This document shows positions 1 through 64,000 of a DNA stretch of 64,000 bases, piece by piece. Position 1 is the stretch's first letter, and each line of letters begins with the position of its first letter. The notes under the pieces are model-generated. The model was not told where the DNA came from. It searched no databases and saw nothing but the letters and a program-made list of their open reading frames with translations. Source of the stretch: Linderina pennispora (Eukaryota; Kickxellomycota; Kickxellomycetes; Kickxellales; Kickxellaceae); NCBI RefSeq assembly GCF_002104995.1, contig NW_024468250.1:744001-808000 (forward strand). Reading direction: 5' to 3'. The translations under genes were made by a program, and so were the position numbers.

Positions 1-438
1 CGCAGCAACAACTGCTGCAACAGCAGCAGCAACACCGACGACTGCACGCTCACCAGCGCCGCTAACAAGTGGAGCAGCACTACGCGATGATGCCTTGCCT
101 GATTTGCCGTCCTCATCGTTATCCTCGCCGCCCCTGTCCTTTCTTGCCGAGCTCCTGGGGTCAATCGTGGCCATGGGGCGGCCGCCAAGTGCGGTTTGCT
201 GCTGGACCGGGCGGATGGCAGCAGGTAGGGCGGGCGATGGCTGGTAGCGGGCGCTGATGGGCGTGAAGGCGACACCTTGCTCGGAGAACTGCGAGCAGAT
301 GCGGTAGCAGGTCTCGCGCTGGTCTTCGGGTGCAGTGCTGCATTGTCTGGCACACTCAGCGTTGACAGTGGTGGTTGGCTGCGGGCCGTTGAGGGCAGAG
401 GCAGCAGCAAGGAGTGGGAGGAGTGGGAGGATGTTCAT
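1..438 (-). CDS. Secreted or GPI-anchored small cysteine-motif protein (3' end beyond the window)
   Basis: An open frame runs from an ATG at 438 to the left edge (146 codons, no stop), so the gene is cut by the window. The N-terminus MNILPLLPLLAAASAL is a good signal peptide. It is followed by two Cys pairs (CARQC, then CYRIC) within about 20 residues, a proline/alanine linker, a charged stretch rich in D, E, G and K, and a final hydrophobic Ala/Val run that looks like a GPI-attachment tail or a membrane segment. I recognise no catalytic domain. Inference: a cell-surface protein entering the secretory pathway. The remaining C-terminus is needed to decide between GPI anchor and transmembrane helix. 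Confidence 0.6.
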   Translation of the reverse strand, partial: MNILPLLPLLAAASALNGPQPTTTVNAECARQCSTAPEDQRETCYRICSQFSEQGVAFTPISARYQPSPALPAAIRPVQQQTALGGRPMATIDPRSSARKDRGGEDNDEDGKSGKASSRSAAPLVSGAGERAVVGVAAAVAAVVAA

Positions 439-1129
439 GACTGCGGGCGAGAAAGGGAGGTCGTGAAACTAGATCTGTGTAATGAAAGAGGGGTGTGTAC
501 GTCGTTACGCGGGGAGTGAGAGGTGGCAGGGGATATGTTGTTTGCGTAAGGGGTTTAGAGACTGCAGAGTGGTGAGGGAGAATGAAACAGGGAGGAGGTA
601 AAGGATGAGAAGGAGTGGCAGAGGGAGGGGGTGTCGCTTCTATATGCAGATACAGCAGGCAAATGTTTATCAAGAATTCTTGAGATTTAAGGCCTGGCCA
701 ACGTTTTCTGCTCTTCTGTACTGCAGCCGGTTCCCGCTAGAACATTTCCGCCGACTCCAGTGTGCGCTGTCGAACCAGTATTCGGTTTCGATTGCATATG
801 TAACGGCTCTTGCTGTCCAAGAAAATAGTGTAAAGGTAAACGCATCGGGCCGCTGTATCTCCCTGCCTAATCAGTGAACGTTGGCAGACTGGGCAGTAGC
901 ATTGGAGGCAGATAGCATTTTCCACAGGCAATCCATGTACTCCTCCGGTCCCTCAATAGCTCCGCACATTTGCCATGTCCACAATGGAATGGGGGACCGA
1001 CTCGTGGTATTACTACAATTCTACGAGAATATACCGCGGAATTCTGAGGAGGGTCAATTTCTTAACGAGTGCGCATGGGGGAAAAATCTAGGATGGTAGA
1101 CACATTCTAGTCGTATAAAATGCATTTTT
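439..1129. other. Intergenic, 0.7 kb
   Basis: Holds the promoter of the leftmost minus-strand gene and the 3' flank of the VRG4-like gene. Pyrimidine-rich tracts on the minus strand lie just upstream of the start at 438. No additional gene is supported. Confidence 0.5.
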
Positions 1130-2155
1130 CTACTTGGAGCTGGCGTGAGCCGAGCTGGCAGAGTCGCCGTTGCTCTGGTTCAGCCGATCCATGGAAATGG
1201 GCGGCGGCAGGACCTGGGCGCCCTGCGGCGTATCGCGCTTCTGGATGTTCTTGGCATGCGTGTACACGAGGCCGGCGGCAAAGCCCAGCAGCACCGCCAG
1301 CACGCCGCCAGCCGTGATGGGATCGGGGAACCACAGCATGGCGAACAGCGCAATCGGCAGCTTGTTGAGGGCACCGATCATCGAGTACGTGGTGGACGAG
1401 GTCGTGCGCAGGCACCACGGCGAGCAGTACGAGATAGCAAAGGCGGCCACGCCCGACACGAACATGCCGCGCACAAACGAGTACAGCTCCGCCGAGTTCA
1501 CCGGGTTCGAGTAGTAGCCCGTGAAACCAGTCCAGTCCTCCATCAGCAGGCTCATGACCATGTACAGCGGCAGCGTCAGCAGGTTGTTGAAGTACACGGT
1601 GTCAAAGTCCTTAAAGTTCACCTGCTTGATCACCTTGCGCATGTGGATCACAAACGTCGCTGACGCCAGGCAGTTAAAGCTCATCCAGAAGTACCCGTGG
1701 CCGTTGAACGTGATGTCGTTCCAGGCGCCCACAAGCGACGATAGGACCATCAGCGAGAACGACGTGAGCATCAGCGGCGTCACCGAGGCCTTGAATACCC
1801 ACTTCTCGCCGTACGCGACCGCGATGATCGTCAGGTTCTTGAAGACTGTGAACAGCGGCACGTTCAAGTACTCCAGCGCCTTACCGCCAGTGTACAGCAT
1901 CAGCGCCTGCGAGCATGCTACCGGGAACCAGGTCATCGCGTCCTTCTTGTTCATCGCCCGGTACTTCACGTTCAGCCCGACGTGGTGCGCCAGGACCATC
2001 AGCGCGACACTGCCGAACGCCTGAACTGCCAGCATGAAGAACACCATGTGGTACTCGAAGCTCGACAGAACCAGCTTGTTGACAAGCGTCATTGTGATGG
2101 ACGACCCGCAATACGCCAAGATGGGAATTGCGGTCTGGAGCATTGTTGAACTCAT
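1130..2155 (-). CDS. VRG4: GDP-mannose transporter, Golgi (VRG4-type nucleotide-sugar transporter)
   Basis: A 341-residue polytopic membrane protein of the drug/metabolite transporter superfamily with about ten hydrophobic segments. It exchanges GDP-mannose for GMP across the Golgi membrane, supplying glycan mannosylation. Two family signatures are visible: FKNLT at residues 105-109, and GALNK at 261-265 within YSMIGALNKLPIAL, the nucleotide-binding motif of fungal Vrg4. The last 45 residues are hydrophilic and Ser-rich, as expected for a cytosolic tail. The ATG at 2155 starts directly at the first helix and the length fits the family (about 330-380). It is functionally linked to the PMT gene at 18 kb, since both serve protein mannosylation, though in different compartments. 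It looks intact, with no intron. Confidence 0.92.
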   Translation of the reverse strand: MSSTMLQTAIPILAYCGSSITMTLVNKLVLSSFEYHMVFFMLAVQAFGSVALMVLAHHVGLNVKYRAMNKKDAMTWFPVACSQALMLYTGGKALEYLNVPLFTVFKNLTIIAVAYGEKWVFKASVTPLMLTSFSLMVLSSLVGAWNDITFNGHGYFWMSFNCLASATFVIHMRKVIKQVNFKDFDTVYFNNLLTLPLYMVMSLLMEDWTGFTGYYSNPVNSAELYSFVRGMFVSGVAAFAISYCSPWCLRTTSSTTYSMIGALNKLPIALFAMLWFPDPITAGGVLAVLLGFAAGLVYTHAKNIQKRDTPQGAQVLPPPISMDRLNQSNGDSASSAHASSK

Positions 2156-3530
2156 TTTTCGGTCTACGGAAATAATATCGTCTGGTTCCTAAGAAGTGCT
2201 GTTTCTGCCTCGCGTCGTTAAAAGGGGAGAAATGAATGTGCGTTTATGGCTGGGAGAAGGAAAGGGAAGCGGGACACTCTGCAGGTGTGTGTATGAAGCA
2301 GCAACGGAAGAGAGAGGGAGACTGGAGACAAGAGAAAGAAGGGATCGAGAAGTGCAGAGTGCAAACAGTGCTTGCTTTCTGGCCTGCAGGCTGGCAGCCC
2401 GGCCGCGTTGAAAATTTTTTGGGGAGGCTGGCGGCTCTCTTTGGTCACGGGCGCATTCCATCCAATCGGCGGGCAGCGTGTTGTTTTAGACTCTCGGCTC
2501 AGATCACCGCTGTGCGACGATGCACCCGGCTGCTGTTCCTCCGTTGCCCAGACGACCAAGATGATTATCTGTAGATATTGAGATTATCTCCCCCACCCAA
2601 CGCGTGGCACGCACAGCCAGCCCTCTCAGACGGCGCTACAGACCAGCAGTGCAGGTGTAGAGCGCCTGAACACGGTCCACACGGATAGGCAGACTGCCAA
2701 GCCGGGATTGCCTATGGCGAAGAACGCAGCGCCGCTGAAGAGTCGTATGCTGCCTAGTACCGCAATGCCCGCGTGCTGCCTGGTGTGCCTCGATTAGAAT
2801 GCCACTGTATGAATGTGTGCACATGCATCGCCCACTGGGTGTGTGCTTCTGGGCTGTTTCCTTGTCTACATCTGATCTGCCATCGCATTTGATCTGCAGG
2901 GCTTGGCGCTAGTATAGCTGTGACGTGCGATCTCTTGACAACGTAAGGCTGATTACGTTCAGATGCTCTATCAGAGATCCATTTCTATCCATACTGCACT
3001 TCACCCATGTTGTCTCCATGATGGGTACGGTTCCAAACAATGCGTCCAGGACAGAGTTCTATGCAGGTGATAAATGCATTGAAAACCACATCACAAATGA
3101 AAGAAAGTATGAGCAATGGCTATATTGTTCTTGCTGTTATTCAAAAATTAATGGCTTAATATAGCTAGTCGTCCCAACTACATGAACGTAGTTTTGTTAC
3201 ATCTCTGTCTTACAGCGCGTTGAAGCCCATACGGATATTTGTCCTTTCCTGTCTCTAGCCGGCAAAAGGCATGGTACGGCCGGCCAAGCACACACGAGTA
3301 TTGGTATGAGTTTAGCCATACAATTGGCAGGAGGCTAACAGGAGCCTTTCTGTCAATTATCGCATGTAGTCGGCCAATATATAACTGTGAAGATGTTTTA
3401 TTTTTTACCCTATGTATACGTTGGCTAATAATTCAGCATTTTTCTTATTCGAGGATGCACATACCATCAAGCTTAATATTATGTTTGAACAACGTAACAT
3501 TTATTGGCACAGCCATTACATATAGATATA
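2156..3530. other. Intergenic, 1.4 kb; distal part is F-box-unit 3' flank
   Basis: The left half is the VRG4 promoter region plus DNA in which I recognise nothing. From about 3210 to 3530 the sequence is homologous, in inverted orientation, to the DNA downstream of the F-box copy ending at 30252. It shares a recognisable block around the words ACAGGAGCCTTTCTGTCAAT and GGCATGGTACGG. This means the duplicated unit includes non-coding flank. Confidence 0.55.
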
Positions 3531-5264
3531 CTATACAATTTGGTTTCCTTGACTATCGGTGTAGGGAATTCCAAAATCATGATAAAACCATGCTCTTTTT
3601 GGACGGTATCCAACAACCTGAAGCACCTTTTCGTTTGATTCCTGGGAAACGCCGCGTTCAGAAAGTACATCCTTTACCGTAGATAGTATATTGTCTAGAA
3701 CAGCCAGCTTGAGAAGGGAGGGTAATCCAGACACCAAAATGCACATTGCGTCGAGAGAAGGAACCATTGGTATCTCCACAACACTCGAAAAAAGGATAAG
3801 TTGAATGAGTGTGCTGCTCCAAATGGGTGTTAATTCTGTATTTTCAGGGTTATTTCCAGTGCTGTATATGGCTCCGACAAGAAGCCAGCGCAAATGAGGA
3901 AGCTGAGGGAGAATATGGATGAGATCGGAAAGGTAGACGGGAAAATCGAGATACAGCTCTTCTAACTTTGTCCACAGAATCGTATCAGGGAGTGGAATTG
4001 GTAGGCTTGTCTGAATATTTATTTTAGCGGTGGAAGCAGAGAACGGTTTGCTAAAAAGATCCTTTGCAATAGACACCGTAGTTTCATCATGCATTTTATC
4101 CGGCCAGCTTCTTATAGAAATGGTTAGAGTTTGAACATCTCTGAAGGTGGTTATCGCAGAGAGCTGAAATCTATCAATTATATCAGTGATAGTGGCAGTC
4201 TGTATTGGTGCATCCTTGAATAAAGCGAAAGAGTTGGAATATTTGAATGGATAGTAACCTAAACGCAATTCCTGCAGCTTTGGAAACGATATAGAAGGAA
4301 GATATGTGTCAGATTCATCTGTTGACTCAGATATTTTGGGATAGTGATAGATTTCAAGCTTCGTAAGTGTTTCGAAAATAACAGATCCAGGTAGGCAGGC
4401 TCTGAAGATGTGCCATGAATGTAGAGTGTCAGAATAATATAGGCTCAGATACTCGAGTGAGGGTGCATATATTTTAGGGATATGCTCAGCACTCTCACTG
4501 TTGATGTGAAGATGTAGCCTAGTGAGGAATGAAGAAAAGTACTTGTGGTCCATCTCTGGAAGTATACGATCGGATAAAAATAGTGTTTGGAGCTGTGGCA
4601 AGTAAAAGTTCAACACATCACCGAGTGGGAATGCTGGCGGATTCTTCAATACATATCCGGATGCTCTATGCGACAAATGCTTCACATGAGGAATATGTTC
4701 TATAAAATATTGTGAGGTCTGTGACAGTTGTATTCTGACATCGTCAGCTATTGGGAGTTTGGTGTCGGAATCCTGTTTTGCCACCTGTGGAGTTCCAATA
4801 AAAAGTATTGTTTCCAATCTAAGCCATTCGATGGTGCTGAATCCAAATATTTCGAGGATGTTTCCAAGAGAGGGAAAATCGATGGTACAGTCTCGAAATG
4901 AGATAAGAAGTTGCTGAGTGTAGTTGCTGTTTTTTGATTGCATAATATGCGGGATGTTTGTTCTCCATAGAATAGGATGTGGTGATGAGGCTGCGAGATG
5001 TATGCCTCGGGATGCGAGTTGGTCAGAATCACAGGTGCCGTCATATAGAAGCAATTGCTCAGCTGTTGGTTTGCAGCACAAGATAATCGCGGTAGTGTAA
5101 AGGCTCTCTTTTATAGTGTACCTCCAGTGTTGGCAAACCTGGCTAAGCTGGAGATATGAAATATAGATGTCGACATCATCTGAACTGCTCAGGTCAATAC
5201 TATTGCCAAGTATATTGACTATTCGCAGAAGAATATATGGTCTCAGTGTTGCCCAGTTCGCCAT
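3531..5264 (-). CDS. F-box-like/LRR-like protein, copy A
   Basis: The product has 577 residues from the MANWATLRP start at 5264; all four copies share this start, and the open frame continues upstream only through a non-ATG extension. Residues about 7-60 contain an F-box-like helix set ending in LQLSQVCQHWRYTIKESLY. The rest is an irregular leucine-rich array of L-x-x-L-x-L strands, as in LRR-type substrate receptors. If a true F-box, it would bridge SKP1-cullin ligases to a target; the target is unknown. It is one of four paralogues here (A and B minus; C and D plus at 28.5-32.5 kb). Copy D has exactly the same length. The gene is AT-richer than its housekeeping neighbours, consistent with a separate evolutionary history. 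Confidence 0.75.
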   Translation of the reverse strand: MANWATLRPYILLRIVNILGNSIDLSSSDDVDIYISYLQLSQVCQHWRYTIKESLYTTAIILCCKPTAEQLLLYDGTCDSDQLASRGIHLAASSPHPILWRTNIPHIMQSKNSNYTQQLLISFRDCTIDFPSLGNILEIFGFSTIEWLRLETILFIGTPQVAKQDSDTKLPIADDVRIQLSQTSQYFIEHIPHVKHLSHRASGYVLKNPPAFPLGDVLNFYLPQLQTLFLSDRILPEMDHKYFSSFLTRLHLHINSESAEHIPKIYAPSLEYLSLYYSDTLHSWHIFRACLPGSVIFETLTKLEIYHYPKISESTDESDTYLPSISFPKLQELRLGYYPFKYSNSFALFKDAPIQTATITDIIDRFQLSAITTFRDVQTLTISIRSWPDKMHDETTVSIAKDLFSKPFSASTAKINIQTSLPIPLPDTILWTKLEELYLDFPVYLSDLIHILPQLPHLRWLLVGAIYSTGNNPENTELTPIWSSTLIQLILFSSVVEIPMVPSLDAMCILVSGLPSLLKLAVLDNILSTVKDVLSERGVSQESNEKVLQVVGYRPKRAWFYHDFGIPYTDSQGNQIV

Positions 5265-5755
5265 TAGTGTAAAAAACGAATTTGTGAAGAGGAGTGGAAA
5301 AGAGATGCAGTTCTTGTCAGCAACAGTTGACAACCCCTACTTGTCATATGCATGTCAATCCTTGTCAATATTTCCCTAATCCTACTCTACAATTCACAAT
5401 ACTAGACTTCACTCGTTTAAAGGGGTCACATAAATTTAATATCCATTGTCGATTTTAGTATGATCAAGATACTGCTGTACTACTGGCTAGAAGAGTGTTA
5501 ACATTCATACGTGTGTTTATCCCTGCTTGCCTCTAGCGGGTGCGAGGCATGGTACATCCAGCCAAGCATACGCAAGTGTGGATGTGTACCTGTTTTTACC
5601 TTATGTATATGCTGACCAGTATTCCATCATCTTGATTCTTAATCGAACATGTACATAACAACAAGCATAGAATTATGTTTAAACAATGTAGCATTTATTG
5701 GCACAGCTACTTCACCTAGATGTATTATAAGATTCGGTTGCCTTGGTTATCGGGT
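5265..5755. repeat. Duplicated intergenic spacer between F-box copies A and B
   Basis: This spacer is the reverse-complement counterpart of the spacer between copies C and D (about 30253-30794). Both hold the 5' flank of one copy (a block resembling GTAGAGTAGGATTAGGGAAAT on the coding strand), the GCTGTACTACTGGCTAGAAG / GTTAACATTCATACG block, and the 3' flank with the GCGGGTGCGAGGCATGGTAC words. The homology therefore extends through non-coding DNA and marks a duplicated gene-plus-spacer unit. Confidence 0.6.
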
Positions 5756-7459
5756 TTAAGGAATGTCATTTTGAAAATAAAGCCTTGGTCTTGTTGGAGG
5801 ACACCCTGCAACCTGAAATACCCATTCCCTAGATGTTCGAGAAATGGTGTGTTCAGAAAGTGCATTTTTCGCCGTGGCTAACATATCGTCTGGAACAGCT
5901 AGCTTGAGAAGAGAAGGTAGGCCAGATACCAAAACGCACATTGCATCAAGCGATGGAATCGTCGGGATATGAACAACGCTTGAAAATAGGACAAGTTGAG
6001 TGAGGGTGGTGCTCCAAATGGGTGCTGATTCTGTATTTTCAGGGCTATTTCCAGTGTTGTATATAGCCCCGACAAGAAGCCAGCGCAGATGAGGAAGCTG
6101 AGGAAGGATATGAATGAGGTCGGAGAGATAAACCGGGAACTGGAGATACAGTTTTTCTAACCTTGTCCACAGAATCGTATCAGGAAGTGGAATTGGTAGG
6201 CTTGTCAGGATACGCAAGTCAGCAGTGGAAGTAGAGAACGGCTTACCGAGAAGATCCTTTGCAATAGACGCTGCAGCTTCGTCATGCACCCTATCTTCCC
6301 AGTTACTGATAGAAATGCTTAGAGTCTGAACATCTCTGAAGGCGGTTATCACAGAGAGTTGGAATCTATCGACAGCATCAACAATAGTTGCAGTCTGTAT
6401 TGGCGCGTCCTTGAATAAAGCGAGGGTGTTCGAATCTTTGGATGGGTAGTAATATAAACGTAAACACTTCAGCTTTGGAAACGATATAGAAGGAAGGTAT
6501 GTGTCTGAGTCATCTATCATTTCAGATATTTTAGGATTATGATAGATTTCAAGCTTTGTAAGGTTTTCAAAGATAACCGACCCAGGCAGGCTGCCTCTGA
6601 AGATATGCCATGAATGTAGAGTGTCAGAATAATATAACCACAGTGTCACCAATGAAGGTGCAAAAACTCTAGGGATATGCTCAGCACTCTCACTGTTGAT
6701 GTGAAGATACAGCCTAGTGAGGAATGGAGAGAAGTATGTGTGATCAAGTTGTGGAAGAGTAAAATCGGGCAAAGCTATTGTTCGCAGCTGTGGCAAGTAA
6801 AAGTCCAACATATCACCAAGCGGGAATGCTGGCGGATTATTCAATAGATATCTGGATGCATCATGTATCAAACGCTTCACATGAGAGAGGTGATTTATAA
6901 AATATTGTGAGGTCTGTGACAGTTGTATTCTGACATCGTCGGCCATTGGGAGTTTGGTGTTAGAATCCTGCTCTGCCTCAAGGGGATATTCAATAAAACG
7001 TATCGTCTCTAATCTAAGCCATTCGACGGTGCTGAATCCAAATATTTCGAGGATGTCTCCAAGAGAGGGAAAATCGATGGTACAGTCTCGAAATGAGATA
7101 AGAAGTTGCTGAGCGTAGTTGCTGTTTTTTGATCGCACGATATTTGAGATGTTTGTTCTCCATAGAATAGGCTGTGGTGACGATGCTGCAAGATGTATGC
7201 CTCTGGATGCGAGTTGGTCAGAATCACAGGTGCCGTCATATAGAAGCAATTGCTCAGCTGTTGGTTTGTGGCACAAGATAATCGCGGTAGTATAGAGGCT
7301 CTCTTTTATAGTGTCTCTCCAGCGTTGGCAAACCTGATTCAGCTGGAGGAATGGAGTATAGGTGTCGAAATTATCCGAACTGCCTAGGCGAATACTACTG
7401 CGACATATGTTGGCAATCCGGAGCAGAATAAATGGTCTCAGTGTTGCCCAGTTCGCCAT
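5756..7459 (-). CDS. F-box-like/LRR-like protein, copy B (slightly shortened C-terminus)
   Basis: The product has 567 residues from the shared MANWATLRP start at 7459. An in-frame ATG at 7609 would add 50 residues with no counterpart in the other copies, so I reject it. The F-box-like segment ends in LQLNQVCQRWRDTIKESLY, and the leucine-rich body matches copy A throughout. It stops about ten residues before copies A and D: where they read GIPYTD or GIPFTD followed by QGN, copy B reads DIP and then a stop, and the remaining homologous codons lie just downstream at about 5730-5756. Read as a recent C-terminal truncation that probably leaves the fold intact. It lies in tandem with copy A, 491 bp apart. 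Confidence 0.73.
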   Translation of the reverse strand: MANWATLRPFILLRIANICRSSIRLGSSDNFDTYTPFLQLNQVCQRWRDTIKESLYTTAIILCHKPTAEQLLLYDGTCDSDQLASRGIHLAASSPQPILWRTNISNIVRSKNSNYAQQLLISFRDCTIDFPSLGDILEIFGFSTVEWLRLETIRFIEYPLEAEQDSNTKLPMADDVRIQLSQTSQYFINHLSHVKRLIHDASRYLLNNPPAFPLGDMLDFYLPQLRTIALPDFTLPQLDHTYFSPFLTRLYLHINSESAEHIPRVFAPSLVTLWLYYSDTLHSWHIFRGSLPGSVIFENLTKLEIYHNPKISEMIDDSDTYLPSISFPKLKCLRLYYYPSKDSNTLALFKDAPIQTATIVDAVDRFQLSVITAFRDVQTLSISISNWEDRVHDEAAASIAKDLLGKPFSTSTADLRILTSLPIPLPDTILWTRLEKLYLQFPVYLSDLIHILPQLPHLRWLLVGAIYNTGNSPENTESAPIWSTTLTQLVLFSSVVHIPTIPSLDAMCVLVSGLPSLLKLAVPDDMLATAKNALSEHTISRTSREWVFQVAGCPPTRPRLYFQNDIP

Positions 7460-7806
7460 TAGTGTGAAAAGCGAGTTTTTGAAGAGGAGTAGGGAAGAAA
7501 TACAGCTTCGGGCAATAATAACTGCCAAGTCACACTTTTCACACGTATCCATCATTGTCCACATTTCCCTAATCCTACTCCACCATCCACAATACTCGAC
7601 CTCACTCATTTACACAGGTCGCATAAATCTAATATGCATCAGAATAGCTGGTATAATCAAGATGTTGCTGCACTGCGAAACAGCTCATATACTGAAGTTG
7701 CGCAGTATTTGCCTGTACACGAAGATATTTAATACTACCCTTACTTCACAACAACCACATACAAAAATCACATACGTGTTGATAATACATGTAGCCAAGA
7801 TGCCTC
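7460..7806. promoter_or_regulatory. Upstream region of F-box copy B, with family-conserved block
   Basis: At about 7550-7640 the minus strand carries the block found upstream of all four F-box copies (around TTGTGGATGGTGGAGTAGGA followed by TTAGGGAAAT). It sits about 100-170 bp before the start codon and is more conserved than expected for a neutral spacer, although recent duplication alone could explain it. The rest separates this promoter from the SIW14-like stop codon. Confidence 0.45.
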
Positions 7807-8445
7807 TCACTTGATTGTCGGCCAATCTGGGACATTCTCCCTGTCGACCTGATCCAGCACGGGCTGGATATCAAACAGCTCAATAAACTGCTGGTCCATG
7901 GACCTTGACTTTGGGGCCGAGAACCTCCGGTATTCGTCGAAAATGCTGGTATTCGACCATTCCTGCAATTTCCTCAGACACCCAACCAAGCACCCGGTGC
8001 GGTGCTTCCCCTTGTTGCAGTGGATCAAAATCGGATGGTTCCGTTTGTCCATCAGCGTCAGCAGTGCCTCGCACATAATGTCTTCGGGGATATCGGCAAA
8101 CGGCTCCTTGTTGCCGGCGACGCCAAACTGGAACAGGGTGATGTTGTTTTCGGCCAGGAACTTTTGGTTCTGTGTCGGGTATTCCTCGAGAATCAGCGTC
8201 AGGATGGATTTGAGCTTGAGCTTCTGCAGGAACGCGAAATTGCGCTTTTTCGGCATGCCGCTGCGGTAGATGTACGGGCAGACCATGGAGAAGTTCTCAG
8301 GCGGGTACATGTCCTCGGGGAACTCGAGGTGCGGGTCGTCGAAAGCCTTGGTGGGCAGCACCGGCGTCATTATCGAGACGCTGACCTGCGGGCTGGCGCT
8401 GGCCCCGGGCTGCACATGCTGCGGTGATTCGGGCAGCTGCTCCAT
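7807..8445 (-). CDS. SIW14: Siw14/Oca-type dual-specificity phosphatase (inositol pyrophosphate phosphatase family)
   Basis: A 212-residue protein from the ATG at 8445; the longer open frame above it begins at a TTG. The catalytic P-loop HCNKGKHRTG lies at residues 142-151, with Cys143 as nucleophile and Arg149 binding phosphate. The K-H signature inside the loop is typical of the plant and fungal atypical DSP (PFA-DSP/Siw14) family. The family-typical N-terminal block FSMVCPYIYRSGMPKKRNF precedes it at about residues 52-70. Known family members remove the 5-beta phosphate of inositol pyrophosphates. The first 40 residues are low-complexity. Siw14 versus paralogues Oca1/Oca2 cannot be settled by eye, but the intact Cys and Arg argue for an active enzyme. 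Confidence 0.85.
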   Translation of the reverse strand: MEQLPESPQHVQPGASASPQVSVSIMTPVLPTKAFDDPHLEFPEDMYPPENFSMVCPYIYRSGMPKKRNFAFLQKLKLKSILTLILEEYPTQNQKFLAENNITLFQFGVAGNKEPFADIPEDIMCEALLTLMDKRNHPILIHCNKGKHRTGCLVGCLRKLQEWSNTSIFDEYRRFSAPKSRSMDQQFIELFDIQPVLDQVDRENVPDWPTIK

Positions 8446-9342
8446 AGGCTGTGTTTGAACAATGAGGGGGTGGAAAAGGGGAAGCGAAGGGGAGGCGGGT
8501 GTTTGATCCAATTGTTGGTTTTCTTTTTTTTTTTTGCAACACTAGCAAAGTATGACATGGAATTGTGTGATTGCGCAAATATGGTTATCCAGCCGTTCCC
8601 AAACAATCGGATTGCGATATCTATTCCGGACGGTCCAAGAAATGCTACTGCCCCGGGCTGCCAAAGAGGCGGACAAGAAAGCTGCTGCGATATTAAACCG
8701 AAACAGGACGTTGTTGTTGAGCTAATCTGCATGTGGTCGAGGGGTGAGAGAGCCGGTGGCCAGATCCGTATTTTCCTCTGCAAAGCACTATTTCTGCAAG
8801 CGGGCGTCTGGAAACAATGGCGGCTGCATTGCAATAAGGAAGCAAGTAATTTCGCAAATAGAGTGGGCAGCTTGGGTGACAGAGCCGGGCGATCCTCCAT
8901 GGGTGCGTGGTGGGAGACATTGATTTTGCACATGCAGAAAAGGGGAGCAGAGAATGGGCATGGCCATGGTGCATCTTTGTTCGCATGCTCCCCCTTGGGC
9001 CGCGTCGAGAAAGGTGCTGCGAGGGGAGATGGGCGCTATAATGCCGATTCTCTGCTCCTTTTTAGCACACTGGGCGACATTTCTCTGCCAGACACTTTTA
9101 TATTTCGAGACCGCAACAGCATCTGGGGTGCCACCAACGTGTGACTCCAAATAGCCCACCTTCAGTAACCACCATCCCCAGAGACCGGTTTAAAAGGAGC
9201 CAGGCGGTTTCCTGCCAGACGTGCCCGCGAAAACATAAACAACCTTTTTATTTTCCAAATTTCTTCACTCTTCCCTCCTCCTCGTTCCCCCCAAATCTTC
9301 ATTTCTGTTTACATATTTTCTTTTACTCGCCTCTAACCTGCC
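8446..9342. promoter_or_regulatory. Divergent promoter region, SIW14-like / MATH gene
   Basis: A 0.9 kb spacer between divergent starts. It contains a T-run at about 8524-8535 on the plus strand (a possible nucleosome-disfavouring tract), and a pyrimidine-rich stretch at about 9245-9330 before the ATG at 9343, as is common in fungal promoters and leaders. Long open frames on both strands here look like chance. Confidence 0.45.
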
Positions 9343-10368
9343 ATGAATTCAGCACAACAGCGGACAGACATGCAGGTGAGCCAGCAGCCGACCAGCCCGT
9401 CGCTCGGGCCGACGACACAGGCCGGCGAGCCCGTGTTCCGGTTCTATCTCAGCCCGCCGCAGCCGCAGCCCATGTACCAGCCGCTGCCGGGGGTGTATCC
9501 GGGCTACGGCGGCTACCTGCCGATGTCGCCGGCGCCGGGCAACTACCAGCAGTACTACGGCCCGGCGATGCCGATGCCGGCGACAGCGGCACCCAGCATG
9601 TACTACGGGCAGCGACCCAGTATGGCAGGGCCGGCACCGACCACGAGCCCGGCGCCGCAGGCAATGTACAGCAAGGCAGAAATGAACGACGCCACGATGG
9701 TGGCCGGGGAGCTGGATGGCGGGCGGGCAGAGGCGCCGACGGGTGGCTACGGCATGGACGAGAACGGGCAGTATATTGAGATAAAGTTCCCGTCGATGGG
9801 CCGCGCGGAGGGGTCGCGGGCAGTGGGCTCGGCGCCAGTGCTGGAGAAGCCGGCGTCACTGCCGACGCCGGTGGCCGAGGCGAAGCCGCAGATTAGTGTG
9901 TTTGACGAGGCGCAGTACGTGGAGCGGCATATGGAGGATATAGTGCTGGACAGGCAGGCGTATTTCTGGAATATCGCGAATTGGGACGCGCTGGACAAGC
10001 GGGCGACCAGCGATGTGTTTCGGTGCGGCGGGCACGCATGGCGGATCCTGCTCCGGCCGTTTGGCAGCTCGCACAAGGGCGTGTTGTCGTTCTTTCTGGA
10101 GAGCATGGACGCGCAGCCCGGAAATCCGGACGTCAGGATTACGTGCAAGTTCGTCCTGGCGGTGGCCAACCCGAACGACCCCACGCATAGCACCAGCGGT
10201 TCGGCTTACCACTGCTTCACGCAGAACAACCCGAACTGGGGGTTCACGCGCTTCATGAAGCTGGCCGAGCTGCGCACCGGCCTGACACCTGGCGCCAAGC
10301 CGTTCATTGAGAACGGGGCATGCACCATCTGCGCCTATGTGCAGGTGCTCAGGGACCCAAGCCAGTGA
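9343..10368 (+). CDS. MATH (TRAF-homology) domain protein with Pro/Tyr/Gln-rich N-terminus
   Basis: A 341-residue protein. Residues about 1-150 are low-complexity, rich in P, Y, Q, G and M. Residues about 205-341 form a MATH domain: the run FWNIANWDAL, then FRCGGHAWRILLRPFG, then FFLE and later FTRF, matches the MATH domain of Ubp15/USP7-type deubiquitinases. Here there is no catalytic USP domain after it; the protein ends with the domain. MATH domains bind short peptide motifs, so this is probably an adaptor; partners are unknown. The ATG at 9343 follows a CT-rich leader. The N-terminus could drive self-association, which is inference from composition. Confidence 0.8.
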   Translation: MNSAQQRTDMQVSQQPTSPSLGPTTQAGEPVFRFYLSPPQPQPMYQPLPGVYPGYGGYLPMSPAPGNYQQYYGPAMPMPATAAPSMYYGQRPSMAGPAPTTSPAPQAMYSKAEMNDATMVAGELDGGRAEAPTGGYGMDENGQYIEIKFPSMGRAEGSRAVGSAPVLEKPASLPTPVAEAKPQISVFDEAQYVERHMEDIVLDRQAYFWNIANWDALDKRATSDVFRCGGHAWRILLRPFGSSHKGVLSFFLESMDAQPGNPDVRITCKFVLAVANPNDPTHSTSGSAYHCFTQNNPNWGFTRFMKLAELRTGLTPGAKPFIENGACTICAYVQVLRDPSQ

Positions 10369-10468
10369 TACCGAAAAAGCCTAAATGTTGCATTTTAATG
10401 TAATGCCCAGGGGTGTTTTTCCTGACTTTTTCTTGTTTCAAAAACCTATACTTTTAAGCACTTTTGTT

Positions 10469-11137
10469 CTACGCGACCGTGGTCATTTCCAATGTGCCGC
10501 CAGTGTGCGTGTGTGCAGCCTGAGCCGCCGCCCGGCCGTAGTACGCAATCAGCGCCAGCTGCCCGGCACACAGCCCAGCGCCAATCGAGTTCGGAAACAG
10601 CATGTACGGGTCATTATGCAAGTACCCGTAGACCGTCCACAGCACATTATTGGTGAACGCCAGCACCGTGACCGACGGCAGCAGCACCGAGGCATCGCGC
10701 AGCCTCACCACGCTGCCAATCTGGCTGAGCGGCGAGCCCAAAAACACCAATGTCATCAGACAGCATACCAGGCTGAATGCATCAACGGCGGCCGGGTCGG
10801 TAGCGCGGTCGACCAGGGTTACCAGTACCAGGGCAGTTAGTGCAGTGGCCAGAACGCGGGTCTCGACGGAGGCGCGGCTGGGCGCGTAGTACCAGAAGCA
10901 GCCGAGAATGTACGCGGCGATCAGCGTGCCCAGGGAGTTGACAAAGGTGATGGTTGCGTCGGCCTTGATCAGACCGTACTTGAGCCAGAGCACTGAGCTC
11001 AGAAACGACACCAGGAACTGCAGCATGGGCACGCTGCTGTGCGACTTGCTGGCTCGCCGCAGTTCTGTGATAATCGAGAGCTGGCTCACGAACATGGCTA
11101 TTGTGGCCCCCGACGCGCTGATGGAGACCAAATTCAT
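10469..11137 (-). CDS. SWEET-family sugar transporter
   Basis: A 222-residue protein starting MNLVSISASG at 11137; the 31 codons above lack a convincing ATG and read like leader. It has seven hydrophobic segments in a 3+1+3 arrangement, with two MtN3/saliva repeats. The first has VPMLQFLVSFLSSVLWLKYG and the second the matching VLLPSVTVLAFTNNVLWTVYGYL, the diagnostic W-x-x-Y-G motif with an N pocket residue in repeat two. SWEETs are facilitative, pH-independent carriers of mono- or disaccharides at the plasma membrane or endomembranes. They are uncommon in Dikarya but kept in early-diverging fungi, which supports the taxonomic guess. The short C-terminal tail has no obvious signal. Confidence 0.82.
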   Translation of the reverse strand: MNLVSISASGATIAMFVSQLSIITELRRASKSHSSVPMLQFLVSFLSSVLWLKYGLIKADATITFVNSLGTLIAAYILGCFWYYAPSRASVETRVLATALTALVLVTLVDRATDPAAVDAFSLVCCLMTLVFLGSPLSQIGSVVRLRDASVLLPSVTVLAFTNNVLWTVYGYLHNDPYMLFPNSIGAGLCAGQLALIAYYGRAAAQAAHTHTGGTLEMTTVA

Positions 11138-11347
11138 TTGCAGCTTTTGTGAGATGTGGAAGAAGAAAAATCGAATTTGAGCGAAGGCGGCAGAGAGAGG
11201 AAAGAGGGCTGCAAGAATCACGAGTGGCACACTTCAATGAAGCATCTGAAGCTGCGCACGCAGACCACACAGCAAGGATGTTTATTTTCAAAGCTACTGC
11301 CGCTTAGCATACACAAAATCCGGATCTCCTCAGACGATCATCTCCAA

Positions 11348-12313
11348 TTACCGCCGACGGCGACTGGAACTGCGCCTGCGGCTGGAGCTGCGACGGCGGC
11401 TGGAGCTGCGCCTGCGTGGCCTGCGCTCGCGGTAATAGTAGTCGTCGTCCTCGCTATCTCTGCGGCGACGCGACCTGGCATACCGCGCACCGGCATCTCT
11501 GCTGCGCTCCCTGCTGCGCTCCCTCCTGGCCCTCTCCTCCGGCCGGTACTTCTCCTCAACACGGTCCTGTGCCTCCCTAACTCTCCTCATGGCCTCCCCG
11601 GGTCTGACCTTCCCCAGCACCGGCCACGCAATCCCCTCACTGACGGTTTTCCCCGCCTGATTCGCCGGGTCCAGGCTGCTCGGCAGCGACGCAACCGCCG
11701 CCAAAGTCGCCACCTGCGGCACCGCCGGCGCCCTGACCATCGGCTTGTTAATCGCATTCTTGGACCGGTTCACCTTCAGCGCCCGCTCCCCCATCACCTG
11801 CCCGTTCATTGCCAGCGCATTATTGGCCGTCTGCGTGTCGGCGAACTCGACAAAGGCGAAGCGCGTCATTTGCTGCCCGTCGCCGGCCATCTTGACATAC
11901 GCCACGGGCCCGCAGCTCGTGAAAAACGTCAGCAGCGCGTGCTCGTCCACCATGGCCGGGATGTTGCCCACGTAGACCGTCCGCGATATCTCCTCTTGCC
12001 GCCCGGCCTCGGTGCATGTGCGACGGTAGCCGCGCGCTGCCATCATCGCCACTACCGGTGCGTTCGCCAGCGCCTGCCCGGGCTGCGAGTCGCCCAGCGA
12101 CGTCACTGTGAGCGCGCGCTCGGCTAGCTCCGTCCCCGACAGAAACAGCGCCGGCTTGACTGACGATGCTGAGGCAAACTCTATTGTCGCTTCCTGCGCG
12201 TCGCTGGTCTTGGTCAGCGCCAGCGCCTTGATTTCGCCCAGGAACTCAAACAGCGTCCGCAGCACCGCCTCGTCCACCAGCAGGGAAATGTTCGTTACCT
12301 TGACAGAAGCCAT
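11348..12313 (-). CDS. SR-like splicing factor with two RRMs (SREK1/SRrp86-like)
   Basis: A 321-residue nuclear RNA-binding protein. RRM1 covers about residues 3-75 (VKVTNIS at its start, FLGEIKALAL in the middle). RRM2 covers about 110-190 (RTVYVGNIP as RNP2, RFAFVEFAD as RNP1), followed by LKVNRSKNAINKP, a block highly reminiscent of metazoan SREK1. The C-terminus is an RS domain ending in repeated RRRSSS units. SREK1-type proteins modulate splice-site choice by interacting with other SR proteins. A gene with this architecture in a fungus implies retention of an animal-like splicing regulator, lost in yeasts. The near-exact nucleotide repeats coding the tail (about 11350-11420) could be length-polymorphic. 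Confidence 0.8.
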   Translation of the reverse strand: MASVKVTNISLLVDEAVLRTLFEFLGEIKALALTKTSDAQEATIEFASASSVKPALFLSGTELAERALTVTSLGDSQPGQALANAPVVAMMAARGYRRTCTEAGRQEEISRTVYVGNIPAMVDEHALLTFFTSCGPVAYVKMAGDGQQMTRFAFVEFADTQTANNALAMNGQVMGERALKVNRSKNAINKPMVRAPAVPQVATLAAVASLPSSLDPANQAGKTVSEGIAWPVLGKVRPGEAMRRVREAQDRVEEKYRPEERARRERSRERSRDAGARYARSRRRRDSEDDDYYYRERRPRRRSSSRRRSSSRRRSSSRRRR

Positions 12314-12452
12314 TCAGAAGAGAAAAAGTAGCAAAAAAGCGAAGCAAAAGAAAGCAGCAAGGATTTTCCTTTGGGTGCATGGCGCGCCTATGCTTTGAGC
12401 TTGCAAGCCTCCTTCTCCTCCGCTCTCCAACCCCTTTCCGCGCTTTCTTCCA

Positions 12453-12764
12453 ATGGACGACTATTCGAATGAATACACATGCCGCCTGATCAGCAAATGC
12501 CAGGCCTGTGCGCCCTCAGAGCTGAACCAGCCGTTCTGCAAGCTGAACGGATACAAGCAGGAGGTCGCCTGCGAATGGAACGGCACCGTGCCAAAGGACT
12601 ACCAGGACTCGCACCAGCTGCCCGAGTACCAGGAATGCACCCACCCCGAGGAGAAGGACCGCAGGGACTTTTTCCGAAACGAATTTCTCTTCATCGTCCT
12701 CGGCATTGCCGCCTTCGCCGTGTACGTCTGGCGGAAAAAGCGCATCGGCTACTCCAGGGTCTGA
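12453..12764 (+). CDS. JTB-like single-pass membrane protein
   Basis: A 103-residue protein. A small cysteine-rich lumenal or extracellular region (Cys near residues 10, 16, 19, 29, 40 and 62) precedes one transmembrane helix, FLFIVLGIAAFAVYVW, and a short basic tail KKRIGYSRV. The pattern C-x2-C, then C followed by NGYKQEVAC, then C before the helix resembles the JTB (jumping translocation breakpoint) family, whose function is poorly defined. There is no clear N-terminal signal peptide, so topology is uncertain. It is convergent with the PPZ gene downstream. Confidence 0.55.
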   Translation: MDDYSNEYTCRLISKCQACAPSELNQPFCKLNGYKQEVACEWNGTVPKDYQDSHQLPEYQECTHPEEKDRRDFFRNEFLFIVLGIAAFAVYVWRKKRIGYSRV

Positions 12765-12870
12765 GGTCCAAGGGCTGTTGATATTTTTTGTGAGAGTACA
12801 TACGGTTCGGCTAAAAAGTAAAAAGTTGATGTGGTATGGAAAGAGGGAAAGAGAGAGCCACTGCGGAGCA

Positions 12871-14841
12871 TTAGTCTGCTGGCGTAGGATTCCGGTCCTG
12901 CACCATGTGCTGCTTGAGCTTGGATCCCCGCGGCGGTGTGCCATGAAGCACATGCTCGTCCTGCTGCTGCGCAGCGGGCGGCGACTCGTCCGACACGTCG
13001 TCGTCGTCGTCGTCATCGTCGTCGTCCTCCAGCAGCGTCTCATTCAGCTCGTCCTTGTCCACCACGCGCTGCCGCGGCTTCTTCGCGCCGTTTGCTGTCG
13101 GAATCGCCATCGGCTGCGTGGCTGCCGCTGCTGCCGAGTCAGCCGCGTCAGAAGCACCAGCCATCGCCTCCTCCTGCTCCTGCTCCTGCTGCTCCTTCAG
13201 CGCCTTCTCCGCCGCGGCTTCGTTCATCAGCGCCTCCGCCTGCTGCCGCTTTGACCAAAAGTTCGCCTCCACGCGCGCCATGCAGCTGCTCAGGTTCTCC
13301 ATCAGCGGCTTCAGGATCTCAAACGAGCACAGCAGCTGCTCGTTCACGTTCATCACCGCCCCCGAGTTGTCGAACTCGCCGCAGTAGTTGGGCGCCGAAA
13401 ACACCGTCACCAGCTGCCGCCCGTGGAAAAACTCGTACCCGTCCTCGACCACCATGTGCGCGCGGCAGATCAGATCAAAGTCCATGCGCCGCAGGAAGTC
13501 GGTGATCACGCTCTTGCCGAAGCAGTACGAGACCCCGCGCTCGTTCTCCTCCCAGTCCGCTGCCGTGTCGGACGGGTCGGACCACAGCAGGTCGTTCAGC
13601 ACCCCGTGGTCTGGCACATCGCATGGCCGCGCCAGCTGCCGGATCTGATCCATGCTGGCCAGGTCTGGCGACAGCCCGCCATGCACGCAGAAGATCTTGG
13701 ATGCCACCACCGCCGCAATCGGCAGCGCATTAAACGTGTTGATGAACGCCTTCCACACCTTGACATTGCACCGGCGCTTGCACTCGTCGTAGAACCCATA
13801 CACCCGCGTCACATTCGCACACTCGTGGTTGCCGCGCAGCAAAAAGAAGTTGTCTGGGTACTTGATCTTGAAGCACATCAGCAGCAGGATCGTCTCCAGC
13901 GACTGCTTGCCGCGGTCCACGTAGTCGCCCATAAACAGATAGTTGCAGTGCGGCGGATACCCGCACTTGTCAAACAGCCGCAGCAGATCCGTGTACTGCC
14001 CGTGGATGTCGCCCGTGATTTTCACCGGCGCTGCCAGCTCCAGCAGCGTCGGCTGCGCCAGGAACACCTCGCGCGCGGCCTGGCACACCGCGATGATCTC
14101 AGAGTTGCGCAGGCACACGCTCTTGGTGACCTTGCCGCTGAACCCGGCGTCCAGCAGCCGGAAAATCATGTCGTCCACGCTGAACTGCTTTGGCTTCTCT
14201 GCGTGCTTGATTATCGCAAACTCGGCTCCGCTCGGCGTCGACACGTACTCGGTCAGCGCCATCCGCCCCTCCTCGCGCAGCGCCGGCAGCCGCTCCCCCG
14301 CATACGCCGTCCCGGGCCCGCCCGTCAGAATCGACGTCCCTGGCAGGTCGCAGTACGACCGCGGCGTTGCCGCCCCCGGCGTCCGCACCGTCCCCTCCTC
14401 CACTCCTTCTATCGCGGACGATACCTTCTTCTTGCGCCCGCGCATCCGCCCGCCCAGCGACATCCGTGACTCCCGCGTTCCTGTCATCTGCAGCGGAAAA
14501 TACTCTCCACGCGGTCCCGACAACGAGCCGGGCGTCGCTGGCGTGCTGCTTACCGCCCCCACTGAGCCTGGCACCGCAATCGGCGACGATAGCCCGGCCC
14601 GGTTCACCATGGGCGATGGCAGCGCCCCTGCCAGCGATGGTCGTGCGGGCTTGCTGCTGTCACGCGTCGATGCTGCTGCTGCTGCTGCTGTGGTGGTCGT
14701 GTTGGTGGTGTTGGTAGTACTAGTTCCGGTTGTGTCCGACGACGCCCGCACAATGCTGGCTGGCACCGCGCTGTCGCTCGTGTCTTCGGACGCCCGCCCG
14801 CCCTTGCGCGCCTTTATTGCCTTGGACGGCGCGTTTCCCAT
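12871..14841 (-). CDS. PPZ1: PPZ-type serine/threonine protein phosphatase
   Basis: A 656-residue PP1-related phosphatase. It starts MGNAPSK, an N-myristoylation consensus shared with yeast Ppz1 (Gly2). About 210 residues of Ser/Thr/Ala-rich disorder precede the catalytic core. Metal-binding motifs are GDIHGQ at 277-282, GDYVDRG at 305-311 and RGNHE at 336-340; the core ends near [13 protein letters not shown] enzymes regulate ion homeostasis (Trk potassium uptake), cell wall integrity and the G1/S transition. Unlike the yeast enzymes, which end close to the core, this one has a tail of about 120 residues: a Glu/Gln/Ala-rich probable coiled coil, then an unbroken Asp run and an acidic end. 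A CTG-type repeat codes an Ala run near the N-terminus. It looks intact, with no intron seen. Confidence 0.9.
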
Positions 14842-15331
14842 GGTCTGGCCTTTGCTAGCGTGTGGTCCTGCCGAGTCCGAAATTGACGGCGAGCAAAAGA
14901 GATGGTGGCGAATTGGTCTTTTTTGTTGTCTTTGTCAGCCAAAAGCTGTAGATACTACTTTTTTTTTTGTTCTTGGCCAGAAAGTGTGCGAGGGGGTGTA
15001 GTGCGTGCGGTTATAACAATATGTAGAGGAAGTCTATAATTGGTAGAATGTTTAACGGTGAACGGTATAGAAACAAAAATAGATAGAGGGAAAGAGCAGA
15101 GGAGCAGGAAAAAGAGGGAGAAACAGCGCTCATGCTAAGAAGCCCATGTGCTGTGGTCGCTAATTTTCATATTGCTTCTTTTGGGCCTGTGCAAGCTAAT
15201 GCTAGCCCGCCGATCGTTTTTTACGACTCAGGTTCAGAATGGCCTGCAAGAATGGGCCGGGTTTTGGTCAGATAGACATGATCCTCTGGGTTGAATTCAG
15301 GTAAAGAAAAGGTGAACAGAAATGCACTACC
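14842..15331. other. Intergenic: PPZ promoter / eIF4B 3' flank
   Basis: About 490 bp. It includes a T-run at about 14960-14968 on the plus strand close to the PPZ start and an A/G-rich stretch at 15050-15130. No gene is supported. Confidence 0.45.
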
Positions 15332-16569
15332 TCAGCGCCGCCAGCTGCCGCCGTCGTCGCCGGTTCGGCCTTCGCGCTTGAAGAACCCGCCGGTCGTCCT
15401 GCCGCCGCGCGCCGCACCCTGGCCGCTTCCGCGGCGCTCAGTCTCGGGCGCCCTGCGCGGCTGCTGGGGCTTCTCGCCGGCCACCTGGCTCCAGCCCTCA
15501 TCGCCCTCGCCAGCCTCCTTGGCCGGCTCGTCGGCGGGCTTCCTGGCCGGCTCGTCGGTGGGCTTCTTGGGCATCCTCCACGACGCAGCCTGCTCGGCCT
15601 GGGTGGGCGTGCGGGGGGCGCGCGGCTCGCGGCTTGCCGACCGCTCCCTAGGCGGCTGGTACTCGCGCGGCGTGCGCGGCGGGCCCCACTCGGCATCGCG
15701 GTTCTCGCGCCGCCACTGCGAGCGCTCCTCGCGCGGCTCGCCGGCATTGCTGGGGGTGCGCGCAAAGCGGTCGCTAAAGGCTGCGCGGCGCGGCGAGCTC
15801 TCGCCCGAGACCGGCTCGCGGTGGACGCGCCAGTCCGACGCGCCCTCGGCAACCGACGGCTCGCGCGGCTCACGCGGCTCCCGGGGCTCCCGGGGCTCGG
15901 AGCGCCCGAACCCGCTGCTGGTGCGCGACCCGAACGGGCTGGCAGCGCCCGGCTCGCGGCGCCAGTTGGCAGCTCCCGACGGCCGCTCCTCGCGCTGCTC
16001 CGACACGTTGACGCGGATCTGGCGGCCGCTGAACTCAGCCCCGTCCTTCTCCACCGCCTGCTTCAGGTCCTCCAAGGTCTCAAACTCAACATACCCGAAT
16101 CCCTTCAGCCGCTCCGTCGCGTGGTCGCGGATCAGCCGCACCGTTGTGACACCCGAGAAGAAGTCGCGCAGCTGGTCCTCGTCCACGCTGAACGGCAGGT
16201 TGCCCACAAATGATGTGAAGGGAGGGTTGGTCGGGAATTCTACCGGCCCGCGCGGCTCGCGTGGCTCGCGCGCCGCCCACGAGTCGCTGCTGCGCCCCAC
16301 CATGTCCTTGCGATCCGGTGCGTCCGCCAGCGAGCTGCGCGGCGCTGCCACCGCCATCGGCGCCGAGGGCAGCTCCATATCCTCGTCCGCCCACGACGAC
16401 GTCGTCGGGCCGTCGTTCAGAAAGTCGTTCAGACTCATCTTCTGTCCCTTGTTTCCCTTCTTCTTGGCTACACCGCACACGCACACCCGGTCACATTAGC
16501 AGCAAGTGGACCTTTGCATATATCGCATGGTCTTCAAAATATACTCATATATGTATACGCACCAGGCAT
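15332..16569 (-). CDS. TIF3: Translation initiation factor eIF4B (Tif3-like), with proposed tiny first exon
   Basis: The protein begins within AKKKGNKGQK-MSLNDFLND and SWADEDMELP, the conserved eIF4B N-terminus. It has one RRM at about residues 80-160 (TSFVGNLPF as RNP2, KGFGYVEFE as RNP1) and a low-complexity half with repeated REP units, many Arg, and a GG/R end. eIF4B stimulates the eIF4A helicase during mRNA scanning. The open frame has no usable ATG at its head. A good model is exon 1 ATGCCTG at 16569-16563, an intron at 16468-16562 (GTGCGT donor, CTAATG branch-like element, GTGTAG acceptor), and exon 2 from 16467, giving 380 residues starting MPAKKKG. The 7-nt exon is inferred and needs cDNA. 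The main frame is intact. Confidence 0.8.
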
Positions 16570-16958
16570 GGTTTTATTTCTTTTTCAAGCTCCTTTTCTT
16601 GTGGTATGTGCGTCTGTGGCTGCTGTGCTGATGTCGAAATCCGCCTGTGTGCTTCTTCCCCTGTGCTTGTCTCGCGACCCGTGTACAAGTGCTGAAGCGC
16701 TCAATTCAGAATAAAAGAAAGGCCGAAAAGTATCGAGGGAAGGAAAGGAAAGCGCTGGAATGCTAAGAATAAAATCCCTTTTTGCTGGGCGATGGGATTT
16801 TTTTTTCGTTCACCCCAACAAAATTTTTCTCTTTTCCATTTGGCTCTCCAACCGCGCCCGACCCAGTGTTTTGCTGCCGATTAGCCCTGCCCTCTTGCCT
16901 GATTCCGGCATCCCCTCGGTTACCCGTTTCCCCGATACCTCCCAGAACAATATCCCAA
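16570..16958. promoter_or_regulatory. Divergent promoter, eIF4B / HIS6
   Basis: About 390 bp between divergent starts. It has a T-run at about 16798-16807 and a CT-rich leader before the HIS6 ATG at 16959. I could not identify a Gcn4-type TGACTCA site by eye here. Confidence 0.4.
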
Positions 16959-17735
16959 ATGCACTCCAAATTCCGTCCGTGCATTGACCTGCACAGCGGC
17001 CAGGTCAAGCAGATCGTCGGCGGCACCCTGCACGAGCACAACGACAGCACGCTGAAGACCAACTTTGTCTCCGCCCACCCATCAGACTACTACGCGGCGC
17101 TCTACCGCCAGCACAACCTCACCGGCGGCCACGTTATCATGCTGGGCGCGAACAACGAAGCCGCCGCGCAGTCTGCCCTGCAGGCATGGCCGGACCGCCT
17201 GCAGGTCGGCGGCGGGATCACGTCGAGCAACGCGCAGGAGTGGATTGCGCGCGGCGCGCAAAAGGTCATAATCACCAGCTGGCTGTTCCCCGAAGCGCGG
17301 TTTTCGCTGGAGCGCCTGAAGGAGGTCAGCAGGCTGGTCGGCAGGGAGCGCCTGGTGGTGGATCTGAGCTGCCGCCGGCGCCCGGACGGCTGGGTCGTGG
17401 CCATGAACAAGTGGCAGACCATGACCGACATGGTGATTGGCAGGGAGGAGCTGGAATTGCTGGCCGAGTTTTGCTCCGAGTTCCTGATCCACGCTGCTGA
17501 CGTCGAGGGCCTGTGCAACGGCATTGATGCCGAGCTTGTCGAGGCCCTGGCCCAGTGGTCGCCGATTCCCGTCACCTACGCAGGCGGCGCCAGGGCCGTC
17601 GAAGACTTGGCGCTGGTCACCGAGCTGTCGCGCGGCAAGGTCGACCTGACCATCGGCAGTGCCCTGGATATCTTCGGCGGCGACAAAATCAAATTTGCAG
17701 ACTGCGTCAAGTGGAACCAGACCGGGCAGCTGTAG
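16959..17735 (+). CDS. HIS6: Phosphoribosylformimino-AICAR-phosphate (ProFAR) isomerase
   Basis: A 258-residue beta/alpha-barrel enzyme of histidine biosynthesis (fourth step: Amadori rearrangement of ProFAR to PRFAR in the cytosol). The start [22 protein letters not shown] is typical, with the catalytic Asp in CIDLHSG. Later barrel motifs include [17 protein letters not shown] and VTYAGGAR, followed by [12 protein letters not shown], the second phosphate-binding site. The length agrees with fungal His6 (about 260). An upstream open extension from 16782 lacks homologous character, so the ATG at 16959 is chosen. No intron, intact. Confidence 0.93.
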
Positions 17736-18037
17736 GGCCGCTCTCTGCTGGAATGCACGGGAAACAGTATCGTTTGGAAATAGACGTAGTGTGATGTTTA
17801 CTGGTTTGAAATCATCATATGGCTGGCATGTGCAACGTTGCATGGAAAATGCTGAAATCGCCCAGGAATGTCGCACTGCATCCCACTGAACGTCATCGCA
17901 GCTCAGAATCTTCACCCCTCCCCAGCGGAATCGCAAGCATGGGCTGAGGCGGCTCCGTCTCCTCTCCTCCTTTCTCTCTTCAGCGAATTCCTTTTTATTC
18001 CTTTCTCTTGCACAATCCTGCCTTTTTTCACCACGGG
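17736..18037. other. Intergenic: HIS6 3' flank / PMT promoter
   Basis: About 300 bp. It contains a pyrimidine-rich stretch at 17955-18030 before the PMT start. No gene is supported. Confidence 0.4.
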
Positions 18038-20353
18038 ATGACTCAGGAAATGAGCAATTCCGAGAAACGCAGCCCGCTCCCCAAGGGCCACAGCATGCGT
18101 CCGGACACAAGCAGCGCTCCCGCAAAGCAGCAGCAGCAGCAGCAGCCCGCATCGCACCTGTTTTTCACCGAATGGACCTTCACCACAGCCGACGCGCTAG
18201 TCCTTCTCCTGACCACCGCGCTGGCCGTGATCGTCCGCTGCCACAGCCTGGCGACACCAGGCCAGGTGGTCTTCGATGAAGTGCATTTCGGCAAGTTTGC
18301 CGGAAAGTACATCAACGGCACGTACTTTTACGACCTGCACCCGCCGCTGGCCAAGATGATGTTTGCAGCAGCCGGCAAGCTGGCCGGGTACGACGGTATG
18401 TTTGACTTCAAGTCGATCGGGCTGGACTACGAGGCTGCCGGGGTTCCGTACGTCGGCATGCGGCTGATGCCGGCCTTGCTGGGAGTGGTCACAGTGCCTG
18501 CTGCATACGTGACGGCGCGTGCCTGCGGGTATCTCTGGGACACCGGTCTGCTGGCCGCCCTGCTGGTGTGCTTCGAGAACGGGCTGGTGACGCAGTCGCG
18601 GCTGATCCTGCTGGACTCGCCGCTGGTGTTCTTCACGGCCCTGTCGCTGACCTCCTGGTCGATGTTCTGGACCAAGCAGGGCCGGCCGTTTTCCCTGGGC
18701 TGGTGGGCCTGGCTGCTCACCACCGGCTGCATGATGGGCTGTGCTGCCAGCTGCAAGTGGGTCGGCCTGTTCCTGTTCCCGGCCATCGGGCTCTCGACCA
18801 TCTGCGACCTGTGGGAGAAAATCGCCGACCAGAGGATCTCGCCCACGCGGTGGTTCGCGCACTTCTTTGCGCGCGCCGTCGGTCTGCTGGCCGTTCCGCT
18901 GGCCGTCTATCTGTTCTGGTTCCAGGTCCACTTCCTGGTTCTCTCAAAGACCGGTGATGCCGCGCCCATGATGACCCCCGAGTTCCAGGCCACGCTCAAG
19001 GGCGGGCTCGATGTGTCCACCGACCGCGACGTGTACTATGGCTCGGAGATCCGCATCCGCCACAGCAACTCGCGCTCCGGCTACCTGCACTCGCACCACC
19101 ACCCGTGGAAGCACGAGAAGGGCAGCGGCCAGCAGCAGATCACAATCTACGGCTACGCGGACCCGAACAACGTCTGGGTTGTGTACCCGGCCGTCAACAG
19201 GACGGTTGACGAGACCGACGGTCCCAGGAAGGTCCAGAGCGGCGATGTCATTCGTCTGCGCCACAAGGGCACTGGCAAGTTCCTGCACTCGCACGACAAG
19301 AAGCCGGCGCTGACAAACGACGACAACAAGTTCGAGGTCAGCGGCTACGGCTTCCCGGGCTTTGCCGGCGACGCCAACGACAACTTCCGCATCGACATCC
19401 TGAATGGCGACTCCAAGTCGCCGGGCTCCGACAAGAGCGTGCAGGCAATCTACTCGCGGTTCCGCATTGTCCACACGCGCCTCAACTGCGTCCTGTATAA
19501 CTCGCGGCAGAAGCTGCCCGAGTGGGCGTTCAGCCAGATCGAGGTCAACTGCATGCGGAACTCCCTGCCGCGCATGTCGACGTGGCATGTCGAGTATGCC
19601 CACCACCCGAACATCACAGCCGACGTGCCCAAGGCCACGTACCGCCCGCTCACGATGCTGCAGAAGATCTGGGAGTACAACAAGCACATGGCCGAGAGCA
19701 ACGAGAGCCTGACTGGCGACCACCCGTTCGCCGCCCGCCCGCAGCACTGGCCATGGCTGAGGCGCGGAACCGCGTACTGGGGCGGCCGCGGCAAGTTCAT
19801 CTACCAGCTCGGGAACCCGATCATCTGGTGGAGCTCGCTGGCCGCATGTCTGCTGTTCCTGGCCATCCGCCCCGTGCTTTTCCTGCTGGACAAGCGCCAC
19901 ATCCACCCGACCCTGGGCGGCCAGCGCAGCAAGTACCTGTCGGGCGCCGGCTTCTTCACTGTTGCCTGGCTCTGCCACTACGTGCCGTTCTATCTGATGG
20001 GCCGCGAGCTGTTCATCCACCATTACTTCCCGGCCCTGTGGATGGCCATCATGGTGCTTGCCTTCACGGTTGATTTGGTGTCCGCGCGCATGCCCAAGCT
20101 CATCCGCTGGTCCATGTACATTGCTGTGCTGGCTGCCGTGCTCTATGCCTTCCAGGTGTTCAGCTTCATCACCTATGCGCGCACCTGGGACAAGGAGACC
20201 TGCGTGAAGAGCAAGTGGCTGAAGACGTGGGACTTTGACTGCGAGCACGCCATTGGCGGTGTCCGCGCTACCGACCCGCCACCCAAGGTCGAGACCACCG
20301 CCGACGACGAGACGAAGCAGCAGCAGCAGGAGGAGGACGTTCGACGTGCCTGA
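18038..20353 (+). CDS. Dolichyl-phosphate-mannose--protein O-mannosyltransferase (PMT family)
   Basis: A 771-residue ER membrane GT39 glycosyltransferase that transfers mannose from dolichol-phosphate to Ser/Thr of secretory proteins. After a poly-Gln-containing cytosolic N-terminus comes the first membrane helix, then VVFDEVHFGKFAGKY with the catalytic Asp-Glu pair and DLHPPLAKM. A lumenal block at about residues 320-530 holds three MIR repeats (SGYLHSHHH, GKFLHSH, LNCVLYNS mark them). The C-terminal half returns to multiple helices and ends in TWDFDCEHA. It resembles the Pmt1 or Pmt4 subfamilies more than Pmt2; I cannot decide which. The start ATG is at 18038 (18050 possible). The stop at 20351 is probably not the true end: see the tail feature next to it. 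Confidence 0.92.
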   Translation: MTQEMSNSEKRSPLPKGHSMRPDTSSAPAKQQQQQQPASHLFFTEWTFTTADALVLLLTTALAVIVRCHSLATPGQVVFDEVHFGKFAGKYINGTYFYDLHPPLAKMMFAAAGKLAGYDGMFDFKSIGLDYEAAGVPYVGMRLMPALLGVVTVPAAYVTARACGYLWDTGLLAALLVCFENGLVTQSRLILLDSPLVFFTALSLTSWSMFWTKQGRPFSLGWWAWLLTTGCMMGCAASCKWVGLFLFPAIGLSTICDLWEKIADQRISPTRWFAHFFARAVGLLAVPLAVYLFWFQVHFLVLSKTGDAAPMMTPEFQATLKGGLDVSTDRDVYYGSEIRIRHSNSRSGYLHSHHHPWKHEKGSGQQQITIYGYADPNNVWVVYPAVNRTVDETDGPRKVQSGDVIRLRHKGTGKFLHSHDKKPALTNDDNKFEVSGYGFPGFAGDANDNFRIDILNGDSKSPGSDKSVQAIYSRFRIVHTRLNCVLYNSRQKLPEWAFSQIEVNCMRNSLPRMSTWHVEYAHHPNITADVPKATYRPLTMLQKIWEYNKHMAESNESLTGDHPFAARPQHWPWLRRGTAYWGGRGKFIYQLGNPIIWWSSLAACLLFLAIRPVLFLLDKRHIHPTLGGQRSKYLSGAGFFTVAWLCHYVPFYLMGRELFIHHYFPALWMAIMVLAFTVDLVSARMPKLIRWSMYIAVLAAVLYAFQVFSFITYARTWDKETCVKSKWLKTWDFDCEHAIGGVRATDPPPKVETTADDETKQQQQEEDVRRA

Positions 20354-20650
20354 GAATGCCTGAGGCTGTTGGTGATGGCGAGATTATCCCGCCCGTTGTC
20401 GAGGAGAAGTCGCAGGACAACACCGAGGAGAAGCCGCAGGAGAAGGCTGAGGCAAAGGGTAGCGGTGACGCTGTCGCTGATACCGTTGCTGGCGGGCAGA
20501 TCGGTGAGCCTGTCGTGGTGGTCCAGAAGGAGAACCCTGCAGCAGTTCCATGTCGAGCCCAAGTTCGAGTCAGTGCACGAGGATGAGGCAACCGAGCTCG
20601 AGTCGATTGCCAACAACGTCGAAGCCGGAGAGAAGCACGACGAGCTCTAG
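20341..20650 (+). other. Probable out-of-frame C-terminal tail of the PMT gene, ending in KHDEL
   Basis: After the PMT frame stops at 20353, coding-like sequence continues. A short piece reads FDVPENA in one frame. A long acidic stretch (EIIPPVVEEKSQDNTEEKP and onward) reads in a second, and the segment FHVEPKFESVHEDEATELES returns to the original frame and ends AGEKHDEL followed by TAG at 20648-20650. Three single extra bases (near 20336, 20361 and 20545) would make one continuous tail of about 95 residues. HDEL is the classical ER-retrieval signal, sensible for an ER enzyme. Whether this is sequencing error, a real frame disruption or a separate short ORF cannot be told from this sequence alone. 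Confidence 0.5.
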
Positions 20651-20940
20651 TTTCTACTACAATCCCCCTCTTTCTCCATTTTTTGTTGCTCGCCCTTTAC
20701 AAGAAAGAAAACTCGCTAAATGTCTGAAATGGCGATTATTTTAGTCAAGAATGGGTGTTTACTGCTTTTTGTTTTCGCTTTCTTCCACGGAGTGGTGATG
20801 CGCTACTGTTGACAGAAGCGCTGGTGGCCGCGCAGGCGGAAAGAATCGGCCTCGCAGCTCAAACAATTTCTCTCTACAGCGCCCGATCTCTACAGCCGTT
20901 CCCTTGATATTTTTTCTACCTCATATATCCACATTAAATT

Positions 20941-22771
20941 ATGAAGCGGCCATATCTGCTCATCCCGCTACTCAGCACATGCACCAATGCGCTAAACTAC
21001 ACAGGCGAGACCGCGCTCCTCGATGCTGCGCCCTCGCTGCCGAACCACTCGACATCCGTGACATTCGGCGAGCTCGGCGCGTTTGATTTCCGCGGCGACG
21101 GGCGCGCCCGCGTCGCCTCTGCAGCTTGGCGCATTCTCGTCGGAAAAGGACGCCTAAGCTGCACCGCGCCAAGGGCGTGTTCCAAGGCAACCCCGTGCCA
21201 CTAAACGACACCGGGCCGACACGCGACACGCAGCCCGTGGAGCTGGACCACGTCTATCTGATATTTGCGAAATCCCGCGCCTGTCAACAATTTTGTCGCG
21301 CGACTGCACACGCTGCGCAACGACGGCACGCCGATCTGCAGCGATTTCAGCCGCTGGCTCGACACCGAATATGTAGCGCCCATCACCGGGCTGCATCGGC
21401 CGCCGGTTGCGCCCAAAAAGGACGATGCGCAGAAAACCGGCGGCATTCTCGTTCATCACCAAAACCACCGATGCAGTGGCTCCGCCGCATGCAACCAGAG
21501 TCACGGGCATGCAGAAGCGCGCTGATGTAGCGACTCTGACGGCTTCGGACGTCCGCGTCGCCGTCCAGCGTCGCCGCAGCAGCTGCTGGGGAATGAGCCG
21601 AATGACGTGTTTCTGGTCGAGTACGAGTGGGAGTGGCAGGTGAGGCGTGGCGGCGAGTATGCTGTGGTGGTGGCCAACTGCGCGTCGACCACGGTGCAGT
21701 TCAAGTACAATCTGATTATGGCCAACCAGTGGCACAACGGCGAGTGGACGAACCTGCCGGCGGGCTGGATGCCCGTGCAGCAGGTGTACCCGGCCGTATG
21801 CTACACGCTGTGGGCGGTGGCAGCGGGGCTGTGGGCTGCTGTGCAGCTGCGCAGGCGCCAGGGCGTGCCGGTTCTGGGTGTGGTGTTGGGATTCGTACCA
21901 GTGCTGCGGTTCGTCAGCTGTCTGGCCGACCAGTCCCGGTACAGTCTGTGGGGCAGCGCCACCTATGAGGCCACCATGGTTGTGGTGTCGACGAGCCTGG
22001 TCGATGCGCTGGCTGACGGAGCGCATTTCCTGGTCATCCTGGCCATCTCCAAGGGCTGGGGAGTCGTGCGGTCGCGGCTGGTCGGCTCCGAGAAGCGGCT
22101 GGTAAGCGGGCTGGTCATATTCATAGGCGTTGCCACATTGTACGACGGGGCGACGCGCGGCGGCGGAGTGCTGGCGGTCGGCGTCATGCAGCTCGCCGCA
22201 GTCATGTATGCCCGCGCCAGCCTCTCCCACACACTGCGCGTCCACTCGATCCAGGTTCTGCGTCTGGTGAGCCGCAACAGCGCGGCGCTCGAGGCCTGGG
22301 CGCCGGGCGAGCGCGTGGAGTCCGGCATTGCAGCGGCTGGCACGCCTGCACTGGCGCGCAATCCGCGTGCAGTCGCCGGCACTGGGCCTCGTGTGGGCGG
22401 CCGTGCGCAAGGAGCGGCTGCTGCAGTGGGTGGCATATGCGGTGGTGCCGCTGCAGGTGCTGGATTTGGCTACGCTTTTTGTCGGCAGCTTTGCGGTTCC
22501 GCCGCACTACGCGTACATCGGCTTGCTGGTCACCCAGGCCGTGCACTGGATTGCCTATATGGCCGTGTTTGTGTGCCTGCTGGTCAGCGGCATGGATATG
22601 CCCGACATTGGCCTGCCTGCACTGCCAGCCGTCAACACCAGGAGATCCATTCCGCCGCCGCCGCCCGACTTCAGCGCCATGGCTCCACGCCCGATGCCGC
22701 CGCTCGGCAGACTGAGGCTGTTCCACAGCTCCGCGTCATTCATGACATCGGGGACTGGTGTCCAGCAGTAG
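20941..22771 (+). CDS. GOST/lung-7TM-like membrane protein (frame broken several times)
   Basis: Starts MKRPYLLIPLLSTCTNA, a signal peptide, then an ectodomain and seven hydrophobic segments. The membrane half (from about 21640) reads NGEWTNLPAGWMPVQQVYPA and later FLVILAISKGWGVVR. That spacing, including the KGWG element, resembles Ptm1/GPR107/GPR180-type seven-transmembrane proteins of the secretory pathway. The reading jumps frame repeatedly: near 21120, 21265, 21440 and 21540 in the ectodomain, and near 22325 in the membrane part. After 22325 the helices VAYAVVPLQVLDLATLFVG and HWIAYMAVFVCLLVSG continue to a stop at 22771. Most jumps need one extra base removed. It could be a decayed gene, but similar errors in essential genes nearby make sequencing indels more likely. 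Confidence 0.6.
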
Positions 22772-23347
22772 GGGCAGACATGGGCCGACATCCAGCTGCC
22801 CATATTCGGCTGCCCATGTCGAGCGCGCGAATTTATTTGATGCTCCCAAGGGACCCGCTGCGCAGTGGCCGTCGTGCTGCGAAAGAAAGACCCGGCGAAA
22901 GATGGGGACGCCGACGTGGCCTTTGCCAGCAGACTGGATTGAGCTTTGGCAGCCGAGTGTTTCTGGCTCTGTAATCTTTTTTGCGCGCCCTCTCCCGCCC
23001 CACCGCTGAGCCCATCGATTATAGAGCATGCCCGGCCAATCATAGAAATTAGCGCAGCTCCAGCGAAGACAAGAGCAAACAGATCCTTCTAAAAGCGCCA
23101 AACCCCCACCAGTCCCCCTGCCGAGCCCACTCGAGCCCCTCACGCTAATAAGCACAGCCGCTCGCTCCGGTCAGAGCACACGACGGCACAGGTCTTTTTC
23201 CTCTTCTATCATCGCTTGGAAGGGCTAGAACCGAACTCCCGTTGCTTTTCCTTTTCTTCCCCACTCTTGGCCAAATAATTAATTATCCGCTCCATATACC
23301 TTCTCCTATTTTCCACACTCGCATCCGTATATTTTTCCTTTTCATCC
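22772..23347. other. Intergenic, 0.6 kb
   Basis: Promoter region of the Zn2Cys6 regulator, with a CT-rich leader at about 23200-23345. No additional gene is supported; antisense open frames here lack codon bias. Confidence 0.4.
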
Positions 23348-26300
23348 ATGAACTTTGGTTTCTACGTACCAGAGTTTGGGCCCAACAACACAGTCACCAA
23401 TCCCCGATGACCAGCAGCAGACATCACAGCCCTCGCTCGCCGAAGTGGCCGCCGCCAACTACCAGCCCCTGCAGTTCTCCCAGCAGCAACAGCAGCAGCA
23501 ACAGCAGCCTGAGCAGCTGCTGCCGATCCAGCAGCCGCCCGTGGTAGGCATGGTGCCCACAACAGAAAAGACCAAAGCCAGCAAGGGCGATGCACCGAAA
23601 CCCATAGGAATGGCGTGCCGCGCATGCCGGCTGCGCAAGATCCGGTGCGGCGGTGAGCGGCCACGGTGCAGCTACTGCGTAAAGAAGGGATACGAGTGTG
23701 TGCTGACGCCGCACAAGAAGCGTGGGCGGCCGCGGAAGAACGAGCAGCGGGCGAAGCCGGATGCAGGTGCCAGCAGCAAGCAGTCCTCTATGGCCAACCC
23801 GCAGGAGATCTCCAATCCACTCGGCATGTCGGGCATGCCGCAGGACTCGGGGATGAAGGCCATGGCCATGCCAGCCGACCCGATGCCCGACTCGCTGATG
23901 GAGGGGCTGGATCTGGATGTGCGCCAGCTGTGGGCTGAGCTCACTGGTCTGCAGGGCCTAGATCTGCCTGCGGAACTGTCGGCGCTGGTAGCCAACTCGG
24001 CCACGCAGGCACAGGAGGCCAACACCAACAGCATCCCCAGCATCGGGCCCTCGTTCAACCTGGGCGTCACCCTACCGGCCGGCATAACAGCCAGCGCACC
24101 AGCTAACCAAAACCCCGAGGACTCTCTAGTGTTTGCCAACAACTATGCGTTTCCTCGCTATGACCCAGGCAACCGCTCATCAAACGAGCTGACAACGCCG
24201 CCTCCAACCGCATCCCAGCCACAGCAGCCACAGCAATTCAATCTTCAGCCACAGCAGCTGCAGAAGCCCCCGCGCATGGACTCGCCCACCTTCCTCAGCG
24301 CACCTGTCCTTCCACAGCGAAGGACCAGTGGCCTACAAATAAGGACGCAGCCGACAGAGCCGCAAACGGCAAACCAGATCTGGGGGACGTGCTCGGCATT
24401 GACAACCACAAACCGCAGAGCATGAACGACAGCAATATGAGCATTGATTCGGAAGCGCGCGCACGCTCGGCATCGACACAGGGCGGGATGCCGATTCTGC
24501 AGACCATCGATGACGGTATCAAAATGTACTTTGTCTACGTCCACCCGTGGATGCCAATTCTGCACCGCCCGACCTTTGAGAGGCAGGTGCTCGATGGCAC
24601 TGTCGATCCAATTCTGTACTACGCGGTACAGGCTGTGGCTGCGCGCTTCAAGGAGCGCGAGCCCACCAAGCAGGGCCGCATTGGCCGCCGCCCGTTCAAG
24701 CGCGGACAGCGGTTTGCCCGTGCTGCACGCATCCTGCTGCCCGCAGCGCTCAAAAACTCGCGGCTGTCGACGCTGCAGGCAATCACCATCCTGGCGCTGT
24801 ACATGTCGGTGTCGGGGCACTGGCAGGAGGGCGCAGCGTACGAGAAGCTGGCTGTGCAGCTTGCGTTCATTGGCCAGTACCACCTGCTCGACGAGGAGTT
24901 CCTGCTGCCGCCCGTCACAAACAACATGGGTCTGTACGAGACTGGCTGGTCCGAGCACTCGCACCCGGCAAGACTCGAGGTTCTGAGCCGCCCTGGCGGC
25001 ATCCTGGACCACGAGCAGCGGCGGCGCGCCTGGTGGTCGATTTTCCAGCTCGAGCGGTTCAACGGCTTGGCCATGGGCCGCCCGCCCATCATCAAGCCCG
25101 GATGGCACTGGGTCTGGCTGCCGTGCAGCGAGGAGCTGTGGACGCAGGAGAATCCCTCTGGGCCGCTGGCCTGGGAAATGGGTCTGGCCGACTTTTCGCA
25201 GCGGCCCAACTCGTCCGTGTCCAACTGCCGCGTCGACCTGATTCTGTCGCTGGTCATGGGCCAGCTTCTGGAGCAGCGCACTGAGATGTTCCGTCTGTTC
25301 TTCCCGCGCGTCGACCGCGGCACCCTGTTCTACGACAACCTCCCGACACATTCGCTGGGCTGGACCATGCGGCTGCGTCGGCTGGTCGAGGTCGTCGGCA
25401 GCTTGGAGCGCCGCATCCGCCAGTGGCACGCAGAGCTCGACCGGTACGCCGACACCTTCTCGGCGCGCCGCCACGCCAACTTTGAAATGGTCGGCGCCTC
25501 ATGCCAGATCCACCTGTACGCCTGTGTGCTGCAGATCCGCGAGCATTTGTTTGAGGATCTGCTGGTCAATGAGGAGGCCAACAAGGCTGCCGGCGTGAGA
25601 ACCGGCCTCAACACCGAGCAGGGGTCCACGGGCGTCACCACACCGGCCAATGGCCCGGCAGCGAGCAAGGACGAGACGCTGAAGCAGAACAGAATCTCCG
25701 AAACCGCTACCAACAGCCGCGAGCTCGACTTTGACCTGCCCTCGTCGCGCAACTCATCAGTTGACCTGTCAGCTGTGTTTGAGCGCCATACGGGCATGCC
25801 ATTTGAGCGCTCGACGTACCAGCGCGGGTACATGGCCAAGGCGAAGCGCCCAGAGCTGACCCTGCAGTTTGTCAGCGATCTCGATACGCTGGCGCAGCGC
25901 TGCTGGGACCGCTCGGTGGCCATGGCAGACGAGATCGCCCGCCTTCTAGCGCGTGCATTGGCTCAAGCCCTTTGACAGCGCTGCCGGCACCAGCGCCGGA
26001 GACCTGTCTGGGTTCGTCGCCAGCAGCGTCAACCCCGGCAAGTCCTACGACCACCAAGTCGGCGATGCCAAGCTGGCTGCCTGGACACTCGGCGGCAGCA
26101 GCACGAAGGGGCAGCAGCCGCAGCAGCCACAGCCGTCTAGCGCCAGTGCCCGACGCCCGTCGTCAGTCAGCGGCTCGTCCGTGGCTGTATCGTCGCTCGA
26201 CCCAGATATTGCCGACCGCTTCAAGCTGATGAATCCGCAGACGCCCTACCACCTGTTTGTGGCTGGCAAGGTGCAGGCTGCGCGTTTGAAGCAGACTGTC

Positions 26301-26620
26301 ACAGCGCAGGACCGTGAGCGCCAGCGCGAAGGTAAGCAGTCAGACGAGGATGTCCGAAATGGAAGACCCCCGAGAAGCCTGTGGAGCGGAAGGACGGCGA
26401 GGACCTGGTCGTTGAGGACGCCATCCGCCGAATCAACGATATCTGGGACTCGCAGGCGCTGACTGCGGATGTCGCCGCTATTGAGGGTAGGCTGGACGAC
26501 ATCATCAGCGCGCTGGACTACTGCCAGCTGTTCTGGTACTCGCTCAACTTTGCCTCGCATCTGCGCTACCTCAAGCGCGAGGCAATGAAGCCTCTCTTGC
26601 ATAGTGTCTACCGGTCATAG
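23348..26620 (+). CDS. Zn2Cys6 transcription factor with fungal-specific TF domain (several frame jumps)
   Basis: A nuclear zinc-cluster regulator. The start is ATG at 23348 (MNFGFYVPEFGPNNTVTN). A CCCC run at 23402-23405 has one C too many; with three, the reading flows into the Gln-rich segment. The zinc cluster ACRACRLRKIRCGG...CSYCVKKGYEC has exact C-x2-C-x6-C-x6-C-x2-C-x6-C spacing, followed by the basic linker KKRGRPRK. The middle homology region (Fungal_trans) runs from about 24500 (MYFVYVHPWMPILHRPTF) through QRRRAWWSIFQLERFNGLAMGRPP near 25020-25085. Frame changes near 24310, 25948 and 26345 carry the reading to a stop at 26620 (ending LKREAMKPLLHSVYRS). A GTAAGC at about 26332 could be a splice donor. 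Target genes are unknown; typical regulators of this class control catabolic or secondary pathways. Confidence 0.75.
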
Positions 26621-27184
26621 GCTGGCTTGTACGCTGCTGTTACAGAAATACATATACTCTAGTTCATATGCCCTGCGGTTCATTCTCGGCACCGTCCGAC
26701 GAGGAGCGTGCGCTGTAGATCGGTATGGGCTCTTGGGCTCTTGGCGCAATATCAAAGCACAGCTTATCCTGCAGTAATGCCAAGATGTCAAAAGCGCCTA
26801 AACACTATCCTGCCAAGCTTTGTGTGCTTCAGGCGAAGCCACTTTCCGCTTCTCTGCTCAGACAACGATGCGGAAATGTGCATCCCCAGGAAATCATACC
26901 CCCTGAAATATCTGTTTTCCTTGACGCAAGTTACAAGAGGCCTTGAACATAAAACACTGGAAATCAAGCATACATAGGGGAATCGGCTCTATGCTAGCTT
27001 CTCCGCCCATTCATTATCTTCTATTCTTAACCAGTCTTGGCCAAGGCTGATGTGCTGAGGTCTAGTGTGGTCTGGCGCATCCTGTATTCGCCTCAACACG
27101 CTACATAAAAAGCCGCATTTTCCAAATTTTGTGCCCACCATCAAACAGTACAAGCACCTTTCCAACACCAAACTCTACCACACC
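26621..27184. promoter_or_regulatory. Intergenic with TATA-like box before the secreted repeat protein
   Basis: Contains CATAAAA at 27104-27110, 81 bp before the ATG at 27185, the same arrangement as in the microgene array at 37-40 kb. Otherwise AT-rich with nothing recognisable. Confidence 0.45.
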
Positions 27185-27827
27185 ATGAAGATCGCCTTTG
27201 CTCTTGCCATCTGCCGCCCTTGCTGCCGCTATGCCCCAGCCGACTCATCCCACACACCACCTGCGCACTATGACAGATGGTGAGGGTGAGACTCTGCTGA
27301 TCGACGAGGCCAACGAAAACCTGGGCGTATTCATTGCCGGGTACGACGGCATTGACGGTATCTACGACAAGCATAATGTTGACACTGCGTCGGGCACCAT
27401 GACCTGGGCCGACATCCATGACGGCGTCTACGCAGTAATCGACCTCGCCCACCCGAACCACCACACAGTGTTCAACTCTGCTGGATCTCCTATTGAGACT
27501 GCGAGCTACGCGCTGTCCTCGGCTCCGTACAAGACCGAGCCCACACACCACTTGCGCACCTTCACTAACCACAAGAGCGAGACACTGCTTATTGACTATG
27601 CTGTCACTGATGCTGCCGTCCTCGAGATTGGCGTTGAGGGCATCGACGGTATTTATGATGCTGACGATGCCGAGCCGCACTCAGGTACCGACACCTGGAT
27701 CAACGACTATGATGGCGTTATGGCTGTCATCGATTACGCGCATCCCAACTTTTATACCGTCTTTGACACCGACGGCAAGCCCATTGAGACTATCAGCTAC
27801 CCGCTGCCAACTCGCACCCATGCCTAA
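27185..27827 (+). CDS. Secreted protein of two tandem ~88-residue repeats (one frameshift in the signal peptide)
   Basis: ATG at 27185 begins MKIAFAL. A one-base frame jump near 27200-27210 joins it to PSAALAAAMPQP, giving a convincing signal peptide. The mature part (frame to 27827) is a direct duplication. Each unit starts PTHHLRT, then has ETLLID, GIDGIYD, SGT-TW, DGV-AVID, AHPN, TVF and PIET-SY. The two units are clearly homologous but diverged, with no cysteines in the repeats. The protein is acidic and small (about 210 residues). I recognise no known family; beta-rich repetition suggests a compact beta-fold. It could act at the cell surface or as a secreted effector-like protein. A TATA-like box lies 81 bp upstream. 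Confidence 0.65.
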
Positions 27828-28514
27828 ACAAGCCAATTCCTGTTTAATCTCTTGGGTATAAACACGCCATTATGAACACCACAGATTTATATCAGCAATG
27901 TAGTTATCCAATATATATCACCCTTGCGTGGTTCTCGGATCGCCGAAAAACTGCAGTTTGTATAAATCAATACTCGGCAGAGGTATTTAAAGAGATATAC
28001 AAGATTGACATTAATACACCACAATTCAGTAGTATCATGTCTACATAGAGACGATTTGCAAACAGCTATACTACTGATATACCGTGTGTATAGTTGAGTT
28101 AAATGTCAATGAAACTGGCTTTCATTTCCTTGTAGTCCCTATACACGAATGTTGTAGAGGACTAGAAGCTACTTCCAAGTAGAGATCAAACCCATCTTGG
28201 ACCCAGCCGCGGGGCAGGAGAATCCATCTGGTACAGGCGAGCCAAATGCGGAAACTTTAGCCAAACTTCAAAGAAACATGACCAGTTATACACATTTAGA
28301 TTGATGTATCCTGATACTATCAACAGTTCTAATGGGTATTAAATTTATGCAACCCGTGTCAATATGTGAGGTCGGGTATTGCGGATGGTAAAGTAGGGTT
28401 AGGGAAATGCTGACAAAGATTGACAAACCCATGCCAAGTGTAAGTTGACAACTGTTGCTGACAAGAGCCGTATTTCTTTTCCGCTCCTCCTCACAGACCA
28501 ATTTCTTCACACTA
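27828..28514. other. Intergenic; 3' part is the conserved 5' flank of F-box copy C
   Basis: 27830-28300 is AT-rich with nothing recognisable. At about 28335-28450 it carries the block shared by all four F-box units (TATGCAACCCGTGTCAATAT, then GGATGGTAAAGTAGGGTTAG), which marks the left edge of the plus-strand duplicated segment. Confidence 0.5.
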
Positions 28515-30252
28515 ATGGCGAACTGGGACAACATTGAGACCATATCTCCTTCATCGAGTTGCTGTCATATATGGCAACAGTATTCGCCTGCGTAGTCCGG
28601 ATGTTACTGACATCTATATTTCATATCTCCAGCTGAACCAAGTCTGCCAACACTGGAGAGACACTATAAAAAAGAGCCTCTACACTACCGCGATCATATT
28701 GTGCCACAGACCAACAGCTGATCAACTGCTTCTATATGGCAATACCTCTCATTCAGACCAACTAACATCCAGGGGTATATACCTTGTAGCCACATCACCA
28801 CAACCTATTTTATGGAGAGCAAACATCCCGCATATTGTGCAATCAAAAAACAGCAACTATACTCAGAGATTGATTATCTCATCTCGAGACTGTACCATCG
28901 ATTATTCCTCTCTTGGAGACATCCTCGAAACATTTGGATTCAGTACTGTCGAATGGCTTAGATTGAAAACAATACGTTTTATTGGAGACCTCCTTGAGGC
29001 AGAGCAGGATTCGGACGCCAAACCCCCAATGGCCGACGATGTCAGAATACGACTATCACAGACCTCGCAATATTTTATTCAGCGCCTCTCCCATGTGAAG
29101 CATTTAAAACACAGAACATCCGGATATCTATTGAAGAATCCGCCTGCATTCCCGCTTGGTGATGTGTTGAATTTTTACTTTCCACGGCTACAAACAATAT
29201 CTTTACCAGACTTTACTCTTCCAGAAATGAGCCATACATACTTCTCTTCATTCCTCACCAGGCTGTATCTTCACATCAACAGTGAGAGTGCTGAGCGTAT
29301 CCCTAGGATCTTTGCACCCTCACTCGAGTATCTGAGCCTATATTATCCTGACACTTCACATTCATGGCACATCTTCAGAGGCAGCCTGCCTGGATCTGTT
29401 ATCTTCGAAAACCTCACGGTGCTTGAAATCTATCATAATCCCGAGATATCTGAGTCAATAGAAGAATCAGACACATATTTCCCTTCCATATCGTTTCCAA
29501 AAGCTGGAAAATTTGCAATTAGGCTGGCATCCATTCAATGACACCAAAACCCTCGTTTTATTCAAGGACGCGCCAATACAGTCTGCCACCTTTCGTTGAT
29601 ATGGTTGATAGATTCCATTTCTCTGCGATAACCACCTTCAGAGATGTTCAAAATCTTTTTATTGTCGCCAGTACCTGGCAAAATAGTGTACATGACGAAG
29701 CTGCGGCGTCTGTTGCAAAGGATCTTTTCAGCAAACCGTTCTCTACCTCCACCGCTGAAGTACGTGTTCAGACGAGCATACCGGTCCCACTCCCTGATAT
29801 GATTCTGTGGACAAAGTTAGAAAAGCTATGTCTCCAATTCCCCAGTATATCTCTCCAATCTTACTCATATTCTCCCTCAGCTTCCTCGTCTACGCTGGCT
29901 TTTCGTCGGGGCCATATACAACACTGGAAATAACCTTGAAAATACAGAATCGGCACCCATTTGGAGCAGCACCCTTACTCAGCTTATCCTATTCTCAAGC
30001 ATTGTGGATATACCAACGGTTCCTTCTCTTAAGGCAATGAGCACTTTGGTATCTGGATTACCCTCCCTCCTCAAGCTGGCTGTTCCAGACGATATGTTAT
30101 CTACAGTAGAAGATGTACTTTCTGAACGCGGTGTTTCCCAGGAACCAATCGAAAAGGCGCTTCAAGTTGTTGGATACTTTCCAACAACAGCAGGGTTTTA
30201 TCTTCGAGATGGCATTTCTTACACCAATAATCAAGGCAACCGAATTTTATAA
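28515..30252 (+). pseudogene. F-box-like/LRR-like protein, copy C (three +1 frame disruptions)
   Basis: Homologous over its whole length to copies A, B and D, but split into three reading segments. The ATG at 28515 (MANW) is followed by an extra base at about 28528. The long segment 28534-29541 carries LQLNQVCQHWRDTIKKSLY. A second extra base lies in the AAAA run at 29499-29502 and a third in the CCCC run at 29840-29843. The end is in frame again from about 30004 to the stop at 30252 (YTNNQGNRIL). All three lesions are single insertions in or next to short runs; no other inactivating change is visible. It is therefore either a very young pseudogene or an intact gene with sequencing errors. 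Confidence 0.7.
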
Positions 30253-30794
30253 TATATCTGGGTGAAGTGGCTGTGGCAATAAATGCTGCATTGTTCAAAC
30301 ATAATATTATGCTTGTTGCTATGTGCATGTTCGAATAAGAAAAGAATTGCTGAGCAATTACCCAACTTGTATTTAGGGTAAACACTAACACATCCGCACA
30401 GTTATTGGCTAATTGCATGCGATAATTGACAGAAAGGCTCCTGTTATCCTCCACCGCCAATTGTATCTTGACGTCCATATCCACACTCATGTGCGCTTGG
30501 CCGACCGTACCATGCCTCGCACCCGCTAGAGACAAAGGATAAACACCCGTATGAATGTTAACACTCTTCTAGCTAGTAGTACAGCGGTACCTTGATTAAA
30601 CCAGAATCGCTAGAGGATATTAGATTTATGCAACCCGTGTCAATATATGAGGTCAGGTATTGTGGATGGTAAAGTAGGATTAGGGAGATTTTGACAAGGA
30701 GAGACATGTCCAAGATAAATGCGGGTTGTCAACCACTGTTAACAGATACTGCATTTATTTTCCACTCTTCCTCACAACCTCGTTTTTCACGCTA
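30253..30794. repeat. Duplicated intergenic spacer between F-box copies C and D
   Basis: Inverted counterpart of the A/B spacer (5265-5755). It shows the 3' flank of copy C (ATATATCTGGGTGAAGTGGC), the ACCATGCCTCGCACCCGC block at about 30510, the GTTAACACTCTTCTAGCTAG block, and then the conserved 5' flank of copy D (TATGCAACCCGTGTCAATAT at about 30630, GGTAAAGTAGGATTAGGGAG at about 30668). Confidence 0.6.
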
Positions 30795-32528
30795 ATGGCG
30801 AACTGGGCAACACTGAGACCATATATTCTTCTGCGAACTGTCAATATACTTGACAATAGTATTGACCTGAGCAGTTCAGATGATGTCGACATCTATACTT
30901 CATTCCTCGAGCTTAACCAGGTTTGCCAACACTGGAGAGACACTATAAAAGAGAGCCTCTACACTACCGCAATTATCTTGTGCCACAAACTAACAGCTGA
31001 CCAAATGCTTCTATATGGCAACCCGTCTGATTCTAACCAACTTGCATCCAGAGGCATATATCTCGCAGCCTCATCACCACACCCTATTCTATGGAGAACA
31101 AACATCTCGAATATCGTGCGATCAAAAAACAGCAACTACACTCAGCAACTTCTTATCTCATTTCGAGACTGTACCATCGATTTTCCCTCTCTTGGAGATA
31201 TCCTCGAAATATTTGGATTCAGCACTGTCGAATGGCTTAGATTGAAAACAATACGTTTTATTGGAGACCTCCTTGAGGCAGAGCAGGCTTCGGACACCAA
31301 ACTCCCAATAGCTGACGATATCAGTACACGGCTGTTACAAACTTCGCAATATTTTATAACACATATCCCTGATTTGAAGCATTTGATACATGGTGCATCC
31401 AGCTATCCACTGAAGAATTCGCCAGTATTCCCACTTGGTGATATGTTAAACTTTTACTTACCACAGCTGCGAACTATAGATTTGGTCGATTATACACTTC
31501 CACAACTCGATCACACATACTTCTCTTCATTCCTCACTATACTGTATCTTCACATCAACAGTGAGAGTGCTGAGCATATCCCTAGAATTTTTGCACCCTC
31601 ATTGGTGATATTGGGGCTATATTATTCTGCCACCGCGCATTCATGGCACATCTTTAGAGACGGTCTGCCTGGGTCGGTTATCTTCGAAAACCTTACGAAG
31701 CTTGAAATTTATCACTATCCCAAAATATCTGAGTCAACAGATGAATCTGATACATACCTTCCTTCTATATCGTTTCCAAAGCTGAAGGATATGCGTTTAG
31801 ATTACTATCCACTCAAAGATTCGAACACCCTCGCTTTATTCAAGGACGCGCCAATACAGACTGCGATTATCTGTGACGTTGTTGATAAATTCCAACTCTC
31901 TGTGATAACCACCTTCAGAGATGTTCAGACTCTACGTATTTCCATAAGAAGCTGGCCAGATAAAGTGCATGACGAAGCTGCGGCGTCTGTTGCAAAGGAT
32001 CTTTTCAGCAAATCGTTCTCTACTTCCACCGCTGAAATATTTATTGACACAAGCCTACCAATTCCATTCCCTGATACGATTCTGTGGACAAGACTTGAGA
32101 GGCTGTATCTCAACTTCCCTGTATATCTTTCCGATCTCATCCACATTCTCCCTCAGCTTCATCATCTGCGCTGTCTTCTTGCCGGGGCCATATACAACAC
32201 TGGAAATGGCATAGAGAATACAGAATCAGCACCCATTTGGAGCACCACCCTCACTCAAGTTGTCCTATTCTCAAGCATTGTGGATATACCAACGATTCCT
32301 TCTCTTGAGGCAATGTGTATTTTGGTGTCTGGCCTACCTTCTCTTCTCAAGCTTGTTGTTCCAGACGATATGTTATTTACGGTAAAAGATGCACTTTCTG
32401 AACACATCATTTCTCGAGAATCTAGCGAAGGGGCACCTCAGGTTGTTGGATATCTTCCAACAAGAACGATATTGTATCTTCGAAATGGCATTCCTTTTAC
32501 CGATAATCAAGGCAACCGAATTTCATAA
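30795..32528 (+). CDS. F-box-like/LRR-like protein, copy D
   Basis: A 577-residue intact copy, identical in length to copy A. It starts MANWATLRPYILLRTVNIL, with the F-box-like segment ending LELNQVCQHWRDTIKESLY, then the leucine-rich body and the end GIPFTDNQGNRIS. Differences from the other copies are scattered through the leucine-rich part, while the N-terminus stays nearly fixed. That is the pattern expected if the N-terminus binds a constant partner (SKP1) and the body a variable one; this is inference. The in-frame extension up to 30726 has a non-ATG head and is not conserved as protein. Confidence 0.75.
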   Translation: MANWATLRPYILLRTVNILDNSIDLSSSDDVDIYTSFLELNQVCQHWRDTIKESLYTTAIILCHKLTADQMLLYGNPSDSNQLASRGIYLAASSPHPILWRTNISNIVRSKNSNYTQQLLISFRDCTIDFPSLGDILEIFGFSTVEWLRLKTIRFIGDLLEAEQASDTKLPIADDISTRLLQTSQYFITHIPDLKHLIHGASSYPLKNSPVFPLGDMLNFYLPQLRTIDLVDYTLPQLDHTYFSSFLTILYLHINSESAEHIPRIFAPSLVILGLYYSATAHSWHIFRDGLPGSVIFENLTKLEIYHYPKISESTDESDTYLPSISFPKLKDMRLDYYPLKDSNTLALFKDAPIQTAIICDVVDKFQLSVITTFRDVQTLRISIRSWPDKVHDEAAASVAKDLFSKSFSTSTAEIFIDTSLPIPFPDTILWTRLERLYLNFPVYLSDLIHILPQLHHLRCLLAGAIYNTGNGIENTESAPIWSTTLTQVVLFSSIVDIPTIPSLEAMCILVSGLPSLLKLVVPDDMLFTVKDALSEHIISRESSEGAPQVVGYLPTRTILYLRNGIPFTDNQGNRIS

Positions 32529-33086
32529 TATATCTAGGTGAAATGGCTATGGCAATAAATACGATATTATATATAATTCTAGGTAGAAATCTATCTAGTG
32601 GCAGGTTTAATTGTATTTCGTATTATCATGAATCTATAGGTTGACTGAGCCAGCCGCGATGCCCTACCCTCCAAAAAGCAATCAAGCCTAGAGACAATTT
32701 ATGCATATCAAGTGGACCGGTGCAACTTGCTATAATATCTCTAGTACCAATTGAACTGATGAGCAGCCTCCTGTAACCGCTCCGCATGTTAGCCTTTCAA
32801 CCACATTACCAAGTTAGTTGAATGTAGACAGATATACTACTTAAGATAGGATACAAGAGTCGAGTATGAGTAGGGGTATATCCATTTGCATACCGAATAT
32901 AGCGGTTGGAAACTGAGACAATGCCATTGCCTATCATCGGCACAGGAACTGTGTCTCCCGCAGTCACGTCGACGATGGGGATGAAAACTACAATCTAACA
33001 TTTTAGTCAAAGATGTGAATTCCATTCTAGACATTATTACAGACTATTCTAACTAGAGAGTATGTATTATAGTCTTTTACATGTCG
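32529..33086. other. Intergenic, AT-rich
   Basis: The 3' flank of copy D keeps F-box-unit homology for only about 50 bp (TATATCTAGGTGAAATGGCT), then diverges. A short minus-strand frame at about 32840-32990 reads VDVTAGDTVPVPMIGNGIV, faintly like retroelement protease-region sequence. It is too short and isolated to call. Confidence 0.35.
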
Positions 33087-33263
33087 TTAGGAATGCCTCC
33101 ATGGTGCGCGGAGGCAGAGATGGTTTACATGGTATATCATTGCCTCATCGTATCCGAACTTGTCCCCACAGTATGTGCACTTGTGGACCTTTCTAGCACC
33201 CCCTTCAGTGTGTACCTGCTGGGTCCTGTTATTCGATCGTGGCCAACGGAAGCAGTAGGACAT
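33087..33263 (-). CDS. Small C2H2 zinc-finger ORF (58 codons), possibly a relic or terminal exon
   Basis: An ATG at 33263 opens a 58-residue frame starting MSYCFRWPRSNNR. It contains one perfect C2H2 finger, KCTYCGDKFGYDEAMIYHVN followed by H (C-x2-C-x12-H-x3-H), and stops nine residues later. An alternative frame just upstream reads ALSSSSNSNQCPTASVGHD after a CCACAG acceptor-like site, so this may be the last exon or the remnant of a larger zinc-finger protein rather than a free-standing peptide. It is below most length cutoffs. No neighbour explains it. Confidence 0.4.
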   Translation of the reverse strand: MSYCFRWPRSNNRTQQVHTEGGARKVHKCTYCGDKFGYDEAMIYHVNHLCLRAPWRHS

Positions 33264-34195
33264 TGGTTACTATTCGAACTGGAGCTGAGTGCCTGTGGAT
33301 TGAAATGGCAATAGGAAGGATAACAGTGTAGGCTACACTGAGTTCATTTATACTGGTCTGCAAGATACATCAGCCTGTAATAAGTGCATCTTGTACAGAC
33401 GTTCTTCTGCATTACAAAGGGTCGCCATGACTGCTAATATTGGTCACAGCCTCAAATACAGCCTTATTTGACATGATAGGTTTCAAATTACCACTGTATG
33501 TCTGAAATAAGGGGTCTTTTGAGGACATCGACGGTGGCCGCCTGCATACTGGCTACACTGATACGCATCATGCTTGTCTTGGTCAAAACCTCAGTATAAA
33601 GTGTACTTTTGATACATAACACATACTACCGCCCTCCAGCCACAGCGTGTGCAGCTGAGATAAAAGGGCTAGCGAACCTAGCCCATCACGGCACAGCTTG
33701 GGTCAGAATATTTAAATTCACGTGATTTGTTTTCTGTAACTGTATCACAACCCGCTCTTTGCTGATAACACCAGTGTATCTGCAGTTTATTCCCCGTCGC
33801 CTCCGAGCTTCAAACTCGACCAGGGACCCGCCACATACTGGGCGTATCTCATGCGTTGCTGAGCAGGTGTACCAAGGGTGGCATCGGGTCCGGCCCCAGG
33901 CGATCTGGCCAGCTGCGCCATTGATCCGATCAAGAGCAAACTTGCAATTGTTGCGTTTGCAGGATTCCCGGCCACGATGCACTTTATAGCGATTTGCGCT
34001 TACGAACACGCTATTTTGCTGTTTTCCTGCCAGCCCCTAGGCCGACTACTACGCGACCTGCAAAGCCCCTTGTTCGTGGCTGTTCAAACGGCTGCCGAGC
34101 CGTTTCTCTTCGCTGCTTTCCCCACTCCCAAACTTTTCAGCCATTTTTATCCCCTCTTGCCTTCTATTGTACCCTGTCAAAACCCCTGGGAGAAA
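33264..34195. other. Intergenic, 0.9 kb
   Basis: Upstream region of the spliced F-box gene; pyrimidine-rich from about 34110 to 34190. Open frames at 33686-34009 (minus) and 33878 onward (plus) lack homologous character and are not called. Confidence 0.4.
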
Positions 34196-35406
34196 ATGGC
34201 CATGGTACCGGAGACAGCGCATTGCTGGATTTGCGGGGTGTTTGTGGAGGGTATTGGCGACCTCTACAGCTCCGTGGAGTTGAAGACGTGGAAGGAGAAG
34301 ATGCCCGAGGGCTGCGACCCCGCCAAGTGTGAGCACGGTAAGAGTTTTTTACTCGGGCTGGACCAGCTTCCTATTTTTGCTGGCAATCAGGCCCGCGTTC
34401 TAGAATGGCAGAGAAAAGCATGCAAAAAATGCAGCGGCCTTGATTTTCCTCTTGATGTTTATGGATTGTAGACGTCAGCATCTTCCGTATCTGCGCCAGC
34501 GAAATGTACACCGAGCAGATACGCTTCCTGAATGTGTACAGCGGGGTCAGCCCGCGCAACCACGGCTGCTACACCGACGGCCCGGGCGGCCTGGTGTTCA
34601 TCGACGACGACCCTGTGTTTGCCGAGCACGAGCTCAGCATCATGTGTGCGAGCGAGATGACCGAGGAGTACAACAAGCCGCTGGCCATGAGCGTGGGCGA
34701 GGCGGCAAATGAAGTGACCGACATTCTTGTTGTCGTGGTCCACGATATGTGCCTGGAGATGCTGACGGCAGAGCTCGACCGGCAAAGGATTCCGTGGACA
34801 TACCGCGGGATTTTTGCGAATGCATGCGACAGCGGCAGGCATGTCATGGATCTGGACGTCGACGTTCCGGGGCTGAAGCGCAGCGAGACCGACAAGGTCA
34901 AGGAAATCCTGCTCAACGACGAAGAGTACAATGTGTCGGACCTGTGGATTATCTCGAGCCCCAAGTACGCGCCGGCGCCAGTCTATCTACAGCCCCACGA
35001 GAACCCGCGGGAGGTATTCAAGACCGTCGACTCGCAGGAGAAGTCGCAGCTGCTGAGCCTACCGCCAGAGATGCTGGAGCTGGTTATGAGCTACCTGGAC
35101 GAGGAGTCGCTGATCAGCATGGGCCTGTCGTGCAAGAAGGTGGCCAATATGCCTGGGTTTTGGCGGTGGATATTCCTTGCTACATTCAAAATCGCCAGCG
35201 CCAAGGGCTGGATCGACTGGCACCAGTACTACCGGCGCGCGCTGCGGTTCCGCCTGAACTTTATGAGCCGCGCGCGCATCACCGGCGTTGTGCGGCACAA
35301 CATCGCCCAGTATGACTCGTGGTCGCGCCAGCTCAGCACCGAGGCGCTGGAGTTTGCCGATGGGTTCCTGGTACACTACGGCAAGACGATCGAAGACTAC
35401 TGCTGA
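34196..35406 (+). CDS. F-box protein (two exons)
   Basis: A 358-residue protein after splicing. Exon 1 is 34196-34337 (MAMVPETAHCWICG and onward). The intron is 34338-34471 (134 bp, GTAAGA donor, TTGTAG acceptor). Exon 2 is 34472-35406 and resumes as DVSIFRICASEMYTEQIRF. The N-terminus has a CWICG element. A conserved-looking block HGCYTDGPGGLVFIDDDPVF lies at about residues 78-97. The F-box is near residues 241-282 (LLSLPPEMLELVMSYLDEES, then MGLSCKKVANMPGFWRW). The start is chosen for good context and because the frame fits the splice. It is unrelated in sequence to the repeated F-box-like copies A-D. Predicted SCF substrate adaptor; substrate unknown. Confidence 0.8.
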
Positions 35407-35509
35407 GCCAACCCCCAAAAGTCAAATACACGCCGCCCCTGAAACCGCCGCACGCCCTCTCTTTGCTCCAGCCGCTTCCCTTTTCCCTCCTAATTTCTTT
35501 ATTTTAACA

Positions 35510-36526
35510 ATGTCGTTTACAATTCACTGGGAGAAGCTGGACAAGAAGGTTGCGCAGAGCATCCAGCAGCAGCTCAACAGCTTTTTCGCGCGGCTAGAGA
35601 AGCGGCCGGTGTTCCTGGGCGACATTACAGTCGAGGGTCTCGATTTCGGCAGCACACCGCCCGACATTGAAATTCTCGACCTGACCGAACCCTACCCAGA
35701 ATTCTACATGGCCACAGAGGAAGAGGAGGAGGAGGAGGACGCAGAGAGAGAATCAGACGTGGCGATGCAGCGGATACAGGTCATGCCGGCATCGCAGATC
35801 GGTAGCAGAATGTTCCAGAGCCAAGGGCTGCGAGGTGCATCGACATCAGTAGCTGCGGCCGACAGCGATTACCAGGACATCGACGACGACCTCGAGTCGG
35901 TGTTGAGCGGGCTGCCAGATCGCCCGATATCGCAGGCATCGATTCAGCAGTTTCTGCAGCCGCCTATGGGCTTGCTTCGAACCGGATCAATGACTCCAGG
36001 CACAAGGATCTGGCAAAGCCCGTCGCTGTACTCGGCACAGACAATGCCACGGACCTCCCTCCAGCAACAACAACAGCAGCAGCGCATGTCACTCGGTACC
36101 AGCACATTTTCAAGTGCCATGCCGCACCGGATCGCTGTGGAGCGGACCGACGATGACATGCAGCTGCTAACCAAGCTTGAATACAAAGGCGACATGTCGC
36201 TGGTGCTGAGCACCGAGTTGCAGCTCAACTACCCGGCATCGCAGTTTGCGAGTCTGCCAGTCACAATGCACATCACAAAGATCGAGTTCTCGGCGCTGGC
36301 CGTGGTTGCGTACTTAAAGGGCCGCATCAACTTTTGTTTCCTGGAGCCCGAGCCGCCACGCACCAGTCTGCTGGACAACTTTTGCATTCGCACAGAGATC
36401 GGCGACCAGCACCACCATGTACTTAAAAATGTCGAAAAGCTGGAGCTGTTCATTACCGAGCAGCTGAGAAAGGCTATTGACGACGACTTTGTCTTTCCGT
36501 GCTACCATTCATTTGAGCTGGAGTGA
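35510..36526 (+). CDS. MDM12: Mitochondrial distribution and morphology protein 12 (ERMES subunit)
   Basis: A 338-residue SMP-domain protein of the ER-mitochondria encounter structure, which moves lipids between the ER and the mitochondrial outer membrane together with Mmm1, Mdm34 and Mdm10. The N-terminus MSFTIHWEKLDKKVAQSIQQ and the block DFGSTPPDIEILDLTEPYPE followed by FYMATEEEEEEEDAE match fungal Mdm12. A Ser/Gln-rich insertion of about 110 residues splits the SMP domain, as is common in the family. The C-terminal half (LSTELQLNYP, then MHITKIEFSALAVVAYLKGR and ISVRTEIGD-type strands) is well preserved. The ATG at 35510 is 103 bp after the F-box gene stop. No intron. Confidence 0.9.
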   Translation: MSFTIHWEKLDKKVAQSIQQQLNSFFARLEKRPVFLGDITVEGLDFGSTPPDIEILDLTEPYPEFYMATEEEEEEEDAERESDVAMQRIQVMPASQIGSRMFQSQGLRGASTSVAAADSDYQDIDDDLESVLSGLPDRPISQASIQQFLQPPMGLLRTGSMTPGTRIWQSPSLYSAQTMPRTSLQQQQQQQRMSLGTSTFSSAMPHRIAVERTDDDMQLLTKLEYKGDMSLVLSTELQLNYPASQFASLPVTMHITKIEFSALAVVAYLKGRINFCFLEPEPPRTSLLDNFCIRTEIGDQHHHVLKNVEKLELFITEQLRKAIDDDFVFPCYHSFELE

Positions 36527-36558
36527 TGACGTAGAGAATGTATTTACCTAGAGGACTT

Positions 36559-36648
36559 TTAATACCACCGACACCCTCTTCCGCCGATGCATAGAGTACA
36601 GGTGCACTGGCAGTCGGGCTTCGCGATGCTAGTGTCTGGGAACTTCAT
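36559..36648 (-). CDS. Tiny cysteine-rich peptide, metallothionein-like (left flank of the microgene array)
   Basis: A 29-residue ORF: MKFPDTSIAKPDC, then Q-C-T-C-T-L-C-I-G-G-R-G-C and R-W-Y before the stop. The core CxCxLCxxGRxC is shared with the 23-residue ORF at 40764-40835, although the rest differs; two independent ORFs with the same Cys core argue that both are real. Cys-x-Cys pairs in a very short protein recall fungal copper metallothioneins, so metal binding is a reasonable inference. The frame is open upstream, so a start at 36732 (57 residues) or a spliced start is possible; a GTAAGC donor and a TTTCAG acceptor frame the interval between them. Confidence 0.45.
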   Translation of the reverse strand: MKFPDTSIAKPDCQCTCTLCIGGRGCRWY

Positions 36649-37243
36649 CCTGCCTGAAACAGCTAGGGATTTGGTGGAGGCTCTAGGGAGTAGTGTACGT
36701 TGTAGAACAGATACCAGCGACAAGAGGTCCATTGCCACCTGAAGCTCGCTTACCCGTGTCGGCAAGCTGGCTCGCACCTGCAATTAGAGGTACGAACCGT
36801 CCACATTGCCGTTGCTAGATGAATTGGCCCAGCTGTGCTTGTGCTTTGTGAAAGCTGGAAAGGAGATGCGCTGCCAATTAATGCGTGGCATCCTATGCCT
36901 TGCGACCATCATCGACAGCCACAGGCATAAGCGCATGCCTAGTGCCCACAGAGGATCTAATCGCATATGGTAATCTACCGATCGACCCTGGCCGGGTTTC
37001 AATTGGAGCCTTTTTGCTGTGGACCGCCCGCTATTTACCCAATAGCCCACCATTGAAGTGGGAGACCTCGCTGCTACCCATTGTGAAATTAAAAATTCAC
37101 ACAATTACACCGCCAATACGGCACAATAAGACCACACGGGTGCAACCGATGTGTAGACCCAGAGTATACTTCAAAAATGTATCCGCCCCATCTTCGAGAA
37201 GGCTACACATCGCCTTGTCCGCCAGGAGAGGGCTCAGCCCAAC
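36649..37243. other. Intergenic upstream of microgene 1
   Basis: About 600 bp. Contains an AT-rich stretch with TTGTGAAATTAAAAATTCAC at about 37080, with inverted-repeat character, and the word CACACGGGTG at 37135. No other ORF is supported. Confidence 0.35.
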
Positions 37244-37250
37244 TATAAAA
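37244..37250 (+). promoter_or_regulatory. TATA box of microgene 1
   Basis: TATAAAA, 118 bp upstream of the ATG at 37362. Same box and similar distance as at the other four array members. Confidence 0.6.
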
Positions 37251-37361
37251 GACCTGCCCACAGGACTCAGAGGGAGGGTCGAGGTACAATCGACAAGCCC
37301 ATCTTCTCCTTTATACCAGAATCCACCACCTCCCCTTTGCCAGCACAGCAAGAACAATACC

Positions 37362-37457
37362 ATGAACGCCTACGTCGCCATCGCAACCGTTGCCGTCCTC
37401 TTCGCTGCTACCATCTCTGCAGCTCAGGCCCAGGTCGTCGGTGGTGGTCCCTGGTAA
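37362..37457 (+). CDS. Secreted micropeptide precursor 1 (mature tail QVVGGGPW)
   Basis: A 31-residue ORF. MNAYVAIATVAVLFAATIS forms an almost complete signal peptide, followed by AAQA, a good Ala-x-Ala signal-peptidase site, and QVVGGGPW before TAA. Cleavage after AQA would release an octapeptide with N-terminal Gln, able to cyclise to pyroglutamate, and a C-terminal aromatic residue. There is no Kex2 (KR) site and no CaaX box, so it is not a standard alpha- or a-factor precursor. It is the first of five same-strand relatives. Role unknown; a secreted signal, surface-active or defensive peptide are the options. The protein-level conservation among copies is the main evidence that it is a gene. 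Confidence 0.72.
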   Translation: MNAYVAIATVAVLFAATISAAQAQVVGGGPW

Positions 37458-38146
37458 ATGCCACGGCCACAGCCCTGTTATTAGCTCTGTATATTAGCGA
37501 ATACGACCGTATCTACCCAATATAATCCTATACCTTAAAGCCTAAGGCTTCTGTGTCAGCAGTTTATCAATTGGAACTATGCTCCCAAGCAGTACCAACT
37601 GTTGCTAGGTAATGACATTGTGTTTTGCATAAACATTTGCTGCCAATAGTCTGCAGGATGCTGTGTGTCGTTTAAGCCATCTTCAGGACTATCACAGCAG
37701 AAATGAATTTTTGGTCGAGCAGAGCTGTTCAGCGCATGTCAACACATGTATTGGAAATGCAAGCGTGTAGGATTGGTTGGCGTTCCCTACAAGTGTGGGC
37801 TCTACGCACACTATTCTACACACATCTCTTTCACATTTGGCCCGCCAAGATAGGGCTAACCTTCAGTATGAGGGGGAAGAGCGCAGCTGGTGTTTTTGAA
37901 GGACAGCGATTGGCGCTGAAAATCATGATGGCCCCGGTTATTACAGCCCAATTGCTCAGCAGATACCGTTCATACAATAAAACTTGGGTGCTATTGTAGA
38001 ATTACAATTACAATTCAGATAACAAACAGCACTATGTGCGCAATTGTACAGCTCAACTTGAATCGTGCGTGCTATTACATCGTTAGAGACTCCCTCCGTA
38101 GCCTTAGACGCTTGTAGAGGCTGGGTCAGCATGATCTTGTTCCAGC
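37458..38146. other. Spacer between microgenes 1 and 2
   Basis: About 690 bp, AT-rich. No ORF is supported. It has CAATTG words at about 37951 and 38041 upstream of copy 2; similar words (CAATTG, CCAATTG) precede copies 3 and 5. Confidence 0.35.
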
Positions 38147-38153
38147 TATAAAA
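38147..38153 (+). promoter_or_regulatory. TATA box of microgene 2
   Basis: TATAAAA, 101 bp upstream of the ATG at 38248, in the word CCAGCTATAAAAGCAGAA. Confidence 0.6.
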
Positions 38154-38247
38154 GCAGAATAGACTTGTTGTTTGTTGGAGTAGAGCATCAGGCAGCAACA
38201 GCAACAGCAATAGCAGCAGTTTCTAGCCCCTCTACAAGCACTTTCTC

Positions 38248-38340
38248 ATGGCTTCCACTGCTATCGCTACTGTCGCTGTCCTCTTCGCTGCCGCCATCTC
38301 TGCTGCTCAGGCTCAGGTTGTCGGCGGTGGTAGCTGGTAA
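38248..38340 (+). CDS. Secreted micropeptide precursor 2 (mature tail QVVGGGSW)
   Basis: A 30-residue ORF, MASTAIATVAVLFAAAISAA, then QAQVVGGGSW and TAA. It is one residue shorter than copy 1 near the N-terminus, with Pro to Ser before the terminal Trp. The signal peptide and AQA cleavage site are preserved while flanking DNA is unrelated, indicating selection on the peptide. Many differences from copy 1 are third-position changes (for example GTC GGT GGT versus GTC GGC GGT). Its leader contains a run of CAG/CAA triplets at about 38193-38218. Confidence 0.72.
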   Translation: MASTAIATVAVLFAAAISAAQAQVVGGGSW

Positions 38341-39076
38341 ACATTACTGCGATTACCTCATCAGGACAAGAGCGCTTCATGTATACTAGACCGTTGACAA
38401 TATATATCTTAGTACATCATTATCTCACTCGACAAGCCATGTTATCCATGTTTGCGGAATGGTGTATAGGTACACATGTTTCTTTCACAGCTGGTTGCAG
38501 TGTGGTGCAAAAGCTACTTTCAAAGGATGATGCCAGCTAATGACCATTCGTGTGCATGCTGCTTGGGATGTAAAGCGAGTTATCAGTATTTACTAGGCGG
38601 CACTCGTGTTGGACATGATGTTAACTTTTAATCTTGCTTGAGGGACTAATTCAGCAGCCCAAGCCAAGCACCCTGGAATACTTGTTTGCAAAAGCATTTC
38701 TGTTTGCTCCCAGTGCCAGTTGGTGCAAATGCAGCTCCTTTGTGGTACCCGGTATTGCCCATCTGACCATCCCCAAGTATCTCATTGAAATCATGACAGA
38801 TGAATAGTAAGCGGCTGTGATGATAGAAATTCCAGGGATCAGCACAGAAAACCAGCACGCTCCAGCTCCGATTCTTGATCACAATTGCCAATTTGGCAAT
38901 ACAAGGTCGCTTATTGTGAAATAGACGGTGCCCACATCAGCGCAATAGCGACTATTTAGACAGCGCTTGCTTCAATAAACCCCAATTGTGGCCCGTGGTC
39001 TCATTGGGGCTTTTACAACGAGCGGTCACTGTTGCAAACACTAGGTGCTGTAGGCCGTGGTAGCGCCCCTTTCTCA
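38341..39076. other. Spacer between microgenes 2 and 3
   Basis: About 740 bp, AT-rich. No gene is supported. CCCCAATTGTGG at about 38981 lies about 95 bp before the TATA box of copy 3. Confidence 0.35.
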
Positions 39077-39083
39077 TATAAAA
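39077..39083 (+). promoter_or_regulatory. TATA box of microgene 3
   Basis: TATAAAA, 132 bp upstream of the ATG at 39209, the longest distance in the set. Confidence 0.6.
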
Positions 39084-39208
39084 AGCCACGTCGCTGCCAC
39101 TCCAAGAAACTGGCAAAACCACATAACCATCCCACTGCACTTTGAAGAAACTCACTCTCTAGAAACAACCTCAGGGTCTCTCTGTCACTCACGCTCCAAG
39201 AAACCAAA

Positions 39209-39304
39209 ATGAACACCTCTATCGCTCTCCCTACTGTCGTCGTTCTCGTCGTTGCCGCCATTTCTGCTGCGCAGGCGCAGGTTGTCGGCGGTGGCCCATT
39301 CTAA
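39209..39304 (+). CDS. Secreted micropeptide precursor 3 (mature tail QVVGGGPF)
   Basis: A 31-residue ORF, MNTSIALPTVVVLVVAAISA, then AQAQVVGGGPF and TAA. The hydrophobic core is more diverged than in copies 1 and 2 (Val-rich), but the cleavage site and the QVVGGG core are identical. The terminal Trp is replaced by Phe, so the C-terminus stays aromatic. This pattern, a free core of the signal peptide and a fixed tail, is what a processed peptide should show. Confidence 0.72.
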   Translation: MNTSIALPTVVVLVVAAISAAQAQVVGGGPF

Positions 39305-39658
39305 ATACTTTACAAACGATTTGATACGGTGCACCGCACACAGCTGTACATTAAAACTATATTTGAAGTCCAAAGTACATAGCATGGTGATGGCACATTT
39401 GTGCGACATATGCATGTCAATGATGGCAAAGCAAGCCAGATTAAACCGACTTGTAGCGTCTCAGTGACAGGTAGTGGGAGGATAGATAGCAATCCTTGAC
39501 CAGATGCAGTGCAAGAAGGGGTGTTGCAGAATGAGGTCAGCAGCGGTGCCAGTTCTGATTATATGATTGAAAACGGTGTTGAAGATATGACCAAATGCAC
39601 GAGTACAGCTGTTTCTCACTCGAGAGGGCAAACTCTATGCAGGGGTTGACACATCATC

Positions 39659-39665
39659 TATAAAA
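39659..39665 (+). promoter_or_regulatory. TATA box of microgene 4
   Basis: TATAAAA, 106 bp upstream of the ATG at 39765, even though the coding part is interrupted. Confidence 0.55.
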
Positions 39666-39764
39666 AGGGTGTGAGTGCTGAGTGTATATGAAGGAAAAGG
39701 TTCCGTTCAGGAAAGATTTCTTCAAGCCCCTCAAACTCCTGTTCACACAATCACGATATTTACC

Positions 39765-39857
39765 ATGAGCGCTTCTATCACTGCCGCATATATTGTTGTC
39801 CTCTTTGCTGCCACTATCTCCGCTGCTCAGGCCTAGATTGTTGGCGGTGCCTGGTGA
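39765..39857 (+). pseudogene. Secreted micropeptide 4, interrupted by a stop at the predicted cleavage site
   Basis: ATG at 39765 reads MSASITAAYIVVLFAATISA, then AQA, and then TAG (39834-39836) where the other copies have CAG for the first residue of the mature peptide. After it the frame continues IVGGAW and TGA. The signal peptide and promoter are intact, so only a 23-residue leader would be made unless the TAG is read through. Most likely a recent pseudogene by a single C-to-T change; the downstream part has also lost one Gly and the Pro, consistent with relaxed selection. Confidence 0.65.
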
Positions 39858-40394
39858 GCACGATCGCTGCCGTTTTTTGCATTCCACTCTTATACATGCC
39901 ATCTTACTATGGGCTGGCATTATAAGACAGGTATTCTAAGCCTGTCAAGCTAAACATAGCCCTGTTATGGACGGTGTCGCCATGTAACCATGAGGAAGAA
40001 ATGGACAGGTGTGGTCTCAAGCATTGTCGATTTGCCACCTGTGCAATTACACCACCCATGCTGTTTTTTTTTTGGCAAGACATAGGGCGTATGCGTTGCG
40101 AGCGGAAAACAGAGATCTACTCGAGAAAACCAATCATGCTCCAGCCTCAAAATCGCACAATTGCCCAATCCCATCCCTTTTTAAATTGCAAGCGCAGCCG
40201 AATGGTTGTTGCGAGAGACGTAATTGCAGCACGGAGAGAGCAATTGGCAACGGTGCAGAATAGCCTGATTTTCAATAGCCGGCAACAAGGGCATTCTGGA
40301 TGCCATTGAGATGTGGGCGATTGAAATTTTAATAAAAAGCAGGCCAGCAGTCTGACATGCATGCTGTGCACGCGGAAAGCGTCTGTTGCGTGGG
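39858..40394. other. Spacer between microgenes 4 and 5
   Basis: About 540 bp. GCACAATTGCCCAATCCC lies at about 40154. A T-run sits at 40064-40072. No gene is supported; opposing open frames are chance. Confidence 0.35.
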
Positions 40395-40401
40395 CATAAA
40401 A
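40395..40401 (+). promoter_or_regulatory. TATA-like box of microgene relic 5
   Basis: CATAAAA, one base from the TATAAAA of the other members, 120 bp upstream of the position homologous to their ATG (40515). Confidence 0.5.
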
Positions 40402-40514
40402 GGCCAAATTTGTGGCAGACACAAAAGTCCAAAACCAGCTACAGATACGGCGGTCTTCAGCAGCAACAGACCAAGCCTTTTGCCATTCGCAGGCATCCCT
40501 GGTCGTTTACAGGA

Positions 40515-40610
40515 AGGAATGCCTCTGCCGTCATCACAACTGCCGCTGTCTCCCTCGTCTCGACCACCACTGCTGCTCAGGCGCAGGTTGCTGGTGGTAG
40601 GATGTGGTGA
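40515..40610 (+). pseudogene. Secreted micropeptide 5 relic (start codon ATG replaced by AGG)
   Basis: A homologous frame of exactly 32 codons. AGG stands where copy 1 has ATG, then NASAVITTAAVSLVSTTT, AAQAQVAGGRMW and TGA. The Ala-Gln-Ala cleavage site and the terminal Trp persist, but the core GGG is GGR and the start is lost. The frame is open upstream to about 40386, so a longer N-terminally extended or spliced product cannot be excluded; such a product would lose the signal peptide position. Best read as an older pseudogene of the array. Confidence 0.55.
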
Positions 40611-40763
40611 ACCTGCTGCGCTGTTATACGCTTCGGCGCCTTGCTGTACAGTACACGACATGATGATACAGAAACCTGTATTTCGGGGAATTATTTTTAT
40701 TGTAGTGATGTGTTCTATGATACTTTTGAGGGGGTGGGTAGCATGCAGGTGAAAAAAGGGGGT

Positions 40764-40835
40764 TCAGCATGACCGGCCGCTGGTGCACAGGGCACATGAG
40801 CATTCTCTGTCGCAGGAATCAGCGCTTGAGTGCAT
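40764..40835 (-). CDS. Tiny cysteine-rich peptide, metallothionein-like (right flank of the microgene array)
   Basis: A 23-residue ORF: MHSSADSCDRE, then C-S-C-A-L-C-T-S-G-R-S-C and TGA. It has five Cys and the same CxCxLCxxGRxC core as the ORF at 36559-36648, on the same (minus) strand. The ATG at 40835 has an A-rich context (CACCACCCAAAA). A TATATT element lies about 45 bp upstream. Inference: a metal-binding or redox-active peptide related to fungal metallothioneins; the Cys number is smaller than in known examples, so this is tentative. The pair brackets the five secreted microgenes. Confidence 0.45.
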   Translation of the reverse strand: MHSSADSCDRECSCALCTSGRSC

Positions 40836-41293
40836 TTTTGGGTGGTGACGGGCACGTAGCTCGGGGGAATATAGAACAGAGGGGCGGGAGGGAGGGAGCG
40901 AGAAAGAAAGTTGCTTGCACCGATAGCTATTTAGACGAGCGAGCATGCTGGGAGCCATGCTTAAGTACCTGGCGAGCCAGGGCACACCTCACCCGTGCCA
41001 CATTGCGTGCCTCCCCAAACCCATGCACCCCTCCGGCGCCTCTTCGCTCAGCACTGGGTCTAGGAGTAACATTTTAATAAGGCCATAACGGGAAGTGCGA
41101 ACGCTAAGGAGCGTTTGAAATTGGGGGTTGAAGAGTGTCAAGAAAGGGAATACCGTTTCGTGCGGATTGTCTTGCATTTATAATGCATGCGCCAGAAAGA
41201 GACAGAAGAAAGGGAGGCTTAGTACAGGCGATTCACAGCCCATTCACAGTCAACTAAAGGGTCAATCGGGTAAACGGGATTGTGGTTGTCTTG
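40836..41293. other. Intergenic
   Basis: About 460 bp, with a purine-rich stretch at 40875-40915. It holds the 5' region of the Cys-rich peptide and the 3' flank of the mitochondrial protein gene. Nothing else is recognised. Confidence 0.35.
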
Positions 41294-42231
41294 TCAGTCT
41301 AAATCTTTGAACTCGGCATCCTGAACACGCCTCTTTGCGTGTTTTTCAGACCGGCCAGCTGTCTGTGAATCGTTGAGGACATCCAGTTCCAGCTCGACAA
41401 TCTGGTCGTTCTCGGTTTTGGCCAAAAGCCACACTTTTGCCTCTTTCACGTCATCCTCGACCTGGCCAGTGACACGGAGAAAGACGTGTGTCGCCTGGTT
41501 GTCGGCAAACACTGGGAAAATCGCTTCAATATCGGTCCTTTGTTTGCCAGACGAGGAGCTGACGGACGATGACGACGAGAACTCGAGTGGCTCGCCCAGA
41601 GAGACAGCTGATCCGGCGCCAATCAGATCCCGTACCTGGGGATCAACCTCGTAGGCTGCCAGAACCGCGTCTTCGGCCAGGCCTCGCAGCAGGGTGGCTG
41701 AGGGGCGTGTGCTGCTGAAGATGGAGAAGGGCGCCAGCCGCTCGATCGTCTGCTTGATGTACGACACGACGTCGCCCAGTGGGCCCTTGCCGCTGCTGCC
41801 GTGCATGCCGCTCTCGTGCAGCACGCGGTTTATCTCCCGCGCAATCATCAGCATCCGGAAGCCGCGGTAGAATGCAAAGCCGATGCCGCCCAGAATAACG
41901 AGGCGGATCATCGGCCATGCCACCACGACAAGCGCAATTCCCCGGCTGTATACAGCGCCGGCTTGAGCCACGGCACGGGGCTGTTGTTGGGCTTATAGTG
42001 CGGTCGCCGGTCAAACGGGTCGCGCTGGTCGCTATAGTACGTGCGCTTCTGGCCCAGATCGGCGGGTGCCCAGGGCTTGCCAGCAAGCACTACCGGTCTT
42101 GGCACTGGTGCGAGTGCCGACCGGCAATGCAGACTGGCAAACCTACGCACGAATACTGAGCGCGACATACGCGCAATTGCGGGCGACAGCCCAATTCGAG
42201 GCAGGGGTCGACAGCACGTTGCAGTAAGCAT
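41294..42231 (-). CDS. Mitochondrial inner-membrane protein, Coa1/Tim21-like (one frameshift)
   Basis: The N-terminal segment (ATG at 42231, or more likely 42168: MSRSVFVRRFASLHCRSALA) is an Arg/Ser-rich amphipathic presequence. The frame breaks at the CCCC run at 41940-41943 (plus-strand bases). Removing one base joins WLKPALYTAG to IALVVVAWPMIRLVILGGIG, a single membrane helix. The soluble C-terminal part (about 190 residues) has VDPQVRDLIG followed by LGEPLEF and the strands THVFLRVTGQ and AKVWLLAKTE, resembling the small Coa1/Tim21-type domain of complex IV assembly or import factors. That family assignment is tentative; the mitochondrial membrane location is better supported. It ends in a basic tail. 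Confidence 0.55.
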
Positions 42232-42536
42232 CGGTAATAAAAAAAAGTGTGGAAAACTTGGTAGCAGCGGAGACGATGAGCGGCCAGCTGGCCCAAGCAG
42301 CTTCAGGCCAGCACGGCGCAGTTTTCTCCGCGATAATCCCGAATCTGATTACTAGGGCCTGGGCGGCGATGAGGTCATTCGCCGCCTTCGCATGGCAGTG
42401 GTATAAACACACTTGGCATGTGCAGGTGCCAGTGGGCCATTTGCAGCAAGCCGTGTGTTTTTTCTTCACTCATCCACAGTTTTGCTTGCTTTATACTTTA
42501 CAAGACACCCCTCTCACCCCTCTCACCCCCTGAACC

Positions 42537-42905
42537 ATGAGCACCGAAGGATACTCCCAGGCCACCGCCGACCAGCTTGCTCGGAAGCTTGAGCACCGTC
42601 CCACGCGCGAGGAGCTCGAGGCCGCCAACGTCCTCAAGAAAAGCACGGTCGCCCCGGCACTGCAGGCCAAGCAGGTCGAGCTGGACCGCAACCGGCTCGA
42701 GGACAAGCTGGCCAGGAAGCTGGAGAACCGGCCCACGCGCGAAGACCTCGAGAACAAGCACGTCCTGCTGGACCACAAGGTCGCGCCCGGACTGCAGGTC
42801 AAGCAGGAGGAGCTGAAGCGAGCCAGGATTGCCGACGACCTGAGCAAGAAGATCCAGGCGCGCCAGTCGCCGGAGCAGCTGCGCGAGCAGCATATTCTGG
42901 AATGA
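42537..42905 (+). CDS. RPEL-repeat protein (three RPEL motifs), actin-binding
   Basis: A 122-residue protein made almost wholly of three RPEL repeats at about residues 11-33 (LARKLEHRPTREELEAANVL), 53-77 (LARKLENRPTREDLENKHVL) and 98-121 (LSKKIQARQSPEQLREQHIL). In the third the RP pair is RQ. RPEL motifs bind monomeric G-actin; in animals they occur in MRTF and Phactr proteins attached to other domains, here they stand alone. Predicted G-actin buffer or sensor; the partner domain is missing, so the output is unknown. Spacers between repeats also repeat (VAPALQAKQVEL and VAPGLQVKQEEL), showing origin by internal duplication. Intact, no intron. Confidence 0.85.
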   Translation: MSTEGYSQATADQLARKLEHRPTREELEAANVLKKSTVAPALQAKQVELDRNRLEDKLARKLENRPTREDLENKHVLLDHKVAPGLQVKQEELKRARIADDLSKKIQARQSPEQLREQHILE

Positions 42906-43020
42906 AGCATCTCCAGACCTTCCATAGTTGTATTGTTTTCTCCTGTTGAACATTTAGTTTGGGAATATTGTAAACCCACCCGCTGGCGCTATTCTGGCCA
43001 TCTACTTTCAAAATACCGAC

Positions 43021-44196
43021 ATGGATACGAGTGCTGCGGACCAGATAGCGCAGTGCGTGATTGACCAGTACAACCGGCTGCCGAAGAAAGGCAAGCCGGC
43101 GACAAAGGCGCCGGGCAAGGATGAATGGACGGTTCTGGCCGGCATTGTGTTCGAGACCCGCAATGCCAGCAAATACGAGTGCGTTGCGCTGGGCACGGGG
43201 CTAAAGTGTCTGCACATGCAGCAGCTGAGCAAATTTGGTGACAGCGTTCACGACAGCCACGCCGAAGTCATCGCCCGCCGTGCCCTCGTTGTGTATCTAG
43301 CCGAGCAGCTGCTGCTGTGCAAGCAGGACAAAGACTCGATATTTGAGTCGCAGGACGGCCGGTTTAAAGTCAAGGAGAGCCTGGGACTGAAGGTCCATTT
43401 GTACACGTCGCAGAGCCCATGCGGCGACGCAACTGTCGAGCACCTGCAGACAGCCCAGGACAAGGCGGAGGATAGCGAGCCGTCGGCCAAACGCCGCAAG
43501 GTGGGCGATGGCAGTGTGATTCGGGGCCATCAGAAATTCACAGACACTGGGTCACTGCGCCTGAAGCCTGGGCGCGCAGACTCCATCCCGACCACATCCA
43601 TGTCATGCAGCGACAAGATCGCCCGCTGGAACGTGCTTGGGCTACAGGGCGCCTTGCTGGCGACCCTGATCCCGCCCATGTATCTGGCCAGTGTCGTTGT
43701 CGGCGAGCTGTTTACGGAATCGTCGGTTGACCGTGCCCTGAACAGACGTGTTGCAGGTGTCACTGGGCTGCCAGAGGCGTATCGGGCAAACACATGCCAG
43801 GTCCGGCACACGACAGTCGACTTTGCCCGTGGCCAGGCAGTAATGAAGAGCCTGGCTGCGGAGGCCATTACTGCAGACGCGTCGGTGTGCTGGTACAGAG
43901 GCGCTAAGGCTTCGGCAGCCCTGGTCAATGGGCGTCGCCAGGGCGCCAAGGCCAAGAAAGGCGTCTGCCAGCCAGCCAACCTGTGGCCAGACATTTGCAA
44001 GGCCGCCATTTTCAGAAAGCTCAGCCCGCTGGTCTTGGGCGACGAAGAGGCGGTGTCTTACAGGCAGGCCAAGGACAGAGCCGTCGACTACACCGCAGCC
44101 AAGGCTTGCTTGCTTTCAAAGCCGCCGTTCACCGCATGGGTAAAGTGTCCCGACGGTCACGAGGCGTTCGACGTGACAGGCACGCTACTAGTGTGA
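43021..44196 (+). CDS. TAD1: tRNA-specific adenosine deaminase 1 (Tad1/ADAT1)
   Basis: A 391-residue enzyme that deaminates adenosine 37 of eukaryotic tRNA-Ala to inosine. The deaminase zinc site is visible: HAE at residues 80-82 (within [14 protein letters not shown]), PCGD at 133-136 and Cys196 in [20 protein letters not shown]. The last motif is characteristic of the ADAR/ADAT1 family rather than of Tad2/Tad3. The extended C-terminal half ([18 protein letters not shown]) also fits. The ATG at 43021 is 116 bp after the RPEL stop. A KRRK stretch near residue 160 could serve nuclear entry. Intact. Confidence 0.92.
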
Positions 44197-44236
44197 CTTA
44201 TAATACAGCATTCTATTGGTATCCAGAACTGTACGG

Positions 44237-44842
44237 CTACTGCTGCTCGGGCCGAGCATCTGTGCTATCCCCTGCCGACTCCTCCTTTGGCTTCTTTCCG
44301 TAGCCAAGCGCCGCGCGCATCCGGGCACCAAGCGACATGCGCTTCTTTGCTGGTCCGTCCGCATCTGCCTCCGCCGTGTCGTCCGACCCAACCATCGACT
44401 TTATCCTCGCAAACCTGATCTTCGGCTTGCCCGTCACCTCGTCTCGCTCGAAAAGCTTGTCGTCCATCCGCCGCAGCTCCTCCTCCTCGTCCTTATCGCT
44501 AATCCCCATGCGCTCCTTCATTGATGCTCCGAGCATCTGCTTCATGCCGTTGCGCATGCGCTCCGAAAACAAAGTCGTGGACTGCACCTCTGTCGATTTC
44601 AGGTAGTAGTTGCCCAGCGCTGTGCCAAAGCCAACCACAGAGAATGCATACAGCGTGCCTAGCCCAAATGCCTTCATGGCGACGTTGGCTGTCATGTTGT
44701 CGCCAGCGATCCTGGCCGTCTTGGCTGCCCGCCGGTGTGCGATCGCAACTGCTGTCAGAAGCGCACCAGTAGCGCCCACACCGAGCGTCGCCATGAACAG
44801 CTTTTGTTCTCTCTGCTGTCTAGCCCTCTCTGCGCTGGCCAT
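44237..44842 (-). CDS. TMEM242-like mitochondrial membrane protein
   Basis: A 201-residue protein with two membrane helices, at about residues 17-35 (ATLGVGATGALLTAVAIAH) and 58-78 (LGTLYAFSVVGFGTALGNYY). The second block, with MKAFGLGTLYAFSVVGFG, parallels animal TMEM242 (DUF1358), an assembly factor of the ATP synthase c-ring and complex I. The C-terminal half is charged, with EEEELRRMDD and KKRMSLGARM. Family match is moderate and by eye. It is convergent with TAD1, 40 bp apart. Intact. Confidence 0.6.
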   Translation of the reverse strand: MASAERARQQREQKLFMATLGVGATGALLTAVAIAHRRAAKTARIAGDNMTANVAMKAFGLGTLYAFSVVGFGTALGNYYLKSTEVQSTTLFSERMRNGMKQMLGASMKERMGISDKDEEEELRRMDDKLFERDEVTGKPKIRFARIKSMVGSDDTAEADADGPAKKRMSLGARMRAALGYGKKPKEESAGDSTDARPEQQ

Positions 44843-45235
44843 TCTAACTTTTTATATGTGTAGTTTGAATTGAAGAAGGTGTGTAGAAGAAAGGTAGCCG
44901 AGATAGAAGCTGCCAAGAGTCCTTGCTTTTTTTTTTTTTCGGATAAAAACACTCTTGTTGCTGAGCCATGTGGCTAATCAGTCCGCGAGCCGGTTGCAGC
45001 AGATCAGCGGCTCGCAGGTTCCAGGAACTGAGCCGGCAGAGCCCGCATAGCGGAGAAGCAGCTTTCCACTGGCACCATCTCGCTACATGAGGACATTGCA
45101 GACATTGCAGACGCTCTGCTGTCAGATGTGAGCAGTGCTCTCTTGTGTAGACAACCCATGACAGAGTATGAGTGGGGATTTATTTGCCACATGAGCTAAG
45201 CGGTGGTGCATTGTCAATACGCATTATGAAACAAT
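44843..45235. other. Intergenic
   Basis: About 390 bp. It has a T-run at 44927-44938 (plus strand) in the TMEM242-like promoter. Nothing else is recognised. Confidence 0.35.
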
Positions 45236-45724
45236 TCAGGAACACTCCTGGTCGCAGGAATCATCGCCGGTCTCCGTGCCCATGAGCTCCTCATTGGGAA
45301 TAGACATCTCGATCAGTGCCTTGCGAGCAAGTGTTGGCGCGTTAACAGGGCTTGTTCCCAGAATACTAGCCTGCAGAAAGTCCAGCACCATGCGCTCTTC
45401 GCGGAACAGCTTGCACTTGGCCTTCAACTCCACACCAGTGGCATCCAGCATAGCCAGTATGTGGCTGTATTTCTGCTTGTAGCGGCTGATGACCTCCTCA
45501 TCGCATGTGCTGTACATTATTTTCCTGCGTAGCCTCTTCGACATGCTCTTGAACCCTCGCATATCCTCGCTCAGCGCAGCTATACTGGTATGGTACTCGA
45601 CGATGAGTGCCGTGGACGCCATGGTATCGTGGATGATCTTGCGCTTGTTTATGTCCTCTTCTATATCCAGAAGACTTGCGTAGTCCAACGACATGTTCTT
45701 GTAAATCCTGGCAATGGAGGCCAT
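45236..45724 (-). CDS. Orphan helical protein (162 residues)
   Basis: Starts MASIARIYKNMSLDYASLLD at 45724; the longer frame above reads like leader. Charged and heptad-like stretches (IEEDINKRKIIHDTM, MSKRLRRKIMYS, YKQKYSHILAMLDATG) predict long helices or coiled coil. There is no signal peptide or membrane segment. It ends DDSCDQECS. I recognise no family. Coding is supported by an uninterrupted 162-codon frame with coherent composition in an otherwise AT-rich area. It may be lineage-specific. Confidence 0.5.
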   Translation of the reverse strand: MASIARIYKNMSLDYASLLDIEEDINKRKIIHDTMASTALIVEYHTSIAALSEDMRGFKSMSKRLRRKIMYSTCDEEVISRYKQKYSHILAMLDATGVELKAKCKLFREERMVLDFLQASILGTSPVNAPTLARKALIEMSIPNEELMGTETGDDSCDQECS

Positions 45725-46022
45725 TTTTGTCTTTGGGATGTTTTGAGAGATACAGCAAGAAGGGACAAGGAACCAGGTGCTCACATAGCACGCAAAGCTA
45801 CCAAGATGGCGTTTATATGCGGTCTGGGATCATTTTGATCATTGCCTCTTGCCCATTAGCATCTACACAGTGATGCATCTTGTATCACTCTACATGCAGA
45901 GCATCAACTCCAATTGACTGGCACGAGCACCTGAACAATATTATTGAGCTACAACGTCAATCTAGCATATATTCTACTTGCTCCCTCAACAGCAGCACTA
46001 TTGGTAGCACCACCTCGTCTCC

Positions 46023-46511
46023 TCACGTCTTGGCAAACATCTGCGTCCAATACAGACTGTGTTCGCCGAAGCCAACAATATTATAGTCGCCTAGCATGTT
46101 GCTGAGGTGCATTGGGCTGTGAATCCAAGCGGTCATGACCTCACCAACACTCTGCTGGTCGTGTGCGACATTTTCAGCAACCCCACGCCATTCAATGCCG
46201 GCTACACTGGCCCTGGCACCGAGAGTGCCGGCTGGGTCATCGTGCGTCATCATTCCCGAGGAAAACTGGTAATCCGAGTGTCTCTGGGCAGCCGCGTTGA
46301 GACGGTAGTCCATGATCACCGGAGACTTGCCATGCTTTGCTCGCTCCTGGTTTAGAATGGCGAGCATCTGGCCGCGCCAATTAGAGGCAAGGCGGCTAGA
46401 ACCTTCTGGTGCCGGTGCTTTTGCTGCATAGGCGCTGGCTTTCTCGCCAAGCACCTGGTCAAGCAAAGATACAAGCAGGGCTAGAATAAACAAATGCCTG
46501 ATATATGTCAT
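46023..46511 (-). CDS. Secreted CAP/SCP-domain protein 1 (PR-1-like)
   Basis: A 162-residue protein. Signal peptide MTYIRHLFILALLVSLLDQV, then a CAP domain: ILNQERAKHG, RLNAAAQRHSDYQ (first His), MTHDDPAG, GVAENVAHDQ (Glu), SPMHLSNMLG (second His) and YNIVGFGEHSLYWTQMF. All CAP signature positions are present. CAP proteins are secreted; in fungi (Pry proteins) they bind sterols or fatty acids. The upstream in-frame extension from 46637 is not needed. It is the tandem paralogue of the gene at 47055-47570, both on the minus strand. Confidence 0.85.
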   Translation of the reverse strand: MTYIRHLFILALLVSLLDQVLGEKASAYAAKAPAPEGSSRLASNWRGQMLAILNQERAKHGKSPVIMDYRLNAAAQRHSDYQFSSGMMTHDDPAGTLGARASVAGIEWRGVAENVAHDQQSVGEVMTAWIHSPMHLSNMLGDYNIVGFGEHSLYWTQMFAKT

Positions 46512-47054
46512 TGTCTGTTGACTGTTTCTCCAAGTTGGTAGCACTGTAGGAAAACTGAAATGCATAATGCCAGTTTTAAAAATGGATGGGGGGCAAGAGA
46601 CTAGCATATATATTGACATCCAACTACTTTTAGGCATGAATCCTGCTGAAAGCTAGAAATGCTATTCTGCCTATTGTGAGGCCGAAGCAGCCAATAACTG
46701 TGAATGAACATCTGTATATTTGCATTTCTCTTAATCAGCACTGGTAAATGGGAAACAGCATTGGTGTTCAGTATCCGAGGTGAGGAGATGTCAAGTGCAC
46801 TTGCCGTAGAACCGTGATTGCTGAATACACAAGAAATCTGAATAAACTCGAAGGCTTTCTATGGCTGATTTGTATATTGAGAGGAAAATATATTGCCAAA
46901 AGGATAGATAGCTGTTGAATAGAGGTATAGGTAGTGCTAGGTGAGAGCAGAATAGTGCTGATACGCAGCCTGGTCGGCAAAGTTGCAGAAATCCAAGGTG
47001 AAAACCAATCTAGCACCAAATGCGGTTGCCAGGTCGCCAAATGAGGCTGGAAAA
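46512..47054. other. Spacer between the CAP genes
   Basis: About 540 bp, AT-rich: upstream region of CAP gene 1 and 3' flank of CAP gene 2. No gene is supported. Confidence 0.4.
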
Positions 47055-47570
47055 CTAGGAAATCAGCGCAAATATCTGCGTCCAATACAGCCCCTGCTCT
47101 CCAAACCCTGCGACATTGAAGTTGCCGAGGATATTTGCCAGATGATGCGGACTGTTAACCCACGAGTCCATTGCCTCCGCAGGGGTTTTCTGGTTCCAGG
47201 CAACATTCTCTCCGGCATTCGTCCACCTGAGACCCGTTGCGGTGATTCTGTCGCCAAGAGATCCGGCCGGGTCTTGGTGCGTCATAGTCTGTACCGAGTA
47301 CTGGTAGTTTGAGTGGTTCTGTGCAGCGGCGTTGAGCAGATCGTTGGCGATCAGAGCTGGCAGACTGCGCATTGCACGCTGGCTATTCACCATACGCAGC
47401 ATATCGCTACGCCAGTCTCCAGCTAAGAACATGTCTCTGGACGAACCAACATGCTTGATAGGATGTGGCTTCACATCCCTGGAGCCACGATCCTCTGGGA
47501 GTCCAGCGTAGAGCCCAGTAATGGAAGGGGCAAATGAAGCAAGAAGAAGTTGGTTGATTAAACGGACCAT
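47055..47570 (-). CDS. Secreted CAP/SCP-domain protein 2 (PR-1-like)
   Basis: A 171-residue paralogue of the preceding gene. Weak-looking signal peptide MVRLINQLLLASFAPSITGL, a spacer region of about 25 residues, then the CAP domain: MVNSQRAMRS, LLNAAAQNHSNYQ, MTHQDPAGSLGDRI, NAGENVAWNQ, SPHHLANILG and FNVAGFGEQGLYWTQIF. The His and Glu cavity residues are kept. It differs from copy 1 outside the motifs, so the duplication is not recent. Probably a secreted lipid-binding protein; expression conditions unknown. Confidence 0.84.
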   Translation of the reverse strand: MVRLINQLLLASFAPSITGLYAGLPEDRGSRDVKPHPIKHVGSSRDMFLAGDWRSDMLRMVNSQRAMRSLPALIANDLLNAAAQNHSNYQYSVQTMTHQDPAGSLGDRITATGLRWTNAGENVAWNQKTPAEAMDSWVNSPHHLANILGNFNVAGFGEQGLYWTQIFALIS

Positions 47571-48171
47571 CTGTATGTAGTGGCGATTATGTCAGCTAAG
47601 AGTGCAGCAGTGATTCCTACATGTTACAAAATGAATTCGTTGGGAGGTCTAGTGCATAGGTTGGGATGGGAGGACCTGGGGTATCTCGGACTATTGATAG
47701 GCATACGCCTTACCTTGATGGGGGTATGGGTGAAATTGATTCCTTGTCTTTCTCGGTATATCTCGCTCAGTTCCACGGCTCCTGGGCTGTTGGCGCCCAT
47801 ATATATACCACCTAGTCATGATTAGACACCTGAATACGCAGAGCCGTTGCGATCTATAGTAGGGGCCAAATCACAGTTCATGTGGGGCAGTCTCGACCAC
47901 GACCAATATATTTAGATCCCACTTCCCACCGCATTACTGCTGTGTTCACATTACGCAGTCTGGCCAAGCTGTGTGATCGCTGCGACCCCTTGGTTAATGC
48001 ACTACACGGGGTGTCTGGAATTACATCTGGCTCTGCTGTGCTTTGGACAGGCGGGACATTCCAACCACATATAACTTTATGCAGTTGGCTCCCTCCACTC
48101 TGTGTTTCGCATGGCTCCAAGGACTCTCTTTGTCAAATAGCTACGCAATCTTACTCTTCCAGCAAAAAAGA
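47571..48171. other. Intergenic, divergent promoter CAP2 / ceramidase
   Basis: About 600 bp. CCATATATATACC at about 47799 could serve as a TATA element for CAP2. No gene is supported. Confidence 0.4.
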
Positions 48172-48969
48172 ATGGCACCGGTTGTTCGTGGTGGGTACTG
48201 GGGCGACATCACATCGTCGGTTGATTGGTGCGAGGAGAACTACGAGTGGACACCATACATTGCCGAGTTCTTCAATGCGTGGTCGTCGCTGGCCATGGTG
48301 TTTCTGGGCGAATCCTGTGCACACATGAACCCCACTGGGCACAAAGGGTTTACAGTTTTGTCTCGCACAATAACCGTGGTGGGCATCGGCAGCTGGCTGT
48401 TTCATGCGACGCTGAAATACCAGATGCAGATGCTGGACGAGCTGCCGATGCTGTGGTCGGTGGCCACCGCGCTATACATGACACTGGTGACGCAGACAAA
48501 TATCAGCACACAGCGGCTGCAGCAGGTGCTCGGGCTGTGGACACTTGTGGTCACAGCGGTGACTGCCGGGTGCAGCGGGCAAGTGCAGTTTCTGCTGTTC
48601 CAGTTCAGCTTCAACATCTGCACTGTGGTGGTGGGATACATGCTTTGGCGGGCAAAGCGCGGGCTGGATGCGGCGCGAATGGGGCACATTGGGCGGCTAT
48701 TCGTGGATGGCAGCAAGGTGTATCTGTGCGCCGCCGCTGTATGGCTTATTGACACGAACCTTTGCCCGTATATAAACGGGCACGATTTGCGCTCGGTCCT
48801 GCCCGTCAATCTGCAGCTGCACGCCTGGTGGCACGTCCTTGTGTCGTTTGGCCTGACGTACCTCGTGGTGCTGATGATGGCACACTACTGCGTGGTCAAC
48901 AGCATTCCGTTCAAGTTCAAGCGCGTGCTCTATATCTTTCCCTACATTTGCGCAGCACAGGAAAAGTAG
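48172..48969 (+). CDS. Alkaline ceramidase (YPC1/YDC1/ACER family)
   Basis: A 265-residue ER/Golgi seven-helix hydrolase that splits (phyto)ceramide to a sphingoid base and a fatty acid. The start GYWGDITSSVDWCEENYEWT carries the calcium-binding loop. The zinc-site residues are His78 in SWLFHATLKY, Asp89 in QMLDELPM, and His217/His221 in LHAWWHVLVSF, all at family positions. The ATG at 48172 immediately precedes the conserved N-terminus, so upstream in-frame codons are leader. Intact, no intron. Confidence 0.92.
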   Translation: MAPVVRGGYWGDITSSVDWCEENYEWTPYIAEFFNAWSSLAMVFLGESCAHMNPTGHKGFTVLSRTITVVGIGSWLFHATLKYQMQMLDELPMLWSVATALYMTLVTQTNISTQRLQQVLGLWTLVVTAVTAGCSGQVQFLLFQFSFNICTVVVGYMLWRAKRGLDAARMGHIGRLFVDGSKVYLCAAAVWLIDTNLCPYINGHDLRSVLPVNLQLHAWWHVLVSFGLTYLVVLMMAHYCVVNSIPFKFKRVLYIFPYICAAQEK

Positions 48970-49396
48970 AGCCTGCAGGAGCGCCCGCAGCTCGGGCAAG
49001 AGTTGTGGCAAGATTGCCGCTGGCTTCTAGAAGGGCGTTAGGCCCAGTTTCGTGCGCCTGTCAGCCGCTGTTGCATGCTATCTTTTTTGTTGTTCCTGCA
49101 CCAATCAAGGGGGATAGCCGCCCCCTGACTTGAGCGGGCAAGAAAAATAATCAATTTCTCTAATCGCGCCTGTCTTTCAGGGGGAAATGAGAGTGGGGGC
49201 GTGGCAACGCTGGGTGGAAGGGAAAATTTGCAGAGATACGATCGTATCGGGGCTGTATAAAGGCCGGTGGAGGGAGCGGGCTGTCGGCGACGGTATCTGC
49301 AGAGATAACACCAGCCGCTTTGAGCACCATCGGCCTTCAGCTTTCCTACCTGTATACCAGCCTTTTTTACAACCACTACCCGCTTGCTATTCCACA
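48970..49396. promoter_or_regulatory. Promoter of the FAD oxidoreductase, with 14-bp palindrome and TATA box
   Basis: A perfect 14-bp palindrome, GATACGATCGTATC, lies at 49235-49248, just upstream of TATAA at 49256-49260, which is 137 bp before the ATG at 49397. Such a dyad next to the TATA box is a candidate operator for a dimeric regulator. Confidence 0.5.
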
Positions 49397-50899
49397 ATGC
49401 TTACAGAGACCGAGGCTCACCGTAATCCCCTCAGCGAGCTCCAGGTGATGCAGCTTCTGCATCCAGATGCCAAGGAGTCGCTGCAGGAGGCGGCACAGAA
49501 GGACCCCGGATTGCCACGCACCAGCCCGACGTGGTCGACGTGGCTGCGCAGCCTGCCCGAGCACTTTTCAACGAAGCACGGCCCACGGCCGCTGCCCGAC
49601 GCAGCCGACATTGTCATCGTCGGGTCGGGATTCTCGGGCGCGTCAACCGCGTACCATCTGCTGTGCGAGCTCCAGTACCCAGGCAAGGTGGTGATGATCG
49701 AAGCCCGCGATGCCTGCTCTGGAGCCACTGGTCGCAACGGCGGCCACATGACGGCTCCCAACTACCGCGACTTTCTGATGGACGTCGAGCGCTATGCGCA
49801 CCGCATGGCGGTCGAGGACGGGCGTGTCGAACCGACAGAGGCAGACCGCGAGATTGCCGTGCGCATGACGGTCGAGACGCGGCGCTTCGACGATGAGGGC
49901 GTCAAGGCCAATATTGCCTTTGCCAAGGAGCACAATATCGACTGCGGCTACAGACAGGGCGAGAATGTGCAGGTCTACGATACACCCGAGGTATATGCGA
50001 TTGGACAGAAGCACTTCCAGGCTGCACAGAAGGCCGGCCTGACTGGCGCCCGCTGGCTGAGCAAGGAGGAAATGAAGAGGGTTCTTGGAACCACCGAGTA
50101 TGCGGCTGCCGATGCTGTGCCGGGAGCACACATGTTCCCGGCCAAATTTGTGTGGTACCTGCTCGATCAGGCCATTGCGAGCGGGCTTGAGCTGCACACG
50201 CACACGCCGGTCATCGACGTCAACAACGGCGTTGTCACTACCAAGGACGGCAGCGTGGTCACAGCAAAGCACGTTGTGTTTGCAACCAACGCGTGGACAT
50301 CGCATCTGGTGCCAGAGCTGCGCGGCCACATCATCCCGCTCCGCGACCAGGTCATCACTGTCCCACGCACCGACTCGGCCACCGAGCCGGTTCTGCCCTC
50401 CGGCGGCCTGTGGATGAGCAATGGGTCCGAGTACGCCATCGAGCTCTCGAACGGCGGCCGGCTGATCATGGGCGGATTCTACGAGGAGAGCGGTCGCCAC
50501 CAGGCCGGCAATGCCAACGACGCCGAGCTCATTCCTGGAGTCAGCACCGACCTGCGCGAGGCGCTGGTTTCCGTCCCTCCGCTGCAAAAGTTCCCGTATG
50601 ACAAGCCAGCCAGTCCCGAGATCCACGAGTGGACCGGCATCATCGCGGTGTCTAATGACAGCGCCCCGTATGTGGGCAAGCTGGAGAGGCTGAGCTCTGA
50701 CAAGTACTCCGCATGGATTGTGGCCGGCCACAACGGCGAGGGCATGCCGCGCTGCTTCCTGTTCGGCAAGTACATTGCGCAGAAGCTTGCCCAGTCGTTT
50801 GGCATGCATGTGGCCGACCCGATCGCCATCCCGCGTGCCATGAAGCCGAATCCGCACCGCGTCAGTAATCTAGACTACTTTGCCTGGAATCTCGAGTAA
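49397..50899 (+). CDS. FAD-dependent amino-acid/amine oxidoreductase (DAO family)
   Basis: A 500-residue enzyme. The Rossmann dinucleotide fold is DIVIVGSGFSGAST at residues 71-84 (GSGFSG), with Glu102 in VVMIEARDACSGAT ending the second strand, and TGRNGGHM as the flavin-contacting motif. The C-terminal GMPRCFLFGKYIAQKLA closes the FAD-binding domain. Similar fungal proteins (DadA/glycine-oxidase-like DAO) oxidise amino acids or amines; the substrate is not predictable here. There is no signal peptide or peroxisomal SKL (it ends YFAWNLE), so probably cytosolic. The palindrome in its promoter suggests inducible control. Intact. Confidence 0.85.
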   Translation: MLTETEAHRNPLSELQVMQLLHPDAKESLQEAAQKDPGLPRTSPTWSTWLRSLPEHFSTKHGPRPLPDAADIVIVGSGFSGASTAYHLLCELQYPGKVVMIEARDACSGATGRNGGHMTAPNYRDFLMDVERYAHRMAVEDGRVEPTEADREIAVRMTVETRRFDDEGVKANIAFAKEHNIDCGYRQGENVQVYDTPEVYAIGQKHFQAAQKAGLTGARWLSKEEMKRVLGTTEYAAADAVPGAHMFPAKFVWYLLDQAIASGLELHTHTPVIDVNNGVVTTKDGSVVTAKHVVFATNAWTSHLVPELRGHIIPLRDQVITVPRTDSATEPVLPSGGLWMSNGSEYAIELSNGGRLIMGGFYEESGRHQAGNANDAELIPGVSTDLREALVSVPPLQKFPYDKPASPEIHEWTGIIAVSNDSAPYVGKLERLSSDKYSAWIVAGHNGEGMPRCFLFGKYIAQKLAQSFGMHVADPIAIPRAMKPNPHRVSNLDYFAWNLE

Positions 50900-51313
50900 G
50901 CACCGAGGGCATCTAGCGAGAGTGTCAGCTTACTTTATTCCAGGCGAAGTTCCATCTCGCCTTTCCTATGTTTCCTCCCAGAATACTCCCCTGTATGGTC
51001 CTGTTCTTTTAGTTGCAACAAGAGCTTGTTTTAAGGATATCCCCCTTGCTGCTGAGATGTGTGATCTGTGGTCTGGGTGGCGCGAGCGGCTGAGAGTCTG
51101 GACCAGCAAGCGAGCTTTTTCCGATGATGTCATGGCACGCCGCTCCTCACTGGCTCTTTCTGTTTTCAGACTTGGCCTCACAGGATAAGCAAGGGCTTTT
51201 GGTGCTGGCAGCCGCTGCTGTGCTTATGCAACCTCGCTCTTTTCCCACTCCCCCTTTCTTAGAATACGCCTATTTTTAATACCTCCTCCCCCTTCCGCAA
51301 TTCAAAACAAGAA
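50900..51313. other. Intergenic
   Basis: About 410 bp, AVT promoter region with a CT-rich leader. Nothing else is recognised. Confidence 0.35.
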
Positions 51314-52852
51314 ATGTTCAAGCCGTCAAATGGCAGCCACCAGCCGGTGCCCACGACAGAAGAGGAGGCCGACCGGATACAGCCAGACATCCGCCAGGAC
51401 TCGTACGAGTACCACGGACGGCTAAGCTCCAACAGCGACACCGTGTTTGGCGGCGAGCACCACGACCGACACACACACGAGTACAGGCACGGCCAGACCT
51501 CAGCGCTCTCGTCATTTGACAACCCGCGGCACTCGATGACGGAACTCAGCGAGATTGGCGGGGAAGCACGTGGGCGGCCAGTAATGGCGGCGGAAGAAGC
51601 GGGTGCTGATTTTGGCTATGAGGGCGGGGCATCGATGGTGTCCAGTTTCTTCAATCTGACAAACGCCATTGTCGGCGCCGGAGTCATCGGGCTGCCGTAC
51701 GCCATGCGGCAGGCTGGGCTGCTGGTCGGCGTACTGCTGGTCGTCGCATTGGCAGGCATCGTGGACTGGACGCTGCGGGTGCTGGCGTACTGCGCGAAGC
51801 TGTCGGGCCGCAGCTCGTACCAGGGGATGGTCGAGTACTGCTTTGGCAAGCCCGGGCTGGTCGCCAACTCGTTCTTCCAGGGCGCCATGGCGGGCGGGGG
51901 CATGGCATCGTTTATTGTTATTGTCGGCGACACATTGCCGCATGTGCTTTCGGCGCTGATGCCCTCGGTTAGCAAGACCGGGTTCGGCGCTGTGGTGTTT
52001 TCACGCCGGTTCGTGATCGCCTTCTTTGTCATCTGCATGGCCTACCCGCTGTCGCTGTACCGGGACATTGGCAAGCTGGGCAAGACCAGTGCCTTCGCCG
52101 TCGTCGCCATGTGCACCATCATCGTGTCGGTGATCATCGAGGGCCCGCAGATCGACCCGGATCTCCGGGCATCGCCTGGGACGCCGATCGCGCTGGCCAA
52201 CCCTGGGTTCTTCCAGGCCGTGGGCGTCATCACCTTTGCATTTGTGTGCCACCACAACAGCTTCATGATCTACGGGTCGCTAAAGAAGCCGACGCTGAAC
52301 CGGTACTTTGATGTCATCCACATGTCGACGGTAATTGCAGGCATCGCGAGCCTGGTGATGGCTGTTTCCGGGTATATGTTCTTCAAGGACAAGACCCACG
52401 GCAACATCCTCAACAACTTCCCGCAGGACAACTTTCTGATCAACATTGCGCGCTTCCTCTTTGCGCTAAACATGATCACGACGTTTCCGATGGAGACGCT
52501 GGTGGCGCGCGAGGTCATCGACTCGCTGTTCTTCCGCGACCGCGACTTCTCGATGCGCCGGCATGTTGTTATCACCACGGCGCTGTGTTTGGCTGGCCTG
52601 ATTATCGGCGAAACAGTGTGCAATCTGGGGGTGCTGCTGGAGCTCACTGGCGGCATGTCGGCGTCGTTCCTGGCTTTCATCCTGCCCTCTGGCTGCTACC
52701 TGCGCCTGTCCTCGGCGCCCAAGCTCTCGCTCAAGATGATCCCCCACTGGCTGTGCATTGCGTTCGGCTTCACAGTCATGATCCTGAGCACCGTGCTCAG
52801 CATCAAAAACGCCGCGTCAAACAGAAATCCGGTGGCCAGCTGCTGGCTGTGA
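51314..52852 (+). CDS. Vacuolar-type amino-acid transporter (AVT/SLC38-like, AAAP family)
   Basis: A 512-residue protein: about 110 hydrophilic N-terminal residues, then eleven membrane segments. The first helix MVSSFFNLTNAIVGAGVIGL followed by PYAMRQAGLL is the family signature, near-identical in form to yeast Avt5/6/7 and animal SLC38. YPLSLYRDIGKLGKTS and FAFVCHHNSFMIYGSL (the substrate-site region) are also present. Function: amino-acid exchange between vacuole and cytosol, likely export given the AVT5-7 resemblance, which is inference. Intact, no intron. Confidence 0.87.
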   Translation: MFKPSNGSHQPVPTTEEEADRIQPDIRQDSYEYHGRLSSNSDTVFGGEHHDRHTHEYRHGQTSALSSFDNPRHSMTELSEIGGEARGRPVMAAEEAGADFGYEGGASMVSSFFNLTNAIVGAGVIGLPYAMRQAGLLVGVLLVVALAGIVDWTLRVLAYCAKLSGRSSYQGMVEYCFGKPGLVANSFFQGAMAGGGMASFIVIVGDTLPHVLSALMPSVSKTGFGAVVFSRRFVIAFFVICMAYPLSLYRDIGKLGKTSAFAVVAMCTIIVSVIIEGPQIDPDLRASPGTPIALANPGFFQAVGVITFAFVCHHNSFMIYGSLKKPTLNRYFDVIHMSTVIAGIASLVMAVSGYMFFKDKTHGNILNNFPQDNFLINIARFLFALNMITTFPMETLVAREVIDSLFFRDRDFSMRRHVVITTALCLAGLIIGETVCNLGVLLELTGGMSASFLAFILPSGCYLRLSSAPKLSLKMIPHWLCIAFGFTVMILSTVLSIKNAASNRNPVASCWL

Positions 52853-53062
52853 TCTGTTAAGTCAATCTGTAGTTTGATCAAATGGCATCTGTGATTGGCC
52901 TGCTCGCCGTTTCAGCAACAAACGAAATCTGTGGGGTAAAAGTGGAAAGAAAAAATTGGCGCAAGAAAAGGTTGTTGACAGTTTCCCATTCGATTTTTCC
53001 TCTTTCCTCGATACTCTCAGCTATATACATATTTTGTCAATACCCCCTCACACTCCCTCGCC

Positions 53063-56000
53063 ATGACCTTGTCACGAAGCCAAACCAAGCAGGAGAAAGA
53101 AATTAATATCCAGGTCGTTGTCCGCTGCAGGTAAGCACATTCAAATAATGCCACCATGCTGCGCCAGTCAGACAGGCAGAGCACGTGAAGCTAATCGTGT
53201 TGGTTAATGCTGTAGGGGGCGCAATGACCGGGAACGCAGAGAGAGCAGCGTGCCTGCCATGGATATAGCACCGCTGAGCGGCAGAGAAATCACACTGCGC
53301 AATGGGGTAAACGTCCGGAATTACACGTTTGACAGGGTGTTTGGCCCGCAAGCCGACCAGAAAGAGATATATGATAATGTCGTACAGCCCATTCTGGACG
53401 AGGTGCTTCAGGGCTACAACTGCACAATCTTCGCCTACGGACAGACTGGGACAGGAAAGACCTACACGATGGAAGGCGATTTGGACATGCAGATGCCATC
53501 ATTTGCAGACAGCAACCAGAGGCTGATAACTAGCGGCCTGGGCAGCATCAGGATTCCCACCAATGCCGGCATTATCCCCCGCACGCTGTACCAGCTGTTC
53601 AAGGCCATCGGCAATGATCCCGCCAGCATGGTGACAGTATCGTATATGGAGCTGTACAACGAGGAGTTCCGTGATCTGTTTGTGGACACGAACGCCAAAG
53701 GCGAGCCGAACGGGCCGCACATCCAGGTCTTCGACACTGGAACCAAGGGCAACATTCAGTTCCAGGGCCTCGAGGAGAAGCGGGTGCAGACGGCCGAGCA
53801 GGCGATTGCACTAATGCGCGATGGCTCGCTGCGACGCCGAGTGGCAGCAACCAGGTGCAATGACACCAGCTCGCGCTCACACGCAATCTTCACAATCAAC
53901 GTGCTTGTTCGCGAATCGGCACTGGGCTCTGACGGCGACTACGTGCTCAAGCGCGGAAAGCTCAATCTGGTTGATCTTGCAGGCAGCGAGAATATTGGAC
54001 GCAGCGGAGCCGAGAACATGCGCGCACGCGAGGCCGGCCAGATCAACCAGTCGCTGCTGACCCTGGGGCGGGTTATCACTTGCCTGGTCGAGAAGCACCA
54101 GCACATTCCATACCGCGACAGCAAGCTGACACGCGTTCTCAAGGACTCGCTGGGCGGAAAGACGCGCACGTGCCTGATTGCCACAGTGAGTCCATCCAAG
54201 GCGAGCATCGAGGAGACGATCAAGACACTGGACTATGCGGGCAAGGCGAAGAGCATCAAGAATAAGCCGGCAGCCAACCGCACAGTGTCCAAGGCCGACA
54301 TTATCATCGAGCTGACAGGGAAGATTAACCGTCTGGAAGATGACCTCAACGCGGCGCGCGACAAAATGGGCTTCTATGTGTCGAAGGAAACGTACGATCA
54401 GCTGGTAGAGGATTCAAAGTCGGCAAAGATGCGGGGCGAGTCTTGGCAGAACGAGAGGGTGCTCATGGAGGACAACCTGAATCAGCTGAATGATGAGAAC
54501 CGCAAGCTCAAGGAAAAATACGAGGAAATGGAGGACAAGCTGAGCGAGGCCAGGAACCAGCTGGTGCAGACGCAGCAGGATCTGGAGAATGCCCGTCAGG
54601 ACTACAAAAACCAGATTGTTGTGTCCAAGGCCCATGCTATGCACGAAGAGGAGCTGGATGAAGCCGCGCGTACACTGCACAGCTCGCTCAGCGCTGCGAC
54701 CAGGGACTCGGCGAAGCTCCATGCAAAGATCTCGCGCATGCAGGAACGCGAGCAGCTGAATCTCAACGCGGTAGCCAGGATTGGCAGTCTGGTAGGTGAG
54801 GAGACATCGCGGGCGCTGTCGTCAGTCGCCGAATACAGCAAGCAGGCTGGAGCGCAAACCCAGCAGCTGCTGGCTACGCTGCATGACCGTGTCGGCGAGC
54901 AGTTTGAGACTGAAATCAGGACGAAGCTGAGCGAAGCAGAGTCGCGACTTGCAGCCCATCTGGCTGAGCTGGCTGAGAAGGCTGAGGAATCTGGCGTGGA
55001 GCAGCGTGATACATGCGTAGCGTCAATCGAGTCGGTCTCGGAGCTTGTCGCGCAGCTCAAGGTTACGATGGCAATCTGGTCAAAAAGTGTGTTGGGGCTT
55101 GCGAACAAAGCACCTTGCGCATGGAGCAGTCCTCTCAGTGCCAGCTGGACGGCATCAATAGCGCAGCAGTCGGCGTCCGGTCGCTGCTCGACAAGTGCGT
55201 AGCGGACTCAGCTGCGGTTATGAAGGAGGCTCAGCTGAGCACCGAGAAGGACATTGCTGCAATGCACCGAGAGATCGAGGAGCTGCGGGTGCAGAACGCA
55301 GAGTATGTGCGCAGCTTTACCCAGAAAATCGAGTCGCTGCGCAGCGACTCGGAGTCATCTGACGCCAAGCTACTGGAGACCATCACCACGATGATTTCCG
55401 AGCGCCGCAGCCTCCAGGATGGCGTCCTGGCCGAGTCAATTGAATCTGCACAAAAACAGGAGACCGACACTAGTACGCGCACTGAAAACTTACTCAAGCG
55501 CACCCGCAGCATTGGGTCGGAGATTGATTTGCTGGCGCAGGGCGTGCTGGCCAAGGTTTCGCGCACACAGGCTGATGTCGACGAGCGGGTGGCCGCCGAT
55601 GTTAAGGCAGCTAGTGACCTGGTGTCGTCTATGCAGGCGGAGGTGAAGTCTCATAGCCAGAACATTACAGTGCTGTTTGCAGAAGCCCCTGCTGCCACCT
55701 CGACTACACATGGCCGGGTTGTGCAGGCCGAAGGTCGTTTGAAGCAGTCGGTAGAGCAGATGCACGCCGCACTGATTGCTGCTGTTGCAGAGAGCCGTCA
55801 GCTGGCCGTTGCCTCCCATGGCCGCACTACCCAGACAGTCGGCCAGGCGATTGGAACTTGGCACAATGCGCGTGAGGAGCTGGGTGAGCTAGCTGGCACA
55901 CAGGCCAAAGGAGCGCGACCACTTCGGCAGTGCACTCAGCAATGGCATCACTGCTATTGCCGGTGTCGTAGAGCGTGAGACCAAGTCAGGCATCCTGCCT

Positions 56001-56582
56001 ACCCCAGCCACTGCGGGAACGCCACGGGCTACTCGGTATCAGTCAGTGTCGAGCTGGAACCGCACCATTCCTGACCTGGATATCATCCGCAAACTCGATG
56101 ACCCGAATGTGCCAGCCAACCGGGAGATGCTGGTGTGGACGAGTATCCCGGTATACCCCAGCTCTTCGACTGGTGAAAACAGCACCAGTGGCAGCACTCC
56201 ATTCGGTACCAATGGATACAAGAGTCCCTCGTCGCGGTACAGCAAGTCGCCTGTCAGAGACAGATCGCCCTTGAGGGCAGTGTCGCCTGCAAGGTCCAAC
56301 TCGCCAGCAAGGACGAAGACTGAGACGAAAGTTGTGCTGAAGCGCGCATCCGACAAGACATCGTCGCCGACGCCAGATACTGTGCCCCAGCGGCCAGCTC
56401 AGCGTCCCAAGACCCAGGGCCCCCTCGACGGAGACGAGAAGGGTGTAGCGAAAGTGGTCTCTAAATCGGCCGCAATAGAAGCACCGACTGCGGTGGAGAC
56501 ACAGCAGACGGGGATCCCGGTTCCAGGGACAATACCCTCGCGCCTGCCTATGCCGCGGAGATCCCGCTATACTCGTGGATAG
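53063..56582 (+). CDS. Kinesin-5 (BimC/Cut7/Eg5-type) spindle motor, spliced, with two frame errors
   Basis: A plus-end motor that slides antiparallel microtubules to build bipolar spindles. Exon 1 is 53063-53130. The intron is 53131-53215 (GTAAGC donor, TGTAG acceptor). Exon 2 restores VVVRCRGRNDRERRESS. The motor has GQTGTGKT (residues 98-105), NDTSSRSHAIF and LVDLAGSENIGRSG. A long coiled coil follows. The tail has TPRATRYQSVSSWNRTIP, the BimC box region phosphorylated by Cdk1 in this family, then a basic SP-rich end. Frame changes: one near 55060 (one base missing) and an extra A in the AAA at 55907-55909, after which KERDHFGSALSNG continues to the stop at 56580. The conserved tail in frame shows the gene is real and probably intact. 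Confidence 0.88.
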
Positions 56583-56886
56583 CATTGCCTTTTTATAGTT
56601 TGTCCACCCAATACCATTGCTTTCTAGTTTGCTACTCTCTTTGTATATGGTGGTTGGCCGAGACTTTATTATGACACAGGATGTCGCAAAGAGCGTATAG
56701 GCTCATCCTTTGTAGAGAAGAATAGAGTTCAAATACCTGGATAGTCACAGCAGAGTGCCATATCGGGGGTTCTGGTTTATAAAGGGATTTGAGGGCACAG
56801 CTCTTTTTCGTATGCTGTGCTCACACACAAATAAATACCTGCTATCCTATATCTCCGTATACACAGCGCTGGACAGCTCTACAACC
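56583..56886. promoter_or_regulatory. Intergenic with TATA box
   Basis: TATAAAG at 56778-56784, 109 bp before the ATG at 56887 (120 bp before the ATG at 56898), matching the core-promoter spacing seen at the microgene array. Confidence 0.45.
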
Positions 56887-57266
56887 ATGGCAGTACATGA
56901 ATCCCGCAAAAGAATCGAGCAGTTCCAAGGACAGGGTTCTGGCAAGCAGCATTTCAAGTCTTGACAAAATGATGGCCGATTATAGGGGGGTTGGTGCGGT
57001 TCTAAAGGGCTATATGCAAGCTGCCCACACTGACGGACTCTGACAGCTCGCAGTTTATGGCGAAGGCAAAAGAGTTGCAAGCGGTCATCAAAGACATAAA
57101 CATTTCAGTCCGCAGCATGTACTATGCTGCAGACACAAACTCGATAAAAGACCTTGAGGGCTTGCTCCTGGATTATGCACGCACGGCTTACGGAGAAGAG
57201 CACGAGGTCATTATCGGCGCAATGGAGATGGCGTTCGGCACAGTTAATGACATGCCGAAGGCATAG
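56887..57266 (+). CDS. Orphan small helical protein (frame jump)
   Basis: Segments in two frames: MNPAKESSSSKDRVLASSIS from 56898 through LDKMMADYRGVGAVLKGYMQ, then after an extra base near 57035 LTDSDSSQFMAKAKELQAVI to a stop at 57266 (ending MAFGTVNDMPKA). A better-context ATG at 56887 would need one more frame correction. The product of about 120 residues is all-helical in appearance, without signal or membrane segment. No family recognised. The TATA box upstream and coherent composition support a gene. Confidence 0.4.
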
Positions 57267-57521
57267 CAGAGTATTAGCTGCAGGAAGGATGTTTATATTT
57301 ATTTGCTTCCATTAATGAGAGGTTTCCCAGAGTGGTAGTTTGCCTAGAGCAATATCCTCCTGGCACTTTTAGTGAAAAGTAGCATTATCAGACATGGGTT
57401 TGTCAGGCATCCTAAATCGCCCGTGGATGTTGTCAGGTTCCAAGTCAATTATGAACACAATCACGAAGGGCAGTCATGCAAGAGCGTGATTATATTGTGC
57501 CCAATTGTACAGGAATTGGGC

Positions 57522-58065
57522 TTATGTGGTAAGGGTAAGGATGTATTTTGACAGAGTGAGCGTTTTATACAATAGAATAACAAGCACTAATAGCACTGAA
57601 GAATACTGAGGCGCCTTGACAGCGATTCCATGCCGTGGGGAGTTTGGCGAAGAAGCCTGGGGACGGTTTGATCCGGGCTGTCCATCCGTAGCCTTGCCAT
57701 TGAGCAAGTCGATCCGACCATGAACCTCGGCTAACCCTGTTTTCATATCGTTAAGAGCAGTGATGTTCTGGTTCACGGCAAAGTTTGCAATAAACATAGG
57801 GAAGAATCCGTTCTCAAAGAACTGGCGGCAATGGATCTCGCCGTCCTCATCAATGGAATAGACCGAATCACCATACGCCTTTGCAGCAAACCAACCCTTG
57901 GAACTGACCACAATGATGTAGCCGAAGCGGATCAGCGGGTCCACCGTATAGCTGATGGTCTGGACTGTGAGTTAGACGCCTCCAAGATGCCTTTGGATCA
58001 GTGGGACTCGTCTTGAAAAGGACAAAGAATGAATTGGCGGACAAGTTGCCGATGGAAAAATTCAT
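57522..58065 (-). CDS. Orphan protein with C-terminal membrane helix (frame jump)
   Basis: ATG at 58065 reads MNFSIGNLSANSFFVLFKTS. After a one-base jump near 57972 it continues LTVQTISYTVDPLIRFGYII, then VSSKGWFAAKAYGDSVYSID, and ends with a hydrophobic tail (SSVLLVLVILLYKTL) before the stop at 57522, suggesting a tail-anchored protein of about 180 residues. A CTAAC followed by TCACAG at the jump could alternatively be a branch point and splice acceptor, but no matching donor is evident. No family recognised. It is convergent with the preceding orphan. Confidence 0.42.
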
Positions 58066-59684
58066 TGTGCGTCGGAAAATTGTATGTATGTGTGTACAGC
58101 GATGAGTTTTGGTGTGCAAAGCACATGTCGTCGCTATCCGGCGGACCGACCATCGCTTATATATGTTTCCAGGAAAATAAACCCTTCAAAAGAGCGTAAT
58201 GGCTGAATAGATCTTCAATCATGAACTGTGGTTGACAGTTCAGACTTGATGCACGGACAAATTGGCGTATTATAGAACTGGTTTCGTGAATGCTGGAGCC
58301 CTGCTTACAATGGCGCGCAATAGTCTCAATTGATACAATAAAAATACATTCCAAAAATCCCCTATTCACTGAGACAATATGCCCTGTAGCAGATATTGAT
58401 GGAAGTCAGGGACAGGTGATGCGCTTTACAGAAACAAATGCTCTGCAAACATGCAGACAAAATGAACCATGGGTAGAGATCACTGCATCAGGGTGACTCG
58501 TAGTTAGGTGCTTAAAAGTCTACATTAACACGATTGCTAAAGTAATACTGAAAGCAATAATGCTATTGATGCCTTTTAATCAAAAACAAATGGACATGCT
58601 AGCACAACAATTCAACCTAATATACTCCGAGTAGATAAAATAGAGGCACAGATATACTCAGTCCAATATCGACTGTCATGAGGACGCCGAAAAGAACGCA
58701 ACAAGTATATTGAGCATTTGAATAATCAGAGGAATGGACAGTGTGTATCAAAAATGCTACTTGGCATCAAGAGCGTACGGCAAACCTAAGCGGATCTGAG
58801 CTGTGCCAAACTGGATACGGCTTGCGGCTCCAAATCCACATAATTTAAGGAAGCCCATGGATCAAGACCCCTAGGCCACAATAGCCATTGCATAAAATTC
58901 CAGGACAGCCCATACGGAGGCTGTCTATCCAAGTGTACCGTACCCAAGAACACAATACCAGGGCTATAAATCTCGGTACTCCAGGTCCGTAGGAGTGAAT
59001 GAAAAGCATTTTACGAACAACAGCTGTATTTTGCCATGGGTAAGAGTAGCGAGAGTTGCCTGGCACAGGTCGGATTGGTGTAGTTGGACAGCTATTTGAA
59101 GTCCAGCGGGTGCCACTTGAAAGGGCAGGTCATCCTCTTTGGTCATCGCCGTCTGGGCCAAATGCATACTAGATCGCACTCCTGGTGCCAGACCACTGGT
59201 CAGTGCAGGTGTTGCTTGCTATACAGTGAGTCTGTGAGGCAATTGTGGATAATGCCGTTGCATCGCTATCATTTTCCATGTGACATACACGGTATCCACT
59301 GTGATTATCATGCAGTCTATTGCGACCGGTGCGTATGCGTGGTAGGCTTCCCGCTCAGCAGGGCCACGGAGGACAGCGGTGCCCTGAATGAAGTAGTGAC
59401 ATCTGAAGGAAAAAGCCCAGGGTAATGTCGTGTATCTCCACTGTTATGTGCCTGCGCTCAGCGCGCTTCATGCGTAGCAATCCTGGACAGATTCAGATTT
59501 AAGGTGCAACTGTTCCCACTCAGGCAGCTAGCATATAATGATCAGCCAATCAGCGGCAAAACCGTCATTGCCGACTTCATCACCTACCGCTCTCTCAAAA
59601 GCTACGTGCGCATTTTCTCCTCAACTCTTTTACAATTCCTTCACCATTCATCATCACAGCACAAAGGAAAGAAGAACCAGCAAA
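58066..59684. other. Intergenic, 1.6 kb
   Basis: AT-rich for most of its length. Short open frames (58845-59066 minus, 59084-59425 plus) have no family resemblance and unconvincing composition. The last 150 bp is the CT-rich epsilon-COP leader. A TATATATG sits at 58158 upstream of the minus-strand orphan. Confidence 0.4.
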
Positions 59685-60569
59685 ATGAGCGGAAGTAGTC
59701 GACGAATTTTTCACAGCACGCAATCTCTTGTACCTGGGCGCATACGCGCAATCGCTCAGCACGCTGGCGTCTCTGACGCGGCTCTCCCCGGACGCGCAAG
59801 TGGAGCGCGACAGCCTGCAGTACCGCGCATACCTGGGCCAAGGCAATCATCCATTGGTCCTAAACGAGCTTGCCCGCCTCAACTACTTCGCCGGTGCTGC
59901 AAGCGGTGCGGCAGCTGGCGCAGCAGCACGCCAATGGGCAGGCAGACCATTCGATAGTGCTTCGGCTGGCGGAGGATCCGGCAGTGGCCAGTTCGGCGGT
60001 GTTTGCGGCGGTGGGTGCGCAGGTGCTGGCGAATGCTGGGCAGTATAGTGAGGCGCTGCGTCTGCTGGCGGGGCACCCGAAGAACCTGGAGTGCGTGTGC
60101 GTGATGGTCAGTGTGTATCTGCGGATTAACCGGGCGGATCTGGCGCAGAAGTTGGTGGAGCGCGTGCGTGCGTGGGCAGGAAGACGCACCGCTGGCGCAG
60201 CTGGCAGAGGCGTGGGTGGGCGTGGTCAGGGGAGGGGCGCGCGAGGCCGGATATGTGTTTGAGGAGCTGGCGCAGGCGCAGGCGGCGGCCAATGTCAGGC
60301 TGCTGGGAGCGCAGGCGGTGGCCAAGCTGCAGATGGCGGAGTATCCAGAGGCGCGCGGGTTGCTGGAGGAGGCGACCGAGCGCGATCCCAGGGACGCCGA
60401 GACGCTAGCGAACCGGCTGGTGCTGGAGACGCTTGCAGGCGGTGCGGCGGACCAGCGCGCACGGCTGCTGGGGCAGCTGAAGGCAGCCAGTCCCGAGCAC
60501 GCTTTTGTCAAGGACCTGGCGGCCAAGGAGGCCGAGTTTGACCGGCTGGCAGCGGAGCTCGGCAAGTAG
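59685..60569 (+). CDS. SEC28: Coatomer subunit epsilon (three single-base frame errors)
   Basis: A TPR-like alpha-solenoid subunit of the COPI coat, which stabilises alpha-COP and acts in Golgi-to-ER traffic. Reading from the ATG at 59685: MSGS, then (one extra base near 59699) DEFFTARNLLYLGAYAQSLS and ELARLNYF. After an extra T near 59894 it reads SPVLQAVRQLAQQHANGQAD, then YLRINRADLAQKLVERVRAW. After the GGG at 60174-60176 (one extra G) it reads QEDAPLAQLAEAWVGV, then LLEEATERDPRDAETLANRL and LKAASPEHAFVKDLAAKEAE before the stop. The NxxFxxRN/Y start and the DP-D-ET-AN motif match epsilon-COP. An essential-type gene with three identical-type errors is better explained by sequencing than by decay. 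Confidence 0.75.
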
Positions 60570-60603
60570 TGTGGATTAGAAAATAAATTGGTTGTTTTTT
60601 TGG

Positions 60604-64000
<3,397 letters not shown>

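Follow-up and report, generated by a model that had tools for sequence, protein, structure and literature searches.

The QVVGGG-tail micro-genes of Linderina pennispora, a soil fungus of the Kickxellales, are a small, real gene family. The product of each gene is probably an endoplasmic reticulum (ER) signal peptide followed by an octapeptide that signal peptidase would cut free and that would serve as an extracellular signal. The predicted octapeptide consensus is QVVGGG(P/S)(W/F). A chance origin of the array of these genes is unlikely because an unlinked copy has the same tail, TATA boxes lie upstream, the copies differ by an excess of synonymous changes, and the tails of the three intact array copies are unchanged across haplotypes. 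A preliminary description of this DNA had proposed a family of directly secreted oligopeptides; the same evidence supports this reading, with secretion, a signal role and pyroglutamate formation standing as predictions.

The array and its precursors

The window analyzed (64,000 nucleotides of contig NW_024468250.1, positions 744,001 to 808,000 of the forward strand) contains a tandem array on the + strand (Table 1), with three intact ORFs of 30–31 codons, one stopped copy and one relic without a start codon. One protein encoded in the window matches Linderina pennispora at 100% identity. All five copies lie where the preliminary description had placed them. The broken copy with IVGGAW that it had listed is copy 4, with its TAG, and the relic with QVAGGRMW is copy 5, which has no ATG. 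The distances from start to start, from copy 1 to copy 5, are 886, 961, 556, and 750 bases. The spacers had been called unrelated, and a similarity search among them found no DNA similarity at E≤0.01. Outside the ORFs, the DNA likeness between copies consists of two-copy matches of 16–29 bases.

Table 1. Positions of the micro-gene copies and of the TATA boxes upstream of them.
Feature	Position	Strand	Length	Precursor	Tail or predicted product	Remarks
Copy 1	37362..37457 (incl. stop)	+	31 aa	MNAYVAIATVAVLFAATISAAQAQVVGGGPW	QVVGGGPW	intact
Copy 2	38248..38340	+	30 aa	MASTAIATVAVLFAAAISAAQAQVVGGGSW	QVVGGGSW	intact
Copy 3	39209..39304	+	31 aa	MNTSIALPTVVVLVVAAISAAQAQVVGGGPF	QVVGGGPF	intact
Copy 4	39765..39857	+			IVGGAW (frame continues)	broken: TAG at first tail codon, both haplotypes
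Copy 5	40515..40610	+			QVAGGRMW	relic: no ATG in either haplotype
Sixth copy	contig C1, L017:5293-5376			MNAYTAVLVIAAVAAAASA, then tail	QVVGGGPW	unlinked
TATAAA, copy 1	37244..37249	+				118 bases before ATG
TATAAA, copy 2	38147..38152	+				101 bases before ATG
TATAAA, copy 3	39077..39082	+				132 bases before ATG
TATAAA, copy 4	39659..39664	+				106 bases before ATG

All four intact genes (three in the array and the unlinked one) keep a block of eight residues, the last of them aromatic, with a stop codon directly after it. Signal peptidase favors Ala at −1 and −3, and Ala is found at both positions in the intact copies of both haplotypes and in the unlinked copy (AQA or ASA, and ARA in copy 2 of the second haplotype). 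The cleavage site was placed by the A-x-A rule, and the combination of hydrophobic core, A-x-A and eight-residue tail was likewise judged by rule. Unusually for signal peptides, the intact precursors all lack a charged side chain in the region of the N-terminus.

Lysine and arginine are absent from the three window precursors and from the unlinked copy, each of which has one core, and the window precursors therefore have no Kex2 site; in the second haplotype, copy 2 contains a single R. The precursors end in GPW, GSW or GPF, with no Cys and no CaaX box. The claim that the family lacks both Kex2 sites and CaaX boxes thus holds for the window precursors.

An unlinked sixth copy and upstream TATA boxes

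The sixth copy, on contig C1, has a signal sequence that has diverged from those of the array and is four residues shorter than that of copy 1, though all eight residues of its tail are identical to those of copy 1. No DNA similarity between its flanks and the array was detected at E≤0.01.

A genome search for the tail plus stop codon, with up to 3 mismatches, identified 8 places, 7 of them in the micro-gene family, compared with 4 places for a reversed control. The QVVGGG pattern occurs in 11 places (6 for the reversed control), 7 of which are again the family; the other 4 were rejected as relatives, their frames being unrelated and running on. For the degenerate pattern AQ[VIM][VA]GG there were 33 places versus 8 for the reversed control. 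The family accounts for eight of the 33 (the relic and, over both haplotypes, 7 intact copies), and the remaining 25 were rejected as other frames that, by eye, do not have the micro-precursor architecture.

TATAAA is found at −101 to −132 in five of the six copies, including the C1 copy, which has its own box at −103; none was found upstream of the relic, copy 5. At the window's rate, about 0.017 TATAAA would be expected per 60-base stretch, giving a binomial probability of 9e-9 for five of six copies, a value that is optimistic because the 60-base stretch was picked after looking.

Sequence differences between copies and haplotypes

Synonymous change among the copies exceeds the neutral expectation. 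Non-synonymous changes make up 6 of 18 between copies 1 and 2 (P=0.0005, with about 73% expected under neutrality), 11 of 26 between copies 1 and 3 (P=0.0009), and about 11 of 21 between copies 2 and 3 (P=0.035), the three P values coming from non-independent pairs. Within the tail and the preceding Ala, pN was 0–0.21 and pS 0.27–0.80 in six pairs; a tail dN/dS near 1, named in the preliminary description as evidence against its proposal, is absent. Its statement that the hydrophobic core varies needs correction, as the core is not free to change: pN (0.09–0.19) is below pS (0.38–0.55) in three array pairs.

The second haplotype also has the array, and the tails of its three intact copies are without change. 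Between haplotypes alone, the whole intact ORFs give no sign of constraint. Copy 1 has one difference, synonymous and at a third codon position; copy 2 has five, all before the tail in the signal region, of which four are non-synonymous and one synonymous; and copy 3 has three, one of them non-synonymous and none in the tail. Summed, there are 5 non-synonymous and 4 synonymous changes. In the tails and stop codons of the three intact copies 0 of 81 bases differ, versus 167 of 3,631 in the spacers (binomial P=0.022; Fisher two-sided 0.051). Copy 4 has an extra TAG in the second haplotype and no tail changes, and the copy 5 tail has two changes, reading QAAAGRMW in the second haplotype.

Proposed mechanism

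Expression, translocation, cleavage, secretion, pyroglutamate formation and a signal role are what we infer for the products of these genes. The coding content of each gene would be no more than the octapeptide and, before it, an ER signal peptide of about 19–23 residues ending in A-x-A; a separate TATA box stands before every intact copy. At 27–31 residues the precursor is too short for capture while still on the ribosome, and its entry into the ER would presumably be post-translational. Cleavage by signal peptidase behind AQA or ASA would then free the octapeptide, which would exit the cell with no Kex2 processing; its N-terminal Gln may cyclize to pyroglutamate. Signaling between hyphae – of density, self or mating status – is the most likely function, and sensing would perhaps follow import through oligopeptide transporters.

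The oligopeptide transporter family PF03169 has 46 matched stretches in the genome, 13 of which span nearly the whole profile. This family, numerous here, may include an importer of the QVVGGG peptide. Searches of the genome for STE2 and STE3 receptors, exon by exon, gave no match, and gave none in the control genomes either.

Alternative explanations

The micro-genes could encode membrane microproteins, in which the hydrophobic segment stays uncleaved and anchors the 27–31 residues, with the conserved tail exposed on one face of the membrane or binding a partner. One pass through the membrane plus a short tail would fit this length, constraint among the copies extends to the core, and the N-terminal region has no charged residue that would set the orientation. 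However, Ala at −1 and −3 is kept directly before the invariant tail in the intact copies of both haplotypes and in the C1 copy, and a signal segment four residues shorter in the C1 copy than in copy 1 does not favor a membrane span. We consider an anchored product unlikely.

Less credible still is a duplicated, decaying or chance stretch of non-coding DNA, open by accident and with no product. Two of the five array copies are broken, 5 of the 9 haplotype changes in the intact ORFs are non-synonymous, and no homologue of the precursors was found in the protein collection at E≤10, where ORFs of 27–31 aa are seldom called as genes. Decay is nonetheless hard to reconcile with an identical tail behind a different signal in the unlinked C1 copy, with the TATA boxes upstream of the copies, with the synonymous bias among copies, or with similarity that is limited to the ORFs, barring the two-copy matches of 16–29 bases.

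If splicing skipped the stop codon, the ORFs would be first exons of longer genes with the mature protein encoded downstream. Five of the six copies have a GT across the W codon and the stop (TGGTAA or TGGTGA), and in copies 1, 2, 3, and 5 there is a CAG/GT at the codon that begins the tail. There are also two short translated matches, one of 11 residues between the C1 downstream and copy 1 upstream stretches (E=0.002, in a tiny database) and one of 15 residues between the C1 and copy 2 downstream stretches (E=0.035, in a database of few spacers). But the better of these, the 11-residue match, sits in a non-equivalent position, and the downstream stretches otherwise have neither DNA (E≤0.01) nor translated (E≤0.05) similarity. 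Moreover, copy 3 ends in TTCTAAATAC, without GT, the next TATA box follows copies 1, 2, and 3 after 0.36–0.74 kb, and the eight-residue block with its aromatic end and stop codon is kept in the four intact genes. First exons are accordingly very improbable. A shared downstream exon was rejected, the spacers being dissimilar apart from the two short translated pairs.

The genome has many secreted trypsins (52 matched stretches for PF00089), whose mature N-termini read [IV][IV]GG, and the tail sequence VVGGGP looks like them. Their starts include IVGGSP, IIGGAP and IIGGHP (x-P following in these three) and VIGGGS (one), and the frame of copy 4 runs on as IVGGAW. The micro-genes might then be truncated 5’ ends of trypsin genes, or their peptide might enter the trypsin activation pocket and modulate trypsins. 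Twenty-six trypsin stretches were examined, some of them haplotype pairs, and 22 of the starts were readable and 4 unreadable. R immediately precedes 21 of the 22 readable starts, mostly after a pro-region, and neither the family signal sequence nor QVVGGG occurs in any of the 22. Most starts have no Pro after GGx. The micro-genes have no protease domain or basic activation site and have Gln in front of the motif; the activation pocket takes a free N-terminal Val or Ile, whereas the signal peptidase product would begin with Gln. The likeness, spanning about four residues, is weak, and any relation to trypsins is highly improbable. Membership in PF00089 itself was rejected, the intact copies stopping two codons after GGG and sharing no downstream protease coding.

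A fungal RiPP, in which enzymes cyclize or cross-link the octapeptide as a core, would also have a short core with a terminal aromatic residue behind a signal peptide, but there are no Kex2-flanked repeats and no tailoring enzyme among the five Pfam-matched neighbors, leaving it a very remote prospect. These five, of nine neighboring ORFs scanned between 27 and 48 kb, are MMM1, F-box, adenosine deaminase (editase) and two CAP proteins; the other four had no Pfam match. UstYa (DUF3328, PF11807) had no match in the genome or in the control genomes.

Comparison with known peptide systems

An extracellular signal is the simplest and most likely role for the predicted octapeptide, working by analogy like Qsp1, the 11-residue quorum-sensing peptide of Cryptococcus neoformans. 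Qsp1 is described as a secreted pro-peptide that is matured extracellularly by the serine protease Pqp1 and acts in a manner that needs the oligopeptide transporter Opt1, with a single Gly-to-Ala variant used as an inactive control (PMC7537855, PMC5959073). Like Qsp1, the Linderina product would be a short fungal peptide, predicted to be secreted, with Gly-Gly and a Pro-Trp end. Judged by rule, its gene has the characters of a Qsp1-like peptide: a tiny precursor that starts with a predicted secretion signal and ends in a short peptide. The numerous oligopeptide transporters of the Linderina genome recall the dependence on Opt1. Unlike Qsp1, the Linderina peptide would be released by signal peptidase alone and has several copies with variant ends. 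So few residues are involved that no homology is claimed.

Kex2-processed repeat proteins have been reported in Zoopagomycota (PMC7329392, PMC6339444). The Linderina family shares with these and with alpha-factor-type proteins the origin of an oligopeptide from a signal-peptide precursor, with secretion here predicted, but its precursors have no internal repeats, pro-region or dibasic site, and the repeats are separate genes. Lipopeptide pheromones of the a-factor type come from multiple, very short precursor genes, with a CaaX end and export by a transporter. The Linderina genes are also very short and multi-copy, but have no CaaX end, and a signal peptide takes the place of transporter export. 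Short hydrophobic peptides and sex pheromones of bacteria are signals of 7–8 residues, cut from the signal sequences of tiny precursors, and bacterial short peptide signals are imported by oligopeptide permeases. The size of precursor and product is similar in Linderina, though the gene is eukaryotic and activity would reside in the tail left after cleavage, not in the signal sequence.

Significance

To our knowledge, peptide recognition among fungi outside the Dikarya is poorly known. Two surveys of fungal peptides are described as looking for Kex2-processed repeats (PMC7329392, PMC6339444), and a single-core precursor with no dibasic site would therefore escape both. Beside Qsp1 and these surveys, no title or abstract opening found in the literature concerns such micro-genes, and QVVGGG as a word was found in no paper, supplementary files lying outside the search.

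It is conceivable, if rather doubtful, that the family represents a new class of eukaryotic peptide-signal gene, consisting of a signal peptide and an octapeptide only, in which one signal peptidase cut yields the finished hormone. In such a class the array copies would vary the last residues, sensing would perhaps be by import through the many oligopeptide transporters, and gene callers would have missed such genes. Going by titles and abstract openings, this would be the first known genetically encoded, directly secreted peptide signal in Kickxellales. The precursors, at 27–31 residues, are near the lower limit for the eukaryotic secretion pathway. Three defined octapeptides are open to synthesis and direct testing; for QVVGGGPW, QVVGGGSW and QVVGGGPF the calculated [M+H]+ values are 799.4097, 789.3890 and 760.3988, and 782.3831, 772.3624 and 743.3722 with pyroglutamate.

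A micro-ORF screen and upstream motifs

A TATA box combined with a micro-ORF having a signal and A-x-A suggests a search recipe for unannotated peptide genes. The screen, whose criteria were set after the array had been seen, selected ATG-ORFs of 20–45 aa (nested starts counted) that had TATAAA between −145 and −80, a hydrophobic core and, close to the end, a site of the A-x-A type. Only 4 of the 502 ORFs in the window passed, the four array copies having an ATG, and 0 of 357 passed in the reversed window. In 30 other loci (107,890 bases), a non-random set from earlier searches that includes the C1 locus and some haplotype pairs, 1 of 874 ORFs passed, and this was the unlinked C1 copy. The TATA box gives the screen its discrimination, since 36 of the 502 window ORFs and 41 of the 874 other-locus ORFs pass when that criterion is omitted.

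Three 6-mers in the six 450-base upstream stretches are a lead rather than a result. CAATTG occurs 8 times versus 1.4 in shuffles, which fails the 5% level. ATTGTG/CACAAT occurs 11 times versus 2.4 (P=3.8e-5), just beyond the 1% level for the best 6-mer of a shuffle, and AATAGC occurs 10 times versus 1.7 (P=1e-5).

The micro-gene array

The preliminary description placed five micro-precursor copies on the + strand, and all five were re-located at the claimed positions. Their ORFs form one 82-base repeat family of five members in a direct-repeat search of the window; the remaining direct repeats are matches of 16–29 bases with two copies each. The spacers, earlier called unrelated, had no DNA similarity to one another at E ≤ 0.01 – similarity among the array copies is confined to the ORFs.

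Positions of the micro-gene copies and of other genes in the window; L017 is the locus of the unlinked copy on contig C1
Feature	Position	Strand	State or match	Tail
Copy 1	37362–37457	+	intact, 31 codons	QVVGGGPW
Copy 2	38248–38340	+	intact, 30 codons	QVVGGGSW
Copy 3	39209–39304	+	intact, 31 codons	QVVGGGPF
Copy 4	39765–39857	+	broken: TAG in place of first tail residue, both haplotypes	
Copy 5	40515–40610	+	relic: no ATG in either haplotype	QVAGGRMW (window), QAAAGRMW (second haplotype)
C1 copy	L017:5293–5376			QVVGGGPW
Left neighbour of array	ORF ending at 36526		MMM1 domain (Pfam)	
Right neighbour of array	41294–41911		no Pfam match	
Mannosyltransferase	18038–20350		100% identity over 99% of length to Linderina pennispora protein; next Martensiomyces, Coemansia	

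An unlinked copy

The genome comprises 26.17 Mb in 222 contigs, the window being C112:744001–808000. When the genome was searched with copy 3, the last and weakest of eight matches fell on contig C1; it reads MNAYTAVLVIAAVAAAASAQVVGGGPW and then TAA. The core of this copy is shorter than, and different from, the array cores, and ASA rather than AQA precedes the presumed cut; the tail is exactly that of copy 1. Its flanks have no DNA similarity to the array, and the genome search found it on no second contig. Judged by its sequence, the C1 copy is an independent gene. This copy is the decisive addition. The original observation of the array is correct, and stronger than when first made.

The tail pattern with its stop, allowing up to 3 mismatches, occurs at 8 places in the genome (4 for a reversed control). 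Seven belong to the micro-gene family: three array copies in each of two haplotypes, and the C1 copy. About 3 kb upstream of the C1 copy, the frame at L017:1188–2036 (−) has a weak match to NDC10_II (E 2.9e-5, below the curated cut-off) and is possibly a recombinase-like mobile element.

Upstream sequences

TATAAA starts 118, 101, 132 and 106 bases ahead of the ATG in copies 1, 2, 3 and 4, and 103 bases ahead in the C1 copy; none lies upstream of relic copy 5. Counting both strands, the motif is present at 37 places in the window, or about 0.017 per 60-base stretch. The binomial chance of finding it in five of six copies is about 9e-9, an optimistic value because the stretch was picked after the sites were seen. 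A screen for short ORFs with a hydrophobic core, A-x-A and TATA box retained 4 of 502 in the window, every one in the array, and 0 of 357 in the reversed window. In 30 other loci, which took in the C1 copy's own, it retained 1 of 874, the C1 copy. The motifs ATTGTG/CACAAT and AATAGC are over-represented in the 450-base stretches ahead of the micro-genes (window 36912–40514; L017:4843–5292) and are possible shared regulatory sites.

Sequence differences among copies and haplotypes

Over the tail and preceding Ala, the six pairs of intact copies have pN of 0–0.21 and pS of 0.27–0.80 (Nei-Gojobori); over the signal region, the three array pairs have pN of 0.09–0.19 and pS of 0.38–0.55. These values rest on small counts, and the pairs are not independent. 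Copy 1 and the C1 copy differ by 2 synonymous and 0 non-synonymous changes in the tail and preceding Ala.

Contig C28 (29.6 kb) is the same region in a second haplotype, with five array copies in the same order. Across the array, as far as 40.5 kb, mismatches are 3–6%, and from there onward 0–4%. They reach 8–16% over 30–33.5 kb, far above the rest, in a stretch overlapping a cluster of genes for proteins of ~577–617 aa. Window 53500–58000 has zero mismatches but small gaps, between stretches with 1–3%.

The intact ORFs differ by 9 changes between haplotypes – 1 synonymous in copy 1, 1 synonymous and 4 non-synonymous in copy 2, and 2 synonymous and 1 non-synonymous in copy 3. Since 5 of the 9 are non-synonymous, the ORFs taken as a whole seem unconstrained between haplotypes. 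The tails and stops of the three intact copies have 0 of 81 bases changed, versus 167 of 3,631 in spacers (binomial P 0.022, Fisher two-sided 0.051); this conservation is suggestive only. One broken copy's tail has 2 changes, the other none.

Predicted product and alternatives

In line with the earlier proposal of directly secreted oligopeptides, the best reading of these sequences is that the micro-genes probably encode directly secreted octapeptides. A-x-A directly ahead of the invariant Q-V-V-G-G-G fits a signal peptidase site; the cut would give an octapeptide with N-terminal Gln, which could form pyroglutamate, and a C-terminal aromatic residue. Synthesis of a precursor of 27–31 residues would be complete before its signal emerged from the ribosome, which would require post-translational translocation.

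A membrane microprotein is a possible alternative product. The tail resembles the mature start of trypsins (three mature starts are IVGGSP, IIGGAP and IIGGHP), but R precedes the start in 21 of the 22 trypsin stretches with a readable start, and none of the 22 has the micro-gene family signal. As a side idea, the tail may act as a mimic of that start. Splicing past the stop, with the micro-ORF as first exon, is unlikely because copy 3 lacks GT at the stop and the copies share no consistent downstream coding.

That the octapeptides are signals is plausible but unproven. A constant core, copy-specific last residues, separate promoters and copy turnover fit an extracellular signal. Insect adipokinetic hormones resemble the octapeptides in N-terminal Gln and Trp at position 8; their Phe at position 4 and amidation Gly are absent here. 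Among known systems, Cryptococcus Qsp1 comes closest as a working model: once secreted and processed by Pqp1, it works by way of Opt1 (PMC7537855). Like QVVGGGPW, Qsp1 has Gly-Gly inside and a Pro-Trp end, and its inactive control was a single Gly-to-Ala variant (PMC5959073). Oligopeptide transporters (OPT), 13 of whose matches in Linderina cover nearly the whole profile, would allow import of the octapeptide, yet may serve nutrition alone. OPT (46 stretches) and trypsin (52 stretches) genes are numerous genome-wide, some probably as haplotype pairs.

No homologues were found at E ≤ 10 in the protein collection, where ORFs this short are rarely called as genes (1,874 candidates scored in one search; 8,000 sharing most words in another). 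STE2, STE3 and UstYa had no match in the genome, nor in control genomes.

Other genes

The ~577–617 aa family forms two clusters of opposite orientation, 3531–7609 (−) and 28372–32528 (+); two members had no match in a Pfam scan. A 198-aa ORF at 27231–27827 (+), likewise without Pfam match, has two similar units (THHLRT...LLID...GIDGIYD...AHPN). Two adjacent CAP-domain genes lie at 46023–46637 and 47055–47570 (−), with an adenosine deaminase gene between the pair and the array. F-box genes, which may be common in the genome, lie near both micro-gene loci (window 34504–35403, +; L017:5530–6567, −).
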